Shown: piece by piece, positions 1 to 64,000 of the stretch
Layout of the letters: every line of letters begins with the position of its first letter
Position numbering within the stretch: position 1 is the stretch's first letter
NCBI RefSeq assembly: GCF_017873415.1
Contig: NZ_JAGGKD010000004.1
Span: 186,001 to 250,000, forward strand
From: Methanolobus bombayensis
GTDB lineage: Archaea > Halobacteriota > Methanosarcinia > Methanosarcinales > Methanosarcinaceae
Length of the DNA stretch: 64,000 nt
Direction: 5' to 3'
The notes under the pieces: model-generated
Told to the model about the DNA's origin: nothing
The model's database searches: none
The model's input: only the letters and a program-made list of their open reading frames with translations
Program-made: the position numbers and the translations under genes

Positions 1-12
1 ATTTAATGCATA

Positions 13-360
13 CTACTTATGGCACTTTTCACTTTGTCTAATATCCATATATGTGAGTCCCCATTGTGCCAGTGCTTCAAGTACCGGAATGACAGTTTTT
101 CCAAAATCAGTAAGAGAGTACTCCACTCTTGGAGGAATTTCGGGATACATTTTGCGGTTTACAAGTCCGTCCTCCTCCAGCTCTTTGAGTTGTTTTGTCA
201 GCATTCTGGGAGATATGCCTGGTAATGCCTGTTGTAGTTTGTTGTAGCGGAGTATTTCTTCTTTTAGTTGCCATAGTATCAGTGGTTTCCATTTTCCCCC
301 GATAACTCCAAGAGTTGCTTCAACCGGACAGCCATATTCGGAATTTGCTGTATTTTCCAT
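13..360 (-). CDS. HxlR-family winged-helix transcriptional regulator
   Basis: This 115-residue protein has the compact layout of the HxlR/MarR-like family: an N-terminal Cys at residue 11 in the CPVEATLGVIGGKWKP block, the helix-turn-helix around residues 40-62 (ISPRMLTKQLKELEEDGLV) and the wing RKMYPEIPPRVEYSLTD. Family length is usually 100-130 residues, so it looks complete. It is divergent from the flavoprotein gene that starts at 517, with about 150 bp between them, an arrangement typical of HxlR regulators that sense redox or electrophile stress and control a neighbouring flavin reductase. The conserved Cys could be the redox sensor. The target and effector are inferred; the family assignment is firm. 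Confidence 0.9.
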   Translation of the reverse strand: MENTANSEYGCPVEATLGVIGGKWKPLILWQLKEEILRYNKLQQALPGISPRMLTKQLKELEEDGLVNRKMYPEIPPRVEYSLTDFGKTVIPVLEALAQWGLTYMDIRQSEKCHK

Positions 361-516
361 GTAGTTTAATCCTTCAATTTCTTAGTTTTATTCTAACTAT
401 ACTTTTTGTAAGTTGCTACCAAAAAAGAGTGTACTTTGTATAAATATAGTGCTTAACATTTACCTTTTGAATATTTTAACTGCTGTAACATTCATAGCTT
501 AAAGGAAATGATCAAA

Positions 517-1071
517 ATGAAAGTAGTAGGTTTTGTAGGAAGTCCAAGAAAGAACGGTAACACAGATGTACTCGTCCAGCAGGTCCTTGACGGAGCTTCA
601 GAAGCAGGTGCAGATGTGGAGAAATTCTACATAAATGAAATGGACATAAAAGGTTGTCAGGGCTGCACATACTGCAGGGAAGTAGATGGGTGCAAATTAA
701 AAGATGATATGACTGAAGTTTATGATGCTCTTAAAAACGCAGATGGTTTTGTCTTCGGTTCTCCTATCTATTTCTTCCAGTTTACAGGTCAGATGCGTCA
801 GGTAATCGACCGCTGCTGGGCACTTGTAAATCCTGATTTCACTCCACGTATCGAGGGTGGAAAGAAAGCTATTATTGTTAGTGCACAGGGAAATCCCGAG
901 CCGGATGCTTTTAAAGGAGTCTTCGAAGAATTCGGACAGATACTTCAGATGTTTGGAATGGAAGTCAAAGGAATTTTTGTAGATGTGGGGCACCATGCAC
1001 CCGGTGAGGCAAAAGAGAACTCAAAGCTTATGGAAGAAGCTAAAGAAGCTGGAAACAAGCTATTTAATTAA
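517..1071 (+). CDS. Iron-sulfur flavoprotein (NADPH-dependent FMN reductase family)
   Basis: A flavodoxin-fold electron-transfer protein of about 184 residues. The FMN phosphate loop GSPRKNGNTDVL lies near the N-terminus, and a compact cysteine cluster CQGCTYCREVDGC follows at about residues 47-59. That spacing (CX2CX2CX5C) is the 4Fe-4S motif of the archaeal Isf family first known from Methanosarcina. GSPIYFFQFTGQM is the second flavin-contact loop. I place the start at the second ATG (517) because AAAGGA at 501-506 sits 10 bases before it but only one base before the ATG at 508. Isf proteins are linked to oxidative-stress electron transfer; the partner here is unknown. A clear terminator follows. 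Confidence 0.9.
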   Translation: MKVVGFVGSPRKNGNTDVLVQQVLDGASEAGADVEKFYINEMDIKGCQGCTYCREVDGCKLKDDMTEVYDALKNADGFVFGSPIYFFQFTGQMRQVIDRCWALVNPDFTPRIEGGKKAIIVSAQGNPEPDAFKGVFEEFGQILQMFGMEVKGIFVDVGHHAPGEAKENSKLMEEAKEAGNKLFN

Positions 1072-1087
1072 ATTTGTTAAATCATGA

Positions 1088-1117
1088 GACATGCATTCTG
1101 CATGTCCCATCTTTTTT
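1088..1117 (+). terminator. Hairpin plus T-run after the flavoprotein gene
   Basis: A perfect 8-bp stem (GACATGCA / TGCATGTC) with a 3-base loop is followed by CCATCTTTTTT. It sits 17 bp after the stop of the flavoprotein gene and before the convergent nuclease-like gene. Confidence 0.75.
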
Positions 1118-1153
1118 CTGAGACTTTCTGCTGATATTATATTTATCAGATCT

Positions 1154-2230
1154 TTAATCCATGTCATTTACTGCAATGAATTCTGCATAAACGGGATAGT
1201 GGTCCGATATTGCAACCGTTTCATTGTAATCGAGTCCATATTCAAGGTCAAACCTGAATACACCGCTGTTTCCTGTAAAATCTGAAGTATCAGTCAGTAT
1301 TATACGATCATAGCTGTAATCTGTGGACTTTGTTGTTGTATCCGCACTATTGTTTATTATCCATTCATACTCTTCCAGATTATTTGTTTCATCTTCGTCA
1401 AAGTAGTAACCATCTGCATTTAGGTCTCCCAGAATAATAAAATCCTCTTCTTCAGGATAAATGTATCTGGAGTATTCAAGAACATCTTCAAGAGCGTTTA
1501 TCTCTTCTGTAGCTTCATCGGGATCAGTATGGATTACCATAAGGACTGCATCAAAATTTCCTTCAGTGGAACTGAAAGCTGCAATAAAGGGTTCCCTGTG
1601 AAAATAGTCAGTATCATTTACCTCGGGATATATTTGTGGGTCTCCGATTATTTTCACAGTTTCAGTATTGAATATGTATGCGTACTGTTCTTTGGAGGAT
1701 GTTCTTCCAAGTCTTTCGCTTATCACATAGTCATAATTGAAATCATCAACATTGATCTTATCCATAAGAATTGGAATAGTTGTCTGCGATGCGTCTCTTA
1801 TTTCCTGTATTGCAATGATATCATAATTGCGGACTATTTTAACAATTGTGTCCATAACATCCTCTTTTCCGGATTTAGTAACCCCGAATACCTGTATGTT
1901 GAATGCAGCTATCTTCAAGTTATCAATAGGATTGATTACTGGATCAGGTTCTGGGGCATGGTCAATGTATGTACTTTCATTACTTCCATTGTTGTCTGTA
2001 ACTGCAGTAAACCGTTTGTCTTCACTAATATTGGTGTACTCTTCAGCACCTGAATTACTTTCTGTCTCATTTATAGTTTCATCTATGATGTGACTATTGT
2101 GGGTAATGTTATCTGTTTCAGTGCTTTCTGATGGCATAATCTTTTTGTCAGAGATGCATCCGGAGCTTCCACAGATTATCAGAATGAACGCGGTAAGAGT
2201 AATTATAAATATAATATTTGTTCTATGCAT
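1154..2230 (-). CDS. Secreted lipoprotein with endonuclease/exonuclease/phosphatase fold
   Basis: A 358-residue protein with an N-terminal hydrophobic stretch ending in the lipobox-like GSSGC (residues 21-25), followed by a Ser/Thr/Asn/Glu-rich linker to about residue 105. The rest is the DNase I-like EEP domain: LKIAAFNIQVFG, DIIAIQEIRD (catalytic Glu), VIHTDPDEA, FIILGDLNADG (metal-binding Asp/Asn) and the terminal ISDHYPVYAEF with the catalytic Asp-His. This order matches secreted DNase I-like enzymes and phosphodiesterases. The substrate could be extracellular DNA, a nucleotide or a phosphoester; sequence does not decide. It is probably anchored outside the cell membrane through the lipid-modified Cys. 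Confidence 0.85.
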   Translation of the reverse strand: MHRTNIIFIITLTAFILIICGSSGCISDKKIMPSESTETDNITHNSHIIDETINETESNSGAEEYTNISEDKRFTAVTDNNGSNESTYIDHAPEPDPVINPIDNLKIAAFNIQVFGVTKSGKEDVMDTIVKIVRNYDIIAIQEIRDASQTTIPILMDKINVDDFNYDYVISERLGRTSSKEQYAYIFNTETVKIIGDPQIYPEVNDTDYFHREPFIAAFSSTEGNFDAVLMVIHTDPDEATEEINALEDVLEYSRYIYPEEEDFIILGDLNADGYYFDEDETNNLEEYEWIINNSADTTTKSTDYSYDRIILTDTSDFTGNSGVFRFDLEYGLDYNETVAISDHYPVYAEFIAVNDMD

Positions 2231-2433
2231 CGTATGCTACTCCTTTTGAATACCATACGATTAGTTGCTATTGATTTATACTTATAGTAGTTACGAAGAG
2301 TTCTTCTGTATATTTTTTAATGTACCATGAATATTAATTTATGGACTTCAAAACAATTATCTGAAATTAAGGGCTTGTCTGATTCAGAGAACAATTTTTG
2401 TGGTAAAATAAGTTTAAAAGTGAAAATGGATGT

Positions 2434-2652
2434 TCAGGAGTCTGTAATTTCTGAATCTTTTATATCCGGATGTTTGTTGTTTATTGGACAGTCTTCTAAA
2501 ATGTTTCCAGTGGACATAATAACCGGAACCGGGTTCTTCATTTCAGGGTGGCTGCAGTAATATGCGGTCCCAACTCTGTTTCTTCCCGGAATACCTGCAC
2601 ATTTCGAAAATAAAGGTATGTTTTTTTTGTAATTGCATGAATTACAGTTCAT
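2434..2652 (-). CDS. Small cysteine-rich protein, probable metal binder
   Basis: A 72-residue protein with paired cysteines at the N-terminus (MNCNSCNYKK), a Cys in FSKCAGIPG, one in YYCSHPEMK and one in EDCPINN. A ribosome binding site AAGGAA lies about 6 bases upstream of the ATG on the minus strand, and the cysteine spacing argues that the frame is real. It looks like a small zinc or Fe-S binding protein of the kind common in methanogens; I do not recognise a named family. An open frame on the opposite strand at 2327-2560 overlaps it but has no such features. Confidence 0.65.
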   Translation of the reverse strand: MNCNSCNYKKNIPLFSKCAGIPGRNRVGTAYYCSHPEMKNPVPVIMSTGNILEDCPINNKHPDIKDSEITDS

Positions 2653-3018
2653 TTTGATTTCCTTATTTTGTGTTTATTAAATGATGGATTGAATTATTAT
2701 ATGTTAGTATTTTATATTTATTTCATGCTAGATATTCCTTGCGTTATCATATTCACTATTATTATCAATTTTATATTTTTTATATCTGACCCTTTATATT
2801 TTATATAGTATGGGTTCCAACTATTCTATAGCAAAGGGAGCAAGAATTACCACCATCGTCTCATAATTTGTACCATACCAACCAGTTTTCATATTTGAGA
2901 ACACACGCTCCCATTGCTATATTTATTATTGTTGTAAGTTATTCAGTTTATCTTGAATTGAAAAATTGATATTGTTAAAGAATAATATACCCTTAAAAGC
3001 ATAAGTGAAGAGGATAAT
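2653..3018. other. AT-rich intergenic stretch
   Basis: No convincing coding frame. Apart from the inverted-repeat element at 2827-2921 it is A/T-rich. GAGGATAAT immediately before 3019 is the ribosome binding site of the next gene. Confidence 0.6.
2827..2921. repeat. 95-bp element with 15-bp inverted ends
   Basis: The left end TATAGCAAAGGGAGC (2827-2841) is the reverse complement of the right end GCTCCCATTGCTATA (2907-2921) with one mismatch. The 65 bases between them are not coding and are richer in C than the surroundings. The size and ends would fit a MITE-like element or a structured transcript. No target-site duplication is obvious. Confidence 0.5.
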
Positions 3019-3471
3019 ATGATAGATAAAGGATTTCTGCACGGTACATTGATTCTTTTTGTGGGTGTCATTATTGGGCTAAGTGTAAGTAACCTTTCAT
3101 GTGGCCCTGTTCCTGTGGAAGGTCTGATTTTTGTAGATGGTTCCATGTATTCAGGTCATTCTGAAAACAATACTTCAATTTATGTTTACAATTACAACCT
3201 GACATTTTATAACAGTGGAGACAAGGATATCTATGTTAATACAATTGAACCTGTGCTTTCCTCAGACCCGAGAATCATCTCATCTCATGAGTCACTGGTC
3301 AGTGTGGTAAATAGGTATGTTCTTTCAGGGTCTTCTATTTCGATTGAAGGTAGTATTGAGATAGACTCGCAGAATGCAACAAAAGAAGAACTCATCGATA
3401 TTGAACCGATACAATGCATAAATGTGACATCCACAGAGATGATTCATTGTTTCAATTATCCCTCTGAATGA
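3019..3471 (+). CDS. Membrane-anchored extracellular protein of unknown function
   Basis: A 150-residue protein with one N-terminal hydrophobic segment (about residues 8-25, LHGTLILFVGVIIGLSV) and a beta-rich remainder with several N-glycosylation-type sites. The segment LTFYNSGDKDIYVNTIEPVL resembles an immunoglobulin-like or CARDB-type strand pattern. GAGGATAAT directly precedes the ATG. I do not recognise a family; the topology suggests a short cell-surface domain on a membrane anchor. The neighbour at 3548 is on the same strand but 76 bp away, so an operon is possible, not shown. Confidence 0.7.
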   Translation: MIDKGFLHGTLILFVGVIIGLSVSNLSCGPVPVEGLIFVDGSMYSGHSENNTSIYVYNYNLTFYNSGDKDIYVNTIEPVLSSDPRIISSHESLVSVVNRYVLSGSSISIEGSIEIDSQNATKEELIDIEPIQCINVTSTEMIHCFNYPSE

Positions 3472-3547
3472 TTTCTATTATACTAACATACAGATAGTGA
3501 TATAAGATTAAATGCCATAAGCCTCATTATAGGCAGCAGGTGTTAAA

Positions 3548-4003
3548 ATGAAGCTTGATCTAAAAGACAAGGAAAAGGTAGTAGCAATTGTAGCTTCACG
3601 TTATTTTTCCGAACAGGGATGGAAGTGGATAGACCTGAAAAGTGATTTTTCAAAGATACATAAAGCGTATGATGATCTCAGGGATCAGTATGCTGCTTAT
3701 CCTTACATGAGCAGGGACTGGTATGTTAGTAATTCTGCCACAAAGAGCATACACATGTGTGAGAACTGGGAAGAACTCAGTGAACTTGTGGAATTTCTGA
3801 ATGCATATGGTCAGTATTTTGATTTTCTTGTAAGTGATACAAAAAAATCACTTTGTATTGCAAGTACAGACGGACAATTGTCGGCTGAGCAGAAAACAGC
3901 TATATCTTCTGCCAGAAGATCCCGATACAATGTTTTTGTTTTCAGAGTGGATGTACCTGATGACATCGACTTTGAACTGATGCAAATAGGAGGGGGAATG
4001 TAA
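3548..4003 (+). CDS. Conserved-looking protein of unknown function (151 aa)
   Basis: A soluble alpha/beta protein without signal peptide or membrane segment. It is rich in aromatic residues in the middle (YPYMSRDWYVSN) and ends FVFRVDVPDDIDFELMQIG. The pattern of an N-terminal helix followed by a strand, a Lys in DTKKSLCIAST and a final strand is loosely like a small nuclease-fold or VRR-NUC-type domain, but I cannot identify catalytic residues and do not assign it. GGCAGCAGGTG just upstream can serve as the ribosome binding site. It lies upstream of hppA, separated by 215 bp with its own promoter elements. Confidence 0.65.
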   Translation: MKLDLKDKEKVVAIVASRYFSEQGWKWIDLKSDFSKIHKAYDDLRDQYAAYPYMSRDWYVSNSATKSIHMCENWEELSELVEFLNAYGQYFDFLVSDTKKSLCIASTDGQLSAEQKTAISSARRSRYNVFVFRVDVPDDIDFELMQIGGGM

Positions 4004-4104
4004 TAATTACATTTCCTATCGACATATTCATATTATTTGTGCTCAATTGCAGCCTACTTTTATATAGTATATATCTGTATTATACCCGTCGTGGTTACAT
4101 TTAT

Positions 4105-4135
4105 GTAGCAAGTCATATTGTAAGTGACCTGCTGC
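4105..4135 (+). promoter_or_regulatory. Imperfect hairpin in the hppA leader region
   Basis: GTAGCAAGTCA and TGACCTGCTGC can pair (11 bp with G-U wobbles) around a 9-base loop. It lies downstream of a TATA-like stretch (TTTATATAGTATATA, about 4059-4073) and about 85 bp upstream of hppA. There is no T-run after it, so an mRNA leader structure or protein-binding palindrome is more likely than a terminator. Confidence 0.4.
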
Positions 4136-4218
4136 GTTATAATAATTATAAAAGTATCGTTAATAAAATTTAATATTCAAAATAAAATCAGAATAAACTT
4201 TGAGAGGAGTTTCAATAT

Positions 4219-6234
4219 ATGGAAGCATTAATTTATCTTGCCCCTCTTGCTGGTCTCATTAGTTTGTTATTTGCTGGTTTTTTTGCAAGCAGTATCCTCA
4301 AAGAGGACGCTGGTTCTGAGAAAATGCAGGAAATAGCAGGTGCCGTCCAGGAGGGTGCGATGGCATATTTGAATCGTCAATATAAAACAATAGCAGTTGT
4401 TGCTATCATTCTTGCAATTCTTATTTTTGCTCTCCTAGAACATGGAGACAAAATAGCCATTGGTTTCCTTGTTGGTGCATTAAGCTCTGCAGCAGCAGGT
4501 TACGTTGGTATGAACGTGTCCGTAAGGGCTAACGTCAGAACCGCAAGTGCAGCAGCAAAAGGATTGCAGAAAGCAATGTCCGTTGCATTCCGCGGAGGAG
4601 CTGTCACAGGTCTTGCAGTAGTAGGTCTTGCACTTCTTGGTACAAGTGGTTTCTACATCCTTTATGGTGATGTGGACCTTGTAGTCGGATTCGGTTTCGG
4701 TGCAAGTCTTATCAGTCTCTTCGCAAGGGTTGGCGGTGGAATATTCACCAAGGCAGCCGATGTGGGAGCAGACCTTGTAGGTAAGGTCGAAGCAGGAATT
4801 CCTGAAGATGACCCACGTAACGCTGGTGTGATCGCTGACAACGTAGGTGACAACGTAGGTGACTGTGCCGGTATGGGTGCTGACCTTTTCGAAACATACG
4901 TAGTAACAGTTCTTGCATCAATGCTTCTTGGATCACTTATCCTTGATTCATACGCAAACGCAATTCTTTACCCACTTATTCTTGGTGCAGTGGCAATCTT
5001 TGCTTCTATCATTTCCGTTTTCTTCGTGAAAGTCGGCAGCGATGGAAAGATCATGAAAGCTCTTTATAAAGGAGTAGCAGCTTCTGCGATTCTCTGTCTT
5101 GTAGCTTTCTATTTCGTTACAACTTCCCTCATGGGAGACTTGAGCTTCTATTATGCAGCCGTCGTGGGTGTAATTATCATGGTTCTCATGGTGGTTTTCA
5201 CAGAATATTATACTTCAACTTCATTCCGTCCTGTAAAGACAATTGCAGCAGCATCTGAAACAGGTGCAGGTACGAACGTAATTTCAGGTCTTGCAATTGG
5301 TTTTGAGAGTACAGCACTTCCTGTTATCATTATCATTGCAGGTATTCTGTCCTCCTTCTTCATTGTAGGTGGAGCAGCAAGTCCTGCAATAGGTCTTTAT
5401 GGAATCGCAATTGCAGCAGCAGCAATGCTCTCAACAACCGGCATGATCGTAGCACTTGACTCATATGGTCCTATCACTGACAACGCCGGTGGTATCGCAG
5501 AAATGGCAGGTATGCCATCTGACGTACGTAAGATCACCGACGCACTAGATGCAGTCGGTAACACTACAAAGGCAGTCACAAAGGGATATGCAATTGGTTC
5601 AGCAGCACTTGGTGCACTGGCACTTTTCGCAGACTACACAGGTAAGGTCGGTCTTACAGGTGCAGATCTTAGTCTTAGTAAGCCAGTAGTTCTTGTAGGT
5701 CTTTTTATCGGTGGACTGCTTCCATTCGTCTTCAGTGCTGTAACAATGCAGGCTGTAGGAAAGGCAGCATTCAAGATTGTAAACGAGGTTCGCCGCCAGT
5801 TCCGTGAGATTCCTGGAATAATGGAGGGTACTGCAAAGCCGGAATATGGTAAGTGTGTCGACATCGTAACAGCAGCAGCTATTCGTGAAATGGCAATTCC
5901 TGGTGCTCTTGCAATCTTCGTACCACTTATTGTAGGACTTGTACTTGGTCCGGCAGCTCTTGGTGGTCTCCTCATCGGTATCATTGTCTGTGGTCTTTTG
6001 CTTGCACTCACAATGGACAACGGTGGTGGAGCATGGGACAATGCCAAGAAGCTCATCGAAGACGGAGAACACGGTGGAAAGGGCTCAGAAGCTCACAAGG
6101 CAGCTGTAGTCGGTGACACTGTTGGTGATCCATTCAAGGACACATCCGGACCTGCTCTTAACGCTCTGATCAAGGTAGTGAACATGGTAGCAATCCTGTT
6201 CTCAGCACTGTTCATGGGCGCAGGTATCTTCTGA
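4219..6234 (+). CDS. hppA: K+-independent membrane-bound proton-pumping pyrophosphatase
   Basis: A 671-residue polytopic protein that hydrolyses pyrophosphate and pumps ions across the cell membrane. The catalytic core is plain: [19 protein letters not shown] from about residue 181, then the doubled [19 protein letters not shown], and near the C-terminus [12 protein letters not shown] and [15 protein letters not shown]. At residues 447-454 it reads GNTTKAVT; Lys and Thr here (Ala in K+-dependent enzymes) mark the K+-independent, H+-pumping subfamily. Length fits the family (650-750). GAGAGGAG lies just upstream of the ATG. Expressed alone, with a strong terminator behind it. Codon use (many GCA, GGT, CTT) suggests high expression. 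Confidence 0.97.
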
Positions 6235-6256
6235 ATCTGAAATCAACATAAATTAA

Positions 6257-6290
6257 TTTCCGGCAAAAGCCGGAAATCTTTCTCTTTTTT
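6257..6290 (+). terminator. Strong intrinsic-type terminator of hppA
   Basis: A perfect 8-bp stem TTTCCGGC / GCCGGAAA with an AAAA loop is followed by TCTTTCTCTTTTTT. It begins 22 bp after the hppA stop codon. Confidence 0.85.
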
Positions 6291-6408
6291 ACTGATGCAC
6301 ATTTGCTTTTCTTATATATGCTAAATTGATGATGCTCTCATCTATGTTTTTAACTATCAATACAAAAAATAAAATGTAATTACTAAAAAAAGAAAAAATT
6401 TTTTGGTA

Positions 6409-6594
6409 TTATTTCTTACCAAGGAAATAGTAAGCTATAGCTCCCAGTATATTAAAAAGCATAGCAACAACTATCCATAATATTTTTTTCATTGGGTCAA
6501 GACGTCTGTTCTGGGTTATTACGTCATATACCACCCATATGACAGAAAGTAAAGTGATCAGGCCCCAGATGTTTCCTGTTAGTGACATTTTCAA
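6409..6594 (-). CDS. Small PLDc_N-type membrane protein
   Basis: A 61-residue protein with two hydrophobic helices (about 8-25 and 37-56) separated by the basic loop TQNRRLDPMKK. This matches the stand-alone PLDc_N (phospholipase D-nuclease N-terminal) module, including the ending NILGAIAYYFLGKK. On the minus strand AGGTTTG precedes the ATG. The family's function is not established; it resembles the membrane anchor of cardiolipin synthases, without the catalytic HKD domains. It is a single-gene unit. Confidence 0.75.
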   Translation of the reverse strand: MKMSLTGNIWGLITLLSVIWVVYDVITQNRRLDPMKKILWIVVAMLFNILGAIAYYFLGKK

Positions 6595-7000
6595 ACCTCA
6601 CTTGTAATTGATTTGTAGCTTTATATTATTTACTGGAAAGTTCTCGGTGTTAGCAAAGATCAGCATCTCCAAAATAATATCTTGTATTTTTAATAAAATA
6701 AAATCCGCATAAAAAATTCGAGAAAAAACTTGTCTGCACGGGTGGTTGGGTTTAATGTATTTGGGGAGTGGGGTTTAAGTGTGGGAGTGGGTTTAGTGTA
6801 TGAAAAGAGCCACCCGCGCAAGGACATGCTAGAGAAGTCATTATTTTATTTAAATCTTTTGTTTTATATTCACACTTTTACATATATATAATTTTCTTTG
6901 TTTCTGTTATTTGAAACACGATTGGATTTTCGTAATGAATATGGGATGCAAATAAATATTAAGGAGACGTAAAGTCAGTATCATTCGGAGTTATATTGAT
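6595..7000. other. Intergenic region holding a G-rich hairpin
   Basis: No coding frame is supported. It contains the G-rich inverted-repeat structure at 6735-6820 and, further right, TATA-like sequence (CATATATATAATT, about 6880) that probably serves the gene at 7001. GGAGACG at 6962-6968 is the nearest purine-rich site before 7001. Confidence 0.55.
6735..6820 (+). ncRNA. Candidate structured RNA or G-quadruplex element
   Basis: The arms TGCACGGGTGG (6735-6745) and CCACCCGCGCA (6810-6820) pair over 11 positions with one wobble. The loop between them is unusually G-rich for this genome, with runs GGG, GGGG, GGGG, GGG and GGG within about 45 bases on the + strand, enough for a G-quadruplex. 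It is non-coding and lies between genes on opposite strands. Whether it is transcribed cannot be seen. Confidence 0.4.
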
Positions 7001-7906
7001 ATGGTAGAGGACATTAGCTCAGTTGTTCGTAAAGGATTTGGAACCTGGACAGGTAATCTCAATCTGTGTGTGCCATTTATACTGAAAATGGTTTTATCGA
7101 TCATATTTTTGTTTTTTTCTATGGTACTGTTTGCTCTGATATTCCTTGTTCCGGCTATGTCTGATACCATTGACCCTGCAGCTATTACTCAGGATCAAAT
7201 GCTTGGTCTAATGTATTCTGTTTTTTATGAGAATATTTTCCTGGTGACAATTTTCAGTATTCTAATGTTTCTGGTCTACATGCTTGTAGATTCGTTCATT
7301 ACAGCCGGTGCCATAGGTATGGCAAAAGAGGCACTTGAAAACGGCCATACGCATGTCAGCACAATGCTCACTACTGGAAAAAGGAATTACATCAATCTCT
7401 TTTTCGCTAATCTGTTGATAATTCTGCTGATACTGGCAGGTGTGATATTCCTTGTCCCCGGTATTCTTTCAATAGATGATTTCAGCATTCTTCTGTCGAA
7501 TCCGGATATGGCTACTGCCAGTGCGTCACTGCTGTTACTGGGTATAATATTATGGGTATTTTACATACTTTTCATCAGTGTACTTTTCTTTCTTGTTAAC
7601 TATGTGCTTGTCACGGATGAACTGGATCCGATCAGTGCAATTGAGACAGGAGTATCTTTTGTACTGTCCAATAAAATAGCATCAATTGGTATGTGGCTGA
7701 TCATCATTGGTATATCACTTATACTTGCATTAATAGGTGAGATCACTTCTTACATTGATATAGTGGCACAGCTGTGGTCTCTTGCAGATTTTCTTTTGAG
7801 CACAATTGTGATACAACCACTGGTCACTGTATGGCTCACACGTTTCTATCTTGACAGGACTAACAGAAAACTATATTCATTTGATGATTACAGGCTGGCA
7901 GATTGA
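7001..7906 (+). CDS. Polytopic membrane protein of unknown function
   Basis: A 301-residue protein with about six hydrophobic segments (near residues 24-50, 73-95, 125-150, 170-200, 220-245 and 255-275). The N-terminal motif VRKGFGTWTGNLNLCVPF and the overall pattern resemble the archaeal membrane families grouped as DUF7847/DUF4013, for which no function is known. It ends in a short basic cytoplasmic tail. Its last 19 bases overlap the end of the convergent tRNA-thiolation gene. No transporter motif or catalytic residues are recognised. Confidence 0.75.
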   Translation: MVEDISSVVRKGFGTWTGNLNLCVPFILKMVLSIIFLFFSMVLFALIFLVPAMSDTIDPAAITQDQMLGLMYSVFYENIFLVTIFSILMFLVYMLVDSFITAGAIGMAKEALENGHTHVSTMLTTGKRNYINLFFANLLIILLILAGVIFLVPGILSIDDFSILLSNPDMATASASLLLLGIILWVFYILFISVLFFLVNYVLVTDELDPISAIETGVSFVLSNKIASIGMWLIIIGISLILALIGEITSYIDIVAQLWSLADFLLSTIVIQPLVTVWLTRFYLDRTNRKLYSFDDYRLAD

Positions 7907-8820
7907 TCACGTTTAAGCAGCTTACAGGCCTGACATATTTTTTCAGTACAAGCCTGTCCACATATACTGCATTTTTGAAGTCCTTCCTGAGGGAATTCTC
8001 TTCCAAGTATTCCTGAAACCTTATCAAACCCGCTCAGGAGTGCATATTTTGTGCCGGGATGCTTCACTTCGAACTCATTCAGCATAACCCTTATTTCTCT
8101 TCTCATTGCTTCATGCGCATAAGGGCATCCACCAAAACCAAGGGGCAGGTCATGCAGATATGCATAGAGTGCGACCTCTTTTTCAGGAATATGCCTAAGA
8201 GGTTTCATTCTGAGCACAAGTCCTTCAAGCTCTTTGGGTGGAGCCAGCCTTACCATGCGGGAAACATCGCCTTTCAGGTGATTGAGCATAATCGTCTGTG
8301 CTTCATCGTCAAGATTATGACCTATGGCGAGTTTTGTAGCACCAACTTCCAGAGCAATCTTATTGATAAGTGATTTTCTGAGAACACCACAATAGCTGCA
8401 TGCACCCTTTTCTCTCTGTTGAGGTGCAATTTTATCCATAGTGGTATCATATTCATCTTTAAATGTTCGGACAATGTGTCTTACGCCAAGTTTTGAGGTT
8501 AGCTCACGTGCAGATTCAATAGTATCAGGTCTATAACCTTCAATCCCTTCATCAATAGAGATTCCCACAAGTTCAATGTCCGGCCTTTTGCCGAATATTT
8601 TGTGAAGTATGTGAAGGGTTGTACTGCTGTCTTTGCCACCACTCAGACCAACAGCTATCACTTCGTTTCTTTTAACGCTGTAATGTTTTCTGATCGTCAG
8701 CTTGATCTTACGTTCAACATCCTCAATGAAATGTTTCCGGCAAAGGTGCATTCCCGAATATTTCTGGAAAATGATAGCATCATTTTTGCATTTGTTACAT
8801 TTTGTCGTTTTTGTTTCCAT
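7888..8820 (-). CDS. tRNA thiolation enzyme of the Ncs6/TtuA/TtcA family
   Basis: A 310-residue adenine-nucleotide alpha-hydrolase that activates a tRNA uridine or cytidine for sulfur transfer. It has an N-terminal zinc knuckle (CNKCKND, with CRKH nearby), the PP-loop SGGKDSS at about residue 60, the catalytic-region motif GACSYCGVLRK at about 140, GHNLDDEAQT, and GGCPYAHEAMR. Four C-terminal cysteines (CSICGQAC, CQAC) form a second zinc finger. Cys in ACSYC and GGCPY are the residues that hold the 4Fe-4S cluster in TtuA. The double zinc fingers fit the TIGR00269 archaeal group; the exact tRNA position modified is not decided. Confidence 0.9.
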   Translation of the reverse strand: METKTTKCNKCKNDAIIFQKYSGMHLCRKHFIEDVERKIKLTIRKHYSVKRNEVIAVGLSGGKDSSTTLHILHKIFGKRPDIELVGISIDEGIEGYRPDTIESARELTSKLGVRHIVRTFKDEYDTTMDKIAPQQREKGACSYCGVLRKSLINKIALEVGATKLAIGHNLDDEAQTIMLNHLKGDVSRMVRLAPPKELEGLVLRMKPLRHIPEKEVALYAYLHDLPLGFGGCPYAHEAMRREIRVMLNEFEVKHPGTKYALLSGFDKVSGILGREFPQEGLQKCSICGQACTEKICQACKLLKRDQSASL

Positions 8821-8980
8821 TATTTATGGACATGGAATCTTATTATATAAAATTGTCCTGGCAATTTGTGTCAGTTTAATTATTGTTTTAGTCTTATATC
8901 TTCAAATATATTTTAGATTAAAAAAGCAAAAATTAAGTACTTATCTAATATTTGTGAGCAAAACGTTCAGGAAAATATTG

Positions 8981-10330
8981 ATGGATGCAGCAGAATTTTC
9001 GATATGGATTTTTTTACTATCTGTATTTGCAGGTTATCTTCTTGGTGTGATATCAGGACTTATCCCGGGAATCCATACCAACAATTTTGCACTGGTATTA
9101 CTGGCCTTTTCTTCTTTCCTGTCAGAACAAGGGCTTCCTCTAATATGCATAGCTGCAATTATCCTTGCGAATTCCCTGTCCCACACTTTTCACGATATAA
9201 TTCCTTCCATATTCCTTGGAGCACCAGGTGCTGATATGGCCCTGGCAGTACTACCGGGACATAATTTACTACTTGAAGGCAAGGGAGCCGAAGCTATCCG
9301 TCTCTCAGCGTTGGGTAGTGCAGGTTCGGTGGCCCTGGCCCTTATCACAGCTTACCCTCTTTCGATAATATTCAGTACAATGTATCCCTATATTCAGGAA
9401 TATATTGCATGGATTCTGATCATTGTGGTTTTGGTTATGGTCTTTACTGAAAAAGGAGAATATGGTGTCCCTGGTTTGCTACAAAGACTAAAATATCCTT
9501 TTAATGCATTTCTTGTATTCATGGTATGTGGATTACTTGGTGTTTTTGCATTTAATAAGGAAGACCTGATGAATCCGTTTCTATCCCTGGGCGAACCATC
9601 TATTCTTCTTCCTCTTTTAAGCGGACTTTTCGGTTCATCTCAGCTTATCATAAGTCTGATGTCGAATCCTGTCATTCCTTTTCAGTTTGATTCACGTATG
9701 GAACTGGACAGAAAACGAATTGCCAGAGGAATTGTTGTAGGTGGTACTTCAGGTTCACTGGTGGCCTGGCTTCCGGGAATATCTTCATCAATTGCAACAG
9801 TGTTCGCCCGTCTTTTTGTAAAAGAGGATTTTGAAACTGAAGCTTACAAAGACCTGGACAATTCAGTCAACAATGAAAGTGTCACAGAATCAGCAAAAGA
9901 ATTCATCGTTTCAATATCTGGTGTCAATACATGTAATGCCATTTTTGGATTACTGGCGCTTGCTGTTATAGGTAAATCGCGTAGTGGTGCAATGGTAGCT
10001 ATCAATGAACTTCTCGGTTCGATCGAGTTAAACGCATCTTTTGTTATCCTATTTCTTTTTGCTATTTCACTAACTGCTATTCTTTCATATTATTCAACCG
10101 TTTTTTTGGGAGATAATATACATCGACTGCTTTATGGTTTTGATTATTCCGTACTTTGCTATGCTGTACTTGCGCTGTTATTTTTAATGTGTTTTGTATT
10201 CACAGGCACTTTTGGATTGATGATATTCCTGATAGCAACACCAATAGGAATGTTGCCCTCGTTTATGGGGATAAGAAAATCCCATGCCATGGGAGTAATC
10301 ATATTACCTGTGATACTTTATTTCATCTGA
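8981..10330 (+). CDS. TctA/DUF112-like archaeal membrane permease
   Basis: A 449-residue protein with about ten to twelve membrane segments, related to the large subunit of tripartite tricarboxylate transporters (COG1784, archaeal branch). The family signature is the repeated glycine/proline-rich loop: VISGLIPGIHTNNFALVL near residue 20, and the second half GGTSGSLVAWLPGISSSIA near 255. FHDIIPSIFLGAPGADMA also fits. The frame is open upstream to 8702, but that part overlaps the thiolation gene antisense; the ATG at 8981 gives the family's normal N-terminus. No periplasmic TctC or small TctB gene is nearby, as is usual in archaea. Substrate unknown. Confidence 0.85.
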   Translation: MDAAEFSIWIFLLSVFAGYLLGVISGLIPGIHTNNFALVLLAFSSFLSEQGLPLICIAAIILANSLSHTFHDIIPSIFLGAPGADMALAVLPGHNLLLEGKGAEAIRLSALGSAGSVALALITAYPLSIIFSTMYPYIQEYIAWILIIVVLVMVFTEKGEYGVPGLLQRLKYPFNAFLVFMVCGLLGVFAFNKEDLMNPFLSLGEPSILLPLLSGLFGSSQLIISLMSNPVIPFQFDSRMELDRKRIARGIVVGGTSGSLVAWLPGISSSIATVFARLFVKEDFETEAYKDLDNSVNNESVTESAKEFIVSISGVNTCNAIFGLLALAVIGKSRSGAMVAINELLGSIELNASFVILFLFAISLTAILSYYSTVFLGDNIHRLLYGFDYSVLCYAVLALLFLMCFVFTGTFGLMIFLIATPIGMLPSFMGIRKSHAMGVIILPVILYFI

Positions 10331-10367
10331 CACGAATGTCGAAACGAAGTAAAAGAGAAAATTGATT

Positions 10368-10733
10368 TTATTCTAACAATTCAGTATCCTCATGAGAATA
10401 AGCAGGAGAACAGCAACAGAGAATTCTGAGTTTGTTTTCTCCTGTGTTTATAATATTATGCGGTGTTCCGGGAGATATACAAACTGAATCTCCAGCTTTT
10501 ACTTCGATTATTTCATCTCCGAGTGTAAGCTGTCCAATGCCTTCGAGAATGTGGTAGATCTCTTCCGTTACATTGTGGCGGTGTAAAAATGTGTAATTAC
10601 CAGATGAAACTCTGGCTTCTGCAAGGCTCTGGGTAGAATTTCCATGAACCTGTGGATGCATTAGCTCTCTGATCTCTGAACCATCTTTTGTAACATAAGC
10701 TTTCACATCATCACAGGAACTCATTATCGGCAT
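10368..10733 (-). CDS. Single-domain cupin protein
   Basis: A 121-residue cupin with both metal-binding motifs: HRHNVTEEIYHILEG (two His and a Glu, about residues 51-65) and GDSVCISPGTPHNIIN (His, about 80-95). The end has an unusual LCCCSPAY triplet of cysteines. AGGCGA on the minus strand lies 4-5 bases before the start. It follows the CooC-like gene by 11 bp, so the two are probably co-transcribed. Members of this group bind a divalent metal and include mannose-6-phosphate isomerase-like and oxygenase-like proteins; substrate cannot be told. The pairing with a nickel-insertion ATPase could hint at metal handling. Confidence 0.85.
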   Translation of the reverse strand: MPIMSSCDDVKAYVTKDGSEIRELMHPQVHGNSTQSLAEARVSSGNYTFLHRHNVTEEIYHILEGIGQLTLGDEIIEVKAGDSVCISPGTPHNIINTGENKLRILCCCSPAYSHEDTELLE

Positions 10734-10744
10734 ATTATCGCCTA

Positions 10745-11512
10745 TTACTCTTTTTCAAAACCGGATATCATCTCAAGCATGTGATCTTTGATTTCTTTTA
10801 TGGAATCCACCCACTTTCCACCTACATCGATGGGTGAAAGACCGTTGAAATCAGCTTCTACAAGATCAGGATCGTATGGCACCTGACCAAGCACCGGAAT
10901 TCCAAGTTCTTCCAGTTTTGGTTTGATATTTGCAGAAGTTCCTTTGTTAATTATCGCTGCCAGATGTTTGATCTCTATTCCCTCGGAAAGTTCCTTTATT
11001 CTCTGGGCAGTCTCAATTGAGCGCATACCAGGTTCCACAACAACGATCATGAGGTCAATTCCACGTGTAGTTCCTCTTCCAAGATGCTCGATGCCAGCTT
11101 CCATATCAAGGATTACAGCGCTGCTATCCTTGAGAACCACATGCCTAAGGAAAGCTTTCAGGAAAGCTGAAGCAGGGCACATACAACCGCTTCCACCTCT
11201 TTCCACTGTACCCATTACCAGCATTTTTACATTATCTGGTCCTACAACACCGAACTTATCAACAACATCATCGACTTTAGGGTTGAACTTGAACATTCCC
11301 CCTTTTTCGCCGGCTCTCTCTTCGATGAGGTCTTTGTAATCGGTAAGTGGTTTAGGGGCGTTCTCAATTCCAAGTGAAGATGCAAGATTCATATCAGCAT
11401 CAGCATCAATGGCAAGCACATCGTATCCTTCCCTTGCCAGCATTCTTGCCAGAGTACCGGATAGTGTTGTCTTGCCAACTCCGCCTTTTCCTGTGACTGC
11501 AATTTTTACCAT
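10745..11512 (-). CDS. cooC: CooC/AcsF-type nickel-insertion ATPase
   Basis: A 255-residue MinD-family P-loop ATPase. It carries the deviant Walker A GKGGVGKTT at residues 8-16, the switch motif DADADMNLA near 38, a Cys-x-Cys (GSGCMCPAS) near residue 113 that binds metal at the CooC dimer interface, and the Walker B-like AVILDMEAGIEHLGRG. These features fit CooC, which helps load nickel into the active-site cluster of CO dehydrogenase/acetyl-CoA synthase. No CODH gene lies in the window, so it acts on an enzyme coded elsewhere. The cupin gene follows closely. AcsF is the same family; the symbol is by family, not by proof. Confidence 0.85.
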   Translation of the reverse strand: MVKIAVTGKGGVGKTTLSGTLARMLAREGYDVLAIDADADMNLASSLGIENAPKPLTDYKDLIEERAGEKGGMFKFNPKVDDVVDKFGVVGPDNVKMLVMGTVERGGSGCMCPASAFLKAFLRHVVLKDSSAVILDMEAGIEHLGRGTTRGIDLMIVVVEPGMRSIETAQRIKELSEGIEIKHLAAIINKGTSANIKPKLEELGIPVLGQVPYDPDLVEADFNGLSPIDVGGKWVDSIKEIKDHMLEMISGFEKE

Positions 11513-11564
11513 GCTCTGAACTGAGAATTTATATGAATTATATTTTCCGGTTACAAAGTTGTTC

Positions 11565-12401
11565 TTATATATCCATCACAACTCTGAAACCAAGAACATT
11601 TGATGTGCTGTCAGCATCCAGACTACCACGGAAAGAACTTTTACAGATGTTGGGTCCGTCCATCCAGCTTCCACCTTTTCCAACACGGTTATAGCTGTTC
11701 TCTTCTTCCCAGACACTTCCGTCAGCAGGAGCATCTTCATAATTTTCATGCCAGCTATCCTGAACCCATTCCCATACATTTCCATGCATGTCATAAAGGC
11801 CCCATGAATTAGCTTTTTTCTCTCCCACCGGATTTGTTGTTTTATTAGAGTTTATAGCACACCAGCCATAGGAATCAGACCATCCGTATTCATCAAGATC
11901 TGTAGCTTCGTTTGTAAAAGAGAAATCAGTGTCATTTCCTGATTTACATGCGTATTCCCATTCAGCTTCAGCAGGAAGGCGATATTTGTCTGTGTTTTCC
12001 ATTTCGTTCAGTTTTGTGATAAATTCCTGTGCATCGATCCATGAAACCTGCTCAACGGGATGATCATCTCCTTCAAAATATGATGGATTGTCTCCCATTA
12101 ACTTTTTCCATTGGGCCTGAGTAACTTCATATTTGCCCATGTAAAAAGAATTCTCTATTGTCACTTCATGTGCCGGATCATCAAAAGCGACCACAGGTGT
12201 TGAGTCGCTTCCCATGGAGAACTGCCCTGATGGGATAAGGACAAAGTCCATTCCTATAGAGTTGGTTAACTCCTGCTCCATTATATCATCTGTGTTGTCA
12301 TCATCAACACAACCAGTAAAAAGAATAAGTGAAATTAATATCAGAAAAACGGTTATACGTTTTATAAGATTTTTTCTTCCAGGAGATTGCAAACAGAACA
12401 C
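11565..12401 (-). CDS. Lipoprotein with formylglycine-generating-enzyme (SUMF1) domain
   Basis: A signal peptide ending in the lipobox LFTGC (about residues 27-31) is followed by an acidic linker and a full FGE-sulfatase domain: FVLIPSGQFSMGS, YMGKYEVTQAQWKKLMG, HPVEQVSWIDAQEF, YRLPAEAEWEYACK, GLYDMHGNVWEWVQD and the ending SFRGSLDADSTSNVLGFRVV. The start is uncertain; GTG at 12401 gives the longest version and no clear ribosome site is seen. Catalytic cysteines of true FGE (near the C-terminus) are not evident, so it is more likely a binding or structural variant than a sulfatase activator. It acts outside the membrane. Confidence 0.85.
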   Translation of the reverse strand: MFCLQSPGRKNLIKRITVFLILISLILFTGCVDDDNTDDIMEQELTNSIGMDFVLIPSGQFSMGSDSTPVVAFDDPAHEVTIENSFYMGKYEVTQAQWKKLMGDNPSYFEGDDHPVEQVSWIDAQEFITKLNEMENTDKYRLPAEAEWEYACKSGNDTDFSFTNEATDLDEYGWSDSYGWCAINSNKTTNPVGEKKANSWGLYDMHGNVWEWVQDSWHENYEDAPADGSVWEEENSYNRVGKGGSWMDGPNICKSSFRGSLDADSTSNVLGFRVVMDI

Positions 12402-12544
12402 CTATTCCACGAATCTGAAAAATCGTATATATAGGTATTCTATTGAATTTGCATTCTTCCCAATTCTCTATTGTTATTCTATTTAGAATATAGGCTGTGT
12501 TCATTTGAGCATACCCATATACAAATTCTGTCTTTATTCTATGT

Positions 12545-13270
12545 TCACTCTATGGTGCTGACAAGTTCGAGCATTTCATCGATCTCATTATCAACATCGA
12601 TTGAAAATACAGTTCCGTTTACGATTCCTGCATTCATATTGTATTCACCTTCAGGAACAAATCCCATAACAATGGTGCTTGAATCATCATTTGAAAAAGT
12701 CGTAAAAAAGCCCATCATCTTCATTCCTGATTCAGTAGAGTTGCCAGAAGCAGTGAATATCTTTACAACAGTTTCTGTTCCGTCATCAAGTGTTATTGTA
12801 CGTGTGGATGCTTGCTGCGTATTCTCGATATCATTGTTCTCTTGAATTTCATTCATTCTGCTGTCCATTATTTTTGATACGAGTTCCGTCGGCAGCTTTG
12901 CTCCCGATGGTAATGAAAGACGATATGTGATTATTTGTGCACTGAAACTTTCAGGCACATCTATGGATACAGGGAGATTGTTCTCCTCTTTGAACTCAAG
13001 AATCTGCTCATTTATATCTGATATGAGCCTTTCGTTGCGATACTTGACAGTTGCAGAGTTAAAAACTATTGATGTTGTATCTGTTATATTTTGTTCCATT
13101 GATTTTTCTTCAAGGGATGTCTGTGACCATCCATATGCCTCAAGGGCAGCTTCCTCAATGGTTGCAGGCTGTGTATTTGCAGTTTCAAGGCATCCGGATA
13201 TAAGTGAAATTAAGAATATAGTCGTGATCAATATCACAAGTTTATTTGTACGCAGAAGCAAAACTATCAC
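12545..13270 (-). CDS. Secreted archaeal lipoprotein, DUF6517-like
   Basis: A 241-residue protein with an N-terminal hydrophobic segment ending in LISGC (residues 23-27), so a lipid-anchored surface protein. The body alternates beta strands and short helices: EEAALEAYGWSQTS, TSIVFNSATVKYRN, FSAQIITYRLSLPSGAK, MMGFFTTFSNDD, TIVMGFVPEGE. The order (start of mature protein, the YGW motif, a middle domain about surviving cation use unknown) resembles the haloarchaeal DUF6517 family; I hold this match loosely. No catalytic residues are apparent. It is divergent from the CDF transporter gene at 13402, with 131 bp between. Confidence 0.75.
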   Translation of the reverse strand: MIVLLLRTNKLVILITTIFLISLISGCLETANTQPATIEEAALEAYGWSQTSLEEKSMEQNITDTTSIVFNSATVKYRNERLISDINEQILEFKEENNLPVSIDVPESFSAQIITYRLSLPSGAKLPTELVSKIMDSRMNEIQENNDIENTQQASTRTITLDDGTETVVKIFTASGNSTESGMKMMGFFTTFSNDDSSTIVMGFVPEGEYNMNAGIVNGTVFSIDVDNEIDEMLELVSTIE

Positions 13271-13401
13271 CGTTCATACAATATGGATTTATTTATATAT
13301 TAAACCACTTACTGTTAAATAATGTTGGTGCTCCTTCTTTTTTTAGATACAAATATCATATAGTTTATATTGATGATAGTTAATAACTTTGTAGATAAGA
13401 T

Positions 13402-14283
13402 ATGTATGATATTGAATCACGTTTCAGGCAAATAAGGAATGTAATGATCTATGTTCTGTTCCTGAACCTTGCTGTATCATTCGCTAAAATTGCATACGGA
13501 ATGTACACCGATGTCCTGAGCATGCAATCAGACGGATATCATTCTCTTTTTGACGGTGTTTCAAATATTGTAGGTCTTATCGGAATCCATATAGCAGCCA
13601 AACCACCTGATAAGGAACATCCATACGGACATCGCAAGTTTGAGACACTGGCATCAATTCTGATAGCAGTTATTCTGGCGGTTGTTGCTTTTGAGATCGT
13701 ACACTCTGCTTTTAATCGTTTTGGAAATGGGAATGTACCGGAAGTAACTGCAATTAGTTTTGCAATAATGATCGGGACCATGTGTGTCAATTATGCAGTG
13801 ACAACATATGAACATAAGAAAGGCACTGAGCTGAACAGTGAAGTCTTGATTGCGGATTCAGCTCATACCAGAAGCGACATATACGTTTCTCTTTCAGTTA
13901 TTATGGGTTTAGTTGCCATACATCTGGGTTATCCTGTGATCGATCCGGTTGTCTCGGTGCTCATTGCGCTGGTAATTCTTCATGCAGGAGCAGAGATAAT
14001 TTACAATAGTGTATCGATCTTGGCAGATGAGTCAAGAATTGATACTGAAAAAATAGCAGAAGTAGTATGTAATATAGAAGGTGTTATTGATTGTCATAAG
14101 ATACGAACACGTGGTCCACCGGGAAATGTTTTTGTTGACCTTCATGTTGAAGTTGATCCTGAGATGACCACCTACAAGTCTCATACCATATCCCACATTG
14201 TGCAGTATCGAATTAGGGAAAACTTTGAGGGGATCGAGGATGTGCTTGTTCACATAGAGCCAGCTCATACACGGTCCATATAA
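13402..14283 (+). CDS. Cation diffusion facilitator (CDF) metal exporter
   Basis: A 293-residue membrane protein with six predicted membrane helices in its first 200 residues and a cytoplasmic C-terminal ferredoxin-like domain. The transport-site residues are visible: SDGYHSLFD in helix 2 (Asp, His, Asp) and ADSAHTRSD in helix 5 (Asp, His, Asp). The HPYGHRKFE loop is the family hallmark. The D-H-D pattern in helix 2 and H-D in helix 5 is close to the Fe/Zn and Mn groups (MMT1-like); metal choice is not certain. The C-terminal region ([20 protein letters not shown]) is the dimerising metal-sensing domain. It exports metal from the cytoplasm using H+ or K+ exchange. Confidence 0.92.
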
Positions 14284-14309
14284 ATAGTATCAAGGAGCTC
14301 TATACGATT

Positions 14310-15404
14310 ATGCCAGGAAATTCATTCGGACATTCTTTCAGGATCACAACATGGGGTGAATCCCACGGAAAAGCTCTTGGAGTCGTTATTGACGGCGTAC
14401 CTGCAGGGCTTGAGCTTTCAGAGTACGATGTTCAGAAAGACCTTAACAGACGAAGGCCTGGACAGAGTGAAGTGTCAACTCCTCGTTCAGAATCAGATTC
14501 TGTTGAGATATTATCCGGTGTTATTGATGGCATAACCACCGGAATGCCTGTTTCCATGATGGTATGGAACAAGAATGCAAAATCCAGTGCATATGACTAC
14601 ATAAAGAATATCCCCAGACCAGGACATGCTGATCTTGCTTATACTGAAAAGTACGGTATCCGTGACCACCGTGGTGGTGGCAGGTCATCAGGAAGAGAGA
14701 CCATTGGCAGGGTTGCCGGAGGTGCAGTAGCCAGAAAACTTCTCTCACAAAAAGGCATTGATGTTTTTGCCCATGTGGCAGAGCTTGGTGGGATTAAAGC
14801 AAAGCCGCTTTCTTTTGATGAAATACGCCGAAATGTTGACAGCAATGTTGTACGTTGTGCAGATACGGAAGCAGCTGAAAAGATGCTGGCAAAGATAAAT
14901 ACTGCACGTACTGAAGGAGACAGTATAGGTGGTATTGTAGAGATAATTGCCACCGGAGTTCCGGCAGGACTTGGGGAACCTGTATTTGGTAAGCTTGATG
15001 CAGATATTGCCTGTGCGATGATGGGGATTGGTGCCGTAAAAGGTGTTGAGTTCGGTGCAGGCTTTGAGTGTGCTGGCATGAAAGGTAGTCAGATGAATGA
15101 TGCACTCATACTGAGCAACGGGAAGGTCACTCCTGAAAGCAATCAAGCAGGAGGGATCACTGGTGGTATATCAACCGGAATGCCTGTAGTGTGCAGGATC
15201 GCAGTAAAACCCACACCATCAATATCAAAGTCCCAGAAAAGTGTTGATATGGGTGAAATGAAAGAGATAGATGTGGAGATTCATGGCCGCCATGATCCGA
15301 CAATTCCACCGAGAATGGTTCCTGTTGCCGAGTCAATGATGGCACTTGTACTTGCTGACCATATGGTAAGAAGTGGGCGTATCGGTCCGGATTCACTTCT
15401 ATGA
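14310..15404 (+). CDS. aroC: Chorismate synthase
   Basis: A 364-residue enzyme of the shikimate pathway that converts 5-enolpyruvylshikimate 3-phosphate to chorismate with reduced FMN as cofactor. The signatures are [19 protein letters not shown] at residue 16, [13 protein letters not shown] near 47, RPGHADLAY and [18 protein letters not shown] near 125-142, and [18 protein letters not shown] near the end. Length is as expected. It starts 26 bp after the CDF gene, with GGAGCTC upstream, so the two may share a transcript. It ends 4 bp before the stop of the convergent PstS-like gene. Confidence 0.97.
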
Positions 15405-15408
15405 TTTT

Positions 15409-16338
15409 TTAACTGACTGGAAGGTATCCTACGTCTGAGATTATGGTCTGTCCCTTTTCACTTAGTACGAAGTCCATATACTTTTTGACATCACCTTCAG
15501 GCTCACCGTTGGTGTAATAGTGAAGAGGTCTTGAAAGTGGATATTCTCCTTTTAAGATTGCTTCCGGTTCCGGGTGGAATGTACCTTCTGTACTTTCCAG
15601 ACCAAGCATCTTTACACTGCTGTCGGCATATGCCAGCCCTATATAACCAATAGCTCCGGTATCAGTTGCAACCTCTTCAACGACAGCTTCAGTATTAGGT
15701 TCGGTAACTGCGGTTGAAATATATTCTTCATCATCCAGTACATTTTCCTTGAAAAAGGCGTATGTTCCTGAACTTGTATCACGTACCAGAACTTCTATTT
15801 CTTCATCGGATCCACCAAGTTCTTTCCAGTTACTGACTTTTCCTGTATATATCATCTTGAGTTGTTCAATGTTTAAACTATCAAGAGGATTATTTTTATT
15901 GACAATTACTGCAATCCCATCCCATCCAATTACTGTTTCCACAGGCCGTATTCCCTTTTCCATGGCATTTTCAATCTCAGAATCTTTGATTTTTCTTGAT
16001 GCCATAGCAATCTCGACTTCGCCTTCAATGAAACTGGCAATTCCAATGGATGAACCGCCTCCGATCACAATTATTTTATTTTGAGGATACAGCTCCATGA
16101 ATGCCTCGGATTCAGCAAGTGATACTGGTAAAATAGTATCAGAGCCTTTAATGAAGATCTCATTGATGGTAACATCATTACTATTATCATCAACAGGATT
16201 GTTTTTTTCTCCTGATATTTTGTTTTTAACAATATCTTCATTGTTTTGCCCATATAATGCAAATGCAAATATTATTGCGAATATCAATACTACAGCAGTA
16301 ATTAACATAATATTTTTATTGTCCGACAATTTGCACAC
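15409..16338 (-). CDS. Membrane-anchored PstS-type phosphate-binding protein
   Basis: A 309-residue substrate-binding protein with one N-terminal membrane anchor (about residues 11-30) and no lipobox. The PBP fold has the phosphate-contact loops GSDTILPVSLAE, GGGSSIGIASF and RDTSSGTYAFF, plus the family's ending KGEYPLSRPLHYYTNG. It is a paralogue of the pilin-type PstS at 23472 but with an ordinary anchor. GTG at 16338 is taken as start because it leaves a short basic segment before the anchor; TTG at 16329 is possible. It is divergent from the PhnD-like gene, sharing a 157-bp A/T-rich promoter region. Role: high-affinity oxyanion (probably phosphate) capture or sensing. Confidence 0.88.
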   Translation of the reverse strand: MCKLSDNKNIMLITAVVLIFAIIFAFALYGQNNEDIVKNKISGEKNNPVDDNSNDVTINEIFIKGSDTILPVSLAESEAFMELYPQNKIIVIGGGSSIGIASFIEGEVEIAMASRKIKDSEIENAMEKGIRPVETVIGWDGIAVIVNKNNPLDSLNIEQLKMIYTGKVSNWKELGGSDEEIEVLVRDTSSGTYAFFKENVLDDEEYISTAVTEPNTEAVVEEVATDTGAIGYIGLAYADSSVKMLGLESTEGTFHPEPEAILKGEYPLSRPLHYYTNGEPEGDVKKYMDFVLSEKGQTIISDVGYLPVS

Positions 16339-16495
16339 CGATTATTTAGATGCTAATATAGATATATAAAATCTATCGTATGTATCTATATAGGTGGATT
16401 TATATAGTTTGAAATCCAGTTTTCAATAAAATATGAACTTCTAATATAATTATGTAGGTATTTTTTATATACAAAATGGCTGTTGTGATACAGAA

Positions 16496-17422
16496 ATGAA
16501 ATACAATAAACTGCATTGCTATAGAAAGTATGTTTTTGTGATTTCTCTTATACTCTGTTCTCTTTTCATTACTGTTCCCAGTGGATGTTTTGAAAGTGAA
16601 GAGGCGGTGAAGGTCTCCCTTGAAAATACAGAGGTTCTGGAACAGTCCATCACCAGTGACAAGCCCGTTCGTATAGGTGTTTTTGCAATGGCATCTCCAA
16701 AAACAACAATGGTGTATTATGAGGATTTTCTGGACTATCTTTCCAGACACACAGGTTTAGAGTTTGAACTGGTACAACGTGACAATCCTGATGAGATCAA
16801 CTATTTACTTGAAACTGGCTATCTTGACTTTGTATTTCTGAGAGGGGAGGATTATATGTCCGGGCATGATGATTTTGACCTCGAGATGGTCGCTGTTCCG
16901 GTCATCCATGGAGATTTATACCTTCCATCATATGTGATTTCCAGATCAGATTCGGATATTGATTCAATTGAGGATTTTCGAGGTAAGAAATTCGCATTCA
17001 ATAGTTATCGCTTCAATCGCGGTGACATTGTTCCTGATTATATGCATCCTTTCATAAACGAATCACCTGAATTCTTTTTTTCAAGCTATATTTACAGTAA
17101 CAGCCAGGATAATTTCATAGATATGGTAAATCAGGGTACTCTTGATGGTGCTGAAATAGATTGCACAATGTGGTCTTACATTGTTCAGAATTCACCGGAA
17201 TACTCCTCGAATTTAAAGATAGTATATTCTTCTTCAGGACACCTTGTCCCGGTAATCGCAGTTCACCCTGAGATGAGTCCAAATATGAGAAATGAAGTGG
17301 TTGATTTGCTTTTTAATATGCATGATTCTCAGGAAGGAGTTGAAGTGCTTGAAAATATGCATTTTAACATGTTTGTTGAAATGGATCACGAAACCTATTC
17401 GTCATATGCCGGGAGCCAATAA
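16496..17422 (+). CDS. PhnD-like oxyanion-binding lipoprotein
   Basis: A 308-residue protein with a signal peptide ending in the lipobox VPSGC (residues 27-31) and a PhnD/phosphate-phosphonate binding fold: VRIGVFAMASPKTTMVYYEDFLDYL, LDFVFLRGEDYMSG, IEDFRGKKFAFNS, MVNQGTLDGAEID and the C-terminal helix pair. It sits 33 bp upstream of a membrane histidine kinase. In several bacteria and archaea such a stand-alone PhnD-like protein acts as the ligand-sensing partner of the adjacent kinase rather than as a transporter subunit; no PhnC or PhnE genes are here. I infer a sensing role in phosphate or phosphonate signalling. Confidence 0.87.
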   Translation: MKYNKLHCYRKYVFVISLILCSLFITVPSGCFESEEAVKVSLENTEVLEQSITSDKPVRIGVFAMASPKTTMVYYEDFLDYLSRHTGLEFELVQRDNPDEINYLLETGYLDFVFLRGEDYMSGHDDFDLEMVAVPVIHGDLYLPSYVISRSDSDIDSIEDFRGKKFAFNSYRFNRGDIVPDYMHPFINESPEFFFSSYIYSNSQDNFIDMVNQGTLDGAEIDCTMWSYIVQNSPEYSSNLKIVYSSSGHLVPVIAVHPEMSPNMRNEVVDLLFNMHDSQEGVEVLENMHFNMFVEMDHETYSSYAGSQ

Positions 17423-17455
17423 AAAGATACAAGTGCAGAAAAAGGTGGCATTATC

Positions 17456-19270
17456 ATGAAAAAGGTCATTGAAAGCATTGATAATTTCAGTATCAGGACA
17501 AAATTGATACTTACGGTTGTCGGGATAATTCTGGTACTTGGTGTTCTGATGGCTTCATATCTTAATGTTGTTCAGACCAATATGATGAAAAGCGAATTGA
17601 ACGAAAAGGGGATTTCAATTACGCGTAATCTTGCAGAAAACAGTGTCAATCCGATTCTCACAGATAATCAGGTAAGACTTCAGTGGCTTGTTAAAACCAT
17701 TAAAGAAAGTGAGTCAGAGGTGGTTTATGTTTTTATAGTTGATGAACGTGGTGAAATACTGGTTCATACTTTCAGCGGAGGCTTTCCTGTGGACCTTAAA
17801 GGAATAAATCCTGCAGATTCAGGAACAGGTCAGCTTTTACTTGACACTGAAAAGGGTTACATCAGGGACATTTCATACCCAATACTCGATGGAAGTGCAG
17901 GAGAGGTTCATGTGGGTATGTCCCAGGAAAGTATAGGGACAACAGTGGATAAATTCACTCAATCTCTTCTCCTTTTTGTTCTCTTATTGCTGATTGTAGG
18001 TTCGAACGTGGCATATATGGCAGGATCTGTAGTTTCAAGTCCGATCCTTGAATTGAAGAACTCTGTAGAGATATTCGGAAAAGGTGACCTTGATCATAAG
18101 GCCAGGATCACTTCACAGAACGAAATAGGGCAGCTGGCTGATTCTTTCAATGACATGGCAGACCATATAGGTTACCTTATCAATGAAAAAGAAAAAGCTG
18201 CAAAAGAGGTACTTGAAACACGCAACTATCTTACTAAGATTGTTTCTGGTAGTCTTGATGGTATTGTTGTTATTGATGTTTCGGGCAAAGTAGAATTTGC
18301 AAATGAATCTTTCATGCATATAGCCGAGGCAGATATGGATGAGATAATTGGTCTGGATGCTCTTTCATTTGCTATTGATGATGAGGATATTGTTTCATAT
18401 TTCGAGTCACCGGACAAAGACTCGACTTTTATGAAGGAAATGAATTTCAGGGCTGGCAACGGCAATCTCAAATCGATCATCATGAGTATAGCTGTTGTTG
18501 AATATCGTAATGAGCTTAAGTATGTGGCAGTTACCAAGGATATTACCGAGATCAAAAAACTCGAGCAGATGAAACGCAATATTATCGCTAATATCTCACA
18601 TGAATTACGTACTCCTCTTAACATAATGAAGGGCTATGTGGAAATCGCTCTTGATGAAACAGACCTGGAAAAGAGGAATCTATTCCTTGAAAAGTCTTTA
18701 AAAGCTCTTGAAAGGCAGAACTGGATGATACAGGACCTTCTTGAAGTTGCCAGATGTGACGACGAACTTGAGAAAATGGACATGGTAAAAACAAGTATCA
18801 ATTGTGTTGTTGATATGGCGTTCAAGGCATTAAATGGTAAAGTCGATGTTTCAGGTCTGAATGTAAATATAAGACATGGTCAGGATAAATTTGTAAGAGC
18901 TGATCCTGAAAAACTGGCATATGCACTGACAAAGATCATAGACAATTCGCTGAAGTTCACTGAAAAAGGTGGCAGTGTTGAAATAGGTACTTTCCAGGAT
19001 GATGGCAAAGCCATTGTTTATGTAAAGGATACAGGCATTGGTATTCCAGACGATAAACTGGAACTTATATTTGACAGGTTTTATCAGGTTGATTCTTCTT
19101 CAACCCGCAAATATGGTGGTAACGGACTTGGCCTGAACATTGTAAAAACTATAGTTGACGGACATGAAGGGAAAATATGGGTCGAATCCGCAGTTGGTGA
19201 AGGTAGTACATTTTTCATTACTGTTCCTGAATTTGAAAACAGCAAAGAAACCCATGTTTGTCCTATATAG
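17456..19270 (+). CDS. Membrane sensor histidine kinase (sensor-HAMP-PAS-HisKA-HATPase)
   Basis: A 604-residue kinase. Membrane helices lie near residues 17-37 and 165-190 and frame an extracellular Cache-like sensor. A HAMP region follows (ENEIGQLADSFNDM-type motif near 220-235), then a PAS domain (about 255-370), the H-box ISHELRTPLN with phospho-acceptor His near residue 382, and the ATPase domain with N-box (DNSLKFTEKGG), G1 (KDTGIGIP), F-box and G2 (YGGNGLGLNI). GGTGG lies before the ATG. It follows the PhnD-like gene and precedes the AbrB-PhoU gene, so the three may form a phosphate-responsive signalling unit. No receiver-domain protein is encoded in the neighbourhood. Confidence 0.92.
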   Translation: MKKVIESIDNFSIRTKLILTVVGIILVLGVLMASYLNVVQTNMMKSELNEKGISITRNLAENSVNPILTDNQVRLQWLVKTIKESESEVVYVFIVDERGEILVHTFSGGFPVDLKGINPADSGTGQLLLDTEKGYIRDISYPILDGSAGEVHVGMSQESIGTTVDKFTQSLLLFVLLLLIVGSNVAYMAGSVVSSPILELKNSVEIFGKGDLDHKARITSQNEIGQLADSFNDMADHIGYLINEKEKAAKEVLETRNYLTKIVSGSLDGIVVIDVSGKVEFANESFMHIAEADMDEIIGLDALSFAIDDEDIVSYFESPDKDSTFMKEMNFRAGNGNLKSIIMSIAVVEYRNELKYVAVTKDITEIKKLEQMKRNIIANISHELRTPLNIMKGYVEIALDETDLEKRNLFLEKSLKALERQNWMIQDLLEVARCDDELEKMDMVKTSINCVVDMAFKALNGKVDVSGLNVNIRHGQDKFVRADPEKLAYALTKIIDNSLKFTEKGGSVEIGTFQDDGKAIVYVKDTGIGIPDDKLELIFDRFYQVDSSSTRKYGGNGLGLNIVKTIVDGHEGKIWVESAVGEGSTFFITVPEFENSKETHVCPI

Positions 19271-19359
19271 ACTACAGATATCCTATACATCTATAGAGAT
19301 AAACTTTATAGCCAAATTCCTGTTCAATAGTGCTATCTTCCTTTCGGGTCGTGAAAAAG

Positions 19360-20322
19360 ATGGATACAAGAAAAGTACAGATCACAGGAAAATCCACTTA
19401 TGTTGTCACCCTTCCAAAGAAATGGGCGGTAAGCTCAAAACTGGAAGCAGGTTCGCATATTTCCATTTTCTATCAGGAAGATGGTTCTTTACTACTGAAA
19501 CCCCCAGGAGTTAAAAGTTCAAAGAAAAAGAAAAAGATAAAATTCAATAAGGAACTGGACCATTTAATAAGGGACTTAGTGGGTGTGTATATAATAGGTG
19601 ACCATCAGACAATAGAGATTATCGGGGAGAATATTTCTTCAGAAGCAACCCGGGAGATAAAGGATCTGTGTCATCGTCTTGTGGGTCTGGAAATGGTGGA
19701 AAACGATGAGAAGAAAATAGTTATCAAGAATTTCCTTGATACTGAGGATTTTACGATCAGTAAAGGGCTTAAACGCATGTCTTCACTTGTCTACCTGATG
19801 CTGGATGAGCTTGCAACTGCTTTTGAGGAAAACGACAAAGAATTATGCAAGCATGTGATAACCCGTGATGATGACCTTGACCGTATGTTCCTGCTTGTTT
19901 CCAAACAGCATGTTGAGCGTCTGAACCTCAAAAAGCCTTCAAAACATGATAAACTAAGTCTTGTGGAGTCTTTCTATTACCGGCTTGCAGCTAATGAAAT
20001 AGAACGTGTTGGCGACCACATATCCAAAATAGCATTGCATTTCTCTTATATTTCGCTGCCTCAGGATGTTCTTGAATCGCTTGTTGATCTGTGCAGGGAA
20101 TGCCAGTCTATCTTCATGGACAGCACTGAGGCTCTGCGGGAATCAAATAGCGATCTTGCAAATGATGTGCTTGGAAGGGAAGATCAGTTCAATAAGAAAC
20201 TCATCAGTGCTGCACAGTTGCCAACCGATGAATCCATAGAACTTATAATTGACAGTTTCAGCAGGATAAAGGATTATGCATCAAATATTGCAGAGTCTGC
20301 GATTGATCTATCACAATTATAG
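19360..20322 (+). CDS. AbrB-domain PhoU-family regulator (copy 1)
   Basis: About 320 residues. The first 45 are a SpoVT/AbrB DNA-binding swapped-hairpin (RKVQITGKSTYVVTLPKKW), followed by a Lys-rich linker KSSKKKKKIKF and two PhoU three-helix repeats (about residues 130-225 and 225-320) with ERVGDHISKIA, the classical PhoU metal-site motif. The fusion is typical of archaea and suggests a transcription factor that uses a PhoU fold to sense the phosphate or transporter state. ATG at 19360 is chosen because it gives the same N-terminus as copy 2 at 33099; GTG at 19351 is an alternative. The adjacent kinase and Pst genes support phosphate regulation. Confidence 0.9.
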   Translation: MDTRKVQITGKSTYVVTLPKKWAVSSKLEAGSHISIFYQEDGSLLLKPPGVKSSKKKKKIKFNKELDHLIRDLVGVYIIGDHQTIEIIGENISSEATREIKDLCHRLVGLEMVENDEKKIVIKNFLDTEDFTISKGLKRMSSLVYLMLDELATAFEENDKELCKHVITRDDDLDRMFLLVSKQHVERLNLKKPSKHDKLSLVESFYYRLAANEIERVGDHISKIALHFSYISLPQDVLESLVDLCRECQSIFMDSTEALRESNSDLANDVLGREDQFNKKLISAAQLPTDESIELIIDSFSRIKDYASNIAESAIDLSQL

Positions 20323-20710
20323 GCTCATCCCTCTTTTTCTCTGCGTGGGAGTAATAATTGATTATTCCCTGACATTCTATTTTGCCGGCAGCATTGAAAG
20401 GATACTGGATTATGAGTTCAGCCCGACACTGGTCTTTGCAGTAGAGCATAATATAGTTCTGCCTTATCTTGGTTTGACTGTTATTTTCTATTATTTCATG
20501 GGATATACCATATTGAAATTCCTTGAAGATGAGGAGATCTACCCTATAGGTGTTTTTATAATCCTTCTTATGAGTCTCACGCATGTTCTTGGTGGCCTGT
20601 CATGGTATGTGCTTAATGAGGCATATTCAAATATGATCTTCATGCTTTCCATGACCTCTATAATTATTGCCATATCGGTATTCGGATATGAAATCTTCAA
20701 AAGAGAATAA
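20276..20710 (+). CDS. Small four-helix membrane protein, DUF5658-like
   Basis: About 144 residues with four hydrophobic helices. The first helix carries an Asp followed by Leu-Thr (IIDYSLTFYFAG), and a Glu-His lies between the first and second helices, as in DUF5658 proteins. The frame overlaps the end of the AbrB-PhoU gene by 47 bp, with AAAGGA before its ATG; a later TTG at 20303 would remove half of the overlap. A second protein of the same type lies beside the second AbrB-PhoU gene (34122-34517), so the pairing is recurrent. Function unknown; possibly a membrane partner of the regulator. Confidence 0.7.
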   Translation: MHQILQSLRLIYHNYRLIPLFLCVGVIIDYSLTFYFAGSIERILDYEFSPTLVFAVEHNIVLPYLGLTVIFYYFMGYTILKFLEDEEIYPIGVFIILLMSLTHVLGGLSWYVLNEAYSNMIFMLSMTSIIIAISVFGYEIFKRE

Positions 20711-20855
20711 CCAGGTGATTATTTCATTTTTGTTAATCCTTAATTTAAAAAATCACTTTTAGGTGGAACCTTCTGCTGGAATTATATAGTTTATTTAGCA
20801 CCCAATAGCATAAAGGGTTGTATGTATTTCCTTTGTGCAAGGGATATATGATTAC

Positions 20856-21053
20856 ATGAGTATCCTGCAACTCATGAAGAGAATAGTCAGTTTGCTGGCA
20901 GCGGTGGTACTTTCCCTATATACCTTCTATTCAACATGCTGGTACACAGCCTCCTCTTTTTTTAATATGGCTGTACCCTTTGTTTTCGTGACTTTGTCGG
21001 GATATGCCCTGCTGATCTACGTTCTGTCCGGAAAAGTATCCAAAAAATCATGA
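20856..21053 (+). CDS. Small two-helix membrane protein
   Basis: A 65-residue hydrophobic protein with two membrane helices (about 6-24 and 32-55) and a basic end (SGKVSKKS). AAGGGA lies 11 bases before the ATG. The stop is 16 bp before the start of the large surface-protein gene, so they are likely co-transcribed. I do not recognise a family. An upstream GTG at 20835 would add seven residues. Confidence 0.5.
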   Translation: MSILQLMKRIVSLLAAVVLSLYTFYSTCWYTASSFFNMAVPFVFVTLSGYALLIYVLSGKVSKKS

Positions 21054-21069
21054 TAGCGGAGTGGAGTTT

Positions 21070-23115
21070 GTGAGAAAAACGGAAATAAACATACTCTGTC
21101 TGTTGTGTCTAACGGCATTACTGCTGTTCTCTTCACAACTACCTCTGGCTTCTGCAGGTATGTTATGCCAGTGTAATGACCTTGATACATGTATTGAGTG
21201 GGTGGATGATGGCAGCGTTAGTGTCAAGTGGGGTCAGATCGAGACTGTTGAGATAAATGGTGAGTATTACACATTTCGGGCTGATGACTTTGATGAAGGT
21301 CTAGATGGTGCTGTTATTTCTGTCGAACGGGATGGAGTAGTTAGAAAGGAGTTTCTTTTCCTAACAGGTTCGTATGATCGAAGATGGCTTGAATGGGACA
21401 ATGAGGTCAAAGTAGAAATCGCTGATATTATACTTGATAGCTATAAAACCCCTTCAGCAAAACTTGATCTTTATCATCGTGGACGTCCTGAAATTGAAAT
21501 TGAATTCGAGGCAAGTGAAGAGACTATTCAGGATGTGGAAGTTTCATCTGAGCAATACGCTCCCGGGGAAGAGAAACAGATTGATGTAACAATTGAAAAT
21601 ACCGGCGATGCCTGGATCGAGAATGTTATCCTTAAGATAGATACTGGTGAAATGCGAGTACGTTCAAGGGGTGATTTCGAATACAGGGATGGTATCTTAA
21701 AGGAAAATCTGGGTTGTCTTGCAGTAGATGACAACATTAAGATGAATTTTACAGTTGTGGCGCCTGAGTGGGATGGTGTGACTTCACCTTATGATCTGGA
21801 TTATTACATTAATGCTACTGCCGAAGGTTATGATATAAAAGAAAATAGCTATGGGTTCAATGGCTCTCTGGAACTTGGTTGTACTGAACCTGACATTGAA
21901 GTTGTTATGGAATTAACTACAGATGAGTTCAATATGACTTCGTGGTATGTGAAAACCCTTGAGGTAAACACTTCCACTCATAGTTCAATCGATTATGAGA
22001 TAAGAGATGCGGAAGAATTCACATTCTTAAGGACTCGTATTTTCAATACCGGTCTTTATACCCTGAGTAACATTGATGTCGAGTTTCCTGAAATATCTGA
22101 AGATCTGTTTATAGCTGAAAGCTATGAATCAGGTGATTATTCTACAATGGAAGATAATGGTCAATATTACCTGGGTCAAAAACTTGTAGCTATTAAACCC
22201 GGTGACTATTCATTTGATACAGTAATTGTGAAAACTAATTTCTTTGGTGAGAATCTGTCATGGAAATCAGAAACAGAACGTCTGAAAGTTCATGGTCCTG
22301 ATATTGTTCTTGACAAAAAACTGACAAGATCTGATTCAGATTACATGGTTTCACTTGATATTTCCAATGATGGTGACCGCGCAGCCTGGATAAACCTGAC
22401 TGACACTATTCCTGATGAACTGAACTATGTGGAGGGTAGTTTGGAAAAGAGCCTGGAAGGAAGCGATCTGCCTCTAAGCGAGTGGGATCTTAGTACGACG
22501 GTGGTTGGTGGTACGCAAATTGTCTCTGTTGAAGGGGTACTGCTTCCTCCGGGCTCATCACTTTCCATGGCCTATGAGTTCTCTTCAGATGAATTACCTG
22601 ATCTGCCGGCTGCAGTTTGTGAGTTTAAGTCTATATGGAAGTACGAAGGTGAAGCTCAATCGTCCTATTATGTTGATGGTGCTGAGGTGAAACAGTACTG
22701 GAGTCCTATTGATGATGATTGGGTTGCTGAATCTGATGTAACAGTTAATACTGTTCCTGCAATACCTGTTAATGTTGAGGAAGGATCTGAAGTTGTGGAC
22801 CTTTCTGAAGAAGGTAGTGAAGAAGATCTTAATTCTATTGATGATGAAGGGGATACTTCTGATGTTGCTCTGGCACTAGAGCAAGAACCTTCAACTTCGT
22901 TTTTATCTAAGATACTTTCTCCTGTCAGCAGTATTTTTGAGAAAATTCAGCAATTTGTAGGTGATACATTCGGAAGCACTCTTGATGGTATCTCTTCTGC
23001 TTTTGGCATGGCCGAAAATGCTGCTGTAGATGCCGTAGAGAACTATCTTTATGCAGTTGTAATAGGAATCGCAATTGTTGTTTTCCTTGTAGTCTCGACT
23101 TTGATCTCCAAATAA
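21070..23115 (+). CDS. Large cell-surface protein with CARDB/DUF11-like repeats and C-terminal anchor
   Basis: About 681 residues. A signal peptide (LCLLCLTALLLFSSQLPLAS) opens the protein. The body is beta-rich with N-glycosylation sites and at least three Ig-like segments of the CARDB/DUF11 type (EKQIDVTIENTGDAWIENV; LRTRIFNTGLYTLSNIDVEF; YMVSLDISNDGDRAAWINLT). An acidic linker and a single membrane helix (about residues 655-678) end it. CQCNDLDTCIEW near the start suggests a disulfide. GTG at 21070 has GGAG at a sensible distance. It lies directly upstream of the pilin-type PstS and could be a surface stalk or docking protein for that assembly; this is inference from position. Confidence 0.8.
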   Translation: MRKTEINILCLLCLTALLLFSSQLPLASAGMLCQCNDLDTCIEWVDDGSVSVKWGQIETVEINGEYYTFRADDFDEGLDGAVISVERDGVVRKEFLFLTGSYDRRWLEWDNEVKVEIADIILDSYKTPSAKLDLYHRGRPEIEIEFEASEETIQDVEVSSEQYAPGEEKQIDVTIENTGDAWIENVILKIDTGEMRVRSRGDFEYRDGILKENLGCLAVDDNIKMNFTVVAPEWDGVTSPYDLDYYINATAEGYDIKENSYGFNGSLELGCTEPDIEVVMELTTDEFNMTSWYVKTLEVNTSTHSSIDYEIRDAEEFTFLRTRIFNTGLYTLSNIDVEFPEISEDLFIAESYESGDYSTMEDNGQYYLGQKLVAIKPGDYSFDTVIVKTNFFGENLSWKSETERLKVHGPDIVLDKKLTRSDSDYMVSLDISNDGDRAAWINLTDTIPDELNYVEGSLEKSLEGSDLPLSEWDLSTTVVGGTQIVSVEGVLLPPGSSLSMAYEFSSDELPDLPAAVCEFKSIWKYEGEAQSSYYVDGAEVKQYWSPIDDDWVAESDVTVNTVPAIPVNVEEGSEVVDLSEEGSEEDLNSIDDEGDTSDVALALEQEPSTSFLSKILSPVSSIFEKIQQFVGDTFGSTLDGISSAFGMAENAAVDAVENYLYAVVIGIAIVVFLVVSTLISK

Positions 23116-23471
23116 TTGATTTTGAATCTTTTTCTCTGTAAATATCATTTGAGTTATATGTACAATACTATTATTGTGTATTTATTACCATAATGTGTAC
23201 ATGATATGCAGATGATATGTTCATTTCATAATTAGACATTGTTTATTTATTCTTTCTTATACTAAAATATGTATAAGTTCGCATGTTTTATTTAAGCAAA
23301 AATTCATTGTTGTATATGCACTAGTATATAGAGATATTGTAATTCTATATGGTTTATTGGTCTATATACATGATTTGTATAAGTATTATATATCCACATG
23401 CCAATTAGGTGCCAGAGCGATTAAAACCCGCTCACAAATAGGAACATAAAATAAATTGGTGTACGATAAAT
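23116..23471 (+). promoter_or_regulatory. Long A/T-rich control region of the pilin-PstS gene
   Basis: No coding frame is supported over 356 bp. Several TATA-like stretches occur; the closest good one is GTATTATATATCC (about 23382-23394), which would give a leader of roughly 50-60 bases before the ATG at 23472. Such a long upstream region before a highly codon-biased gene suggests multiple regulator sites, as expected for phosphate starvation control. No specific operator is identified. Confidence 0.5.
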
Positions 23472-24473
23472 ATGTTTAAGAAAATTTTCAACGACGAAGC
23501 TGGTGTTTCACCTATCGTTGCAACCCTCGTTTTAGTAGTGGTCGCAATCGCAGGCGCAGCAGCTGTAGGTACAATTTTAGGATCATTCTCAGGTGACGTT
23601 TCCGAACAGGCAAGTGCAGGCGACGCAGCAGGTTCCGCTTCAATGGAACTTGTAATTGCAGGTAGCTCAACAGTACAGCCAGTATCTGAACTTCTCGCAG
23701 AAGCATACATGGACAAAAACCCAGGTGTCAAGGTAACAGTACAGGGCGGTGGCTCAGGTGCAGGTATCACAGGCGCAAAGATGGGATACGTTGACATCGG
23801 TGCAGCATCCAAGGATGTAGACACAGTAAACGACTACCCTGAACTCCAGAAATTCACAATCGGTGGCAGTGGTGTAGTAGTCATTGTCAACGACAACTCT
23901 GGTGGTCTTACTGGTGCAGTAGTCACAGCTGCAAACCTTTCAGACATATACACAGCTGCTAACGGGGACGGTACAGCAGGTCTTACTGTTACAGGCGGAT
24001 ACTTGACAGAAAGTGCAGCAGCAACAAACTACACAATCTTCGACAGAGCTGACAAGAGCGGTACCGAAGAAACCTTCGCAAAATTCATCACAGGTGGTGC
24101 CGAAAAGTCCATTGACGCAATCGCTTCCGGTGTAGATGGTGGAGAAGGTAACCAGGGTGTACTTGAAAAGGTACAGGACACTCCTGACTCACTCGGATTT
24201 GTAGACTATGGATTTGCAGACGGTGCTTCCGGTGTAACAATCCTCAACCTTGAACATGATGGAACATCATATGATGTCAACGGTGACGGTGACACAATCA
24301 TCCTCGAGACTCTCCAGGGCACTCAGGACTACCCTCTTAAGAGACCTCTCAACTACCTTACCAACGGAAACCCAAGTTCACTGCAGAAATCATTCATTGA
24401 CTTCGCACTGTCCCCAGGTTCCAAGGACATCTACCACGAAACTGGATACTACGCAGCAGTAGAATTCATGTAA
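23472..24473 (+). CDS. PstS-type phosphate-binding protein with type IV pilin N-terminus
   Basis: A 333-residue fusion of an archaeal pilin signal and a phosphate-binding domain. Residues 1-11 (MFKKIFNDEAG) are a class III signal; cleavage before VSPIVATLVL would expose the pilin helix (about 12-37) seen in the archaeal pilin N-terminal family. A short Ser/Ala/Asp linker leads to the PstS fold from residue 57: IAGSSTVQPVSELLAEAY, QGGGSGAGITGA, DKSGTEETFAKF and DGGEGNQGV are the phosphate-contact loops. Codons are strongly biased (GCA, GGT, AAC, GTA), unlike pstC and pstA, so expression is probably very high. A terminator after it and permease genes pstC and pstA behind it fit a binding protein made in excess. 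Confidence 0.9.
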   Translation: MFKKIFNDEAGVSPIVATLVLVVVAIAGAAAVGTILGSFSGDVSEQASAGDAAGSASMELVIAGSSTVQPVSELLAEAYMDKNPGVKVTVQGGGSGAGITGAKMGYVDIGAASKDVDTVNDYPELQKFTIGGSGVVVIVNDNSGGLTGAVVTAANLSDIYTAANGDGTAGLTVTGGYLTESAAATNYTIFDRADKSGTEETFAKFITGGAEKSIDAIASGVDGGEGNQGVLEKVQDTPDSLGFVDYGFADGASGVTILNLEHDGTSYDVNGDGDTIILETLQGTQDYPLKRPLNYLTNGNPSSLQKSFIDFALSPGSKDIYHETGYYAAVEFM

Positions 24474-24487
24474 ATTTCAAACAACTC

Positions 24488-24527
24488 GGTCTGCACCTGA
24501 AATAACAGGTACAGACCTTTTTTTTTT
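24488..24527 (+). terminator. Attenuating terminator between pilin-PstS and pstC
   Basis: GGTCTG and CAGACC pair around a loop that itself can fold (CACCTG / CAGGTA), followed directly by a run of ten T. It probably stops most transcripts after the binding-protein gene, leaving read-through for the permeases. Confidence 0.75.
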
Positions 24528-24553
24528 AAAACGTTTAAGTGATGGAATAGAAG

Positions 24554-25468
24554 ATGACGGATTATAGTAAAATTCAATTGAAGCTTCCGCATTTGTTCTT
24601 TTTTACCTGTGCAAGTGCAACAGCGTTAATAGCTTTGTTCTTTGTGGGATTTTTGGTCTATACTGCCCTTCCTGTCTTTCAAAGTCAGGGAATAATCAAT
24701 TTCATTACTGGCACTGAATGGAATTATAGCAAAGAGGTATATGGCATAGGTACTTTTATCTATGGCACTGCACTGGTAACGATAGTCACTCTTTTTATTG
24801 CAGTTCCACTTAGTTTGTTCACAGCGATCTTTCTTGCAGAATATGCTTCGGAAAATGTAGCAAGAAAAGTTCGACCGATGATAGAATTACTTGTAGGTAT
24901 CCCATCGGTCATATATGGTATATTCGGACTTTACGTACTTGAAAATATATATCAGGATTATGTAAATCATTTTCTCAGTTCCACACTTGGTTTTCTTCCC
25001 CTTTTTGAAAATGTAAATCCAAATACTGGTAGTGGTGTACTGCTTGCTTCCACTGTTCTTTCAATAATGATCCTGCCCACGGTTACCGCAATATCTGAGG
25101 ACTCACTACGATCTGTCTCCCGTCACTATAGAGAAGCATCTTTTGCCATGGGTGCAACACATTGGGAAACCATCCGAAGAGTAGTTCTCCCGGTTGCTTC
25201 AAAAGGCATACTGGCAGCCATCACTCTTGGGACCATGCGCGCTATGGGTGAGACCATGGCAATTGTCATGCTACTGGGCACCAGTCAGAGAATGCCCTCT
25301 TCTTTGCTGGAAACCGGGTATGCAATGACTTCAAAGATATTGACTGATATTGGATTCTATGTTGCCGATGAAGGGCCCCGAAGTGCGCTTTTTGGTATAG
25401 CGGTTGTCCTGTTTGCAATTGAAATGGTATTTGTTGGTATCGCAAGAAGCCTTGGAGGTAGAAAATGA
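24554..25468 (+). CDS. pstC: Phosphate ABC transporter permease PstC
   Basis: A 304-residue permease with six membrane helices. The first extracellular loop contains TGTEWNY, typical of PstC, and the cytoplasmic EAA loop reads YREASFAMGATHWETIRRVVLP (about residues 195-216). GETMAIVMLLG near 235 is also conserved. It overlaps pstA by four bases (ATGA), so translation is coupled. With PstA it should form the inner-membrane channel for the pilin-type PstS. Length and topology match the family. Confidence 0.95.
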   Translation: MTDYSKIQLKLPHLFFFTCASATALIALFFVGFLVYTALPVFQSQGIINFITGTEWNYSKEVYGIGTFIYGTALVTIVTLFIAVPLSLFTAIFLAEYASENVARKVRPMIELLVGIPSVIYGIFGLYVLENIYQDYVNHFLSSTLGFLPLFENVNPNTGSGVLLASTVLSIMILPTVTAISEDSLRSVSRHYREASFAMGATHWETIRRVVLPVASKGILAAITLGTMRAMGETMAIVMLLGTSQRMPSSLLETGYAMTSKILTDIGFYVADEGPRSALFGIAVVLFAIEMVFVGIARSLGGRK

Positions 25469-26400
25469 GCTTCAAGTTAACGGAATGCATGATGTCGAAA
25501 AAAAAATTCAACTCCAGAAATGTGACATGTATGATATTTGAAGGAATATCCTATGTTGCAGCAACAATTACAGTACTTATTCTGATTTTGATAATTGGCA
25601 AAATAGCCATCGAGGCCATTCCAAGCCTGACGCCTTATTTCCTGCTAACTCCTGAATCAAAAACAAAGGGTTTTGGTGGCGGTATCGCAAATGCTGTTGT
25701 GGGAACTTTTTTAATTGCAACAATTTCGACAATGCTTGCTACACCTTTTGCTGTGGGCACTGCGATATACCTGAAAAAATATTCAAAAGATGGGTTTTTG
25801 GTAAGATCTTTCAGTTTTATGATAGATGTATTGGCAGGCACTCCTTCGATAGTTCTGGGTATTTTCGGACTTATGTTCCTCGTATTTTACACCGGTTTTT
25901 TTACAGGTGGTTTTTCCCTTATGACTGGTTCTATTGCTTTATCTATTTTAATACTACCAGTTATAGAGCGAGCTGCAGAAGAAGCATTGGATACAGTTCC
26001 TAGTGATATTGAAGAGGCAAGCTACGCACTTGGAGCTAATAAATGGGAAACAATAAGCAAAGTAACAATACCTTATGCACTATCCGGTATTATTACGGGC
26101 ATTATTCTCAGTGCGGGCAGAGCAGCAGGTGAATCCGCTGTCGTTATACTTACTGCAGGATATAGTCAGTTCTTACCAGAGTTTAAAGTTGCTTCAAGTG
26201 AAAAATTAGTATTTGGCATAAAAGTCTATCCTTTCCAGGATTTAGTAGGGACATTGCCTATAAACATATACCATGCTTATCAATTCCCTAATCTGGTTTC
26301 TCCATCCGAAGGTTTTGCTGCAGCTTTTGTGCTTATTGTAATTGTCATGGTAATAAATGTTGTTACAAGACTGATTGTTTGGAGGCACAGAATTGGTTAA
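25465..26400 (+). CDS. pstA: Phosphate ABC transporter permease PstA
   Basis: A 311-residue permease with six membrane helices and the EAA loop IEEASYALGANKWETISKV (about residues 190-208), followed by GRAAGESAVVILTAG. FGGGIANAVVGTFLIA before it is a PstA hallmark. Translation is coupled to pstC. The ATPase gene pstB, normally next, is absent: a terminator at 26458 follows and the next gene encodes a pilus-type ATPase. PstB must be elsewhere in the genome, or the permease is energised in another way. Confidence 0.94.
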   Translation: MSFKLTECMMSKKKFNSRNVTCMIFEGISYVAATITVLILILIIGKIAIEAIPSLTPYFLLTPESKTKGFGGGIANAVVGTFLIATISTMLATPFAVGTAIYLKKYSKDGFLVRSFSFMIDVLAGTPSIVLGIFGLMFLVFYTGFFTGGFSLMTGSIALSILILPVIERAAEEALDTVPSDIEEASYALGANKWETISKVTIPYALSGIITGIILSAGRAAGESAVVILTAGYSQFLPEFKVASSEKLVFGIKVYPFQDLVGTLPINIYHAYQFPNLVSPSEGFAAAFVLIVIVMVINVVTRLIVWRHRIG

Positions 26401-26457
26401 ACTTCCAGGTTGTAGTCTGAACCGATAATTAACATAAATCTGAAACTACATAAGGAG

Positions 26458-26491
26458 GGAGTTCGCTGTTAGTGAACTCCATTTTTTTATT
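26458..26491 (+). terminator. Terminator closing the pstCA unit
   Basis: A 7-bp stem GGAGTTC / GAACTCC with a 9-base loop, followed by ATTTTTTTATT, starts 58 bp after the pstA stop. It separates the Pst genes from the pilus-type assembly genes. Confidence 0.75.
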
Positions 26492-26546
26492 GTACTTCCA
26501 CAAATAAAAACCAAAAACCTTACTCACATAGCCGGTGTGCACATAA

Positions 26547-28832
26547 ATGAACATATCTGCAAGAACCTTGCTCTATACTTCACGTCCATCTATATATTTC
26601 CTTGAGAATAAGTATATGTCTGTGTATTCTGCTAGCTACAGTCAAATGGTTGGTACGAACACTGAAGCTGATTTTGAGTATAATGTTCCCCCTCAGGAAG
26701 GAAATGTTCCGGAATCTGCTGAAAACTTACTGGATGAACGGATTGGAATTCAGGAAATGCCTGCTACGGTGATTTCCGATGGGGATAAGAAAAAGAAGAA
26801 GGGAATACTTTCTGGTATAAGAAAAAAGAAAAAACCTGATAATGGCATTTCTGAACAGGAACATGACCATAACAAAAAAGCAAAAACAAAAAGATTCAGT
26901 TTAAGAAAGAAAATGAACAACTTCTCAGAGGAAACAGATTTTAATGAGGATGTTTCCCCTCAGGAAGGAATTGTTCCAAAACCTGCTGAAAACTTGCCGG
27001 ATGAAAACATTGACATGCAGGAAATGCCTGCTACGGTGATTTCCGATGGGGATAAGAAAAAGAAGAAGGGAATACTTTCTGGTATAAGAAAAAAGAAAAA
27101 ACCTGATAATGGCATTTCTGAGCAGGAACATAACCACAACAAAAAAACAAAAAGATTCAGTTTTAGAAAGAAAAAGAACGACCTCTTAGAGGAAACAGAC
27201 CTTAATGAGGCTGTTTCTATAAATGGGCAGGAAGAGGAGGTTGTGAATGATTCATCTATTTCTTTGATTCTTAAAAAGATTGAAAAAATAATAACCCCTG
27301 CTCCCGAAACTATCGAAGAGGCAGATTTCACTGTTGGCGAACTCTCAGTTCCTGCTCCCGGAGTTCCTCAAAAGGAAGTTAACATAACCTATGAAGTAAC
27401 TCCCGGAACTCAGTATGTTCATATCGAGTTTGACGGAGAGTCTCTTCAATACACATGCCTTGAACCTCCTCTAAGTGAATCCGAAGAGGAAGCACTTTTT
27501 ATCATCAAGAACGCTTTTGACAAAATGGCCCACTCTGAGATCCTTCTGGTAGAAGAGGAAGATCGTGTTGAGGCTTTGAGAGATAGGTTTGACCTTATCG
27601 TGGACATTTATCGTCTGAAACTCAGTGAAACCCAGAAAGACAAATTCTTCTATTATCTTCATAAAAAGTACATGGGTTTTGACAGGATGGATCTCCTGAT
27701 GAAAGACCCATATATAGAGGATATTACCTGTAACGGTCCTTATACTCCACTTTATGTAAACCACAGGGTTTACGGTTCAGTTGCAACGGATGTTATCTAT
27801 GAAGAGATCGAACTCAACAATTTTGTCATGAGGATGGCACAGGCAGCAGGCAGACATATTTCCGTACTTGAGCCTATCAGGGATGCAACTCTGGTTGATG
27901 GTAGCCGTGCAAACCTTACACTTGGAAAAGAGGTCACTAAAAGAGGTTCCACATTCACCATAAGGCGTTTCAGATCCAATCCGGTCTCATGTATAGACCT
28001 TATGAACTACAAGACCTATGATTCTATGGTTCTTGCATACTTCTGGCTTATGATAGAGTATAAAAGATCAGTTCTTGCAGCCGGAGGAACAGCATCAGGA
28101 AAAACTACAACCTTAAACGCTCTTGGTGCTTTCATCCCACCGGAATACAAAATTGTATCCATTGAAGATACTGCTGAAATGAACCTCATGCATCCGAACT
28201 GGACTCAATCCATCACAAGAGCTGGTTTTGGTGGCGGCGAAAGTGGAAAATCTGCAGGTGACATCGAACTTTTCGACCTGCTGAAAGCTGCTTTGAGACA
28301 AAGACCCGAATATATAGTAGTTGGTGAGGTTCGTGGTGCTGAAGCAGGTACGCTTTTCCAGGCTATTTCTGTAGGTCACCCTTGTATGGGAACTATCCAT
28401 GCAGGTTCAATTCATGAACTTCTCTCGAGGGTCGAGTCTGAGCCAATGAACGTGCCAAGGAATCTTTTTGCCAGTGTGGATATGGTCATCTTCAATTCCA
28501 TGATCAAAGTTGGAGAACATTTCCTCAGACGCGCACTCAGGATTGTGGAGATTGTGGAGCTGGATTCCGAACGTGGAGACTTGATCACCAATCCTGTGTT
28601 CAAATGGAACCCTGTTACTGATGAATACGAATACAGTGGTAGCAGTGCCATGTTTGATGCCATCAATGATGAATTTGGTATAGATCAGATGGAACTTGTC
28701 AAGGAAATGGGTATGAGGGCAAAGTATCTTGAATCCCTTGCTAATGGCGGTATAACTGAATATGAGGAAGTTGCCAGAGCTATCAGGAGGTATTCAAGAG
28801 AAAAAGATGAAATGGCGGAGATGGATCATTAA
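26547..28832 (+). CDS. Type II/IV secretion-type assembly ATPase (GspE/TadA/ArlI-like)
   Basis: A 761-residue hexameric ATPase that powers pilin insertion. The N-terminal 230 residues are charged, disordered-looking and contain a tandem duplication (see the repeat entry). The conserved core runs from about residue 260: PYIEDITCNGP, the Walker A GGTASGKTT with Lys at about 519, IEDTAEMNLMHPNW, then QRPEYIVVGEVRGAEAGTLF (Walker B) and TIHAGSIHELLSRVES (His box). This is the archaeal TadA/ArlI branch. Overlap of its stop with the next ATG shows coupling to the two membrane-platform genes. It probably assembles the pilin-type PstS and the pilin-like protein at 31968. The start codon is uncertain (26547 or 26616). 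Confidence 0.92.
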   Translation: MNISARTLLYTSRPSIYFLENKYMSVYSASYSQMVGTNTEADFEYNVPPQEGNVPESAENLLDERIGIQEMPATVISDGDKKKKKGILSGIRKKKKPDNGISEQEHDHNKKAKTKRFSLRKKMNNFSEETDFNEDVSPQEGIVPKPAENLPDENIDMQEMPATVISDGDKKKKKGILSGIRKKKKPDNGISEQEHNHNKKTKRFSFRKKKNDLLEETDLNEAVSINGQEEEVVNDSSISLILKKIEKIITPAPETIEEADFTVGELSVPAPGVPQKEVNITYEVTPGTQYVHIEFDGESLQYTCLEPPLSESEEEALFIIKNAFDKMAHSEILLVEEEDRVEALRDRFDLIVDIYRLKLSETQKDKFFYYLHKKYMGFDRMDLLMKDPYIEDITCNGPYTPLYVNHRVYGSVATDVIYEEIELNNFVMRMAQAAGRHISVLEPIRDATLVDGSRANLTLGKEVTKRGSTFTIRRFRSNPVSCIDLMNYKTYDSMVLAYFWLMIEYKRSVLAAGGTASGKTTTLNALGAFIPPEYKIVSIEDTAEMNLMHPNWTQSITRAGFGGGESGKSAGDIELFDLLKAALRQRPEYIVVGEVRGAEAGTLFQAISVGHPCMGTIHAGSIHELLSRVESEPMNVPRNLFASVDMVIFNSMIKVGEHFLRRALRIVEIVELDSERGDLITNPVFKWNPVTDEYEYSGSSAMFDAINDEFGIDQMELVKEMGMRAKYLESLANGGITEYEEVARAIRRYSREKDEMAEMDH
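26691..27218 (+). repeat. 267-bp in-frame tandem duplication inside the assembly ATPase gene
   Basis: Copy 1 is 26691-26957 and copy 2 is 26958-27218 (six bases shorter). A central stretch of more than 100 bases, coding from QEMPATVISDG to PDNGISEQEH, is almost or fully identical, so the duplication is recent. Each unit codes for an acidic segment followed by two Lys-rich clusters (DKKKKKG, RKKKK). Confidence 0.9.
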
Positions 28833-29749
28833 TGGTCAAAAACCAGGATGTTGATGTCCATCAGGCTTTCAATGATGGTACGACCAACAAGTATGTTGAG
28901 AAGTATAAAATGTTCTGCTATGTATTTGGTAAACACATAGATAAAAAACCCCAGGATGATATTGCTAAATCCCTTTACCAGGCCGACATGGTATTAACTC
29001 CAGGAATGTTCATGTCGCTGGCTCTTGTTACTGCAGCTATTGCTTCTGGAATTATATTTGTATTGTCGGTATTGCTTTTCCAAAACTCATCATCCCCACT
29101 TGTCTACATATCCGTGCTGACATTTCTCACATTCGGCCTGACAGTAAGTGGTTTTCCTTTCATGCTTTACAATAAGGTCTCAAACAAGAACATGAACATA
29201 GAACAGGAACTCCCATTCACATTAGGATACATGACCATACTTGCAAGCTCAGGTTCTTCACCTATGGATGTTATCAGGAAAGTTGCAATTGAGGATTATG
29301 GTGACGTTTCAGTTGAATTTGGTAAGGTAATGTACCGCGTGGATGTACTGGGTGAGGACGGTGTAAGTGCCATGAATCATCTTATACGGAACACGTCCTC
29401 AGAATCGCTAAGAGCTATATGCATTGATCTGGCCAATGCAATGCAGTCCGGTGGGGGCTTACGTACCTATCTTGAAATGAAATCACATGAACTTATGGAC
29501 ATGAGGCGAAAGATGCAACAGGAGTTCGTGGATTCTCTTGGAGTGTACGGTGAAGGTTATCTAAGTGGTGTAGTGATGAGTGTTGTACTTGTTGTCCTGA
29601 TGATTGTAGTCACAAGTGCTCTTGGAATTGATCTTGGTCCTTTTACAGCCAAACAGATGTTCCAGTTCTTTGTTTACTTCATGTTACCTTTTATTAACAT
29701 TATTTTTCTGCTTTTACTCTGGATGAAATATTCAAGGAGCACTCTATGA
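28832..29749 (+). CDS. T2SSF/TadC-type membrane platform protein 1
   Basis: A 305-residue protein of the type II secretion F family that forms the membrane base on which pilins are assembled. Hydrophobic pairs lie near residues 60-115, and again near 245-300; the cytoplasmic T2SSF helical domain between them contains LPFTLGYMTILASSGSSPMD and MRRKMQQEFVDSLGVYGEGY. It begins one base inside the ATPase stop and overlaps the next gene by four bases. Together with the second, longer platform protein it gives a two-component platform, as in archaeal pili and Tad systems. Confidence 0.88.
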   Translation: MVKNQDVDVHQAFNDGTTNKYVEKYKMFCYVFGKHIDKKPQDDIAKSLYQADMVLTPGMFMSLALVTAAIASGIIFVLSVLLFQNSSSPLVYISVLTFLTFGLTVSGFPFMLYNKVSNKNMNIEQELPFTLGYMTILASSGSSPMDVIRKVAIEDYGDVSVEFGKVMYRVDVLGEDGVSAMNHLIRNTSSESLRAICIDLANAMQSGGGLRTYLEMKSHELMDMRRKMQQEFVDSLGVYGEGYLSGVVMSVVLVVLMIVVTSALGIDLGPFTAKQMFQFFVYFMLPFINIIFLLLLWMKYSRSTL

Positions 29750-31104
29750 ATATTGAAAAATATCGTTTGCAGATAGAACGCTATATTCAGATACTAACGT
29801 TACGTTATGATGTAAAACGTGAGTATCTGACGTTGGGTATACCTGTATTTATTGCATTCATGATACTGCTTACAGCGGTTCTCACAGGCCATTCATTTGT
29901 CACTGATGAAGCAGCGGCAGGTGTGGCTGTAAGTGATGAAGATGCTGCAAGAAAAGCTGCATATGAGGCCCTGGTGGCCGAGATGGAAGCTGCAGAAGCA
30001 GCAGAAAGGGGTGAGGTGATTCCTGCAGAAAAAGAGGAGGTTGAACCGGAACCTGATGAAGAACAACCAAAAGATGATCTGGATCACATAATGGTCTTTG
30101 CTATACTGGTAGCTATAATCCCTTATTCTCTAGATTCTTTCCTTGAAAAGAAAAAATTGCAAAAAAGAGAGGTAGCCTTCAGTGAGTTCCTTTACAAGCT
30201 ATCAGAACTGATGAGGGGAGGTATTGACCCGGTAAAGGGATTCATCAACCTTTCAAAGACCAATCTTGGTGCTATCAGCAGTCATGCACAGGATGCAGCT
30301 TCTTCAATGGTGCTGGGTAGATCATTCGATGAATCCATGCATAAAATGTCAGAATCCATGAAAAGTCGTCTTGTGGCAAGATATATTGATGTAGTTGTTC
30401 AGGCTGCTTATACGGGTGGAAATGTTGCAGACCTTCTCTTTCGAACCTCTGAGGACATGAGGTCTGTTATAGCAATTCAGAGAGAAAAGGAAGCAAATCT
30501 GAAACAGTACATTGTTATATTTTACCTTGCACAGGGTATCATTATAATGCTTACATATATCCTTTCAACCTCTCTATTGCCTCTTATTCAAGGTGTTGGT
30601 ATGGAAATGCTTGGCGGTGCAGGTCTTTCTGATATAGATTTCGAGCGTGGCTTTTTCCATATGATAATACTGAATGCCCTGTTTGGTGGTCTTATTGTGG
30701 GATTGATCACAGAAGGTGAGATGAAACATGGCTTCAAACATTCTGCAATATTGATAGCCTTGAGCTATGTTGCATGTGTTACACTTCTGTTACCGGCAGG
30801 TGCAGGCGGTTCTTACATGATAAATGTAATTTCAGGTGATGGTCAGGAAGTAATGGGTGGTATTCCATTACAGGATCCAATTGTATTCAATGTTACTGAT
30901 ATGGATGGTAATCCTGCTGCAAATACATTCGTGAAATTATCAATAAATCCTTCTGGAACAATAACAAGTTCCATGACGGAAGATGATGGCACCATGGCAG
31001 TGACGCCAATCCCTGGTTCAGAAGATGGTACATATATTGTCACTGCAACTGCAGGTGAATCAAAAGGAACAGCTACAATAATAGTTAAAGGATTTGATGA
31101 TTAA
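29746..31104 (+). CDS. T2SSF/TadC-type membrane platform protein 2 with extracellular Ig-like tail
   Basis: A 452-residue T2SSF protein. After an N-terminal helix (about 30-48) there is an acidic, Ala/Glu-rich insertion (about 60-105), then helices and the T2SSF domain (FLYKLSELMRGGIDPVKGF to RTSEDMRSVIAIQREKE). Further helices lie near 250-350. The last 90 residues, after a membrane helix, form a beta domain of the bacterial-Ig/carboxypeptidase-regulatory type (PIVFNVTDMDGNPAANTFVKLS ... TYIVTATAGES), which should face outside. That tail is not part of usual TadC proteins and could contact the filament or the cell wall. Confidence 0.85.
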   Translation: MNIEKYRLQIERYIQILTLRYDVKREYLTLGIPVFIAFMILLTAVLTGHSFVTDEAAAGVAVSDEDAARKAAYEALVAEMEAAEAAERGEVIPAEKEEVEPEPDEEQPKDDLDHIMVFAILVAIIPYSLDSFLEKKKLQKREVAFSEFLYKLSELMRGGIDPVKGFINLSKTNLGAISSHAQDAASSMVLGRSFDESMHKMSESMKSRLVARYIDVVVQAAYTGGNVADLLFRTSEDMRSVIAIQREKEANLKQYIVIFYLAQGIIIMLTYILSTSLLPLIQGVGMEMLGGAGLSDIDFERGFFHMIILNALFGGLIVGLITEGEMKHGFKHSAILIALSYVACVTLLLPAGAGGSYMINVISGDGQEVMGGIPLQDPIVFNVTDMDGNPAANTFVKLSINPSGTITSSMTEDDGTMAVTPIPGSEDGTYIVTATAGESKGTATIIVKGFDD

Positions 31105-31125
31105 GCACTTTCTTTGGAAGTGCTT
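31103..31125 (+). terminator. Hairpin overlapping the end of the assembly operon
   Basis: AAGCACTT and AAGTGCTT pair around a 7-base loop, starting within the stop codon of the platform gene. No T-run follows, so termination strength is uncertain. It lies between this operon and the convergent gene at 31168. Confidence 0.45.
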
Positions 31126-31167
31126 GTCCATCCTAAAAGGATTTTAAGTACAAATAAATGTAAAAGA

Positions 31168-31863
31168 TTAGCCAACCCTTTCTCTTGTATCCATTGTAAT
31201 TCCCTGACTTGTGACGTTATATGCTATCATCTTGTTCAGAGGGATACTTCCTTTCATCTTCGGGATATTGATAAAACGATTGATTTTGCCACCGGCATAC
31301 TCGGTCTTGAACTGGATGACACCATCAACCATGGATCTTATTATTTTCTCCGCTCTATCCGGAAGAATGCCGATATCTGCCGAGAGCAGAAATGTTATAT
31401 TTTCTTCTCTGCTGATATTTGCCAGAGCTTCGATAGTCTCAGAGATGACCTCTATCTCCTCATGGATGAAAAGTGAGGAGAACATGTCTATTATACAGAC
31501 ATCAGCATCTGTTATGTTGTGCAAAGGACCAGCATCCTTTCCATAGAGGCGACTGGTCAGCTTATGTCTTCTGTAACACATGTCAAGTAAGGATACAGGA
31601 TTTGAAAAATTACCGATGATGTTCAGTTCTTTAGGATGGTCCTTTATACCGAATTTGTTTAGTTCTTCTATTATGTCCTTTTCGGAATTCCTTGTGGAAA
31701 TATAGTGAACCTTCTTTCCGAGTTTCAGTGCATCGGAACTGATCTTGCGGAAGAAGACGCTTTTCACATCTCCAATGTCTTCTTCAATCAATAGTACCAC
31801 ATTGGAAGGTACGTTTTTTAAACCGAAGCTAGTCAGCACCATCAAATCACTAAAAGGAATCAT
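31168..31863 (-). CDS. ArlH/KaiC-like RecA-fold protein with degenerate Walker A
   Basis: A 231-residue single RecA-fold domain. The N-terminus aligns with KaiC/ArlH (VLTSFGLKNVPSNVVLLIEE) but the Walker A position reads EEDIGDVKS, with Lys kept and one Gly lost. The Walker B-like strand DVCIIDMFSSL follows near residue 125, and NITFLLSADIG after it. In the archaellum, ArlH is a stalk protein that binds ArlI and ArlJ, and nucleotide binding by it matters more than hydrolysis. Its place between the assembly genes and the pilin-like gene suggests a similar structural role here. It is divergent from 31968 with a shared control region. Confidence 0.7.
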   Translation of the reverse strand: MIPFSDLMVLTSFGLKNVPSNVVLLIEEDIGDVKSVFFRKISSDALKLGKKVHYISTRNSEKDIIEELNKFGIKDHPKELNIIGNFSNPVSLLDMCYRRHKLTSRLYGKDAGPLHNITDADVCIIDMFSSLFIHEEIEVISETIEALANISREENITFLLSADIGILPDRAEKIIRSMVDGVIQFKTEYAGGKINRFINIPKMKGSIPLNKMIAYNVTSQGITMDTRERVG

Positions 31864-31933
31864 TGTTTAAATCATTTTGGAATAAAATCGCTCAATCTAT
31901 AGAATATTGAGGGCTATATATATTATAGAAATA

Positions 31934-31945
31934 AAGTATATAATC
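31934..31945 (+). promoter_or_regulatory. TATA box of the pilin-like gene
   Basis: AAGTATATAATC is centred about 27 bases upstream of the ATG at 31968. The spacing predicts transcription starting at or next to that ATG, that is, a leaderless or nearly leaderless mRNA, and favours 31968 over the ATG at 31950. Confidence 0.55.
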
Positions 31946-31967
31946 GCTAATGCACTTCTCAACAGGG

Positions 31968-33074
31968 ATGGCTGGCAACGATACAATATCATTCATACGA
32001 AATGAACGTGGGGTCACTGTTGTGTTTGGAACCCTGTTACTGATACTTATTACGATAATCGCTGCCACAAGTGTTGCTTTTATCATATCCACTACGGAGA
32101 AACAGGCTATGGATCTTGAAAGTCATAAGGCAGCTGTTGAGAACGAGAAACTCAAAATAGTTTCCATTGATCCAGTTGGGGATGGTTCAAACTGGGAATC
32201 CATTGACCTGAAAATTCTTAATTTAAACACACAGGATTCATACATTTCAGCAATAAGGATCAATGACGGTTATTTCCGTTATTACCGCGCCTATGAAGCT
32301 GATATTTCAGGTGATTTTGACACTTATAATGACTACCCTGCAGTTTATAATGCAAATCACAAGTTAAAGATTCCTGCCACTAAAAGCAAAAACGTCCATT
32401 TGAATTTTTCTGATATAGATATTCAGGGAACTGAAACTATTGACACTTCTGCATGGACAAACAACAGTCAGGATTTTGCATATTCTCTTGAAAAACATCC
32501 CCAGGATGCTTATGGTGATTATCCGTATAATTTTAATCTTACCTATATAAACGGAACAAATTGTATAAAAAGCGGTAACGTAACAATTGATGACGAAAAC
32601 CGTCAGATCACTTTTATCGGCACGGATTCAGGTGGACATCTCATTAATACTACAAAGTACAATATTACTTATTCACTGAATTTCCCACCATATCCCGTCA
32701 ATAAGCCTTTTGAAAATGACCCTGTCAGGGTTGAACTTATTACTTCATACATTAACGTTTTCAGAGAAGTTTTCACTCCTCCAATGCCATTGGCAGATGT
32801 TCAGTTCAGGGTGGAGTATCTACCCAGTGGAAATGGAAGTATCACCGATGAGTACCTTATACTTGATGCTTCGGATTCCATAGACTCAGATGGTTTCATT
32901 ACAGGTTACAAATGGACTGTATGGCAAGGTTCTGACCAGTATAATCTTTCAGGAATGGTTGTAAGGTACGATGAAACATCACTTTCTAACCTGACTATTG
33001 ACCTTAAGCTCACAGACGATGATGGTATGACCTCCAGACTAAGTGAGGTTTCAGGTAACATAACAATTCTGTAA
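31968..33074 (+). CDS. Pilin-like surface protein with C-terminal PKD domain
   Basis: About 368 residues. The N-terminus has a charged leader ending FIRNERG, then the hydrophobic pilin helix VTVVFGTLLLILITIIAATS, as in archaeal class III signals; the mature protein would start at or near Val15. A long beta-rich middle with N-glycosylation sites follows. The last 85 residues resemble a PKD domain: ILDASDSIDSDGFITGYKWTV and LTDDDGMTSR. Such a protein could be a minor pilin or filament adaptor working with the assembly ATPase and platform genes on the left. The start choice rests on the TATA spacing. Confidence 0.8.
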   Translation: MAGNDTISFIRNERGVTVVFGTLLLILITIIAATSVAFIISTTEKQAMDLESHKAAVENEKLKIVSIDPVGDGSNWESIDLKILNLNTQDSYISAIRINDGYFRYYRAYEADISGDFDTYNDYPAVYNANHKLKIPATKSKNVHLNFSDIDIQGTETIDTSAWTNNSQDFAYSLEKHPQDAYGDYPYNFNLTYINGTNCIKSGNVTIDDENRQITFIGTDSGGHLINTTKYNITYSLNFPPYPVNKPFENDPVRVELITSYINVFREVFTPPMPLADVQFRVEYLPSGNGSITDEYLILDASDSIDSDGFITGYKWTVWQGSDQYNLSGMVVRYDETSLSNLTIDLKLTDDDGMTSRLSEVSGNITIL

Positions 33075-33098
33075 GAATAATTTAAAGGAAGGATTCAC

Positions 33099-34154
33099 AT
33101 ATCAGATAAAAGAAAGATCCAGCTAACAGGTGGTTCTACCTATATTGTTTCCCTTCCCATTGGATGGGTAAGGGAAGGCGGACTTACTGCAGGTGACACA
33201 GTACTTCTCACAGTAAGACCTGACAGGTCGCTGCTTATAACTTCTGATCAGAGCAAACTGAAAAAGAATGTTCGTTCAAAGATCGATATGATAGCATCTG
33301 AGGACCAGGAAGAGAATTTCAGGTTACTTGTTGCTAATTATCTTGTTGGTTATGATATCATTAGGATTATTTCTCCGGGAGGATTTTCTGCCGCAGAACG
33401 CAAATATCTGAAGGAATCTGCCCGAAGACGTCTTATTGGTATTGAAATTGTAGAAGAGACCAGGACAGAGATCACACTTCAGAATCTGTTGAACTTTCAG
33501 GACATTTCTCTTGAGAAGTCGCTTCAGAGTATGTTCCGTATCATTTTCTCCATGATGGAGGATTCCGTTGTGGCATTAAGGGAGTCTGATGTTGAACTTG
33601 CAAAGGATATTATCCAGAGGGACAATGATGTTGATAAGTTCTATCTTTTAAGTGTCAGGCAGATAAAGGCCGCACTGGATGATTCCACACTTGCGGGTAA
33701 GATCGGTATAAAGGATTCCAAGGATTGCCTCGGTTATCGTCTTATCATTAAACTCATGGAACGTATTGGTGATCATGTGCAGGGAATCTCTCACAGTGTG
33801 ATCCAGATGGATGGTGAAAAAGGGAACAATGATGATATTATTGAAATGGGCCTGCTTTCCCAGAAACTGTTCCAGGAATCATTCAGATCAGTAGTTGACA
33901 TAGATACCGATCTTGCCAATCATGTGATGAGAACCTCTAAACTTGCAATTTCACTTGGAAACAAGATAATCCAGCAGTCGGAGCATAGTGATAATGCATA
34001 TTGTCTTCCAAGAGAACGACAGAGAAAAATAATAGAGAGTTTCCAGCGTATATCCGAATACAGTGCGGATATAGCTGAAATGGTCATCAATATGAAGGCA
34101 ACTCATATCAAACAATCATTTTCAGAGGAAGCCCAGGCTCTCGAACAGGCTTGA
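33099..34154 (+). CDS. AbrB-domain PhoU-family regulator (copy 2), AUA start
   Basis: About 351 residues: an AbrB hairpin (SDKRKIQLTGGSTYIVSLP) and two PhoU repeats, with LMERIGDHVQGIS as the first metal-site motif. The frame has no ATG, GTG or TTG before the AbrB domain; it opens at 33081 after a stop. AAAGGAAGG at 33084-33092 is 6 bases before ATA at 33099, and alignment to copy 1 places the start exactly there. I therefore take AUA as initiator (AUU at 33093 is the alternative). It begins 24 bp after the pilin-like gene, so it is probably co-transcribed. Likely a transcriptional regulator tied to phosphate, as copy 1. Confidence 0.85.
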   Translation: MSDKRKIQLTGGSTYIVSLPIGWVREGGLTAGDTVLLTVRPDRSLLITSDQSKLKKNVRSKIDMIASEDQEENFRLLVANYLVGYDIIRIISPGGFSAAERKYLKESARRRLIGIEIVEETRTEITLQNLLNFQDISLEKSLQSMFRIIFSMMEDSVVALRESDVELAKDIIQRDNDVDKFYLLSVRQIKAALDDSTLAGKIGIKDSKDCLGYRLIIKLMERIGDHVQGISHSVIQMDGEKGNNDDIIEMGLLSQKLFQESFRSVVDIDTDLANHVMRTSKLAISLGNKIIQQSEHSDNAYCLPRERQRKIIESFQRISEYSADIAEMVINMKATHIKQSFSEEAQALEQA

Positions 34155-34517
34155 TCTGAAGGTGATAACCATCAGATTGTTGATCACAAGCACAAGTCCG
34201 AAAATGCTGACTCCTGTCTTTGAAATATTCCAGAGTTTCCTGGCATATGAGTGAACTGATGCTTTGATGGAACAGTAGTTCCAGTAGACTATCAGTAATA
34301 TCAGCATTTTGACAACCAGCAGGGACCATAGTCCATAAGTTGCCATTATACTTGAAAGAAATCCATTTTCCTCAAATCCGTATCCGTTGCTCAGTGCATG
34401 GAATGTTGTAAGGAAATCTCCGACTATATAAAGTAATATGATAAATCTGGCCTCGTAAAGGAATTCGTAAATCGCTTCTGTGTTGAACAACCCTTTCTTA
34501 ACATTTTTTGAGAGCAT
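34122..34517 (-). CDS. DUF5658-like small membrane protein
   Basis: A 131-residue protein with four membrane helices. VGDFLTTFHALSNGYGFEENGF (Asp, Thr-Thr, Gly, Glu-Glu-Asn) in the first half is the DUF5658 signature. Its 3' end overlaps the convergent AbrB-PhoU gene by 33 bp. The similar protein beside the other AbrB-PhoU gene (20276-20710) is in the same rather than opposite orientation. Function unknown. Confidence 0.78.
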   Translation of the reverse strand: MLSKNVKKGLFNTEAIYEFLYEARFIILLYIVGDFLTTFHALSNGYGFEENGFLSSIMATYGLWSLLVVKMLILLIVYWNYCSIKASVHSYARKLWNISKTGVSIFGLVLVINNLMVITFRSSLFESLGFL

Positions 34518-34745
34518 AGTTCCGTAGAAGCTTGCTCATATATATTGGTGGAATGTAGATAATTCTGCCAGCTGTGTTCATATTTTTCTTAAAATGTAAT
34601 AAATAAAACTAAAATATATATTGCAGATTAAAATTATATGTTTCTATATACTATATAAATTGTAGTAATAAAAAGCAATGTAACAATAGATAATTTAAAA
34701 GCAGTAATAACAAAAGAACAAAAAAGAAAATAAAGAGGTTGAATA

Positions 34746-35903
34746 TCAGATATTCAACTTGCTCATTCTTTCCACAGCTTCGTTTATCCTGTCAACGGAG
34801 CGGGTCAGTGCAAATCTGATATAACCTTCACCATAAGTTCCAAAGCCTACACCAGGGGTTGCTACAATACCTGCTTCCTCAAGAAGCAGTTTTGCAAATC
34901 CCATGGAGTCATAGCCTTCAGGAACCGGTGCCCATACGTAGAATGTTGCTTTAGGTGCCTTGACATCAAGACCTATCTCATTTAATCCTTTAAGGAGTGC
35001 ATCCCTTCTTTCCTCATACATTGTGTTCATGTCAGCGACACATTGTTGTGAACTGGAAAGTGCGGTTATACCTGCCATCTGGATTGCATCGAAAGCTCCT
35101 GAATCCACATTGGATTTGACCTTGCCTATTCCTGCGATTATATCCTTGTTACCAACGGCAAATGCAAGTCTCCAGCCTGTCATGTTGTAGGTCTTTGAGA
35201 GTGAGTAAAGTTCAATTCCTATATCCATAGCGCCGTCAACGCTGAGGAAGCTTGGTGCTTTGTATCCATCGTAGGTCATTTCAGAATATGCATTATCATG
35301 AACAACTACAATGTCGTTATCCTTTGCAAACTGTACAACCTCTTCGAAGAACTTTTCATCAGCGATTGCTGAGGTCGGGTTGTTCGGGTAGTTCAGGAAC
35401 ATTAACTTTGCTTTTTCAAGTTTGTCCTTTGGTATTGCATCAAAGTCCGGAAGGAAGTTGTTCTCTTCCAGTAAAGGCATAATATGAGGCTCTCCGCCGG
35501 CAAACTGGGTTCCTATCTTGTATACCGGGTATGCGGGGTCTGGACAGAGTGCCACATCTCCTGGATTGATAAATGCCAGAGGTATGTGTGCAACTCCTTC
35601 TTTTGAGCCGATCATTGTGAGTACTTCAGAGGCAGGGTCAAGTTCAAGTCCTCTACTCTCTTTGCACCAATCTGCAGCAGCCTCCCTGAAGCTCATCATT
35701 CCAGTATATGATGGATATGTGTGTGTTTCCGGTTTTTTTACGGCTTCGCACATGGAGTCAACGATATGTGAAGGTGTTGGCTGGTCAGGGTCACCAACTC
35801 CAAGATCAATTACGTCTACTCCCTTAGCCTTAATCGCTGCTTTTGATTCGTCTATTGTTGCAAATAAGTATGGGGGCAATGAGTTTATCCTGTCAGAATA
35901 CAT
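34746..35903 (-). CDS. dapL: LL-diaminopimelate aminotransferase
   Basis: A PLP-dependent fold-type I aminotransferase of 385 residues that makes LL-diaminopimelate from tetrahydrodipicolinate in one step, for lysine synthesis. It begins [19 protein letters not shown], with [46 protein letters not shown] and the PLP-lysine motif [24 protein letters not shown] lies 4 bases before the ATG at 35903; the frame is open further upstream but without support. Members of this clade in methanogens are DapL; aspartate-type specificity cannot be excluded from sequence alone. Confidence 0.88.
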
Positions 35904-36075
35904 TTGTTCACCTGTAAGTTCAAGCGTGTTTTGCCAGATAGCATTTATTATGCTTTGGCACTCCATCTATTGTGCCCCATCTATTTAATATGATGGTATT
36001 GGGAAAATCCCTTCCTTTTTTGTGAGACTGGTCAATCTTAACAAAATCTATTAATACCAAAAATATATAATACAA

Positions 36076-38049
36076 ATGTATATTAATAATCTTCATGTGG
36101 TGCGGACTATTATCCCTGATGAAAAACTGGACATATTGAAAAAAAGAGAACAAGAGCTTGAAGCGATTTATAGTATCTCGGATCTTTTCGATCTGCATGT
36201 ACCTCTTGAATCTCTTTTAAAAGGTATCATCCAAAGGTTACCTGTAGCTTTCCTGCATCCTGAGCTAGCGGAGGCTTGTATAGCTATGGATGGGAAAGAA
36301 TACCATACCAAAGGTTATGAAAAGAATAGAGATACCCTGTCCAGTGACATCTATGTACATGGTGCAAAAAGAGGCTCATTACGTATCTCTTATAGGGGAG
36401 AACCACCTCTTCATGAAATTGGCCCTTTTTTGAACAGTGAACAAAGATTGCTTGATATGGTGAGCTCCAGACTCTGCAAGGTAATCGAAAGAAAAAAAGT
36501 GGAAGAGGCCCTGCTCGATTCCGAGAAAAGGTACAGGCTAATATTCGATGCTTCACCTCTGGGTATTTTTGTTGATCGCAAAGGAACCATTACACATTGC
36601 AACAGAAGTTTTATGAACATTTTCCAGATAAAAAAAGATGACGTTCTGGGTTCAGAAGTATTTGATTTTGTAAACGATGATGTACTCGTAAAATTACTTG
36701 CAGGTGTTTCGTCTGATTTGCGTCCATTCTATGAGAATGAATATTCTGCCAGGATATCAGGCAAAGAAAAGTATCTTAAGTCCTATTATGTTCCCTTGCG
36801 TGGGAGAGGAAACAAAATTGAAGGTGGGATCGGTCTTATAGCTGATATTACTGCCAACAAGAATTTTGAAGAAGAACTGGAAAACCAGAAAGAGCTTCTG
36901 ACTAGCACTTTCAATGCACTTCAGGACCTTATTGTTGTTGTAAACCGTGATATGAGGATAGTTACCAGTAACTGGAAAGGCGACAGTATTACACCTCATG
37001 ACCCTGAAAACCCCCACCCTGAGGTTTGTGAGTCACTGGGTTCTACTTTGATGCCGTGTGAACCCTGTCCGATAAAGGAAGTATTCTCAACCGGCAGCAT
37101 GAAAGAATTTGAGCATACGGATCCTGCTGATCAGAGAGTAAGGGATTTCAGGATATTTCCGGTCTATGACACCAAAGGTGATGTAATGATGGCTGTAAGT
37201 CATATACGCGATATCACCGAACGTAAAGAAACAGAAGAAGCATTGAAACGATCTACATCGGAGCTTGAAAAGGCTTATGAGGAACTAAAATCGCTTGATA
37301 AGCTCAAAGATGAATTCCTTTCCAATCTGCGACATGAACTTAACACTCCGCTAACATCCATAAAAGGATTCAGTGAGCTTCTTTATGATGGTACTCTTGG
37401 TGAATTAAATGATGAACAGATGAATGCTATCGAACGTGTGGTGGTAAAAACACGTAAATTACAGAATCTGATCAACTCTCTTCTTTTTGTCAGTACCAAT
37501 CAGAATGGTAATGTAAAGTACAATTTTGAAGAGATCGATCTTGTTTCAATGTTAAATACAATAGTAAAAATTTCTGCTGATTCCGTTAAAGAGAAAGATC
37601 TGTCAATAATGACTGAAATAGCATGCAATTCCTGTTTGGTAAAGGCTGACAGAACATATCTGCCACAGGTTTTCCATAATTTACTGGATAACGCCATAAA
37701 GTTCACCAAACAGGGTGGCAGTATTACTATCTATGTAACTGCTGAGGAAAATGATGTGCATGTAGTTATAGGTGATACTGGTATTGGTATTGCGGAAAAC
37801 GATATGTCGTCTCTTTTCACAAAATTCCATCAGATTGACAGTTCCTCAACACGCAATTATGGCGGCAACGGACTTGGTCTTTACATCAGCAAAGTAATAG
37901 TAGAGAGCCACAATGGCAAAATATGGATAGAAAGTGAAAATGGGACCGGAACAGATGTTCACGTATCCCTTCCATTGAAACAGGAAAATCAATTCTCTGC
38001 TTCCTCAAGTTCTCCTTCTGTATCCACTGAAAGACCTGTGCTCAGATAA
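36076..38049 (+). CDS. Cytosolic sensor histidine kinase with GAF-like and PAS domains
   Basis: A 657-residue kinase without membrane helices. An N-terminal segment (about 20-145) resembles a GAF-type sensor, followed by two PAS domains (about 150-270, and 280-395; the second contains CESLGSTLMPCEPCPIKEVF, whose four cysteines may bind a metal or heme). The H-box LRHELNTPLTS has its His at about residue 420. The ATPase domain shows DNAIKFTKQGG, GDTGIGIAE and YGGNGLGLYI. A TATA-like AAATATATAATAC lies directly before the ATG, so the true start could be a GTG at about 36097. The 3' end overlaps the convergent acetolactate decarboxylase gene by 61 bp. Confidence 0.88.
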   Translation: MYINNLHVVRTIIPDEKLDILKKREQELEAIYSISDLFDLHVPLESLLKGIIQRLPVAFLHPELAEACIAMDGKEYHTKGYEKNRDTLSSDIYVHGAKRGSLRISYRGEPPLHEIGPFLNSEQRLLDMVSSRLCKVIERKKVEEALLDSEKRYRLIFDASPLGIFVDRKGTITHCNRSFMNIFQIKKDDVLGSEVFDFVNDDVLVKLLAGVSSDLRPFYENEYSARISGKEKYLKSYYVPLRGRGNKIEGGIGLIADITANKNFEEELENQKELLTSTFNALQDLIVVVNRDMRIVTSNWKGDSITPHDPENPHPEVCESLGSTLMPCEPCPIKEVFSTGSMKEFEHTDPADQRVRDFRIFPVYDTKGDVMMAVSHIRDITERKETEEALKRSTSELEKAYEELKSLDKLKDEFLSNLRHELNTPLTSIKGFSELLYDGTLGELNDEQMNAIERVVVKTRKLQNLINSLLFVSTNQNGNVKYNFEEIDLVSMLNTIVKISADSVKEKDLSIMTEIACNSCLVKADRTYLPQVFHNLLDNAIKFTKQGGSITIYVTAEENDVHVVIGDTGIGIAENDMSSLFTKFHQIDSSSTRNYGGNGLGLYISKVIVESHNGKIWIESENGTGTDVHVSLPLKQENQFSASSSSPSVSTERPVLR

Positions 38050-38828
38050 TTCTCATTTTCCGGCAGTTCAAGGTAGAAACCATCACAACTGTCAATTTCA
38101 ATCACTCCTGAACTGATGCTGTAGTCAAGTATGTGTCCTCCTGCTGTCCTGTCTGCTGTTATAAAGTGCAGGTGATATCCGGGAACATTTATACCATCAA
38201 CGTATTCAGGCATCCAGTATCCTACTATTGTACCTTCCGTATCATTGAACTCAAATACAGACTGATCTTTGGTTACATTAACAAGCCTTGGATATGGCTC
38301 TTCCTGGGCAGCAACACTGCGTGTTTTCATGTATGTGAAATTCCCGGTGACCTTTACAGCATACATCAGGTTCTTACTTGGAAGAAGTTCCTCAATATAT
38401 GGTGCTAATTCCTGATTGCTCATTTCTGTGTTTATGCTGTCTTTGATATCTGTTTCAAAGAATGTAACAGCTGCAAATGGTGATGTTTCTGTGTCATCAA
38501 CTTTGTAAACGTTGCCGTCAGCTTTTACCTGGTATATGACTCCGTCAAGTTCCAGCATTTCTCCGTCAAGGTCGTCAAATGTACCCAGGCCAAAATCCCC
38601 TTTCACTTTCAGCTCTTCACAACTAATCTCTCCGTCGTATACTCCTTCCAGAAGTGCATCAATGACTGAGAACTGGTAGATAGTATCAATTTGTGTTTCT
38701 GAAGTTGATACTTCATTCACATTATCTCCGGCGGAATTCATATTTTCTGTTTGCTCACTGATACATCCTGCTGTCAGAAATGATATTATGGTAACCAAAA
38801 CTAAAAAATAAATACTAATTTTTTTCAT
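37989..38828 (-). CDS. budA: Secreted lipoprotein alpha-acetolactate decarboxylase
   Basis: A 279-residue protein with a signal peptide ending in the lipobox FLTAGC (residues 17-22). The mature part is an acetolactate decarboxylase: FSVIDALLEGVYDGEIS, GDFGLGTFDDLDGEMLELDG, SVAAQEEPYPRLV, and the zinc-ligand motif GYHLHFITADRTAGGHILD with three histidines. The enzyme converts 2-acetolactate to acetoin. An extracellular, lipid-anchored form in a methanogen is odd, since acetolactate is a cytosolic branched-chain amino acid intermediate; its actual substrate may differ. GGGAAGC lies before the ATG. The 3' end overlaps the kinase gene. Confidence 0.88.
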   Translation of the reverse strand: MKKISIYFLVLVTIISFLTAGCISEQTENMNSAGDNVNEVSTSETQIDTIYQFSVIDALLEGVYDGEISCEELKVKGDFGLGTFDDLDGEMLELDGVIYQVKADGNVYKVDDTETSPFAAVTFFETDIKDSINTEMSNQELAPYIEELLPSKNLMYAVKVTGNFTYMKTRSVAAQEEPYPRLVNVTKDQSVFEFNDTEGTIVGYWMPEYVDGINVPGYHLHFITADRTAGGHILDYSISSGVIEIDSCDGFYLELPENENYLSTGLSVDTEGELEEAEN

Positions 38829-38942
38829 TTGCTTCCCTCTTACATGGCCATGTCTCTTGAGTTGAATGTTAATGATCTCAGGCGCCGATACTGCTAGCCT
38901 GAAAAAATGTTCACAATTAAAAAAGATGAACGGTATGCATTC

Positions 38943-39419
38943 TTATGATGCTGCCGTTTCAGTTATAATGTTTTCAAGGTTAAGAAGAATAAGTAACCTT
39001 TCATCCATCTTACCGACACCCTTCAGGTATTCGGCATTGATCTTTTGTGTGATTATCTCTGGTGTCTGTTCTATGTTAGAATCCTTCAGACGAATAACCT
39101 CACTTACAGAATCCACAACAAGTCCTATTATTGTTCCATTGATGTCAACAACAACAATTCTGGATTCATCTGTCATCTCAGTTTCGTTCATTCCAAAACG
39201 CTTGTCGAGGTCCATAACAACTATGATCTTCCCTCTCAGGTTAATAACACCTTTTACGTATTCAGGAGACCTTGGTATTCTTGTAACATCAGGCAATCGG
39301 ATAATTTCCTGTACCTGCATTATGTTGACACCAAACTCTTCCACACCCAGATTGAAAATAACAAGTTGATGAAGGTCATCGTCAATATTATCAGCGTAAC
39401 TTTCACTCGCATCGGTCAT
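38943..39419 (-). CDS. cheW: CheW chemotaxis coupling protein
   Basis: A 158-residue CheW with the family motifs VIFNLGVEEFGVNIMQVQEII, VKGVINLRGKIIVVMDLDKRFG and IIGLVVDSVSEVIRL. It links methyl-accepting receptors to the kinase CheA. AGGTGA lies 5 bases before the ATG at 39419; a GTG three codons upstream is less likely. No cheA or receptor gene is in the window. Its neighbour 115 bp upstream is the acetolactate decarboxylase gene on the same strand. Confidence 0.93.
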   Translation of the reverse strand: MTDASESYADNIDDDLHQLVIFNLGVEEFGVNIMQVQEIIRLPDVTRIPRSPEYVKGVINLRGKIIVVMDLDKRFGMNETEMTDESRIVVVDINGTIIGLVVDSVSEVIRLKDSNIEQTPEIITQKINAEYLKGVGKMDERLLILLNLENIITETAAS

Positions 39420-39677
39420 AAGTCTCACCTCAGTGAAAATGGAATTTTATTAGCACAAAAATTCCATTCATAATTATTCCAATTAATATTATATTGCAGT
39501 TAGTATAAATACCTTCTCTTGTGTTCTCTTAATATTATCTAAAGTGTCATCTATTTCCATTAGAAATATCCACACCAATGATTTCCAAAAACCGATTCTT
39601 ATTTAAGTATTTAGACCAATACCACGCTAAAAATCAGGATTAGTTTTAGTTTTTAGTATTTTACAAAAGAGGTTCAC

Positions 39678-41159
39678 ATGAGCGATATTTTACGGAGAGG
39701 ACGCTTATCTTCAACACCTGATGAAGATATGATCAATTTTACATCATCAATGTCTGCTGACAAATGGATATTTGAAGCTGATATCCTTGTGGACATGGCC
39801 CACACGGTTATGCTGCATGAACAGAGAATCATTAAAAAGAACGAGTGCAGCAGCATTCTGGCAGGCTTGCTGAAGATTAGGGAAGAAGGCATTGAAAAGC
39901 TGGACCACAGTTATGAGGATATTCATATCTCACTGGAGTCAAGACTTATAGACATGGTCGGTGAGGATACCGGAGGAAGAATGCACTCCGGACGCTCCCG
40001 TAATGATGAGGTTGCAACCTGTATTCGTATAAGGCTCAGAGATGAACTTCTCTCTTTAATGGAGGAGCTTTCAGGTCTCAGATATGCTCTTCTTGAGCGC
40101 GCTTCAGAGAACACAGAAACTCTCATGCCGGGTTTTACACATCTCCAGCATGCGCAGCCAACCACATTTGCACATCACCTTGTTGCACATTCAGATGCTA
40201 TTGGCAGGGACATTGAACGTATAATCAGCACATTCTCAAGAGTTAACAAATGCCCGCTGGGCTCAGCAGCTTTTGCATCAACCGGTTTTGATCTGAATCG
40301 TGAAAGAACCTGCTCCCTGCTGGGATTTGATGAACTGCTTGGAAACTCAATGGATGCTGTAAGCACCCGCGACTTTTTGATTGAATCTGTTTCTGCAATG
40401 TCAAATATAATGGTTAACCTCAGTAAGATGGCAGAGGAAATTATCATCTGGTCAAGTTCCGAATTCTCTTTTGTCGAACTTGATGACATGTATGCATCCA
40501 CATCATCAATAATGCCACAGAAGAAGAACCCTGATTCTGCTGAACTTGTCAGGGGAAAGGCTGGTACTGTTATAGGTTCACTCATGGCTCTTCTTTCTCT
40601 TTGCAAGGCACTTCCATTGAGCTACAACCGTGACCTTCAGGAAGCAACACCTAATATGTGGCGTGCAGTTGAAACCACAAGAAGTGCTGTCCGTATCACA
40701 AAAGGTATGGTAGCTACCATGAAAGTGAATACTGAAAGCATGGCTGAAAAGTCAGTTATTGGATTCACAACAGCAACAGAACTTGCAGACACAATGGTTA
40801 GAGCCGGTGGAATTCCATTCAGGACAGCTCATCAGATAGTTGGTGTGCTGGCAAGAGGCGATGGAAACCCAACACTTACTGATGTTGATGCAGTTGCAAG
40901 GGATGTTATCGGGGAAACATTAAGTTCCAGAGGTCTTACAGAGGAAATGGTAAAGGAAGCCCTTGATCCTGTTCTTAATATCAACAGGCGTTCAATTACA
41001 GGTGGTCCTGCACCTTCTGAAATGGAAAAAGCAATAAAGAGCCGTCTTGAAGAACTTAAGGACACAAAAGCATCAATTTCAGAGTTAAACGGTGGAATTG
41101 TTGAATCATTGAAGATTCTTTACGGTATTGTTGAGGACTATACAGGAAAAAAGGCCTGA
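39678..41159 (+). CDS. argH: Argininosuccinate lyase
   Basis: A 493-residue enzyme of the fumarase/aspartase superfamily that splits argininosuccinate into arginine and fumarate. It contains GGRMHSGRSRNDEVATCIR, FTHLQHAQPTTFAHH with the catalytic His, and the signature loop STSSIMPQKKNPDSAELVRG (about residues 275-294). GAGG stands before the ATG. Length is slightly above the bacterial average (about 460), as in other archaea. It is followed at 82 bp by gatD. Confidence 0.96.
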   Translation: MSDILRRGRLSSTPDEDMINFTSSMSADKWIFEADILVDMAHTVMLHEQRIIKKNECSSILAGLLKIREEGIEKLDHSYEDIHISLESRLIDMVGEDTGGRMHSGRSRNDEVATCIRIRLRDELLSLMEELSGLRYALLERASENTETLMPGFTHLQHAQPTTFAHHLVAHSDAIGRDIERIISTFSRVNKCPLGSAAFASTGFDLNRERTCSLLGFDELLGNSMDAVSTRDFLIESVSAMSNIMVNLSKMAEEIIIWSSSEFSFVELDDMYASTSSIMPQKKNPDSAELVRGKAGTVIGSLMALLSLCKALPLSYNRDLQEATPNMWRAVETTRSAVRITKGMVATMKVNTESMAEKSVIGFTTATELADTMVRAGGIPFRTAHQIVGVLARGDGNPTLTDVDAVARDVIGETLSSRGLTEEMVKEALDPVLNINRRSITGGPAPSEMEKAIKSRLEELKDTKASISELNGGIVESLKILYGIVEDYTGKKA

Positions 41160-41244
41160 GATAGCCTTGGATAGTTATTACAGTCAATTCCTATCATACA
41201 GTTAGAAACGAATATTCAGACTCAGACTTACAGGTAATCAAGTG

Positions 41245-42504
41245 ATGATCATGGATTATGAAGAGGGCGACAGAATAAAGGTCGAAAAAGCCGGTGTGGA
41301 ATATGAAGGCATTGCAATGCCGAGTACAACCGGTCATATTGTTGTTAAGATGATCAGTGGCTATAACGCAGGTATCAAACCTGATGATGCCACTGTTACT
41401 ATAGTACAGAAGAAAGCTGATATGGAAGATTCTGCTAAAGTTGTGTCAAAAGCTGAGTTCAAACCAAGAAAAGGTCTTCCAAAGGTATCCATCCTCTCAA
41501 CCGGAGGAACAATTGCCAGTAAAATAGATTACAGGACCGGTGCTGTAACTTCCCAGTTCTCAGCAGATGATATCCTGCAGGCAATTCCTGAACTGACAAA
41601 GATTGCAAATTTCAGTGGAAAGGCTATCTACAATATCCTTTCTGAGAACATGAAGGCAGACTACTGGCAGGAGCTTGCAAGGGCTGTTGTTGAAGAGATA
41701 AAGAACGGTGCTGACGGTATTATTGTTGCCCATGGTACAGACACCATGATGTATTCCGCTGCTGCGCTGTCATTTATGATAGATACACCTGTACCCATCG
41801 TGTTTGTAGGTTCCCAGAGAAGTGCTGACAGGCCAAGCAGTGACAATGCGGTGAACGCAATCTGTGCTGCAAAGGTTGCTGTAAGTGACATAGCAGAAGT
41901 GACTGTTGTTATGCACAGTGAAACATCAGACGAAAAGTGTTCTATCCATCGTGCAACCAAGGTACGCAAGATGCACACTTCCAGAAGAGATGCTTTCAGG
42001 TCAATTAATTCAGAGCCAATAGGTTATGTTGATTATTCCACAGGCAAGATCATAACTGACCTTTCCTACGTAAAGAGGAATGAAAAGGAACTGGCACTTA
42101 TGGATTCACTGGAGCCAAAATGCGCCCTTGTGAAATTCACTCCGGGTTCAAGTCCTGATATTCTTGGTTATTTCATCGATGCCGGTTACAAGGGAATCGT
42201 TGTTGAAGGAACAGGTCTTGGCCACGTATCCACTGACTGGGTCCCACAGATAGAGAGAGCAACATCACAGAAGATCCCGGTCATCGTTACTTCCCAGTGT
42301 CTTAACGGCAGGATATGTGACAGGGTATATGACACAGGCAGAGACATCTTAAAAGCGGGAGCAATTGAAGGTGAGGATATGCTTCCTGAGGTTGCACTTG
42401 TCAAGATGATGTGGACTCTTGGTCAGATACAGGATTATGATGATGCAGTTGATATCCTAAAACAGGATATCAGGTGCGAGATCAATGAGAGGAGCCTTGA
42501 ATAA
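41245..42504 (+). CDS. gatD: Glu-tRNA(Gln) amidotransferase subunit D
   Basis: About 419 residues. Residues 1-75 are the GatD N-terminal tudor-like domain ([19 protein letters not shown]), and the rest is an L-asparaginase fold: [15 protein letters not shown] with the catalytic Thr, [16 protein letters not shown], and [13 protein letters not shown]. GatD releases ammonia from glutamine or asparagine for GatE, which amidates Glu-tRNA(Gln) in archaea. Unlike in many genomes, gatE is not adjacent. The start is ATG at 41245 or 41251; a GTG at 41242 precedes it. Confidence 0.94.
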
Positions 42505-42822
42505 AGGTTCCAGTATTTTTTCATGTATAATCAGTTAAGAAGAGAATTATAGATGTCGTCTTACTATATTAGACATAGAAGAAAAAGATATGGAAAAACC
42601 CATCTGTTTTTCCTTAATACTCAAGATTTTCAACTTTTCCCATGAAGTGTATTGTAACCCCACAGAAAAACAACGTGGATTTCTTCCCGGTTTTGAATTG
42701 CTACTATATTCAAGGTTGAATCATTAACTTCCTAGTAAGTTTCCTCACCAAAACAATGCTTAAATTCACAGTAATCAACATTTGAACTTTATTGTGCTTG
42801 TTATGTTCTATTTTTGAAACAA
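42505..42822. other. Intergenic stretch without recognisable features
   Basis: About 318 bp of A/T-rich sequence. I see no gene, hairpin terminator or repeat in it. Confidence 0.5.
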
Positions 42823-43429
42823 TTATTTTCGCTCAATAATAATTAAGAAAAACAAGCATACAAAGACCATTAATGAAGTAAATGCAGGTGTTTCCTTTTT
42901 TGATTCTACTTCATTTTCTTTAGTATCATTATCTATCATTTCAGTATTTTCAACAAGATTAAGGGGAATCGGTTCTTCATCTACTACTATGTGTTCCCAT
43001 TCAAAAACTACTGGAACTTCATCAATGCCTTCTTTTTCACATTGTTCATTGATTACATGGATTTCATCGATGATCGATTCCACCAATTAGAGGGTCAATA
43101 TCATCAGTACGTGCATTGAGGACAGTTATTTCTTTTTTGAATACAACTGGGGGCTTATCTATTCCAATATCTTTTGCATCAGTATCTATAATATTGTATA
43201 AATCTTCAATTGTAGCTTCATCAATTGATTCTTTCGTATCTCCGTCAAACTCTATAAAAAGATAACCTTCATAATTAATACCGAAACCAGTCAAAGGTCC
43301 ACCTTTTTCTTTCATATATAGATGGAGTTCATCTTCTGATTCTTTCATGCATTTTACAAGTGTATTTAACCATTCAACTTTTTCCTTATCATCAGTGATC
43401 ACAGGGACTGTTCCAAGAGTTTCAATCAC
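42823..43429 (-). pseudogene. Frameshifted surface protein with PGF-CTERM-like tail
   Basis: Two overlapping minus-strand frames (43429 down to 43064, and 43086 down to 42823) make sense only when joined. The first contains VPVITDDKEKVEWLN and the repeat DLYNIIDTDAKDIGIDKPPVVF; the second continues with the similar repeat EIHVINEQCEKEGIDEVPVVF, then an acidic linker and KKETPAFTSLMVFVCLFFL with a basic end. That tail looks like an archaeosortase (PGF-CTERM-type) sorting signal, with PAF for PGF. There is no signal peptide at the front, and a stop lies 8 codons upstream. So the gene has probably lost its N-terminus and suffered a frameshift near 43075. Confidence 0.6.
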
Positions 43430-43686
43430 ATTAGATTTTTCTTTCAGTGAATCAAGTCACGAAAAAATTCCACTCTTATTTTTATATGCAAGTATAATAT
43501 AACTTCGTAGATAAAAAAATCAATAAAATTTAAGCAAACACTTAGATATATTTAATAATTAATTGTCTTTACACTTTTAATAGTAAAACATTTTATGAAT
43601 CATCTTTTTGGCAACCTTTATTACGAATAAATTAGCTATTGAAGCAAATCAGTCTATTATATTAATACAATACTCAGGTGAATATT

Positions 43687-45018
43687 ATGACATTAGCAAA
43701 TCTCAGGACACACTATGCGTCACAGATCAAACCCGAGGAACTTGGTGACCAGAAAGTTACCGTTGCAGGATGGGTTCACGAGGTCCGTGACCTTGGTGGT
43801 ATATGTTTTGTTGTGGTCAGGGATCGTACAGGGAAATCCCAGGTCACACTTGTTAAAAAGAAGACAGACCCGGAACTTATGGACAAGGCAAGAGCCCTTG
43901 TCAGAGAATCCGTGGTTTCCGTCACAGGCAGTGTAAAACCGGAAGGTAAGGCTCCAAATGGTTTTGAAGTAATTCCGGATGATATCGTACTTCTAAACGA
44001 AGCAGACTCACCACTTCCAATGGACACAACCGGAAAGGTGGAAGCAGAACTTGATACACGTCTTGATTCAAGATTCATTGACCTCAGACGTGAGAGAACA
44101 ACTGCTATCTTCAGAATAAGGCATGAAGTCCTAAGAGCAGTCAGGAGTTATCTTACAGACAACGGTTTCATTGAGACTTCCAGTCCAAAAGTTGTAGCAA
44201 CAGCAACAGAGGGTGGAACATCACTCTTCCCGATCACATACTTTGACAGGGAAGCATTCCTTAACCAGAGTCCTCAGCTCTTCAAGCAGATACTCATGGC
44301 CGGTGGACTTGACAGGGTATTTGAGATCGGTCCTATTTTCAGGGCAGAGGAACACGACACCCGCAGACACCTCAACGAAGCAACATCCATTGACATTGAG
44401 GCAAGTTTCTGTGATCACTTCGATGTAATGGAAGTTCTTGAGGAAATGGTGGCCTACATCTACGAGCAGGTCATTGAGAACGCATCTGATTCACTTGCGG
44501 TGCTTGATGTTGAACTTAAGGTTCCACAGGTGCCATTCAAGAGAGTCACCTATGACGAGGCAATCGAGATCGTTAATGCAAACACAGATGAGATGCTTAA
44601 CTGGGGAGATGACCTTGGTACTTCTGCTGAACATACAATTGGCGAATATGTATTCAAGGAAACAGGGGAATCGCATTACTTTATCATTGACTGGCCAACA
44701 GAGATCAAGCCATTCTATGCGATGCCATACGAGGATAACCCGGTCCTGTCTAAAGGATTTGACATGATGCACAGGACAATGGAACTCTCATCCGGTGCAC
44801 AGCGTATCCACATTCCAGAACTTCTCATCGAGAGGATCGAATCACAGGGTCTTGACCCAGAAGGATTCGAGTTCTATCTTAAGGCTTTCAAATACGGTAT
44901 GCCACCACATGCAGGATGGGGTATAGGTTGTGAAAGGCTTGTCATGACTATGCTAGGTACTGAGAACATCCGTGATGTCGTACTCTTCCCAAGGGACAGG
45001 CGCAGACTTTCCCCATAA
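43687..45018 (+). CDS. aspS: Aspartyl-tRNA synthetase, archaeal type
   Basis: A 443-residue class IIb synthetase. The N-terminal OB-fold anticodon domain covers residues 1-105 ([23 protein letters not shown]); the catalytic domain shows motif 2 ([17 protein letters not shown]) and motif 3 ([17 protein letters not shown]). The absence of the bacterial GAD insertion and the length fit archaeal AspRS. Many archaeal enzymes of this type are non-discriminating and also charge tRNA(Asn); sequence alone does not settle this. AGGTG precedes the ATG. rpiA follows 23 bp downstream, likely in the same transcript. Confidence 0.96.
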
Positions 45019-45041
45019 TTCTTTTTTCAGGATTGATATTC

Positions 45042-45734
45042 ATGAAAGAAAGAAATCCAACAGGAGAAAGTCCTGAGAAAAAGGCTGCAGGAATCGCAGC
45101 AGCAGACCTTGTACAGGATGGCATGGTTGTCGGTCTTGGTACCGGCTCCACCACAGCCTACACAATAGCCGAGCTTGGCAGACGTGTTGATGAAGGTCTT
45201 GACATCATTGCAGTTGTAACATCATATCAGTCAGAAATGCTTGCAATACAGGCAGGAATCATGCTTACATCACTGGCAGAACATCCCGATCTTGATATTG
45301 CCATTGACGGTGCAGATCAGATAGACTCAGGTCTTAATGTTATCAAGGGCGGCGGTGCAGCGCACACACGTGAGAAGGTTGTCTCACGCTCAGCAGAACG
45401 CTTTGTTGTTGTTGCTGATGAATCAAAATATAGTGAGCAGCTAAATCATTATGTACCTCTGGAAGTACTTCCGTATGCAAAGGAATATGTTTCACAGCAG
45501 GTACGCAGGATAGGTGGAAAGCCCGAGCTTCGTCTTGCAGCAAGAAAGGACGGTCCCGTAATAACAGATAATGGTAATTTCGTTATTGATGCAAGTCTTG
45601 GCGTAATTGAGAACCCTGTGGTAACATCAGCACTTCTCTCACAGATTGCCGGAATTGTGGAACACGGAATATTTACCAATGTGGATGAGGTCTACATCGG
45701 AAAGAAAGACGGTTCCGTAGAAATAATGGCCTGA
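45042..45734 (+). CDS. rpiA: Ribose-5-phosphate isomerase A
   Basis: A 230-residue enzyme that interconverts ribose 5-phosphate and ribulose 5-phosphate. Signatures: [18 protein letters not shown] (residues about 29-46), [13 protein letters not shown] near 88, and [11 protein letters not shown] near 105 with the catalytic region. AGGATT precedes the ATG; the frame opens slightly upstream with a TTG at 45033. The stop codon lies inside the hairpin shared with the convergent gene. Confidence 0.95.
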
Positions 45735-45749
45735 TCTGAAAAGATCAGG
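45730..45749. terminator. Bidirectional hairpin across two convergent stop codons
   Basis: CCTGATCT and AGATCAGG form a perfect 8-bp stem with a GAAA tetraloop. It overlaps the rpiA stop (45732-45734) and the stop of the minus-strand gene at 45745, so one structure can end both transcripts. Confidence 0.7.
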
Positions 45750-46956
45750 ATTCATTTTCAGCATCAAACGGGCAGGCACACATCTCAAACAATGCTTCTT
45801 CGCCGGTGCGTGAACCTCTGGCTATGAGGATGTCCCCCGCTTTTACAACAGTTCTTTTATTCGGTCTGTAGACCCATTTATCCTCTCTTTTGATAGCCAT
45901 TACATGAACACCGGTTTCGGTTTCCATTTTTAACTGGCCGAAAGTTTTCTCGACAATAGGTGAACAGTCCTGGACTACAAGTTTGGTGATTACTTCATCT
46001 GATTCCCTTACTGCCATTGTAATTATCGGATGCAGATCAATATCTCTGAGAACTGTGTCTGCAATAGTGTATGCTGCATCTGAAATTGCTTCTGCAGAGT
46101 TAGCAAGCTGAAGCAGCCCTCTGAGAATATTAACATCCGGTACATGTTTTGCTGTTTCAAGAACCCAGTGCTGGAGCTCGTGTTTCATACCATCCATTTC
46201 AGATTCCAGTGCTTTCACTTCATGGGCAATGTCCTCATTATTGAATAGCACGGCTGAATATCCAAGTCCTACTGAAAGTTCTCCCATATTCTTCATTTCA
46301 ACAATGATATCAACAGCTCTTTCAAGATCGATTAGGAACCTTTCATGTTCTACTGTTCTTGGTACATACTTTCTGTTTGTAACAAGCTCCATGAAAAGAG
46401 GTACTCCTTCGTCATGGCCTCTGGAAAAAAGTACATCGTCCGGTCTTATTCGGGTAGAATGGTCAGGATCGTATATCCATTCATCATTGCGGCGTATAGC
46501 AATTATCCACATTCCGGATTCGGTATCAAATTCTATATCTTCCAGGTTCTTTCCTGCAATTTCAGAATCTTCGCTTACTGTTGCTCTTGTAATTGTTTCT
46601 TCGGCTTCCCTCATTGCCAGTTTTAATTCCATGGGTATACCTACATCCCTGATAACGATCTGGGCAATGTCGCCTGCTGCGTTGGCAATATTTTCAGATG
46701 CGCGGGCTACCTGAAGTACGCCTGACATTTCCTCTGCTTCCTCAACACGTCTTGTGCTAAGCATTGCAGCTATTTTCATATGATAATCAAGTGTATCCAT
46801 CCTTTCTTCAAGGCGGATGACTTCTTCTGCAATATCTTCATCATCATAGACCATTGACGAGTAAGCCAGGTCCACCATGAGTTCAGATGTATCCTTCATC
46901 TCGGTCAAAAGGTCTTTGAGATTGCGCGGACTATACTTTATTTCCTTGGGACTCAT
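45745..46956 (-). CDS. Tandem PhoU - RCK_C (TrkA-C) regulatory protein
   Basis: A 403-residue protein made of two similar halves. Each half begins with a PhoU-type helical bundle (MVDLAYSSMVYDDEDIAEEV; LSVGLGYSAVLFNNEDIAHEV) and ends with a TrkA-C/RCK_C ligand-binding domain (TESGMWIIAIRRNDEWIYDP; TETGVHVMAIKREDKWVYRP, each followed by a DDVLFSRG or GDILIARG strand). RCK_C domains bind small ligands or nucleotides in K+ and divalent-ion transport systems. It lies upstream, in the sense of transcription downstream, of two MgtE/SLC41-type genes on the same strand; I infer it gates or senses that transporter. The arrangement is known in archaea (COG3273 with COG1824). Confidence 0.87.
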   Translation of the reverse strand: MSPKEIKYSPRNLKDLLTEMKDTSELMVDLAYSSMVYDDEDIAEEVIRLEERMDTLDYHMKIAAMLSTRRVEEAEEMSGVLQVARASENIANAAGDIAQIVIRDVGIPMELKLAMREAEETITRATVSEDSEIAGKNLEDIEFDTESGMWIIAIRRNDEWIYDPDHSTRIRPDDVLFSRGHDEGVPLFMELVTNRKYVPRTVEHERFLIDLERAVDIIVEMKNMGELSVGLGYSAVLFNNEDIAHEVKALESEMDGMKHELQHWVLETAKHVPDVNILRGLLQLANSAEAISDAAYTIADTVLRDIDLHPIITMAVRESDEVITKLVVQDCSPIVEKTFGQLKMETETGVHVMAIKREDKWVYRPNKRTVVKAGDILIARGSRTGEEALFEMCACPFDAENES

Positions 46957-47016
46957 ATATTCCTACCATTGATTCTCTTCTTATTCTATATTTTATTTTT
47001 GAAGTTATTACATTTT

Positions 47017-47574
47017 TTACATTAGATTTAGTAATTGCATTGTGATGAATATTCCGCTAACTCCTATCAGGTCACCAAAAGTCGCTATCAGGGGAATCAC
47101 GGTGTCATCCGGATCTACTCCGAATTTGTGTGATGCAAATGCTATGGCGATTGTTGCCGAAAATACGACAAGGAGTTCGAAAGTGCCTGCTATCATGCAA
47201 AGTGCCAGAATTTTCGGGAATGCTATTGCCATATTAAATAATAATCCAACTAACCAGACTGTTATGGCAACAAATACACATGCACTTAATCCTACGATTA
47301 GTGCAGCTATCACACTATTTCTGACAACAGGGTTTCTGTGAATATGACTTCCAAGACCCATATGGAATGATGAGGAAAGCCTGGCTCCAAGCATACTTCC
47401 TGTATCTCCGCCAATCTTGATAAGTGCGGGTATGAGTACAAGTATGATAGGCATTGATACCAGTTTCTCAATCTCTATATTGAGTATCTGGCCTGAAAAT
47501 ATACCGATTATCGAAGTGACAAGGAGTATTGGAAATCCTCTTTTTAAAATTCCGTTCACTGTGTAGTAACTCAT
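47017..47574 (-). CDS. MgtE/SLC41-type divalent cation transporter half, second gene
   Basis: A 185-residue membrane protein equal to one MgtE-type membrane half, with five helices. Its hallmark is PALIKIGGDTGSMLGARLSSSFHMGLGSH, followed by FGVDPDDTVIPLIATFGDLIGVSG; the Asp residues line the ion path. MgtE proteins carry Mg2+ or similar ions as dimers, here presumably a heterodimer with the preceding gene product, which it overlaps by four bases. No cytoplasmic CBS or N domain is present, so gating must come from elsewhere, plausibly the PhoU/RCK_C protein. Confidence 0.88.
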   Translation of the reverse strand: MSYYTVNGILKRGFPILLVTSIIGIFSGQILNIEIEKLVSMPIILVLIPALIKIGGDTGSMLGARLSSSFHMGLGSHIHRNPVVRNSVIAALIVGLSACVFVAITVWLVGLLFNMAIAFPKILALCMIAGTFELLVVFSATIAIAFASHKFGVDPDDTVIPLIATFGDLIGVSGIFITMQLLNLM

Positions 47575-48194
47575 ATCAGGAGCACCACCTTTGCAGCCAG
47601 AAAGATCATTGTCATTGATACTATGTCACCTATGGTGGCAATGGAAGGGGTTACCACGTTGTCAGGATCAAAACCGAAGCGGAACATACCAAGCGCCAGT
47701 AAGACAGCTACTATTGAAAGTATTAGTCCGGATGAAAAACCGGCAAGAACTGCTATTGCAGTAAGGCGCAACATGCCTGCACTTTCAAGTCCAAGTGCAA
47801 TAGTTATCAGATGCCCGGCCATGCCAAGTATTACAGACATTATTATACCTAAAAGTAATGAGCCTGATACATTATTTATCAACTCCGGATTCCGGTCGAT
47901 TTTTGTGATAAGGCCCATGTGTATGGCACTTCCAAGGCGTGAACCCAGAGTACATGAGATATTCCCCCTCATGCCCAGTACGGCCGGAGTTATGACGATG
48001 AGTCCGGGGATAAGTGCGAGTTCATCACTCATGCCTGAAAGGATCAATCCGGATATAACTCCTCCTATTGTGGCCATGAGTTCAAATGGCAACGCTTCAC
48101 GTACTATGGAGCGGATACTTCCGTAATCTCCCATATATTCCTCGACGACTTCTATCTCATAGTCTTCGTCCTCGTCACTTGAATCATGAGGCAT
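47571..48194 (-). CDS. MgtE/SLC41-type divalent cation transporter half, first gene
   Basis: A 207-residue membrane half with an acidic N-terminus (SSDEDEDYEIEVVEE). PAVLGMRGNISCTLGSRLGSAIHMG and FGFDPDNVVTPSIATIGDIVSM are the SLC41/MgtE signatures and mirror those in the second gene. AGGG stands before the ATG. Its end is translationally coupled to the second half. The pair should form one cation channel or transporter in the cell membrane. Confidence 0.88.
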   Translation of the reverse strand: MPHDSSDEDEDYEIEVVEEYMGDYGSIRSIVREALPFELMATIGGVISGLILSGMSDELALIPGLIVITPAVLGMRGNISCTLGSRLGSAIHMGLITKIDRNPELINNVSGSLLLGIIMSVILGMAGHLITIALGLESAGMLRLTAIAVLAGFSSGLILSIVAVLLALGMFRFGFDPDNVVTPSIATIGDIVSMTMIFLAAKVVLLI

Positions 48195-48317
48195 TAAGCC
48201 CTATTTTACTTTGTTATTATTTATATATATCAGGCAGTTTTCATCAGTTTGAATTAGTTAGCTTCCCATAGTTAAGCATAATACTGATGTTTGCATTTCC
48301 TGAAACGAGGAAATAAC

Positions 48318-48620
48318 ATGTTAAAACATATCGTGATGTGGAAATTGAAAGAAAGTGCTGAAGGCAACTCCAGGGAAGAGAATGCAAAACTCATGAAAGA
48401 GAAACTTGAGGCTCTAAAAGCTAAGATACCTGAAATAGGTATGATCGAAGTAGGAATTAATGCTATTCCTTCAGATGCTGCCTACGATGTTACGCTTTAT
48501 TCGGAGTTCAGTACTGAAGCAGCTTTCAAAACGTACCAGATACATCCTGAACACCTGAAGGTTGCTGAATTTGTAGGAAAGATCAATGATAACAGGGTAG
48601 TTGTGGATTATTTCGTCTGA
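48318..48620 (+). CDS. Dabb (stress-responsive alpha/beta barrel) protein
   Basis: A 100-residue protein starting MLKHIVMWKLKESAEG and ending DNRVVVDYFV, with the central YDVTLYSEFSTEAAFKTYQIHPEHLKVAEFV typical of the Dabb dimeric alpha/beta-barrel family. GAGG at 48307-48310 supports the ATG at 48318. The family's roles vary (stress response, polyketide cyclisation); none is shown here. It is probably a small cytosolic dimer. Confidence 0.88.
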   Translation: MLKHIVMWKLKESAEGNSREENAKLMKEKLEALKAKIPEIGMIEVGINAIPSDAAYDVTLYSEFSTEAAFKTYQIHPEHLKVAEFVGKINDNRVVVDYFV

Positions 48621-48691
48621 TAACTAAAATTTTTTTATTTTTTATTATTGAGGTGGATGTGCAGCTATGAATACATAGAAATCAGTGGCAA

Positions 48692-48713
48692 AAGATACGG
48701 GTATCCGTATCTT
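48692..48713. terminator. Hairpin between convergent genes
   Basis: AAGATACGG and CCGTATCTT form a perfect 9-bp stem with a GTAT loop, between the Dabb gene and the minus-strand NTF2-like gene. A T-rich run precedes it near 48630. It may act for both transcripts. Confidence 0.6.
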
Positions 48714-48726
48714 GTATAAACGTATT

Positions 48727-49494
48727 TCAAAGTTCTTCCGGCGGGTTAACATCATCATATATCCGGGCAGCTATTATTTTACCGTTGTCTGATACTTCAT
48801 AGACTGCCACGCCTGCCTGAGGTATCAGGTCAGATCTGCCCCAGGATTCTGCGATGTATTCGATTACTATTTGTTTTCCATTGAAGGTTGATGTGCAGTG
48901 TCTAAGTGAGATTCCACCATTGTGAAGTATCGAATCATAGAATTCCCGGATACCTTTCTCTCCTGCATGCATATAATCTGAACCGCTGGGCTCACGGACA
49001 TAACCCTGTTTGTCAAAGAGTTTCACGATCTTGTCTGCATCACCTTCTTTGAGGGATTTCATATACTTCTTGATGAATTGTGGCTCTTCAAGGTTAGATG
49101 ACGGTTTAAGAATTGGTGATCTTATTCTGTGTGTTCCGGTAAGTGGCCAGGTACTATGATAAATTCTTATATCTGATACTTTATCGTTTTCCAGATCTGC
49201 TACTATTGCAACAGGTATGTCGATCATATCTTTATCGTGTTCAAAGTACAATATGATCTCCACACATATGCGTTTGGAGTCTTCTGTAATATCCAGAGTT
49301 TCTGTTGTTGCTTTATGTTCCCTTAGCCAGGGTCCTCTTTTCTGTACAAATCTTATGAAAGCATCATGGCTATTGATCCTGCCGTCAAGTGGAGTATCAA
49401 TTAAAGGTTCCCCTGAATATAGTGATGTAAGTTGCCCGGTGTTACCAGCCATGACCAGATCATAAAAATCTGATAATGTTTCAATTATGTTCAT
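48727..49494 (-). CDS. Two-domain SnoaL/NTF2-like protein
   Basis: A 255-residue protein of two consecutive NTF2-like (SnoaL) cones. Domain 1 (about 1-125): IETLSDFYDLVMAGNTGQLTSLY, DAFIRFVQKRGPWL, VSDIRIYHSTWPL. Domain 2 (about 130-255): FIKKYMKSLKEGDADKIVKLF, GYVREPSGSDYMHAGEKGIREFY, IIAARIYDDVNPP. Domains of this kind bind small ligands or act as isomerases. The function is unknown. It stands alone on the minus strand before the tRNA. Confidence 0.82.
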   Translation of the reverse strand: MNIIETLSDFYDLVMAGNTGQLTSLYSGEPLIDTPLDGRINSHDAFIRFVQKRGPWLREHKATTETLDITEDSKRICVEIILYFEHDKDMIDIPVAIVADLENDKVSDIRIYHSTWPLTGTHRIRSPILKPSSNLEEPQFIKKYMKSLKEGDADKIVKLFDKQGYVREPSGSDYMHAGEKGIREFYDSILHNGGISLRHCTSTFNGKQIVIEYIAESWGRSDLIPQAGVAVYEVSDNGKIIAARIYDDVNPPEEL

Positions 49495-49604
49495 TATTCC
49501 ACTCCATTAACTATTTTGTCGTGGCAAGTATATAAACAATTTACTGTAAATGAATCAGAGTAATTGGTCATGTTACTCCTCATTACTTCAAAAACCTCAT
49601 CCAT

Positions 49605-49622
49605 CAAAAAAGGTTATATACA
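49605..49622 (+). promoter_or_regulatory. BRE/TATA promoter of the tRNA-Val gene
   Basis: AAAAAAGGTTATATACA combines an A-rich BRE-like segment with TTATATA centred near 49617, placing transcription start near 49642, about 45 bases before the mature tRNA. Confidence 0.6.
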
Positions 49623-49649
49623 ACTAGTTACATTTATGGGTTGCTCGAA

Positions 49650-49678
49650 GGCGAAAGCGCCAACGAATAACTTATTCG
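49650..49678 (+). other. Two hairpins in the tRNA-Val 5' leader
   Basis: GGCG-AAAG-CGCC (49650-49661) and CGAATAA-C-TTATTCG (49664-49678) lie directly before the tRNA. They could guide leader removal or reflect the transcript's fold. Confidence 0.4.
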
Positions 49679-49686
49679 CAAACAAT

Positions 49687-49763
49687 GGGCCCGTGGTCTA
49701 GCCGGTTATGACATCGCCTTTACACGGCGGGGGTCATGAGTTCGAATCTCATCGGGCCCACCA
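49687..49763 (+). tRNA. tRNA-Val (anticodon UAC), CCA encoded
   Basis: The acceptor arms GGGCCCG and CGGGCCC pair fully. The anticodon stem closes the 7-base loop TTTACAC, so the anticodon is TAC (valine, codon GUA and wobble). The T arm is ATGAG-TTCGAAT-CTCAT, with discriminator A at 49760 and an encoded CCA at 49761-49763. No intron is present. The gene's 3' half is overlapped on the other strand by the end of the next gene, and the sequence after it is unlike the backbone: this tRNA is the likely integration site of the island to its right. Confidence 0.95.
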
Positions 49764-50155
49764 AATACATCTTCTGCTTCTGCAGGTAGCGATTTTTCTT
49801 CTGATTTTTGCTGTTTTTTAGTGTCATCCATGTTGTTTGAGGAATGGCTAACATCACCTTGTGTAGTTGGAATTTCGGGTTCGGTTGATGTCGGTTTTTG
49901 TAAGAGGGACAACTGTTTTTCCACAGATTTCAGTCTTGATTCAATGTCTGATTTGGGTTGTATAACTTCTAGGGCGGGGGTAATATCTTCATCCAGGGAG
50001 ATTACAAATAAAGGCTTGCCATTGTTCTCGATTTTGAAAATATGTGCAGTTTCACCCACAAGGTCTGCATGTGACTGCGGCAGTCGGAGTAAAGGGTATT
50101 CGATATTTTTCTTTGGTCGAAGCCTTGTGATTTTTGATTTTCCTATGTATTTCAT
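49706..50155 (-). CDS. Element-encoded small protein running into the tRNA
   Basis: A 149-residue protein. The N-terminus MKYIGKSKITRLRPKKNIEYPLL up to VISLDEDITPAL is a compact basic/beta domain; next comes a coiled-coil stretch (ESRLKSVEKQLSLLQK), then a Ser/Thr/Glu-rich linker. The last 18 residues (GPDEIRTHDPRRVKAMS) are only the antisense reading of tRNA-Val. This ending is well known in archaeal genes abutting an integrated tRNA and shows that the element brings its own copy of the tRNA 3' end. I do not recognise the domain; it may be a nucleoprotein accessory of the element. ATG at 50155 is favoured. Confidence 0.6.
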   Translation of the reverse strand: MKYIGKSKITRLRPKKNIEYPLLRLPQSHADLVGETAHIFKIENNGKPLFVISLDEDITPALEVIQPKSDIESRLKSVEKQLSLLQKPTSTEPEIPTTQGDVSHSSNNMDDTKKQQKSEEKSLPAEAEDVFGGPDEIRTHDPRRVKAMS

Positions 50156-51099
50156 AGTAACCAGCTCTTTATAGTAAATTAAGTTATACAATTTTATATA
50201 ACTTTTTTGTCGCTATCTTTGAAGGTATTAAAACACACTTCATATGCCTGCAGTTATGTTGTTTATATTGCGACACGAGGTTCAGAGAATTCCAAGTCTG
50301 ATTATGTTATATCTCCAGAGCAATTTTTAAATGGACATTATATTTCTAAGTATTCTGATTATGTAGAATCATCTGTCCCTCAAGGATAGGGCAGATTAGC
50401 AAAAATTCCAGACGCAAAGTAGAGACAATCCTTGCGTCTGAAGGGTTATGATACATAGGAGATTATCATATGGTGAAATTGTCTTCTCATTTGAATTAAA
50501 AATTAAGATAAAATCCACATGCCTGAGGAATTATGTATCAAGCATGCGACACGAGGCGAATTTTTTCCTATAGATGCTCCCCACTTCCAGAAACATTGGC
50601 AGATTGAATCATTGTTTATTATCAGAGCACTAGGTTCGAATATAATCCTGCCACTATCAAATAGAGGCAAAATTTCGTACTCATGAATTTCAATATATAA
50701 GAAAAGATTTAGAATCTTGGCTATTCGCACGCATGGCCAAGAAAATCACACAGAATTATCTGAGATATATGACAAATACCTCTCAGATGTAACCATATCA
50801 GACTGTTTTGATATAGCTGAATTATCTATGACAATCACCAGTGGGTGTAACTGGTATGCAAAGGCATTCAGAAGTCCAGAGAATAATGGAAAATTTCGAT
50901 GAAAGATAGCTATATATCAACGGAGATGTTGGCTATTACGATATTGAATGGAGTCGGGGGTGCAAGAATGCAAACAAAGCTTTCATGCCTGCAATCCAAA
51001 AGTATTTCCAGGGACAAGGATTCCCTTTAAGTACTGCAGAAAATTTTCATCGACAAATGTGTCAAGGCAGAGGTATATGAATCTATCTTCTATGGGATA
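50156..51099. other. Decayed, gene-poor left part of the island
   Basis: Only short broken frames are present. A 55-residue + frame at 50519-50686 (starting MPEELCIKHATRGEFFP) and another at 50717-50902 (containing SDVTISDCFDIAELS) look like pieces of former genes, separated by stops. TGCGACACGAGG occurs at 50269-50280 and again at 50545-50556. Two hairpins follow each other: 50367-50391 (ATCTGTCCCT / AGGGCAGAT) and 50409-50440 (CAGACGCAA / TTGCGTCTG). No intact product is recognised. Confidence 0.5.
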
Positions 51100-51429
51100 T
51101 TACATACACAAATCTACGAAGATCATAACATGGTATCCAAAATTATCTAGCATAATATATTTCTTTTTACCATACCTGGCATATTTCAGATTTTTCCTCA
51201 ATAATTCACATTGTTTGAAAAATCGAGCATCATCTTTATCAGATTTCTTCTGTGAATTAGTTATGATAATACAACCATGATTCATAATGATCTCCTCATT
51301 TAAATCCATGATATCAATTACAACATAGTTCAGCTTTAACACAGAAACTGCATCCAGTAATTCCTCTATAGTATGTCTTGGATGAAGATGTATCACTTGT
51401 GAACGGTCTATAAAAGGTGCAATGCCCAT
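51100..51429 (-). CDS. Small protein of unknown function (109 aa)
   Basis: An intact frame starting MGIAPFIDRSQVIHLHPRHT, with alpha/beta character: a strand NYVVIDIMDLN, a strand CIIITNSQ, then a charged helix KKSDKDDARFFKQCELLRKN. GAGGACTGATT before the ATG is a good ribosome binding site on the minus strand, which supports translation. No family is recognised; it could be a truncated piece of a larger protein. Confidence 0.5.
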   Translation of the reverse strand: MGIAPFIDRSQVIHLHPRHTIEELLDAVSVLKLNYVVIDIMDLNEEIIMNHGCIIITNSQKKSDKDDARFFKQCELLRKNLKYARYGKKKYIMLDNFGYHVMIFVDLCM

Positions 51430-51706
51430 AATCAGTCCTCAATTTCATTTCTAAAAAGATGTAGTAGGATAAAGGTATACCGCTACGGTAAGTTATCACT
51501 ATATAATCTCAGTATATCTCATTCAATAATAGTGTCTGAGGCCAACGTCTCCCATGATTCATGTAATTTTGTCTAAATTAATGGATAGGGGTGAGTATAA
51601 CTCTATAGATGTTTTTGTTTTTACGGATAGTCAATAAATTGCATTTAAGTCGATTCTGTTAATTGTAAATCAGTATGGAGTATAGAGTTGATGTTGCATG
51701 TAATGT
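51430..51706. other. Left flank of the csa3 fragment, duplicated sequence
   Basis: The right half (about 51593-51706) resembles 53839-54061 downstream of the intact CARF-HTH gene, including TCTATAGATGTTTTTGTTTT near 51605 and near 53857. The left half has no feature I can name. Confidence 0.55.
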
Positions 51707-51910
51707 TCATATCACAGCCAATCTTCCTGAATCTGTCAGTGAATAGCCACCATCATCTGAAATATATCCCATGGTCTTAAGCTCTCTCAAATGGTTATAT
51801 GTCATCCCTTTGGAGATCTCCATATTGGCAGCAATGTTTTCAACTACAATAGTGCCATTCTGATGAAAGGTTTTGAATAACATAGTTGGGATGTACCAAA
51901 AAAGCATCAA
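51707..51910 (-). pseudogene. Truncated 3' copy of the CARF-HTH (csa3-like) gene
   Basis: The 67-residue frame ends with the same winged-helix as the intact gene at 54062-54661 (ISKGMTYNHLRELKTMGY, then GGYSLTDSGRLAVI) but has no CARF domain before it. DNA similarity continues past the stop into the non-coding flank, so this is the end of a duplicated segment. It could still be translated as a free winged helix, but is more likely a relic. Confidence 0.8.
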
Positions 51911-52052
51911 AATTGAATCAAATCGCCGATAATTGTAGGATTAGATAGACTAATAGTGCACTCAATCTTCTGATGTGATCAATCTTGCTTTTTGATATTA
52001 GAACAGTAAATGTAACCGTTTAACTGCAACTCTTTAAATCAACTATCAAAAA

Positions 52053-52078
52053 CATCCATGTAGACATCCATGTAGACG
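52053..52078 (+). repeat. Two 12-bp direct repeats with the GTAGAC core
   Basis: CATCCATGTAGA occurs twice in a row (52053-52064, 52065-52076), followed by CGTC. The GTAGACA core and 12-bp spacing match the larger cluster at 53198. Confidence 0.75.
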
Positions 52079-52343
52079 TCATATTACGATAGTTTGTCGA
52101 TTTATGTTCATTTAAATCAGACATCAAAATGAATGGGGGTCCATGTTTCCTATGTGTTCTATGTGAATCAGGGTGTCCATGTGAGTATTCCCAATTTGAA
52201 TAACACATAGTTTTTCAAATGCTTAGTTTTTCCAATGTAAATAATGCTTAGTAATTCCACAGCTTAGTAATTCCTAGGCTCTACAGACAAAAAGAAAACT
52301 AAAAACGCCCACATGAGAGTAGAAATAATCTATAGATGTTATT

Positions 52344-52357
52344 GCTCACATGTGAGC
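52344..52357. repeat. 14-bp perfect palindrome
   Basis: GCTCACATGTGAGC is fully self-complementary and lies in non-coding DNA; it could be a dimeric protein's binding site. Confidence 0.5.
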
Positions 52358-53091
52358 GGATGATGTTCTTTTTCACGGGAACTAATAAAAATAGAAATAA
52401 TAATTCCATACTTATTATTGTCATAAATTGAAATATGACATGTGGGAAAATAAAAGGGGTTAGAAAACAAAATGGGCAGTGGTTAGTTTAGCTCCATTCG
52501 AGCCATTGCCCATTCCTCACATAATCTTAACTGCAACAACAATTACCAAAATAACAGCACAAATACTCATCAATTGAGAATAAACCCTACTACATAGAAG
52601 ATTGAATTTTTGATGGATTCTATAGAGGATGTTTACATCACTTGCCAACCAACATACGTCGAATTCTACGCCTGAAAATTCCCATAAGAATTATCGTAAC
52701 AATGGTTCCAGACACAGTATTTATTGTGAACTATTTGAGGAATAACATAATATATGGCATAGATTGGGCAGACAATCCACCACAATATAACACTCCACCA
52801 TACATGAGTATACTCATTTCAAATCCATTGTATGTGTCGTCCTTCATGAACACAACTGATCAGATGCTTGACATCAAACTAAAGGAATCATAGGCAGTCT
52901 GACACATCCATAACTATTCAGTGACCTGCCTGCAGGAGAAGTATCAACCATCATATTGAGTGTGTGATTTTACATTGAAATATTTTAAGGGGCAAATTGC
53001 CAATGTAACTTGGATGATGACTTCAATATATCATCATATATAAGAAATTGTAAGTTAACATTCCCAATTTTTAATGTAGATTTAAACAGAT

Positions 53092-53178
53092 GGGGTATAT
53101 AAACCCCTTAATTAAAGTGCAAATATCAAAATATTGACTGAGTTGTTAGTTTATATACCCCTTCACTAAAGTGTAAAT
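53092..53178. repeat. 13-bp inverted repeat with nested 21-bp direct repeats
   Basis: GGGGTATATAAAC (53092-53104) is perfectly inverted as GTTTATATACCCC (53149-53161). CCCCTTAATTAAAGTGCAAAT (53104-53124) repeats directly with 3 mismatches at 53158-53178. The two patterns interlock just left of the iteron cluster. Confidence 0.75.
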
Positions 53179-53197
53179 TACCAATCAAGGACTATTT

Positions 53198-53277
53198 GTA
53201 GATAATTTGTAGATATTTTTGTAGACAACTTTGTAGACAACTTTGTAGACAATTTTGTAGACAATTTTGTAGACATC
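53198..53277 (+). repeat. Iteron-like cluster: seven 12-bp GTAGAYA units
   Basis: Units start at 53198, 53209, 53221, 53233, 53245, 53257 and 53269, of the form GTAGACAACTTT or GTAGACAATTTT, with two diverged GTAGATA units first. All but one are exactly 12 bp apart. The run is non-coding and A/T-rich. Confidence 0.85.
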
Positions 53278-53398
53278 TATCACATGGAAGTATGATACAT
53301 ATTACGCATATACATGTATAGTATTTTTAATTTTTATTGATAACATAAAAGAGACTCTTTCAGATATGTAGTAGATATACATGTCTATAAACATGTAT

Positions 53399-53417
53399 GT
53401 AGACAAAAATGTAGACA
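53399..53417 (+). repeat. Outlying pair of GTAGACA units
   Basis: GTAGACA at 53399-53405 and 53411-53417, again 12 bp apart. TATACATGTCTATAAACATG, directly upstream, contains further ACATGT palindromic pieces. Confidence 0.7.
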
Positions 53418-53449
53418 TAGGAAAATGAGAAATTAAATTTTGATCCGCA

Positions 53450-53707
53450 TTAGATATTGTATACCTGGTGCCTGAATGCTTGCATATGATTCTCAAAATG
53501 TAGACATGCTGTATCATATGTTCCCCAGGCCCATGCATTACCCAAAATGATGATCCTCAGTACAATATCAGGGTGCAGATCACTTGATTGTGTTTCAATG
53601 AATGGTTGCACTTCATATGATGTTAATGCAGAAGTTCTGTGCAGTTTTCGATATTTGTTGATTCTATCGTATAGCTCTTTTTCAGTTGTAATTGGTTTTT
53701 CATTCAT
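53450..53707 (-). CDS. Possible small protein of unknown function (85 aa)
   Basis: An open frame starting MNEKPITTEKELYDRINKYRK, helical at the front and ending in HMQAFRHQVYNI. Amino-acid composition is protein-like (charged N-terminal helices, LRIIILGNAWAWG core), but no ribosome binding site is seen and no family is recognised. Its position beside iterons would suit a small replicon-encoded protein. Held at low confidence. Confidence 0.35.
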   Translation of the reverse strand: MNEKPITTEKELYDRINKYRKLHRTSALTSYEVQPFIETQSSDLHPDIVLRIIILGNAWAWGTYDTACLHFENHMQAFRHQVYNI

Positions 53708-54061
53708 ATAACATGGTATGTTTTCACCATATATGCTGGTATACTAAGTGGAGTGAAAGTGAAAAAAAGTTCAGCCTATTTACATGAGATGAAAAATACA
53801 CCTGCTATAGTTCAATTAAATATTATTCAATTGATGGATAGAGATGATATAATTCTATAGATGTTTTTGTTTTTACGTATAGTTAAAAATCACATTTTAA
53901 TCGACCATACTGTTGGTTTTTCGGAATCTGATGGAACGTTTTTGATTACTGGGTGAAATGGACTTTAGAACACATTGACTTTAAATCTAAATTTTCTTTA
54001 CATCTTTTTCTGTAAATCATAAATCAGTGTAGAAGTACATTGTTGATGTTGTATGTAATGT
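53708..54061. other. Downstream flank of the CARF-HTH gene, duplicated at 51593
   Basis: Non-coding. From about 53839 on, it resembles the flank of the csa3-like fragment: TCTATAGATGTTTTTGTTTT, then GTAAATCATAAATCAGTGTAG, then TGTAATGTTCATATCACAGC at the stop codon. Confidence 0.6.
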
Positions 54062-54661
54062 TCATATCACAGCAAGTCTTCCTGAATCTGTAAGTGAATA
54101 TCCACCTTCATCCGAAACATATCCCATTGTTTTAAGTTCTCTCAGGTGGTTATATGTCATTCCTTTGGAGATGCCTACAGTAACGGCAATATTCTCTACG
54201 GCAACATTACCATCTTGAATTATTTCAAGGATCATCTTCTTTGTAGGTGATAAATTAAAGCTCAAAATAGGGAATTCGATCATGAAATTATCTTCTTCTG
54301 TAACATAAACTACTTTTTTGACCATGTCACTTCTTGCAAAGGCACCATATAATGCACCAAAGGCTTGTGTTTTTCTTCCACCTGTTACATTTATCAGAAC
54401 ACTCCTACCCAATGCATGTTCTTTTTCTATTATATTTACAACATCTTTTGCAACTATTACAGGGTCATAGAGAGATGTTATTGCTTTTTTAATTTCAATT
54501 ACTTTCCCAAAAGTAGCTTCTAAAGTGTTTTCAGCCTGAACTTTCCTTTCAACTGCACCCTCTTCTGTCAAAATGATAATTTTTGATGGAGAGAGGCGAG
54601 TTACACATACCAGTACAGGTTCAAGATTGTAAAGTGTAGTTATTAAAGTTGAATTGTTCAT
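54062..54661 (-). CDS. Csa3-like CARF-domain winged-helix regulator
   Basis: A 199-residue protein. Residues 1-130 form a CARF (Rossmann-like) domain; the ligand-site loop INVTGGRKTQAFGALYGAF is characteristic of the CRISPR-associated Csa3 family, which binds cyclic tetra-adenylate. Residues 140-199 are a winged helix (VENIAVTVGISKGMTYNHL, GYSLTDSGRLAV). Csa3 proteins are dimeric DNA binders that regulate CRISPR adaptation or interference genes. No cas1, cas10 or CRISPR array is in the window, so it may serve the divergent helicase-nuclease operon on its right instead. A TATA box about 27 bp upstream implies an almost leaderless mRNA. Confidence 0.85.
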   Translation of the reverse strand: MNNSTLITTLYNLEPVLVCVTRLSPSKIIILTEEGAVERKVQAENTLEATFGKVIEIKKAITSLYDPVIVAKDVVNIIEKEHALGRSVLINVTGGRKTQAFGALYGAFARSDMVKKVVYVTEEDNFMIEFPILSFNLSPTKKMILEIIQDGNVAVENIAVTVGISKGMTYNHLRELKTMGYVSDEGGYSLTDSGRLAVI

Positions 54662-54682
54662 TACTGCTGTATTAAAATGAAT

Positions 54683-54694
54683 AGTATATATTTG
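54683..54694 (-). promoter_or_regulatory. TATA box of the CARF-HTH gene
   Basis: CAAATATATACT on the minus strand is centred about 27 bases before the ATG. Transcription would start near the ATG itself. Confidence 0.55.
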
Positions 54695-54790
54695 TTTTTC
54701 ATCGTAACTATACAGTTATGATGTTCTATATAGGTATATATATAATCACCCTCACAAAGTTTATATTTAATATGGTTAGTACATAGTAAA

Positions 54791-54831
54791 CATTCACTAA
54801 TAAACAATGCATGTGTATTGTTTGGTGAATG
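54791..54831. promoter_or_regulatory. Imperfect palindrome, candidate operator
   Basis: CATTCAC...AAACAAT and ATTGTTTGGTGAATG are inverted copies around GCATGTGT, with three or four extra bases in the left arm. Its place between the divergent CARF-HTH and helicase genes makes it a candidate site for the regulator. Confidence 0.45.
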
Positions 54832-55087
54832 GGACGTGTCGGGTAAGAGAACAGGTGGTACAAAAAGGTAGGAAAAAGGCAGCATATGTCGATAGGACAA
54901 TGCTGCCTACTAAAAACGAAACAAAGACGATGTTTATTACCAGATCACAAAAATCATATGACAAAATCAAAAGAACTTAATTGTAGCAACTATATTAATA
55001 ATTAAAATCTGATATTTTTCTAGATACACTCGTAGATGCGATGAAAGTGAAATTGAAGATTCGACTTTAAAAAAAGGAGAGATGAGA

Positions 55088-58000
55088 TTGGGTGACGCAA
55101 AATTAAATTCCAAGCAATTAGATGCAGTTTCCTATACAACAGGACCATTACTTATTTTGGCAGGACCTGGTTCGGGCAAGACGTTCACAATCACCGAAAA
55201 GGTGGTACAATTAATAGAAAATGGTCTGAATCCTGAAAGGATACTTGCATTGACATTCTCTGAAAAAGCTGCTGGAGAAATGGAGGAAAGAATTGAGAAC
55301 ATAATTGGTACTGGAAGCGGCATCAATGTATCCACATTTCACTCATTTTGTAACAATCTTATCAAAGAATTCTCTTTTGATTTAGGTACAAACTCTAATG
55401 CAAAGATCATCTCTAAGGAACATGCAAATGTATGGGGAATAGAACATGTAGATTCCTTTGGATTTGAAACGATAATTATTCCTCCTACTCCTTATGACCT
55501 TATAGACAGCCTGCTAGAAGGTGTTTCTCAATTCCAGGATCATCTCATTCTGCCTTCGACTGTTCATGATTATATTGATACTTATTTAGCTTCAGGTACT
55601 GAACTAGATGAAGAGAAAGTCGATACTCTTCTGAAATTAAGGGATTTTGCCAGATTCTATGAGCAATACCAGCAATATAAGCATAACAATGGCTTCCTTG
55701 ACTATGGTGACATGATCTCAAAGACATGTCTACTACTAGAGTCTAATAATGTTGTCAGAATCAAGGTAAAAAGCAATTATGATTACATTCTTGTAGATGA
55801 ATTCCAGGATACAAACTATTCTCAACTATACCTGGTCAGTTTGCTGGCAGATGGAAACAGCTTGACGTGCGTGGCCGACGATGATCAGTCAATCTACAAA
55901 TTTCGTGGAGCTTATGTTTCCAATATCATGCAGCTTCATGAGTATTATCCTGAGCTTAATAAGATAGCTCTTGAAATTAATTATCGCTCCAGTTCTCAGA
56001 TAGTTGATCTTTCAAGAGAACTAATTGGTTTTAATCCAGAAAGGGAAGCAAAGGAAATTGTTTCACATAATGGTGATGGTTTAAATGTCAAGGTTGTAAA
56101 GGCACCAGATGATATAAGTGAAGCCGAGTGGGTAGCATCTGAGATCAATCAATTAGTTAATGAACAGGGATTGGAACCTAAAGATATCTACATATTAACA
56201 AGGAAACGTGCTGACGGTAAAAAATTCAGTGATGCATTCCATAAGTATCTCATACCTTCAGAATATGTTGGCTCATTGCAGTTGAATCAATTCCCTATAG
56301 TTCAGGAAGCAATTGCCTATATGCGAGTGGTGGCAGACCCATTTAATAATGGTGTTGCTTTTGCAAAGATATTTGGCAGAGAAGGCTTAAGTGAGCATAA
56401 TCTTCAGAAAATCAACACGCTTGCACGCAAGTTAACTAAAGAAGAGGATAATCAGGGTGATGGTATCTATTCTGTTCTGTTACATCATCTCGAAGAAGCT
56501 GGTATTACCCAGGAGCCTCTTGTAAGGTCTATTGTTGCAAGGCTTGATGACCTTACTAAATTTAAGAAAAATCATCTACCTTCTGACACTGTAAAATACC
56601 TGCTTACAGATATGACAGATATCTATCGTTCACAACTAAAAGAGGACACTGTTCAATCCAGAAAGAACATCAAAATTCTTAATTCTCTAGTGTCCATGGT
56701 CGAAGATCTTGAACTTATCAATGGTGGTTCTGAGTTTGAGATTGTCATTGAGCATTTGGACCTCGTTTTTAATCTTGAAATTGAAGATGGAGAGTCCAGT
56801 GATGACAATTCTGTCAAGATTATGACGATACACCAGTCAAAAGGTAAGGAAGCAAAGGTTGTTTTTGTATGTGATATGGCAGCAAGGCATCTTCCACTTC
56901 AGCTCACACGTAAGAAGTTTACTGTTCCTATCGAGCTGGCAAAGGGTGTGCAGAGGGATGCTGATGATAAGACCTTGCACCTTGAAGAGGAACGAAGGCT
57001 TGCATATGTGGCAATGACAAGGGCAAAAGAACAACTTTATCTTGTATTTCCAGAGAGGTATACAGGCAATAAACGCGGTGTAAAACCCAGTGTGTTCCTT
57101 GAGGATATTGGATATATGGATAATCCACTTGTAGACTTCATTGAAGCTCCATACTATGAGGAAAACCGCGATGTTGTTGAAGATTCTACACTGAAAAGAA
57201 AAAAGGACGAGCTTGAACGTCTTGTAAGAACATATACTGGTCAGGGGCAGATAAAACAGGCTATTGAGTCTTTGATTGTTCTTGCTCAGATAAGGGAACT
57301 TGAATCAAATGGTAACCTTCAGGCTTTTGATGCTTCAGAACTGCTGCGGGTAAATCCAGTTCCTTCAGGCGAATTGGAATTAATGGTAGATGGGAAGCTA
57401 CCACCGCTGGTTAAAGATGATATGCGTTTTTCTGCATCAGCTATCAGGATGTATGAAGACTGTCCACTTAAGTTCAAGTACAGTTATGTGCTCAAAATAC
57501 CAACACCTCAAAAGACATTCTTCCAGGTAGGTACGGATGTTCATGCAGTTTATGAGCAAATGTCCAGGTTGATGATGCAGGGAGAAAGCCCTGATATTTC
57601 TGTAGCTAGAGAACTACTTGAGTCTATATGGGATCCTTCTGGTTTTGATTCTGAAACACAGGAACATCAGGAACACGACAAGATGCAAAAGATGCTTGAT
57701 TTCTGGATGGATTTTGAAAGTACTAATCCCAATGAGACAATTGAAGTTGAAAAATGGTTCGACCTAAGTCTTGATGGTGCTAAGTTCGGTGGTTCCATTG
57801 ACCGTCTGGATAAGACACCTGATGGAGATTATATTGTTATCGATTACAAGACAAATAAGACTCCTTATTCCAGGAATAAGTTGCTTGATGATGTTCAGAT
57901 AGCTCTTTACTGCACTGCTGTGAGGGAAATGTATGGTAAGTTGCCAGTGCAGGCAGGTCATATGTATGTGAATCCTGGCGTTGCTGAGATGAGATTGATT

Positions 58001-58147
58001 GATGTGAGTGAGAAAGGTGTTGAGGCTGTTGTTGATAGGATTAAGGAAAATGTAATTCGCATACTAGGGGAAGATTTTGAAGTGAAGGAAGATCCAAATT
58101 GTCGGTTCTGTGACTATAAGGGAATATGTGATTTGAACCGAGACTAA
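55088..58147 (+). CDS. UvrD/PcrA-type helicase fused to a Fe-S RecB-like nuclease
   Basis: About 1020 residues. SF1A helicase motifs are complete: I (LAGPGSGKTFTI, residues 26-37), II (ILVDEFQDTN), III (VADDDQSIYKFRGA), IV (LEINYRSSSQIV), V (KIMTIHQSKGKEAKVVF), VI (EERRLAYVAMTRAKEQL). The C-terminal PDDEXK_1/Cas4-like nuclease starts near residue 783 with RMYEDCPLKFKYSY; its active site is in GSIDRLDKTPDGDYIVIDYKT near 905, and CRFCDYKGIC at the end with the earlier Cys makes an AddB-type 4Fe-4S site. GGAG at 55076-55079 is 8 bases before TTG 55088 but 2 bases before ATG 55082, so TTG may be the true start. It probably resects or degrades DNA. Confidence 0.9.
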   Translation: MGDAKLNSKQLDAVSYTTGPLLILAGPGSGKTFTITEKVVQLIENGLNPERILALTFSEKAAGEMEERIENIIGTGSGINVSTFHSFCNNLIKEFSFDLGTNSNAKIISKEHANVWGIEHVDSFGFETIIIPPTPYDLIDSLLEGVSQFQDHLILPSTVHDYIDTYLASGTELDEEKVDTLLKLRDFARFYEQYQQYKHNNGFLDYGDMISKTCLLLESNNVVRIKVKSNYDYILVDEFQDTNYSQLYLVSLLADGNSLTCVADDDQSIYKFRGAYVSNIMQLHEYYPELNKIALEINYRSSSQIVDLSRELIGFNPEREAKEIVSHNGDGLNVKVVKAPDDISEAEWVASEINQLVNEQGLEPKDIYILTRKRADGKKFSDAFHKYLIPSEYVGSLQLNQFPIVQEAIAYMRVVADPFNNGVAFAKIFGREGLSEHNLQKINTLARKLTKEEDNQGDGIYSVLLHHLEEAGITQEPLVRSIVARLDDLTKFKKNHLPSDTVKYLLTDMTDIYRSQLKEDTVQSRKNIKILNSLVSMVEDLELINGGSEFEIVIEHLDLVFNLEIEDGESSDDNSVKIMTIHQSKGKEAKVVFVCDMAARHLPLQLTRKKFTVPIELAKGVQRDADDKTLHLEEERRLAYVAMTRAKEQLYLVFPERYTGNKRGVKPSVFLEDIGYMDNPLVDFIEAPYYEENRDVVEDSTLKRKKDELERLVRTYTGQGQIKQAIESLIVLAQIRELESNGNLQAFDASELLRVNPVPSGELELMVDGKLPPLVKDDMRFSASAIRMYEDCPLKFKYSYVLKIPTPQKTFFQVGTDVHAVYEQMSRLMMQGESPDISVARELLESIWDPSGFDSETQEHQEHDKMQKMLDFWMDFESTNPNETIEVEKWFDLSLDGAKFGGSIDRLDKTPDGDYIVIDYKTNKTPYSRNKLLDDVQIALYCTAVREMYGKLPVQAGHMYVNPGVAEMRLIDVSEKGVEAVVDRIKENVIRILGEDFEVKEDPNCRFCDYKGICDLNRD

Positions 58148-58176
58148 TACATTTTCAACAAAATAGGGTCGAAATA

Positions 58177-61100
58177 ATGAAACAAATTCTTGAACAATAC
58201 TGTCTGGATGATACTGCAAATGGCTTGCTCCTATTGAGCATGCCCACAGGATTTGGTAAAACATATGATGTATTGAGTTTCATCTACGAAAATTACCAGA
58301 GATTTGCTGATCAAAACCGAAAGATTATATTTGTAACAAATCTCAAGAAAAACCTTCCTTATGATGAGCTGAGGGAACGCTTCATAGCCGACGGGAAGGA
58401 AGATGCCTATGATAAACATGTTTTGTTCATTGATTCAAACTCGAAGACTGTAATAAAAAATCTTCCACACTTAGATTCATTTATTCCTGACAAGTTCAAA
58501 ACAGATATTTATTCACGGTTAATTAAGTATATTGAAATTTTGAATAAAGATTTAGATAAAACGATTTCAAGTACTTTTAGAAAAGATATTGAGACAAATC
58601 TGGAGCCTGTTTTTAGAAAATCAATTGTTGATGACCTTTATCTTAATTTTGATTCTAAGAAAAAACGTCTGGATGCTATTGGAGACAATCCCAATTATCA
58701 ATGGATTGGCAAACTATACCCTGCTGTTTTTGTTGAAGAGAAAACAATCCTCTTCATGAGCATGGATAAATTTATTCTGAAGAATTCGCCTCTTGTAGAA
58801 AAGTCATATTATTTCTATAACAAATATAGTGATAACTCTTTAGTCTTTATTGATGAATTTGATGCAACTAAAGAAACCGTATTAAATCGCATAATAGAAT
58901 CGGGTATTAAGCATCATGTCAACATGCTTGATCTGTTTTTAAACATACATGATCGTCTTGTGCAAAGTGAGTTTCCAGAAAATCTTCTCAAAGAATCGAA
59001 CCACAGAAAATCACAGAAAGAACAGAATAACTGGCTTTCATTTGATATGATGGCGGACATTTTCAAGCAAAAAGCTGAAAAAATATTCTATAAATACCAT
59101 TTACATCACACATGCAAGTCTCATGATGTTATTTCAACTACCAAAAGGAACTTTCTGTTTTATGACTATCAGTTCCATCATGTCCTTGATACTAAGAATA
59201 AAAGGATAGAAATTGAGTCTGATTCAACTAACCGTATAAATTGGATTAAGACTGTGGCATATGGAGATAAAACAGATGGTATCAATGTTCACAGTTTGTT
59301 GACAGATATCGCTGGATTCCTGACTTACTTTCAAAAAAGAGTTAGCAACCTAGCCGAGAACTATAAGCATCTTAAGCAGGAAGAAGATTCATGTAAAGAG
59401 GAGTTTCCACTTGAATCGTCTGTGCGTACAGTTCTTAATCATTTCAGGTTGGATAGAGATGATGTGGAATTTCTCACAAAGACCATTATGGAAGGAGAAA
59501 TTCCTTATGGACGGAGATCAGGTACTCCATCTCTAAAGAACCATGGATTCTATGATTCTGGTTTTAGATATTATGATATTGTGGACAGCGACGAGCATGA
59601 CACTCAATCTAATATTTACATGTACAATTTTTCCAGGACGCCTGAATCCTTCCTTGCAAATATTTGTTCGCAGGCAATGGTAGTTGGAATATCTGCCACT
59701 GCAGGACTTCATACAAATATAGGCAATTATGATCTCGATTATTTACGTTCCTGTCTTGGTAATAGATTTGTCCGACTTTCAGGAGAGCAATTGGATAGAT
59801 TGAAAGAACAATTTTTTGAGAGGACTCAAGGGTATGATAACGTTTCAATCAAAACGAGTTTTGTTGAAGCAGAAGATCCACTGATCAAGCTTGAAGAATT
59901 ATTAAAGGATAAAGAAGCTGCTTTAGCACTTAAAACCAGGATCCAAGTTCATAACTCAGAGGATGATGATAAGAGCATAGAATACATCTTATCTCGCTAT
60001 ACTCGAATCCTCACGGTTTGGAAATACTTATTGGATAATCCTGATATCAATTCTTTTTTGTGTTTTTTCAATAAATTTCCAGAATTTGAAGATCCCAAAT
60101 TCGATTTAAAGATAATTCATAATTATGCACAAATGATTGCAGAGTCATCAGATATCGATATCAAAGAACCTGTATGTGAAATAATTCAAGTTCTAAAAGG
60201 TGACGACTTTGAAATAAATAAACATAAACTGTTATCTGCTATTGGAGAAGGGAAAAAGCGTCTGATCATATCGTCCTACCAAACATTAGGTGCTGGACAA
60301 AATATGCAGCATCCAATTCCAGAATCATTTCAACCAGTACAGATCAATGATTTCATTGAAAGAAAAGAAATGGATATCGGTGCTATCTATCTGGATAAGC
60401 CTACAAATATTCTCGTAAATATTTATGGGAATGACATTGAAGATGAAGATTTCATCAAATACATATTCCAATTAGAATTTCTTGTTGAAAATGGTTCAAT
60501 CTCTCCAAGAGCATTTAAGAGCAAGCTCGATGAAGCTTTTCATAGACATGTGGGTAAATACAAATTAAAAAGAAATGCTGAAGACTTTACTGACCTTTAT
60601 CAAACCAATGCATACACACGTTTCCTTAATAAGGTGATAATTCAGGCAGTTGGACGAATATGCAGGACTAACATGAAGTCATCTGTTATACATATCCTTG
60701 CAGACTCATCGATAAGAAAAAATCTGGCGAACTTCCATTTGCCCGAAGATGTGATACCTGTCCGTGAATATACTGCTTTAAAACAATCGGCAGCTCAAGA
60801 AATCATAGTTCCAGAAGAAATAATTTACTTTGAGAACAGAGCTTCGAGTCGAAGTGGTAGAACTTCATCGTTTATTCATCAGCAATTGAGAACTCCTTGG
60901 GATGAGAATAGCATAAAGATCTGGCAAGATCTTAGAGAACAGGTACTTAAACATCCAACAATCATTGACAAGAACAATTGCGATCCAAGGTGGAGTCTTA
61001 TCTACATTGATCTTCCAGTTACAGGAAACCACTATAGATATTCCCAGGAAAGAGATTATGGAGAAATAGATGTCTTTTTCTCAGAGGACAGAGGTATTCA

Positions 61101-61614
61101 GGAAGTAAGTGAAAGGGCTGCAAAAATTGCTGAACTGATGTCTATAAAACCCTTGTTCCAGCTATTTTCTGATAATGGATGGGCTACATGTTTTGAAATG
61201 GGTGAACTTATAATTACACCACCAATTTTCAACAATATCTATAAAGGGGCATTGGGAGAAGTATGTGGCAAATTCATTTTGAAGGAGTTCATAGGAATTG
61301 AGCTCCAGGAGCTTGATGATTCGGAGTTTGAACTATTTGATTTCAAGACATCCAATAACATCTATTTTGATTTTAAGTTCTGGGATGATACATTTGCTGT
61401 TCATGCAGATGATATCATTGCGAAAATCCGCACTAAAATGGATGAATGCAATGCTGAAAAAGTGTTTATTGTTAATATTTTTGGAAATTCAGAAGCACCT
61501 TTCAAGCCAATAATTTCTACAGATGGTAAAATTATAGAAATTCCATTTATTTGCAAAGATAAATCCATCAGCAGTGAAGCGTTAAAATTCATCGGAGAGG
61601 AGTACTACAAATGA
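58177..61614 (+). CDS. SF2-like helicase with C-terminal PD-(D/E)XK-like domain
   Basis: A 1145-residue protein. Walker A is MPTGFGKT (residues 22-29), Walker B VFIDEFD near 225, and the RecA2 arginine-finger motif VIIQAVGRICRTN near 823, as in DinG/Cas3-like SF2 helicases. A large helical insertion separates motifs I and II. The C-terminal 120 residues look like a restriction-type nuclease: GALGEVCGKFILKEF (Glu), FELFDFK, IYFDFKFWDD (Asp-x-Lys) near 1065. It starts 29 bp after the UvrD-type gene and overlaps the next by four bases, so the three are one operon. I do not recognise the whole protein as a named family. Confidence 0.78.
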   Translation: MKQILEQYCLDDTANGLLLLSMPTGFGKTYDVLSFIYENYQRFADQNRKIIFVTNLKKNLPYDELRERFIADGKEDAYDKHVLFIDSNSKTVIKNLPHLDSFIPDKFKTDIYSRLIKYIEILNKDLDKTISSTFRKDIETNLEPVFRKSIVDDLYLNFDSKKKRLDAIGDNPNYQWIGKLYPAVFVEEKTILFMSMDKFILKNSPLVEKSYYFYNKYSDNSLVFIDEFDATKETVLNRIIESGIKHHVNMLDLFLNIHDRLVQSEFPENLLKESNHRKSQKEQNNWLSFDMMADIFKQKAEKIFYKYHLHHTCKSHDVISTTKRNFLFYDYQFHHVLDTKNKRIEIESDSTNRINWIKTVAYGDKTDGINVHSLLTDIAGFLTYFQKRVSNLAENYKHLKQEEDSCKEEFPLESSVRTVLNHFRLDRDDVEFLTKTIMEGEIPYGRRSGTPSLKNHGFYDSGFRYYDIVDSDEHDTQSNIYMYNFSRTPESFLANICSQAMVVGISATAGLHTNIGNYDLDYLRSCLGNRFVRLSGEQLDRLKEQFFERTQGYDNVSIKTSFVEAEDPLIKLEELLKDKEAALALKTRIQVHNSEDDDKSIEYILSRYTRILTVWKYLLDNPDINSFLCFFNKFPEFEDPKFDLKIIHNYAQMIAESSDIDIKEPVCEIIQVLKGDDFEINKHKLLSAIGEGKKRLIISSYQTLGAGQNMQHPIPESFQPVQINDFIERKEMDIGAIYLDKPTNILVNIYGNDIEDEDFIKYIFQLEFLVENGSISPRAFKSKLDEAFHRHVGKYKLKRNAEDFTDLYQTNAYTRFLNKVIIQAVGRICRTNMKSSVIHILADSSIRKNLANFHLPEDVIPVREYTALKQSAAQEIIVPEEIIYFENRASSRSGRTSSFIHQQLRTPWDENSIKIWQDLREQVLKHPTIIDKNNCDPRWSLIYIDLPVTGNHYRYSQERDYGEIDVFFSEDRGIQEVSERAAKIAELMSIKPLFQLFSDNGWATCFEMGELIITPPIFNNIYKGALGEVCGKFILKEFIGIELQELDDSEFELFDFKTSNNIYFDFKFWDDTFAVHADDIIAKIRTKMDECNAEKVFIVNIFGNSEAPFKPIISTDGKIIEIPFICKDKSISSEALKFIGEEYYK

Positions 61615-63710
61615 ATATTCAAACAAATCGCCTAAAAGTAAAGTTTCATATTGATGCTATAAAAAACGATTTTGTCTTCCTCCGATTCAAAAGGGATTCA
61701 AATAAGTGGAAGGGTGCAAGGGAATTAGATCAACTATTCGGGAAAGAATACCAGGCTTCTGCTGTATTGTTTATACATGGACCATTTGCATATGCAATGT
61801 TTAAAAAACCTATCGATTCATATAAACTACTTTCTTTAATACGGTCAGATAACAGCTTCGATGATGATGAGGTTGTGGAAGTTGAACCCCTTGAAAACTT
61901 TGTTGAAGGTGCTGAATGTATCTGTGAAGCATGGCTTGCTCAGATATTGTTGAATTCCTTATCTGCATCAAAATCGCGTTTTAAACAATTACATTTCTGT
62001 AATCTTACTGGTGCATTACTTATAATCCCCGAGTTCAGTGGTAAAAATGCTGATTATATTGATGCAGCAAAAATAACTATAGATAAAAACTACCTAATGA
62101 AGGTAGAACTCGTGCGCCATAGAAAGTTAATTTCTGTTCTTGCTGACATTAATAACAAAAAGATCAAGGCTGAAGCTATAAAAAATAAACCGCGATATGT
62201 TATTAATGATGGAACTAAAACCTTACGTAGATGGTTAGATGACAGTGATCCCGATGTTAAAAAGACATATGTTCCTTTAAGTATAGATGGAAAAAGAGCC
62301 AACACTGAATTTTTACATTTTGGTTCAACTGCAGATTACAATAAAAGCAGAGCAGGTATCTTTCATAATGTGCTTGAGAGTATCAATGAGAATCTTTCAA
62401 GTTATATGCACGTTGAATTATCACAGTTGGAAACACCACATACAATTGAACTGAAAGAAACCATTCTTAAGGCTCCAAAACAACTTCATTCGAAATTAGA
62501 AGGAAAGTCTATCCGAATTGTGGATAGAGTAGATTCAGATGAATCCCGTGAGCTAGCTCAATCGCTCAAAGATGCACTTTTAAACTATGTTACAGATGAA
62601 AAGCAATTGTCATTTGGCAAGAAAGATAAAAAAGATGCACTCAACATCAGAATAATTCACGATAAAAACTATTATGATAAAAGCGGGGAAGATGATGAAC
62701 ATCTACCTTCAACCAGTGAATATCAAAGACAACATATAACTGTTGAAGGTGTAAAAGAAATATCAGATGCAATTGTTAAGACAACTATTAAGGAAATACT
62801 TATTAAAAATGATATTAATGAAAGAATAATTTCTCTTTTTGAGTGGAGTAAGTTAAATGCTAAACACAGCTGGACATTTGCGATGTATGATGATAATACT
62901 AAAAATGTCTTCTTCATGATTATTTCTCCCGATGGTACTTTTGAATTCAAAAAATTAGATGGGAATAATATTTTGGAATTTACAGAATATCAGGAGTATA
63001 TAGAGTTAATAGACCAGCACAAAAGAGATGAATGGAGAAAAGACAAGGTGCTGGAAGGTCTTGTGATTTCAGAAAATGGTGATAAGAATCTTATTTTTAG
63101 GACCGATGAAATTACAATCCCTGATTTGGATAGTATACAACAAATTATTGAAGATGTAGATACACAACTTCCAAATGGGATGCGAACAGGAAAAGAGCTG
63201 GCACAAATTGTAGAACAATGCTTTTCAGAAACGAATGAATCTGAAAAAGACAATGTCAATGCATTAGTAAATGAGCTCGAAAAAATAAATAATCAAGAGA
63301 TATCAAAAACAGATTTCAGAAAGCTTTCCAATGAATCTCTTTCTCCTACATCAAAATTGGGACGTAATCTCAGAGATTATTTACTTAGTGAACATGGAGT
63401 AAGGTTGCATTTTTCAAAATCAAAAGAGGTTATAGATAATTTATTTGCTGCTTCCATTAATATCAATTACTTTATGGATAATGATTCTGAAGCTCAGTAC
63501 TTTGTGGGACAACGCCGTGAAAGCATCCAATCTTCACTGAAGGATTCATCTCATCTCAGAAAAATAATTGCTGAAAAAGGATCTAACCTCGTATTTAAAG
63601 ATATTTTGAAGACCATGGATGTAGATTTTGTAAGAACGGGGCAAAGTACTGTTTTGCCATTCCCGTTCAAATACATACGTGAATACATGGAAATGGGGAA
63701 AGCTCAGTGA
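61611..63710 (+). CDS. Large protein of unknown function in the helicase operon (699 aa)
   Basis: A soluble, charged, alpha/beta protein without signal peptide. The N-terminal third (FLRFKRDSNKWKG; AVLFIHGPFAYAMFKKP) looks like a separate beta-rich module. A middle segment DALNIRIIHDKNYYDKSGEDD followed by HITVEGVKEIS and AIVKTTIKEILI resembles a Rossmann- or RNase H-like strand-helix pattern with several acidic residues. The end reads YFVGQRRESIQSSLKD then RTGQSTVLPFPFKYIREYM. I do not recognise a family. Translation is coupled to the SF2 helicase (ATGA overlap), so it works with it. A nucleic-acid guide or target-binding role, even a remote PIWI-like fold, is a hypothesis only. Confidence 0.7.
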   Translation: MNIQTNRLKVKFHIDAIKNDFVFLRFKRDSNKWKGARELDQLFGKEYQASAVLFIHGPFAYAMFKKPIDSYKLLSLIRSDNSFDDDEVVEVEPLENFVEGAECICEAWLAQILLNSLSASKSRFKQLHFCNLTGALLIIPEFSGKNADYIDAAKITIDKNYLMKVELVRHRKLISVLADINNKKIKAEAIKNKPRYVINDGTKTLRRWLDDSDPDVKKTYVPLSIDGKRANTEFLHFGSTADYNKSRAGIFHNVLESINENLSSYMHVELSQLETPHTIELKETILKAPKQLHSKLEGKSIRIVDRVDSDESRELAQSLKDALLNYVTDEKQLSFGKKDKKDALNIRIIHDKNYYDKSGEDDEHLPSTSEYQRQHITVEGVKEISDAIVKTTIKEILIKNDINERIISLFEWSKLNAKHSWTFAMYDDNTKNVFFMIISPDGTFEFKKLDGNNILEFTEYQEYIELIDQHKRDEWRKDKVLEGLVISENGDKNLIFRTDEITIPDLDSIQQIIEDVDTQLPNGMRTGKELAQIVEQCFSETNESEKDNVNALVNELEKINNQEISKTDFRKLSNESLSPTSKLGRNLRDYLLSEHGVRLHFSKSKEVIDNLFAASININYFMDNDSEAQYFVGQRRESIQSSLKDSSHLRKIIAEKGSNLVFKDILKTMDVDFVRTGQSTVLPFPFKYIREYMEMGKAQ

Positions 63711-63853
63711 GCAAGAATACTATTCAATACTCAGTTACATGTTACAATTCATCAGAGATGAGAGAATATCGAAATCCTAATATAAATTCAACAACATTAA
63801 GTTTATAAAAATATTTTAAGATTTGATGATTTTAGCCATAATGGAGGGTATAA

Positions 63854-64000
63854 GTGCAATCTATTGAAAACTTATGTAAAGCGCGTGATTCGATTTTTGA
63901 CAGGAATCGCAGGGATATTGTCCTTGATATTTCAGATGTAGTTGAGGGTAAGATTGATCCTTATGAGTTCTTTGAAGAGAACTATCTCACAGAAGGAATG
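63854..64000 (+). CDS. Start of a probable DUF499 ATPase (cut by window end)
   Basis: A GTG start with GGAGG 6 bases before it opens a frame that runs off the window (49 codons seen). The protein begins with a helical stretch containing ARDSIFDRNRRDIVLDISD, then KIDPYEFFEENYLTEGM. From memory, this spacing, ending EFFEENYxTEGM just before a Walker A, is the N-terminus of DUF499 (AAA-type) proteins, which belong to anti-phage clusters with a DUF1156 methyltransferase and DUF3780. The assignment rests on this short stretch. It lies 143 bp after the 699-residue gene and may begin a second transcription unit. Confidence 0.55.
   Translation, partial: MQSIENLCKARDSIFDRNRRDIVLDISDVVEGKIDPYEFFEENYLTEGM

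Follow-up and report, generated by a model that had tools for sequence, protein, structure and literature searches.

A candidate phosphate bindosome in Methanolobus bombayensis: a pilin-type PstS encoded with its own permease and a type IV pilus-like assembly machine

The window analyzed here is a 64,000-nucleotide stretch of the Methanolobus bombayensis genome (3.1 Mb) that sits on a 318-kb contig. Between 19.3 and 34.2 kb it encodes, in order, an AbrB-PhoU protein, TM144, a large surface protein, a pilin-type PstS (PstS-pilin), PstC, PstA, an assembly ATPase, a pair of T2SSF platform proteins, an oppositely oriented KaiC/ArlH-like protein, a second pilin-like protein, and a further PhoU. A sequence-only reading had placed a pilin-type PstS, pstC, pstA, the ATPase, two T2SSF proteins, the ArlH-like protein, and the second pilin-like protein within 10 kb (positions 23472-33074), and an open reading frame listing together with Pfam and TIGR profile scans confirmed all of these genes as open reading frames at the positions it gave. 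The conserved unit extends beyond this interval, upstream through the surface protein, TM144, and AbrB-PhoU, and downstream to the second PhoU, where it ends.

At the upstream end, the AbrB-PhoU protein (PhoU1; 19360..20322, + strand, with a possible GTG start at 19330) combines a MazE/AbrB DNA-binding domain (Pfam MazE, 1e-8) with two PhoU domains (Pfam PhoU, 4e-24), and it adjoins the cassette in most Methanosarcinaceae loci. It is followed by TM144 (20276..20710, +), a small multi-pass membrane protein that has no Pfam match and is kept beside the rearranged cassettes of other families (L115-L118; L138, L141, L144, L145, L148), and by the large surface protein (21061..23115, +), which carries a signal peptide and a C-terminal membrane anchor, likewise has no Pfam match, and is syntenic in most loci of the family. 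In an alignment of 17 loci, the PstS promoter and leader (23385..23471, +) comprises a TATA-like TTATATAT and a small hairpin, GAGCG-N9-CGCTC, for which one compensatory change (GAGTG/CACTC) was found among the aligned loci. We rejected the window's leader hairpin as a stable RNA, its stability being no better than that of shuffles (z -0.1). Strong but unrelated hairpins are present in the leaders of L056 and L059.

The PstS-pilin gene (23472..24473, +) matches PBP_like_2 (5e-24) and TIGR02136 (1e-35, under the curated cut-off), and is followed by the permease genes pstC (24554..25468, +; TIGR02138, 302 bits) and pstA (25465..26400, +; TIGR00974, 263 bits), both of which score over their cut-offs. 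The assembly ATPase (26547..28832, +; PF00437, 2.5e-31) belongs to the T2SSE/GspE2 family, has a charged N-terminal extension and a Walker A motif, GGTASGKTT, at residue 513, and finds its closest solved relatives in 2OAP and FlaI. Next to it lie the T2SSF platform proteins F1 (28832..29749, +; PF00482, 2e-11) and F2 (29746..31104, +; PF00482, 1e-14), the latter with a C-terminal Ig-like domain (Big_1, 8e-6), and the KaiC/ArlH-like protein (31168..31863, - strand; PF06745, 4e-11), whose P-loop is degenerate (EEDIGDVKS), as the motif is in every member. The second pilin-like protein (31950..33074, +; 374 aa) matches Pilin_N under the cut-off (PF07790, 5e-4) and consists of a long N-terminal helix (19-64 in the model), a beta domain, and a C-terminal PKD-like domain; a fold search returned weak beta-sandwich and PKD matches, with no pilin among them. 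PhoU2 (33288..34154, +; PF01895, 4e-20), which is syntenic, closes the unit.

The N-terminus of the PstS-pilin (residues 1-41), which starts MFKKIFNDEAG/VSPIVATLVLVVVAIAGAAAVGTILGSF, is of the class III (type IV pilin) type, and the protein is laid out as a predicted mature start at V12, a helix at 12-41, and a phosphate-binding domain at 58-333. A search of the PDB matched the helix to 8FJ5, a Pilin_N protein of 20 chains (E=6e-4), and more weakly to 8REY and 3J1R (archaeal adhesion filament core). Because the chains of both weaker matches start exactly at VSP, we infer that a prepilin peptidase would cut PstS between G11 and V12. In an alignment of 26 members, the 30 residues of the helix are conserved across genera, and since the helix also matches solved filament pilins, the pilin N-terminus is, by these comparisons, no chance resemblance; a search of the organism's own genome found no other strong copies of it. 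Across 16 Methanolobus-type PstS proteins, identity is 98% in helix 12-41 and 50% in the binding domain, and among controls from the same cassette the surface protein's C-terminal anchor reaches 74%, the first PstC helix 46%, and the helix of the second pilin-like protein 85%. At fourfold-degenerate third positions, agreement within the PstS helix averages only 66% (range 39-100), and it is therefore selection on the protein that holds the helix; the same value rules out recent gene conversion as the source of its identity.

Structure modeling gave low confidence for the N-terminal helix (pLDDT <50) and high confidence for the binding domain, with most blocks >90 pLDDT. This domain resembles PstS structures both in fold and in sequence, and the residues S65, S113, R192, S196, and G197, which are invariant in the 26 PstS-pilin members, align to the phosphate site of solved PstS. 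Its affinity, and phosphate as its exact ligand, are assumed, because the TIGR02136 score falls under the cut-off.

A search for this gene order across Methanosarcinaceae had been suggested with the sequence-only reading, and we carried it out in 112 genomes of the family, defining the PstS-pilin clade by matches from residue 1-5 at no less than 46% identity, and the ATPase ortholog clade by 68-100% identity, with every paralog at or below 49%. Pilin-type PstS was present in 23 of the 112 genomes and the orthologous ATPase in 25, and all 23 genomes with a pilin-type PstS also encode the ATPase (Fisher p 6e-22, phylogeny being ignored in this value); where the two genes share a contig in the family, they are at most about 4.3 kb apart. 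Assembly genes traveling without a pilin-type PstS, a pattern that would speak against the proposed link, did not appear, as 23 of the 25 ATPase genomes have this PstS and the contigs of the other two break off inside the cassette (L060, L061). Beyond the family, the cassette recurs in ANME-1, Methanoculleus, Methanofollis, Methanolinea, Methanoregula, and others, often with its genes rearranged; pilin-type PstS is again found there with PstC, PstA, and the ATPase, and most of these loci add platform proteins, the ArlH-like protein, TM144, and the second pilin-like protein. The orthologous ATPase was near a lipobox or plain-anchor PstS of the same subfamily in none of the 14 loci with room for it. 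L138, which seemed to pair a non-pilin PstS with the ATPase, proved to encode a pilin-type PstS whose start had been placed too far upstream when the open reading frame was called. At L137 and L156, both pilin-type, the ATPase was absent within 10 kb, and several genomes carry extra pilin-type PstS copies beside PhoU alone, without assembly genes (L069, L070). On the strength of co-occurrence and recurrence in other gene orders, we rejected the idea that the phosphate and pilus genes are chance neighbors. A PstA-ATPase fusion in L117/L118 was also ruled out; at these loci the PstA, of 910-948 aa, is lengthened by a surface-type extension and contains no ATPase.

The cargo genes and the assembly genes of the cassette have distinct histories. 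Among Methanolobus-type cassettes, PstS, PstC, and PstA show pairwise identities that go together (rho 0.57-0.80), their correlations with the flanking genes range from rho -0.40 to 0.10, and most flanking genes correlate among themselves. The assembly-gene tree unites five genomes in a 99% clade whose members are dispersed in the cargo tree, and this clade is rejected by the cargo data (AU p 2e-56); conversely, two cargo clades, chosen for testing after the identities had been seen, are rejected by the assembly data (p 7e-6 and 3e-9). For the single pair G045+G062, exchange did not reach significance (p 0.14). The identity correlations and the trees indicate that the binding domain, PstC, and PstA have been exchanged between cassettes as a unit, and the assembly genes have not, such that cargo and permease changed hands on an assembly chassis that stayed fixed. 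DNA identity falls right after the pilin helix and rises again at the ATPase, and the identity of the helix DNA follows that of the assembly genes weakly (rho 0.38). This profile suggests a breakpoint of the exchange where the pilin helix ends, but does not fix it there, because selection on the helix alone would produce the same drop in identity. Since the binding domain, PstC, and PstA were exchanged and the assembly genes were not, PstS appears to be fitted with one end to the assembly machine and with the other to its own permease.

We propose, with a rough probability of 0.68, that the cells have a dedicated, type IV pilus-like machine for building a surface assembly that captures phosphate. 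Such an assembly may be termed a phosphate "bindosome" or PstS pilus. The sequence-only reading had arrived at a phosphate-capturing surface structure, and co-inheritance, the constraint on the helix, and the match to filament pilins lend it support; at the level of sequence, the proposal is supported by domain content, the pilin helix, the phosphate-site residues, co-inheritance, and modular exchange. A more specific version, which we hold tentatively and at somewhat under even odds, is that PstS is the main polymerizing subunit of a phosphate-capture filament, built on an assembly chassis with exchangeable cargo; the helix and the assembly genes would be fixed, and the binding domain would be traded between lineages together with its matched PstC/PstA channel.

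From these features we infer the cleavage and polymerization of PstS, the geometry of the assembly, phosphate uptake, and regulation, as follows. PstS would be synthesized as a prepilin, exported, and then cut at G11/V12 by the cell's only archaeal prepilin peptidase (one A24-type gene is present in the genome). Its helix would next be packed by the ATPase and both platform proteins, giving an oligomer or a short filament located at the S-layer, to which the PKD-bearing pilin-like protein would probably contribute as a minor or anchoring subunit. The displayed phosphate-binding domains would load the locus's own PstC-PstA channel, which would borrow the only clear PstB of the cell, encoded elsewhere in an ordinary pst operon, and the flanking PhoU proteins may tie expression or activity to phosphate status.

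The second pilin-like protein accompanies the cassette nearly always, further Pilin_N proteins are encoded elsewhere in the genome, and archaeal ATPase/platform pairs can serve differing pilin sets, according to a census of archaeal type IV pili (PMC4858521). Each of these points would fit a different role for PstS, as a minor or passenger pilin that decorates an ordinary adhesive pilus of other pilins, for example in adhesion to phosphate minerals or in phosphate reporting. We regard this as unlikely, however, given that PstS and one large PKD-type protein are the only pilins common to all cassettes, and that PstS co-evolves with its own PstC and PstA, for which a pure adhesin would have no need.

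The absence of pstB from the unit bears on a further alternative. The genome's single PstB over the curated cut-off lies in an ordinary pst operon on another contig (G000:C10:8231), PhoU genes flank the locus on both sides, and the KaiC-like protein has its degenerate P-loop, all of which could be accommodated if PstS-PstC-PstA without PstB formed, together with PhoU, a receptor that switches surface pilus assembly and is not a transporter. Such a sensing device seems improbable to us: the EAA coupling loop that docks the ATPase is kept in both PstC (as EASFAMGATHWETIRRVVLP) and PstA, a pstB belonging to an ordinary operon is close to some cassette loci (L143, L148, L149), and the pilin tail on PstS itself would be left unexplained. 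Least probable of all, and already strained, is the view that the tail is a mere membrane anchor and the phosphate and pilus genes functionally unrelated neighbors; a pilin helix is able to remain in the membrane and some second pilin-type PstS copies lack assembly genes, but co-occurrence is near-perfect and adjacency is maintained across several families despite changed gene order, ordinary anchored PstS relatives have no assembly genes alongside, and the conservation of the helix far exceeds that of other anchors, including the cassette's other membrane helices.

The proposed phosphate-capture machine shares features with several known systems. At the level of genes alone, it has the T2SSE ATPase, T2SSF platform, and pilin N-terminus by which the archaeal type IV pilus superfamily is recognized. 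As the census describes them (PMC4858521), euryarchaeal type IV pili have in common with the cassette a GspE2/FlaI-type ATPase, two TadC-like proteins, a KaiC-family neighbor, and Pilin_N-like N-termini, and they have a small major pilin where the cassette has a phosphate-binding protein; the words 'phosphate' and 'PstS' are absent from the main text of the census. The FlaI-related ATPase, platform proteins, and ArlH-like protein are also reminiscent of the archaellum (ArlI/ArlJ/ArlH), from which the cassette differs in having two platform proteins, a degenerate P-loop in the ArlH-like protein, and solute-transport genes; no archaellin-like genes were found in the unit by open reading frame listing, Pfam scan, or synteny, and its gene order is not that of an archaellum. 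With the Pst transporter it shares the ligand residues of PstS, a PstC and a PstA that score over curated cut-offs, and PhoU neighbors, whereas it lacks PstB and its PstS has a pilin tail where a Sec or lipoprotein signal would stand.

The closest functional parallel is the Bas system of Saccharolobus solfataricus, in which loss of basEF impairs sugar uptake and pilin-type substrate-binding proteins depend on BasEF (PMC4187195, PMC2910488). Like Bas, the cassette has a substrate-binding protein that carries a class III (pilin-type) signal, as indicated by the alignment of 26 members and the filament-pilin match, and a dedicated assembly ATPase and platform that are linked to this protein by co-occurrence and synteny. 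The likeness to BasE/BasF is functional only, and the cassette occurs in a different archaeal lineage from Saccharolobus. Its cargo is phosphate and not sugar; in place of the three small pilins BasABC it has one large PKD-bearing pilin-like protein; it has two platform proteins and an ArlH-like protein where Bas has one platform protein; and its genes for cargo, permease, and assembly lie together in one cluster, whereas basABCEF, as described, occupy two small operons. Surveys with FlaFind predicted 33 class III substrate-binding proteins, and reviewers have guessed that bindosomes may be widespread (PMC4187195, PMC2910488), such that non-sugar bindosomes are already known as an idea. The sequence-only reading knew of no described phosphate equivalent, and our literature search likewise found no published description of one; this phosphate system is thus apparently undescribed.

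PstS normally catches phosphate, often a growth-limiting nutrient, at the cell surface. To our knowledge, work on bindosomes is essentially limited to one crenarchaeon and to sugars. The cassette unites a binding protein, a permease, and an assembly motor, and does so outside Thermoproteota, in methanogens and ANME archaea; it bears on whether a substrate-binding protein can serve as a structural subunit of a pilus-like machine. If the proposal is true, these cells would build a surface structure out of their phosphate catchers. Modular exchange provides evolutionary evidence that a single protein has to suit both of its partners, the machine that assembles it and the channel.

TM144, a small multi-pass membrane protein that had no match in a Pfam scan (window 20276-20710), and a second small membrane protein (window 34122-34517) bracket the unit. 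Because TM144 stays with the cassette even in distant families, it is likely an uncharacterised component of it. The ArlH/KaiC-like protein (window 31168-31863, minus strand) carries a degenerate P-loop, EEDIGDVKS; since the P-loop glycines have been lost in all members examined, we infer that it probably does not hydrolyse ATP.

The leader of PstS-pilin (window 23385-23471) contains a small hairpin, GAGCG-N9-CGCTC, that is conserved across loci, being present in 17 with one compensatory change. Besides that of the window, the leaders noted are those of L048, L056, L057, and L059. Other genera have unrelated hairpins at the equivalent leader position (z of -2.4, -4.0, and -5.2), and the leader hairpin is possibly a 5' stem that stabilises the mRNA.

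A divergent second pilin-type PstS, with its own PhoU as partner, was observed at five loci (L043:3685-4758, minus strand; L051:15188-16267, plus; L064:6684-7805, plus; L069:9787-10911, minus; and L070). This pair lies within the cassette in three genomes and alone in two others, and the second copy does not have its own permease or assembly genes. In the Methanoregula-type loci, PstA is 910-948 aa long (L117:12782-15514 and L118:11193-14039) and has an extended C-terminal part that appears to be exposed at the surface; a PKD-repeat protein follows it.

Upstream of the unit, at window 15409-19270, a PhnD-like binding protein and a sensor kinase are encoded together with an ordinary PstS on the minus strand, without a permease. 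Synteny of this set is kept in several Methanolobus genomes, and the set may be a module that senses phosphate or phosphonate. In Methanomicrobiales-type genomes (L120-L125), PstS relatives with a lipobox or plain anchor, at about 9 kb in each locus, adjoin large sensor kinases (about 1050 aa), as if these relatives served as receptors.
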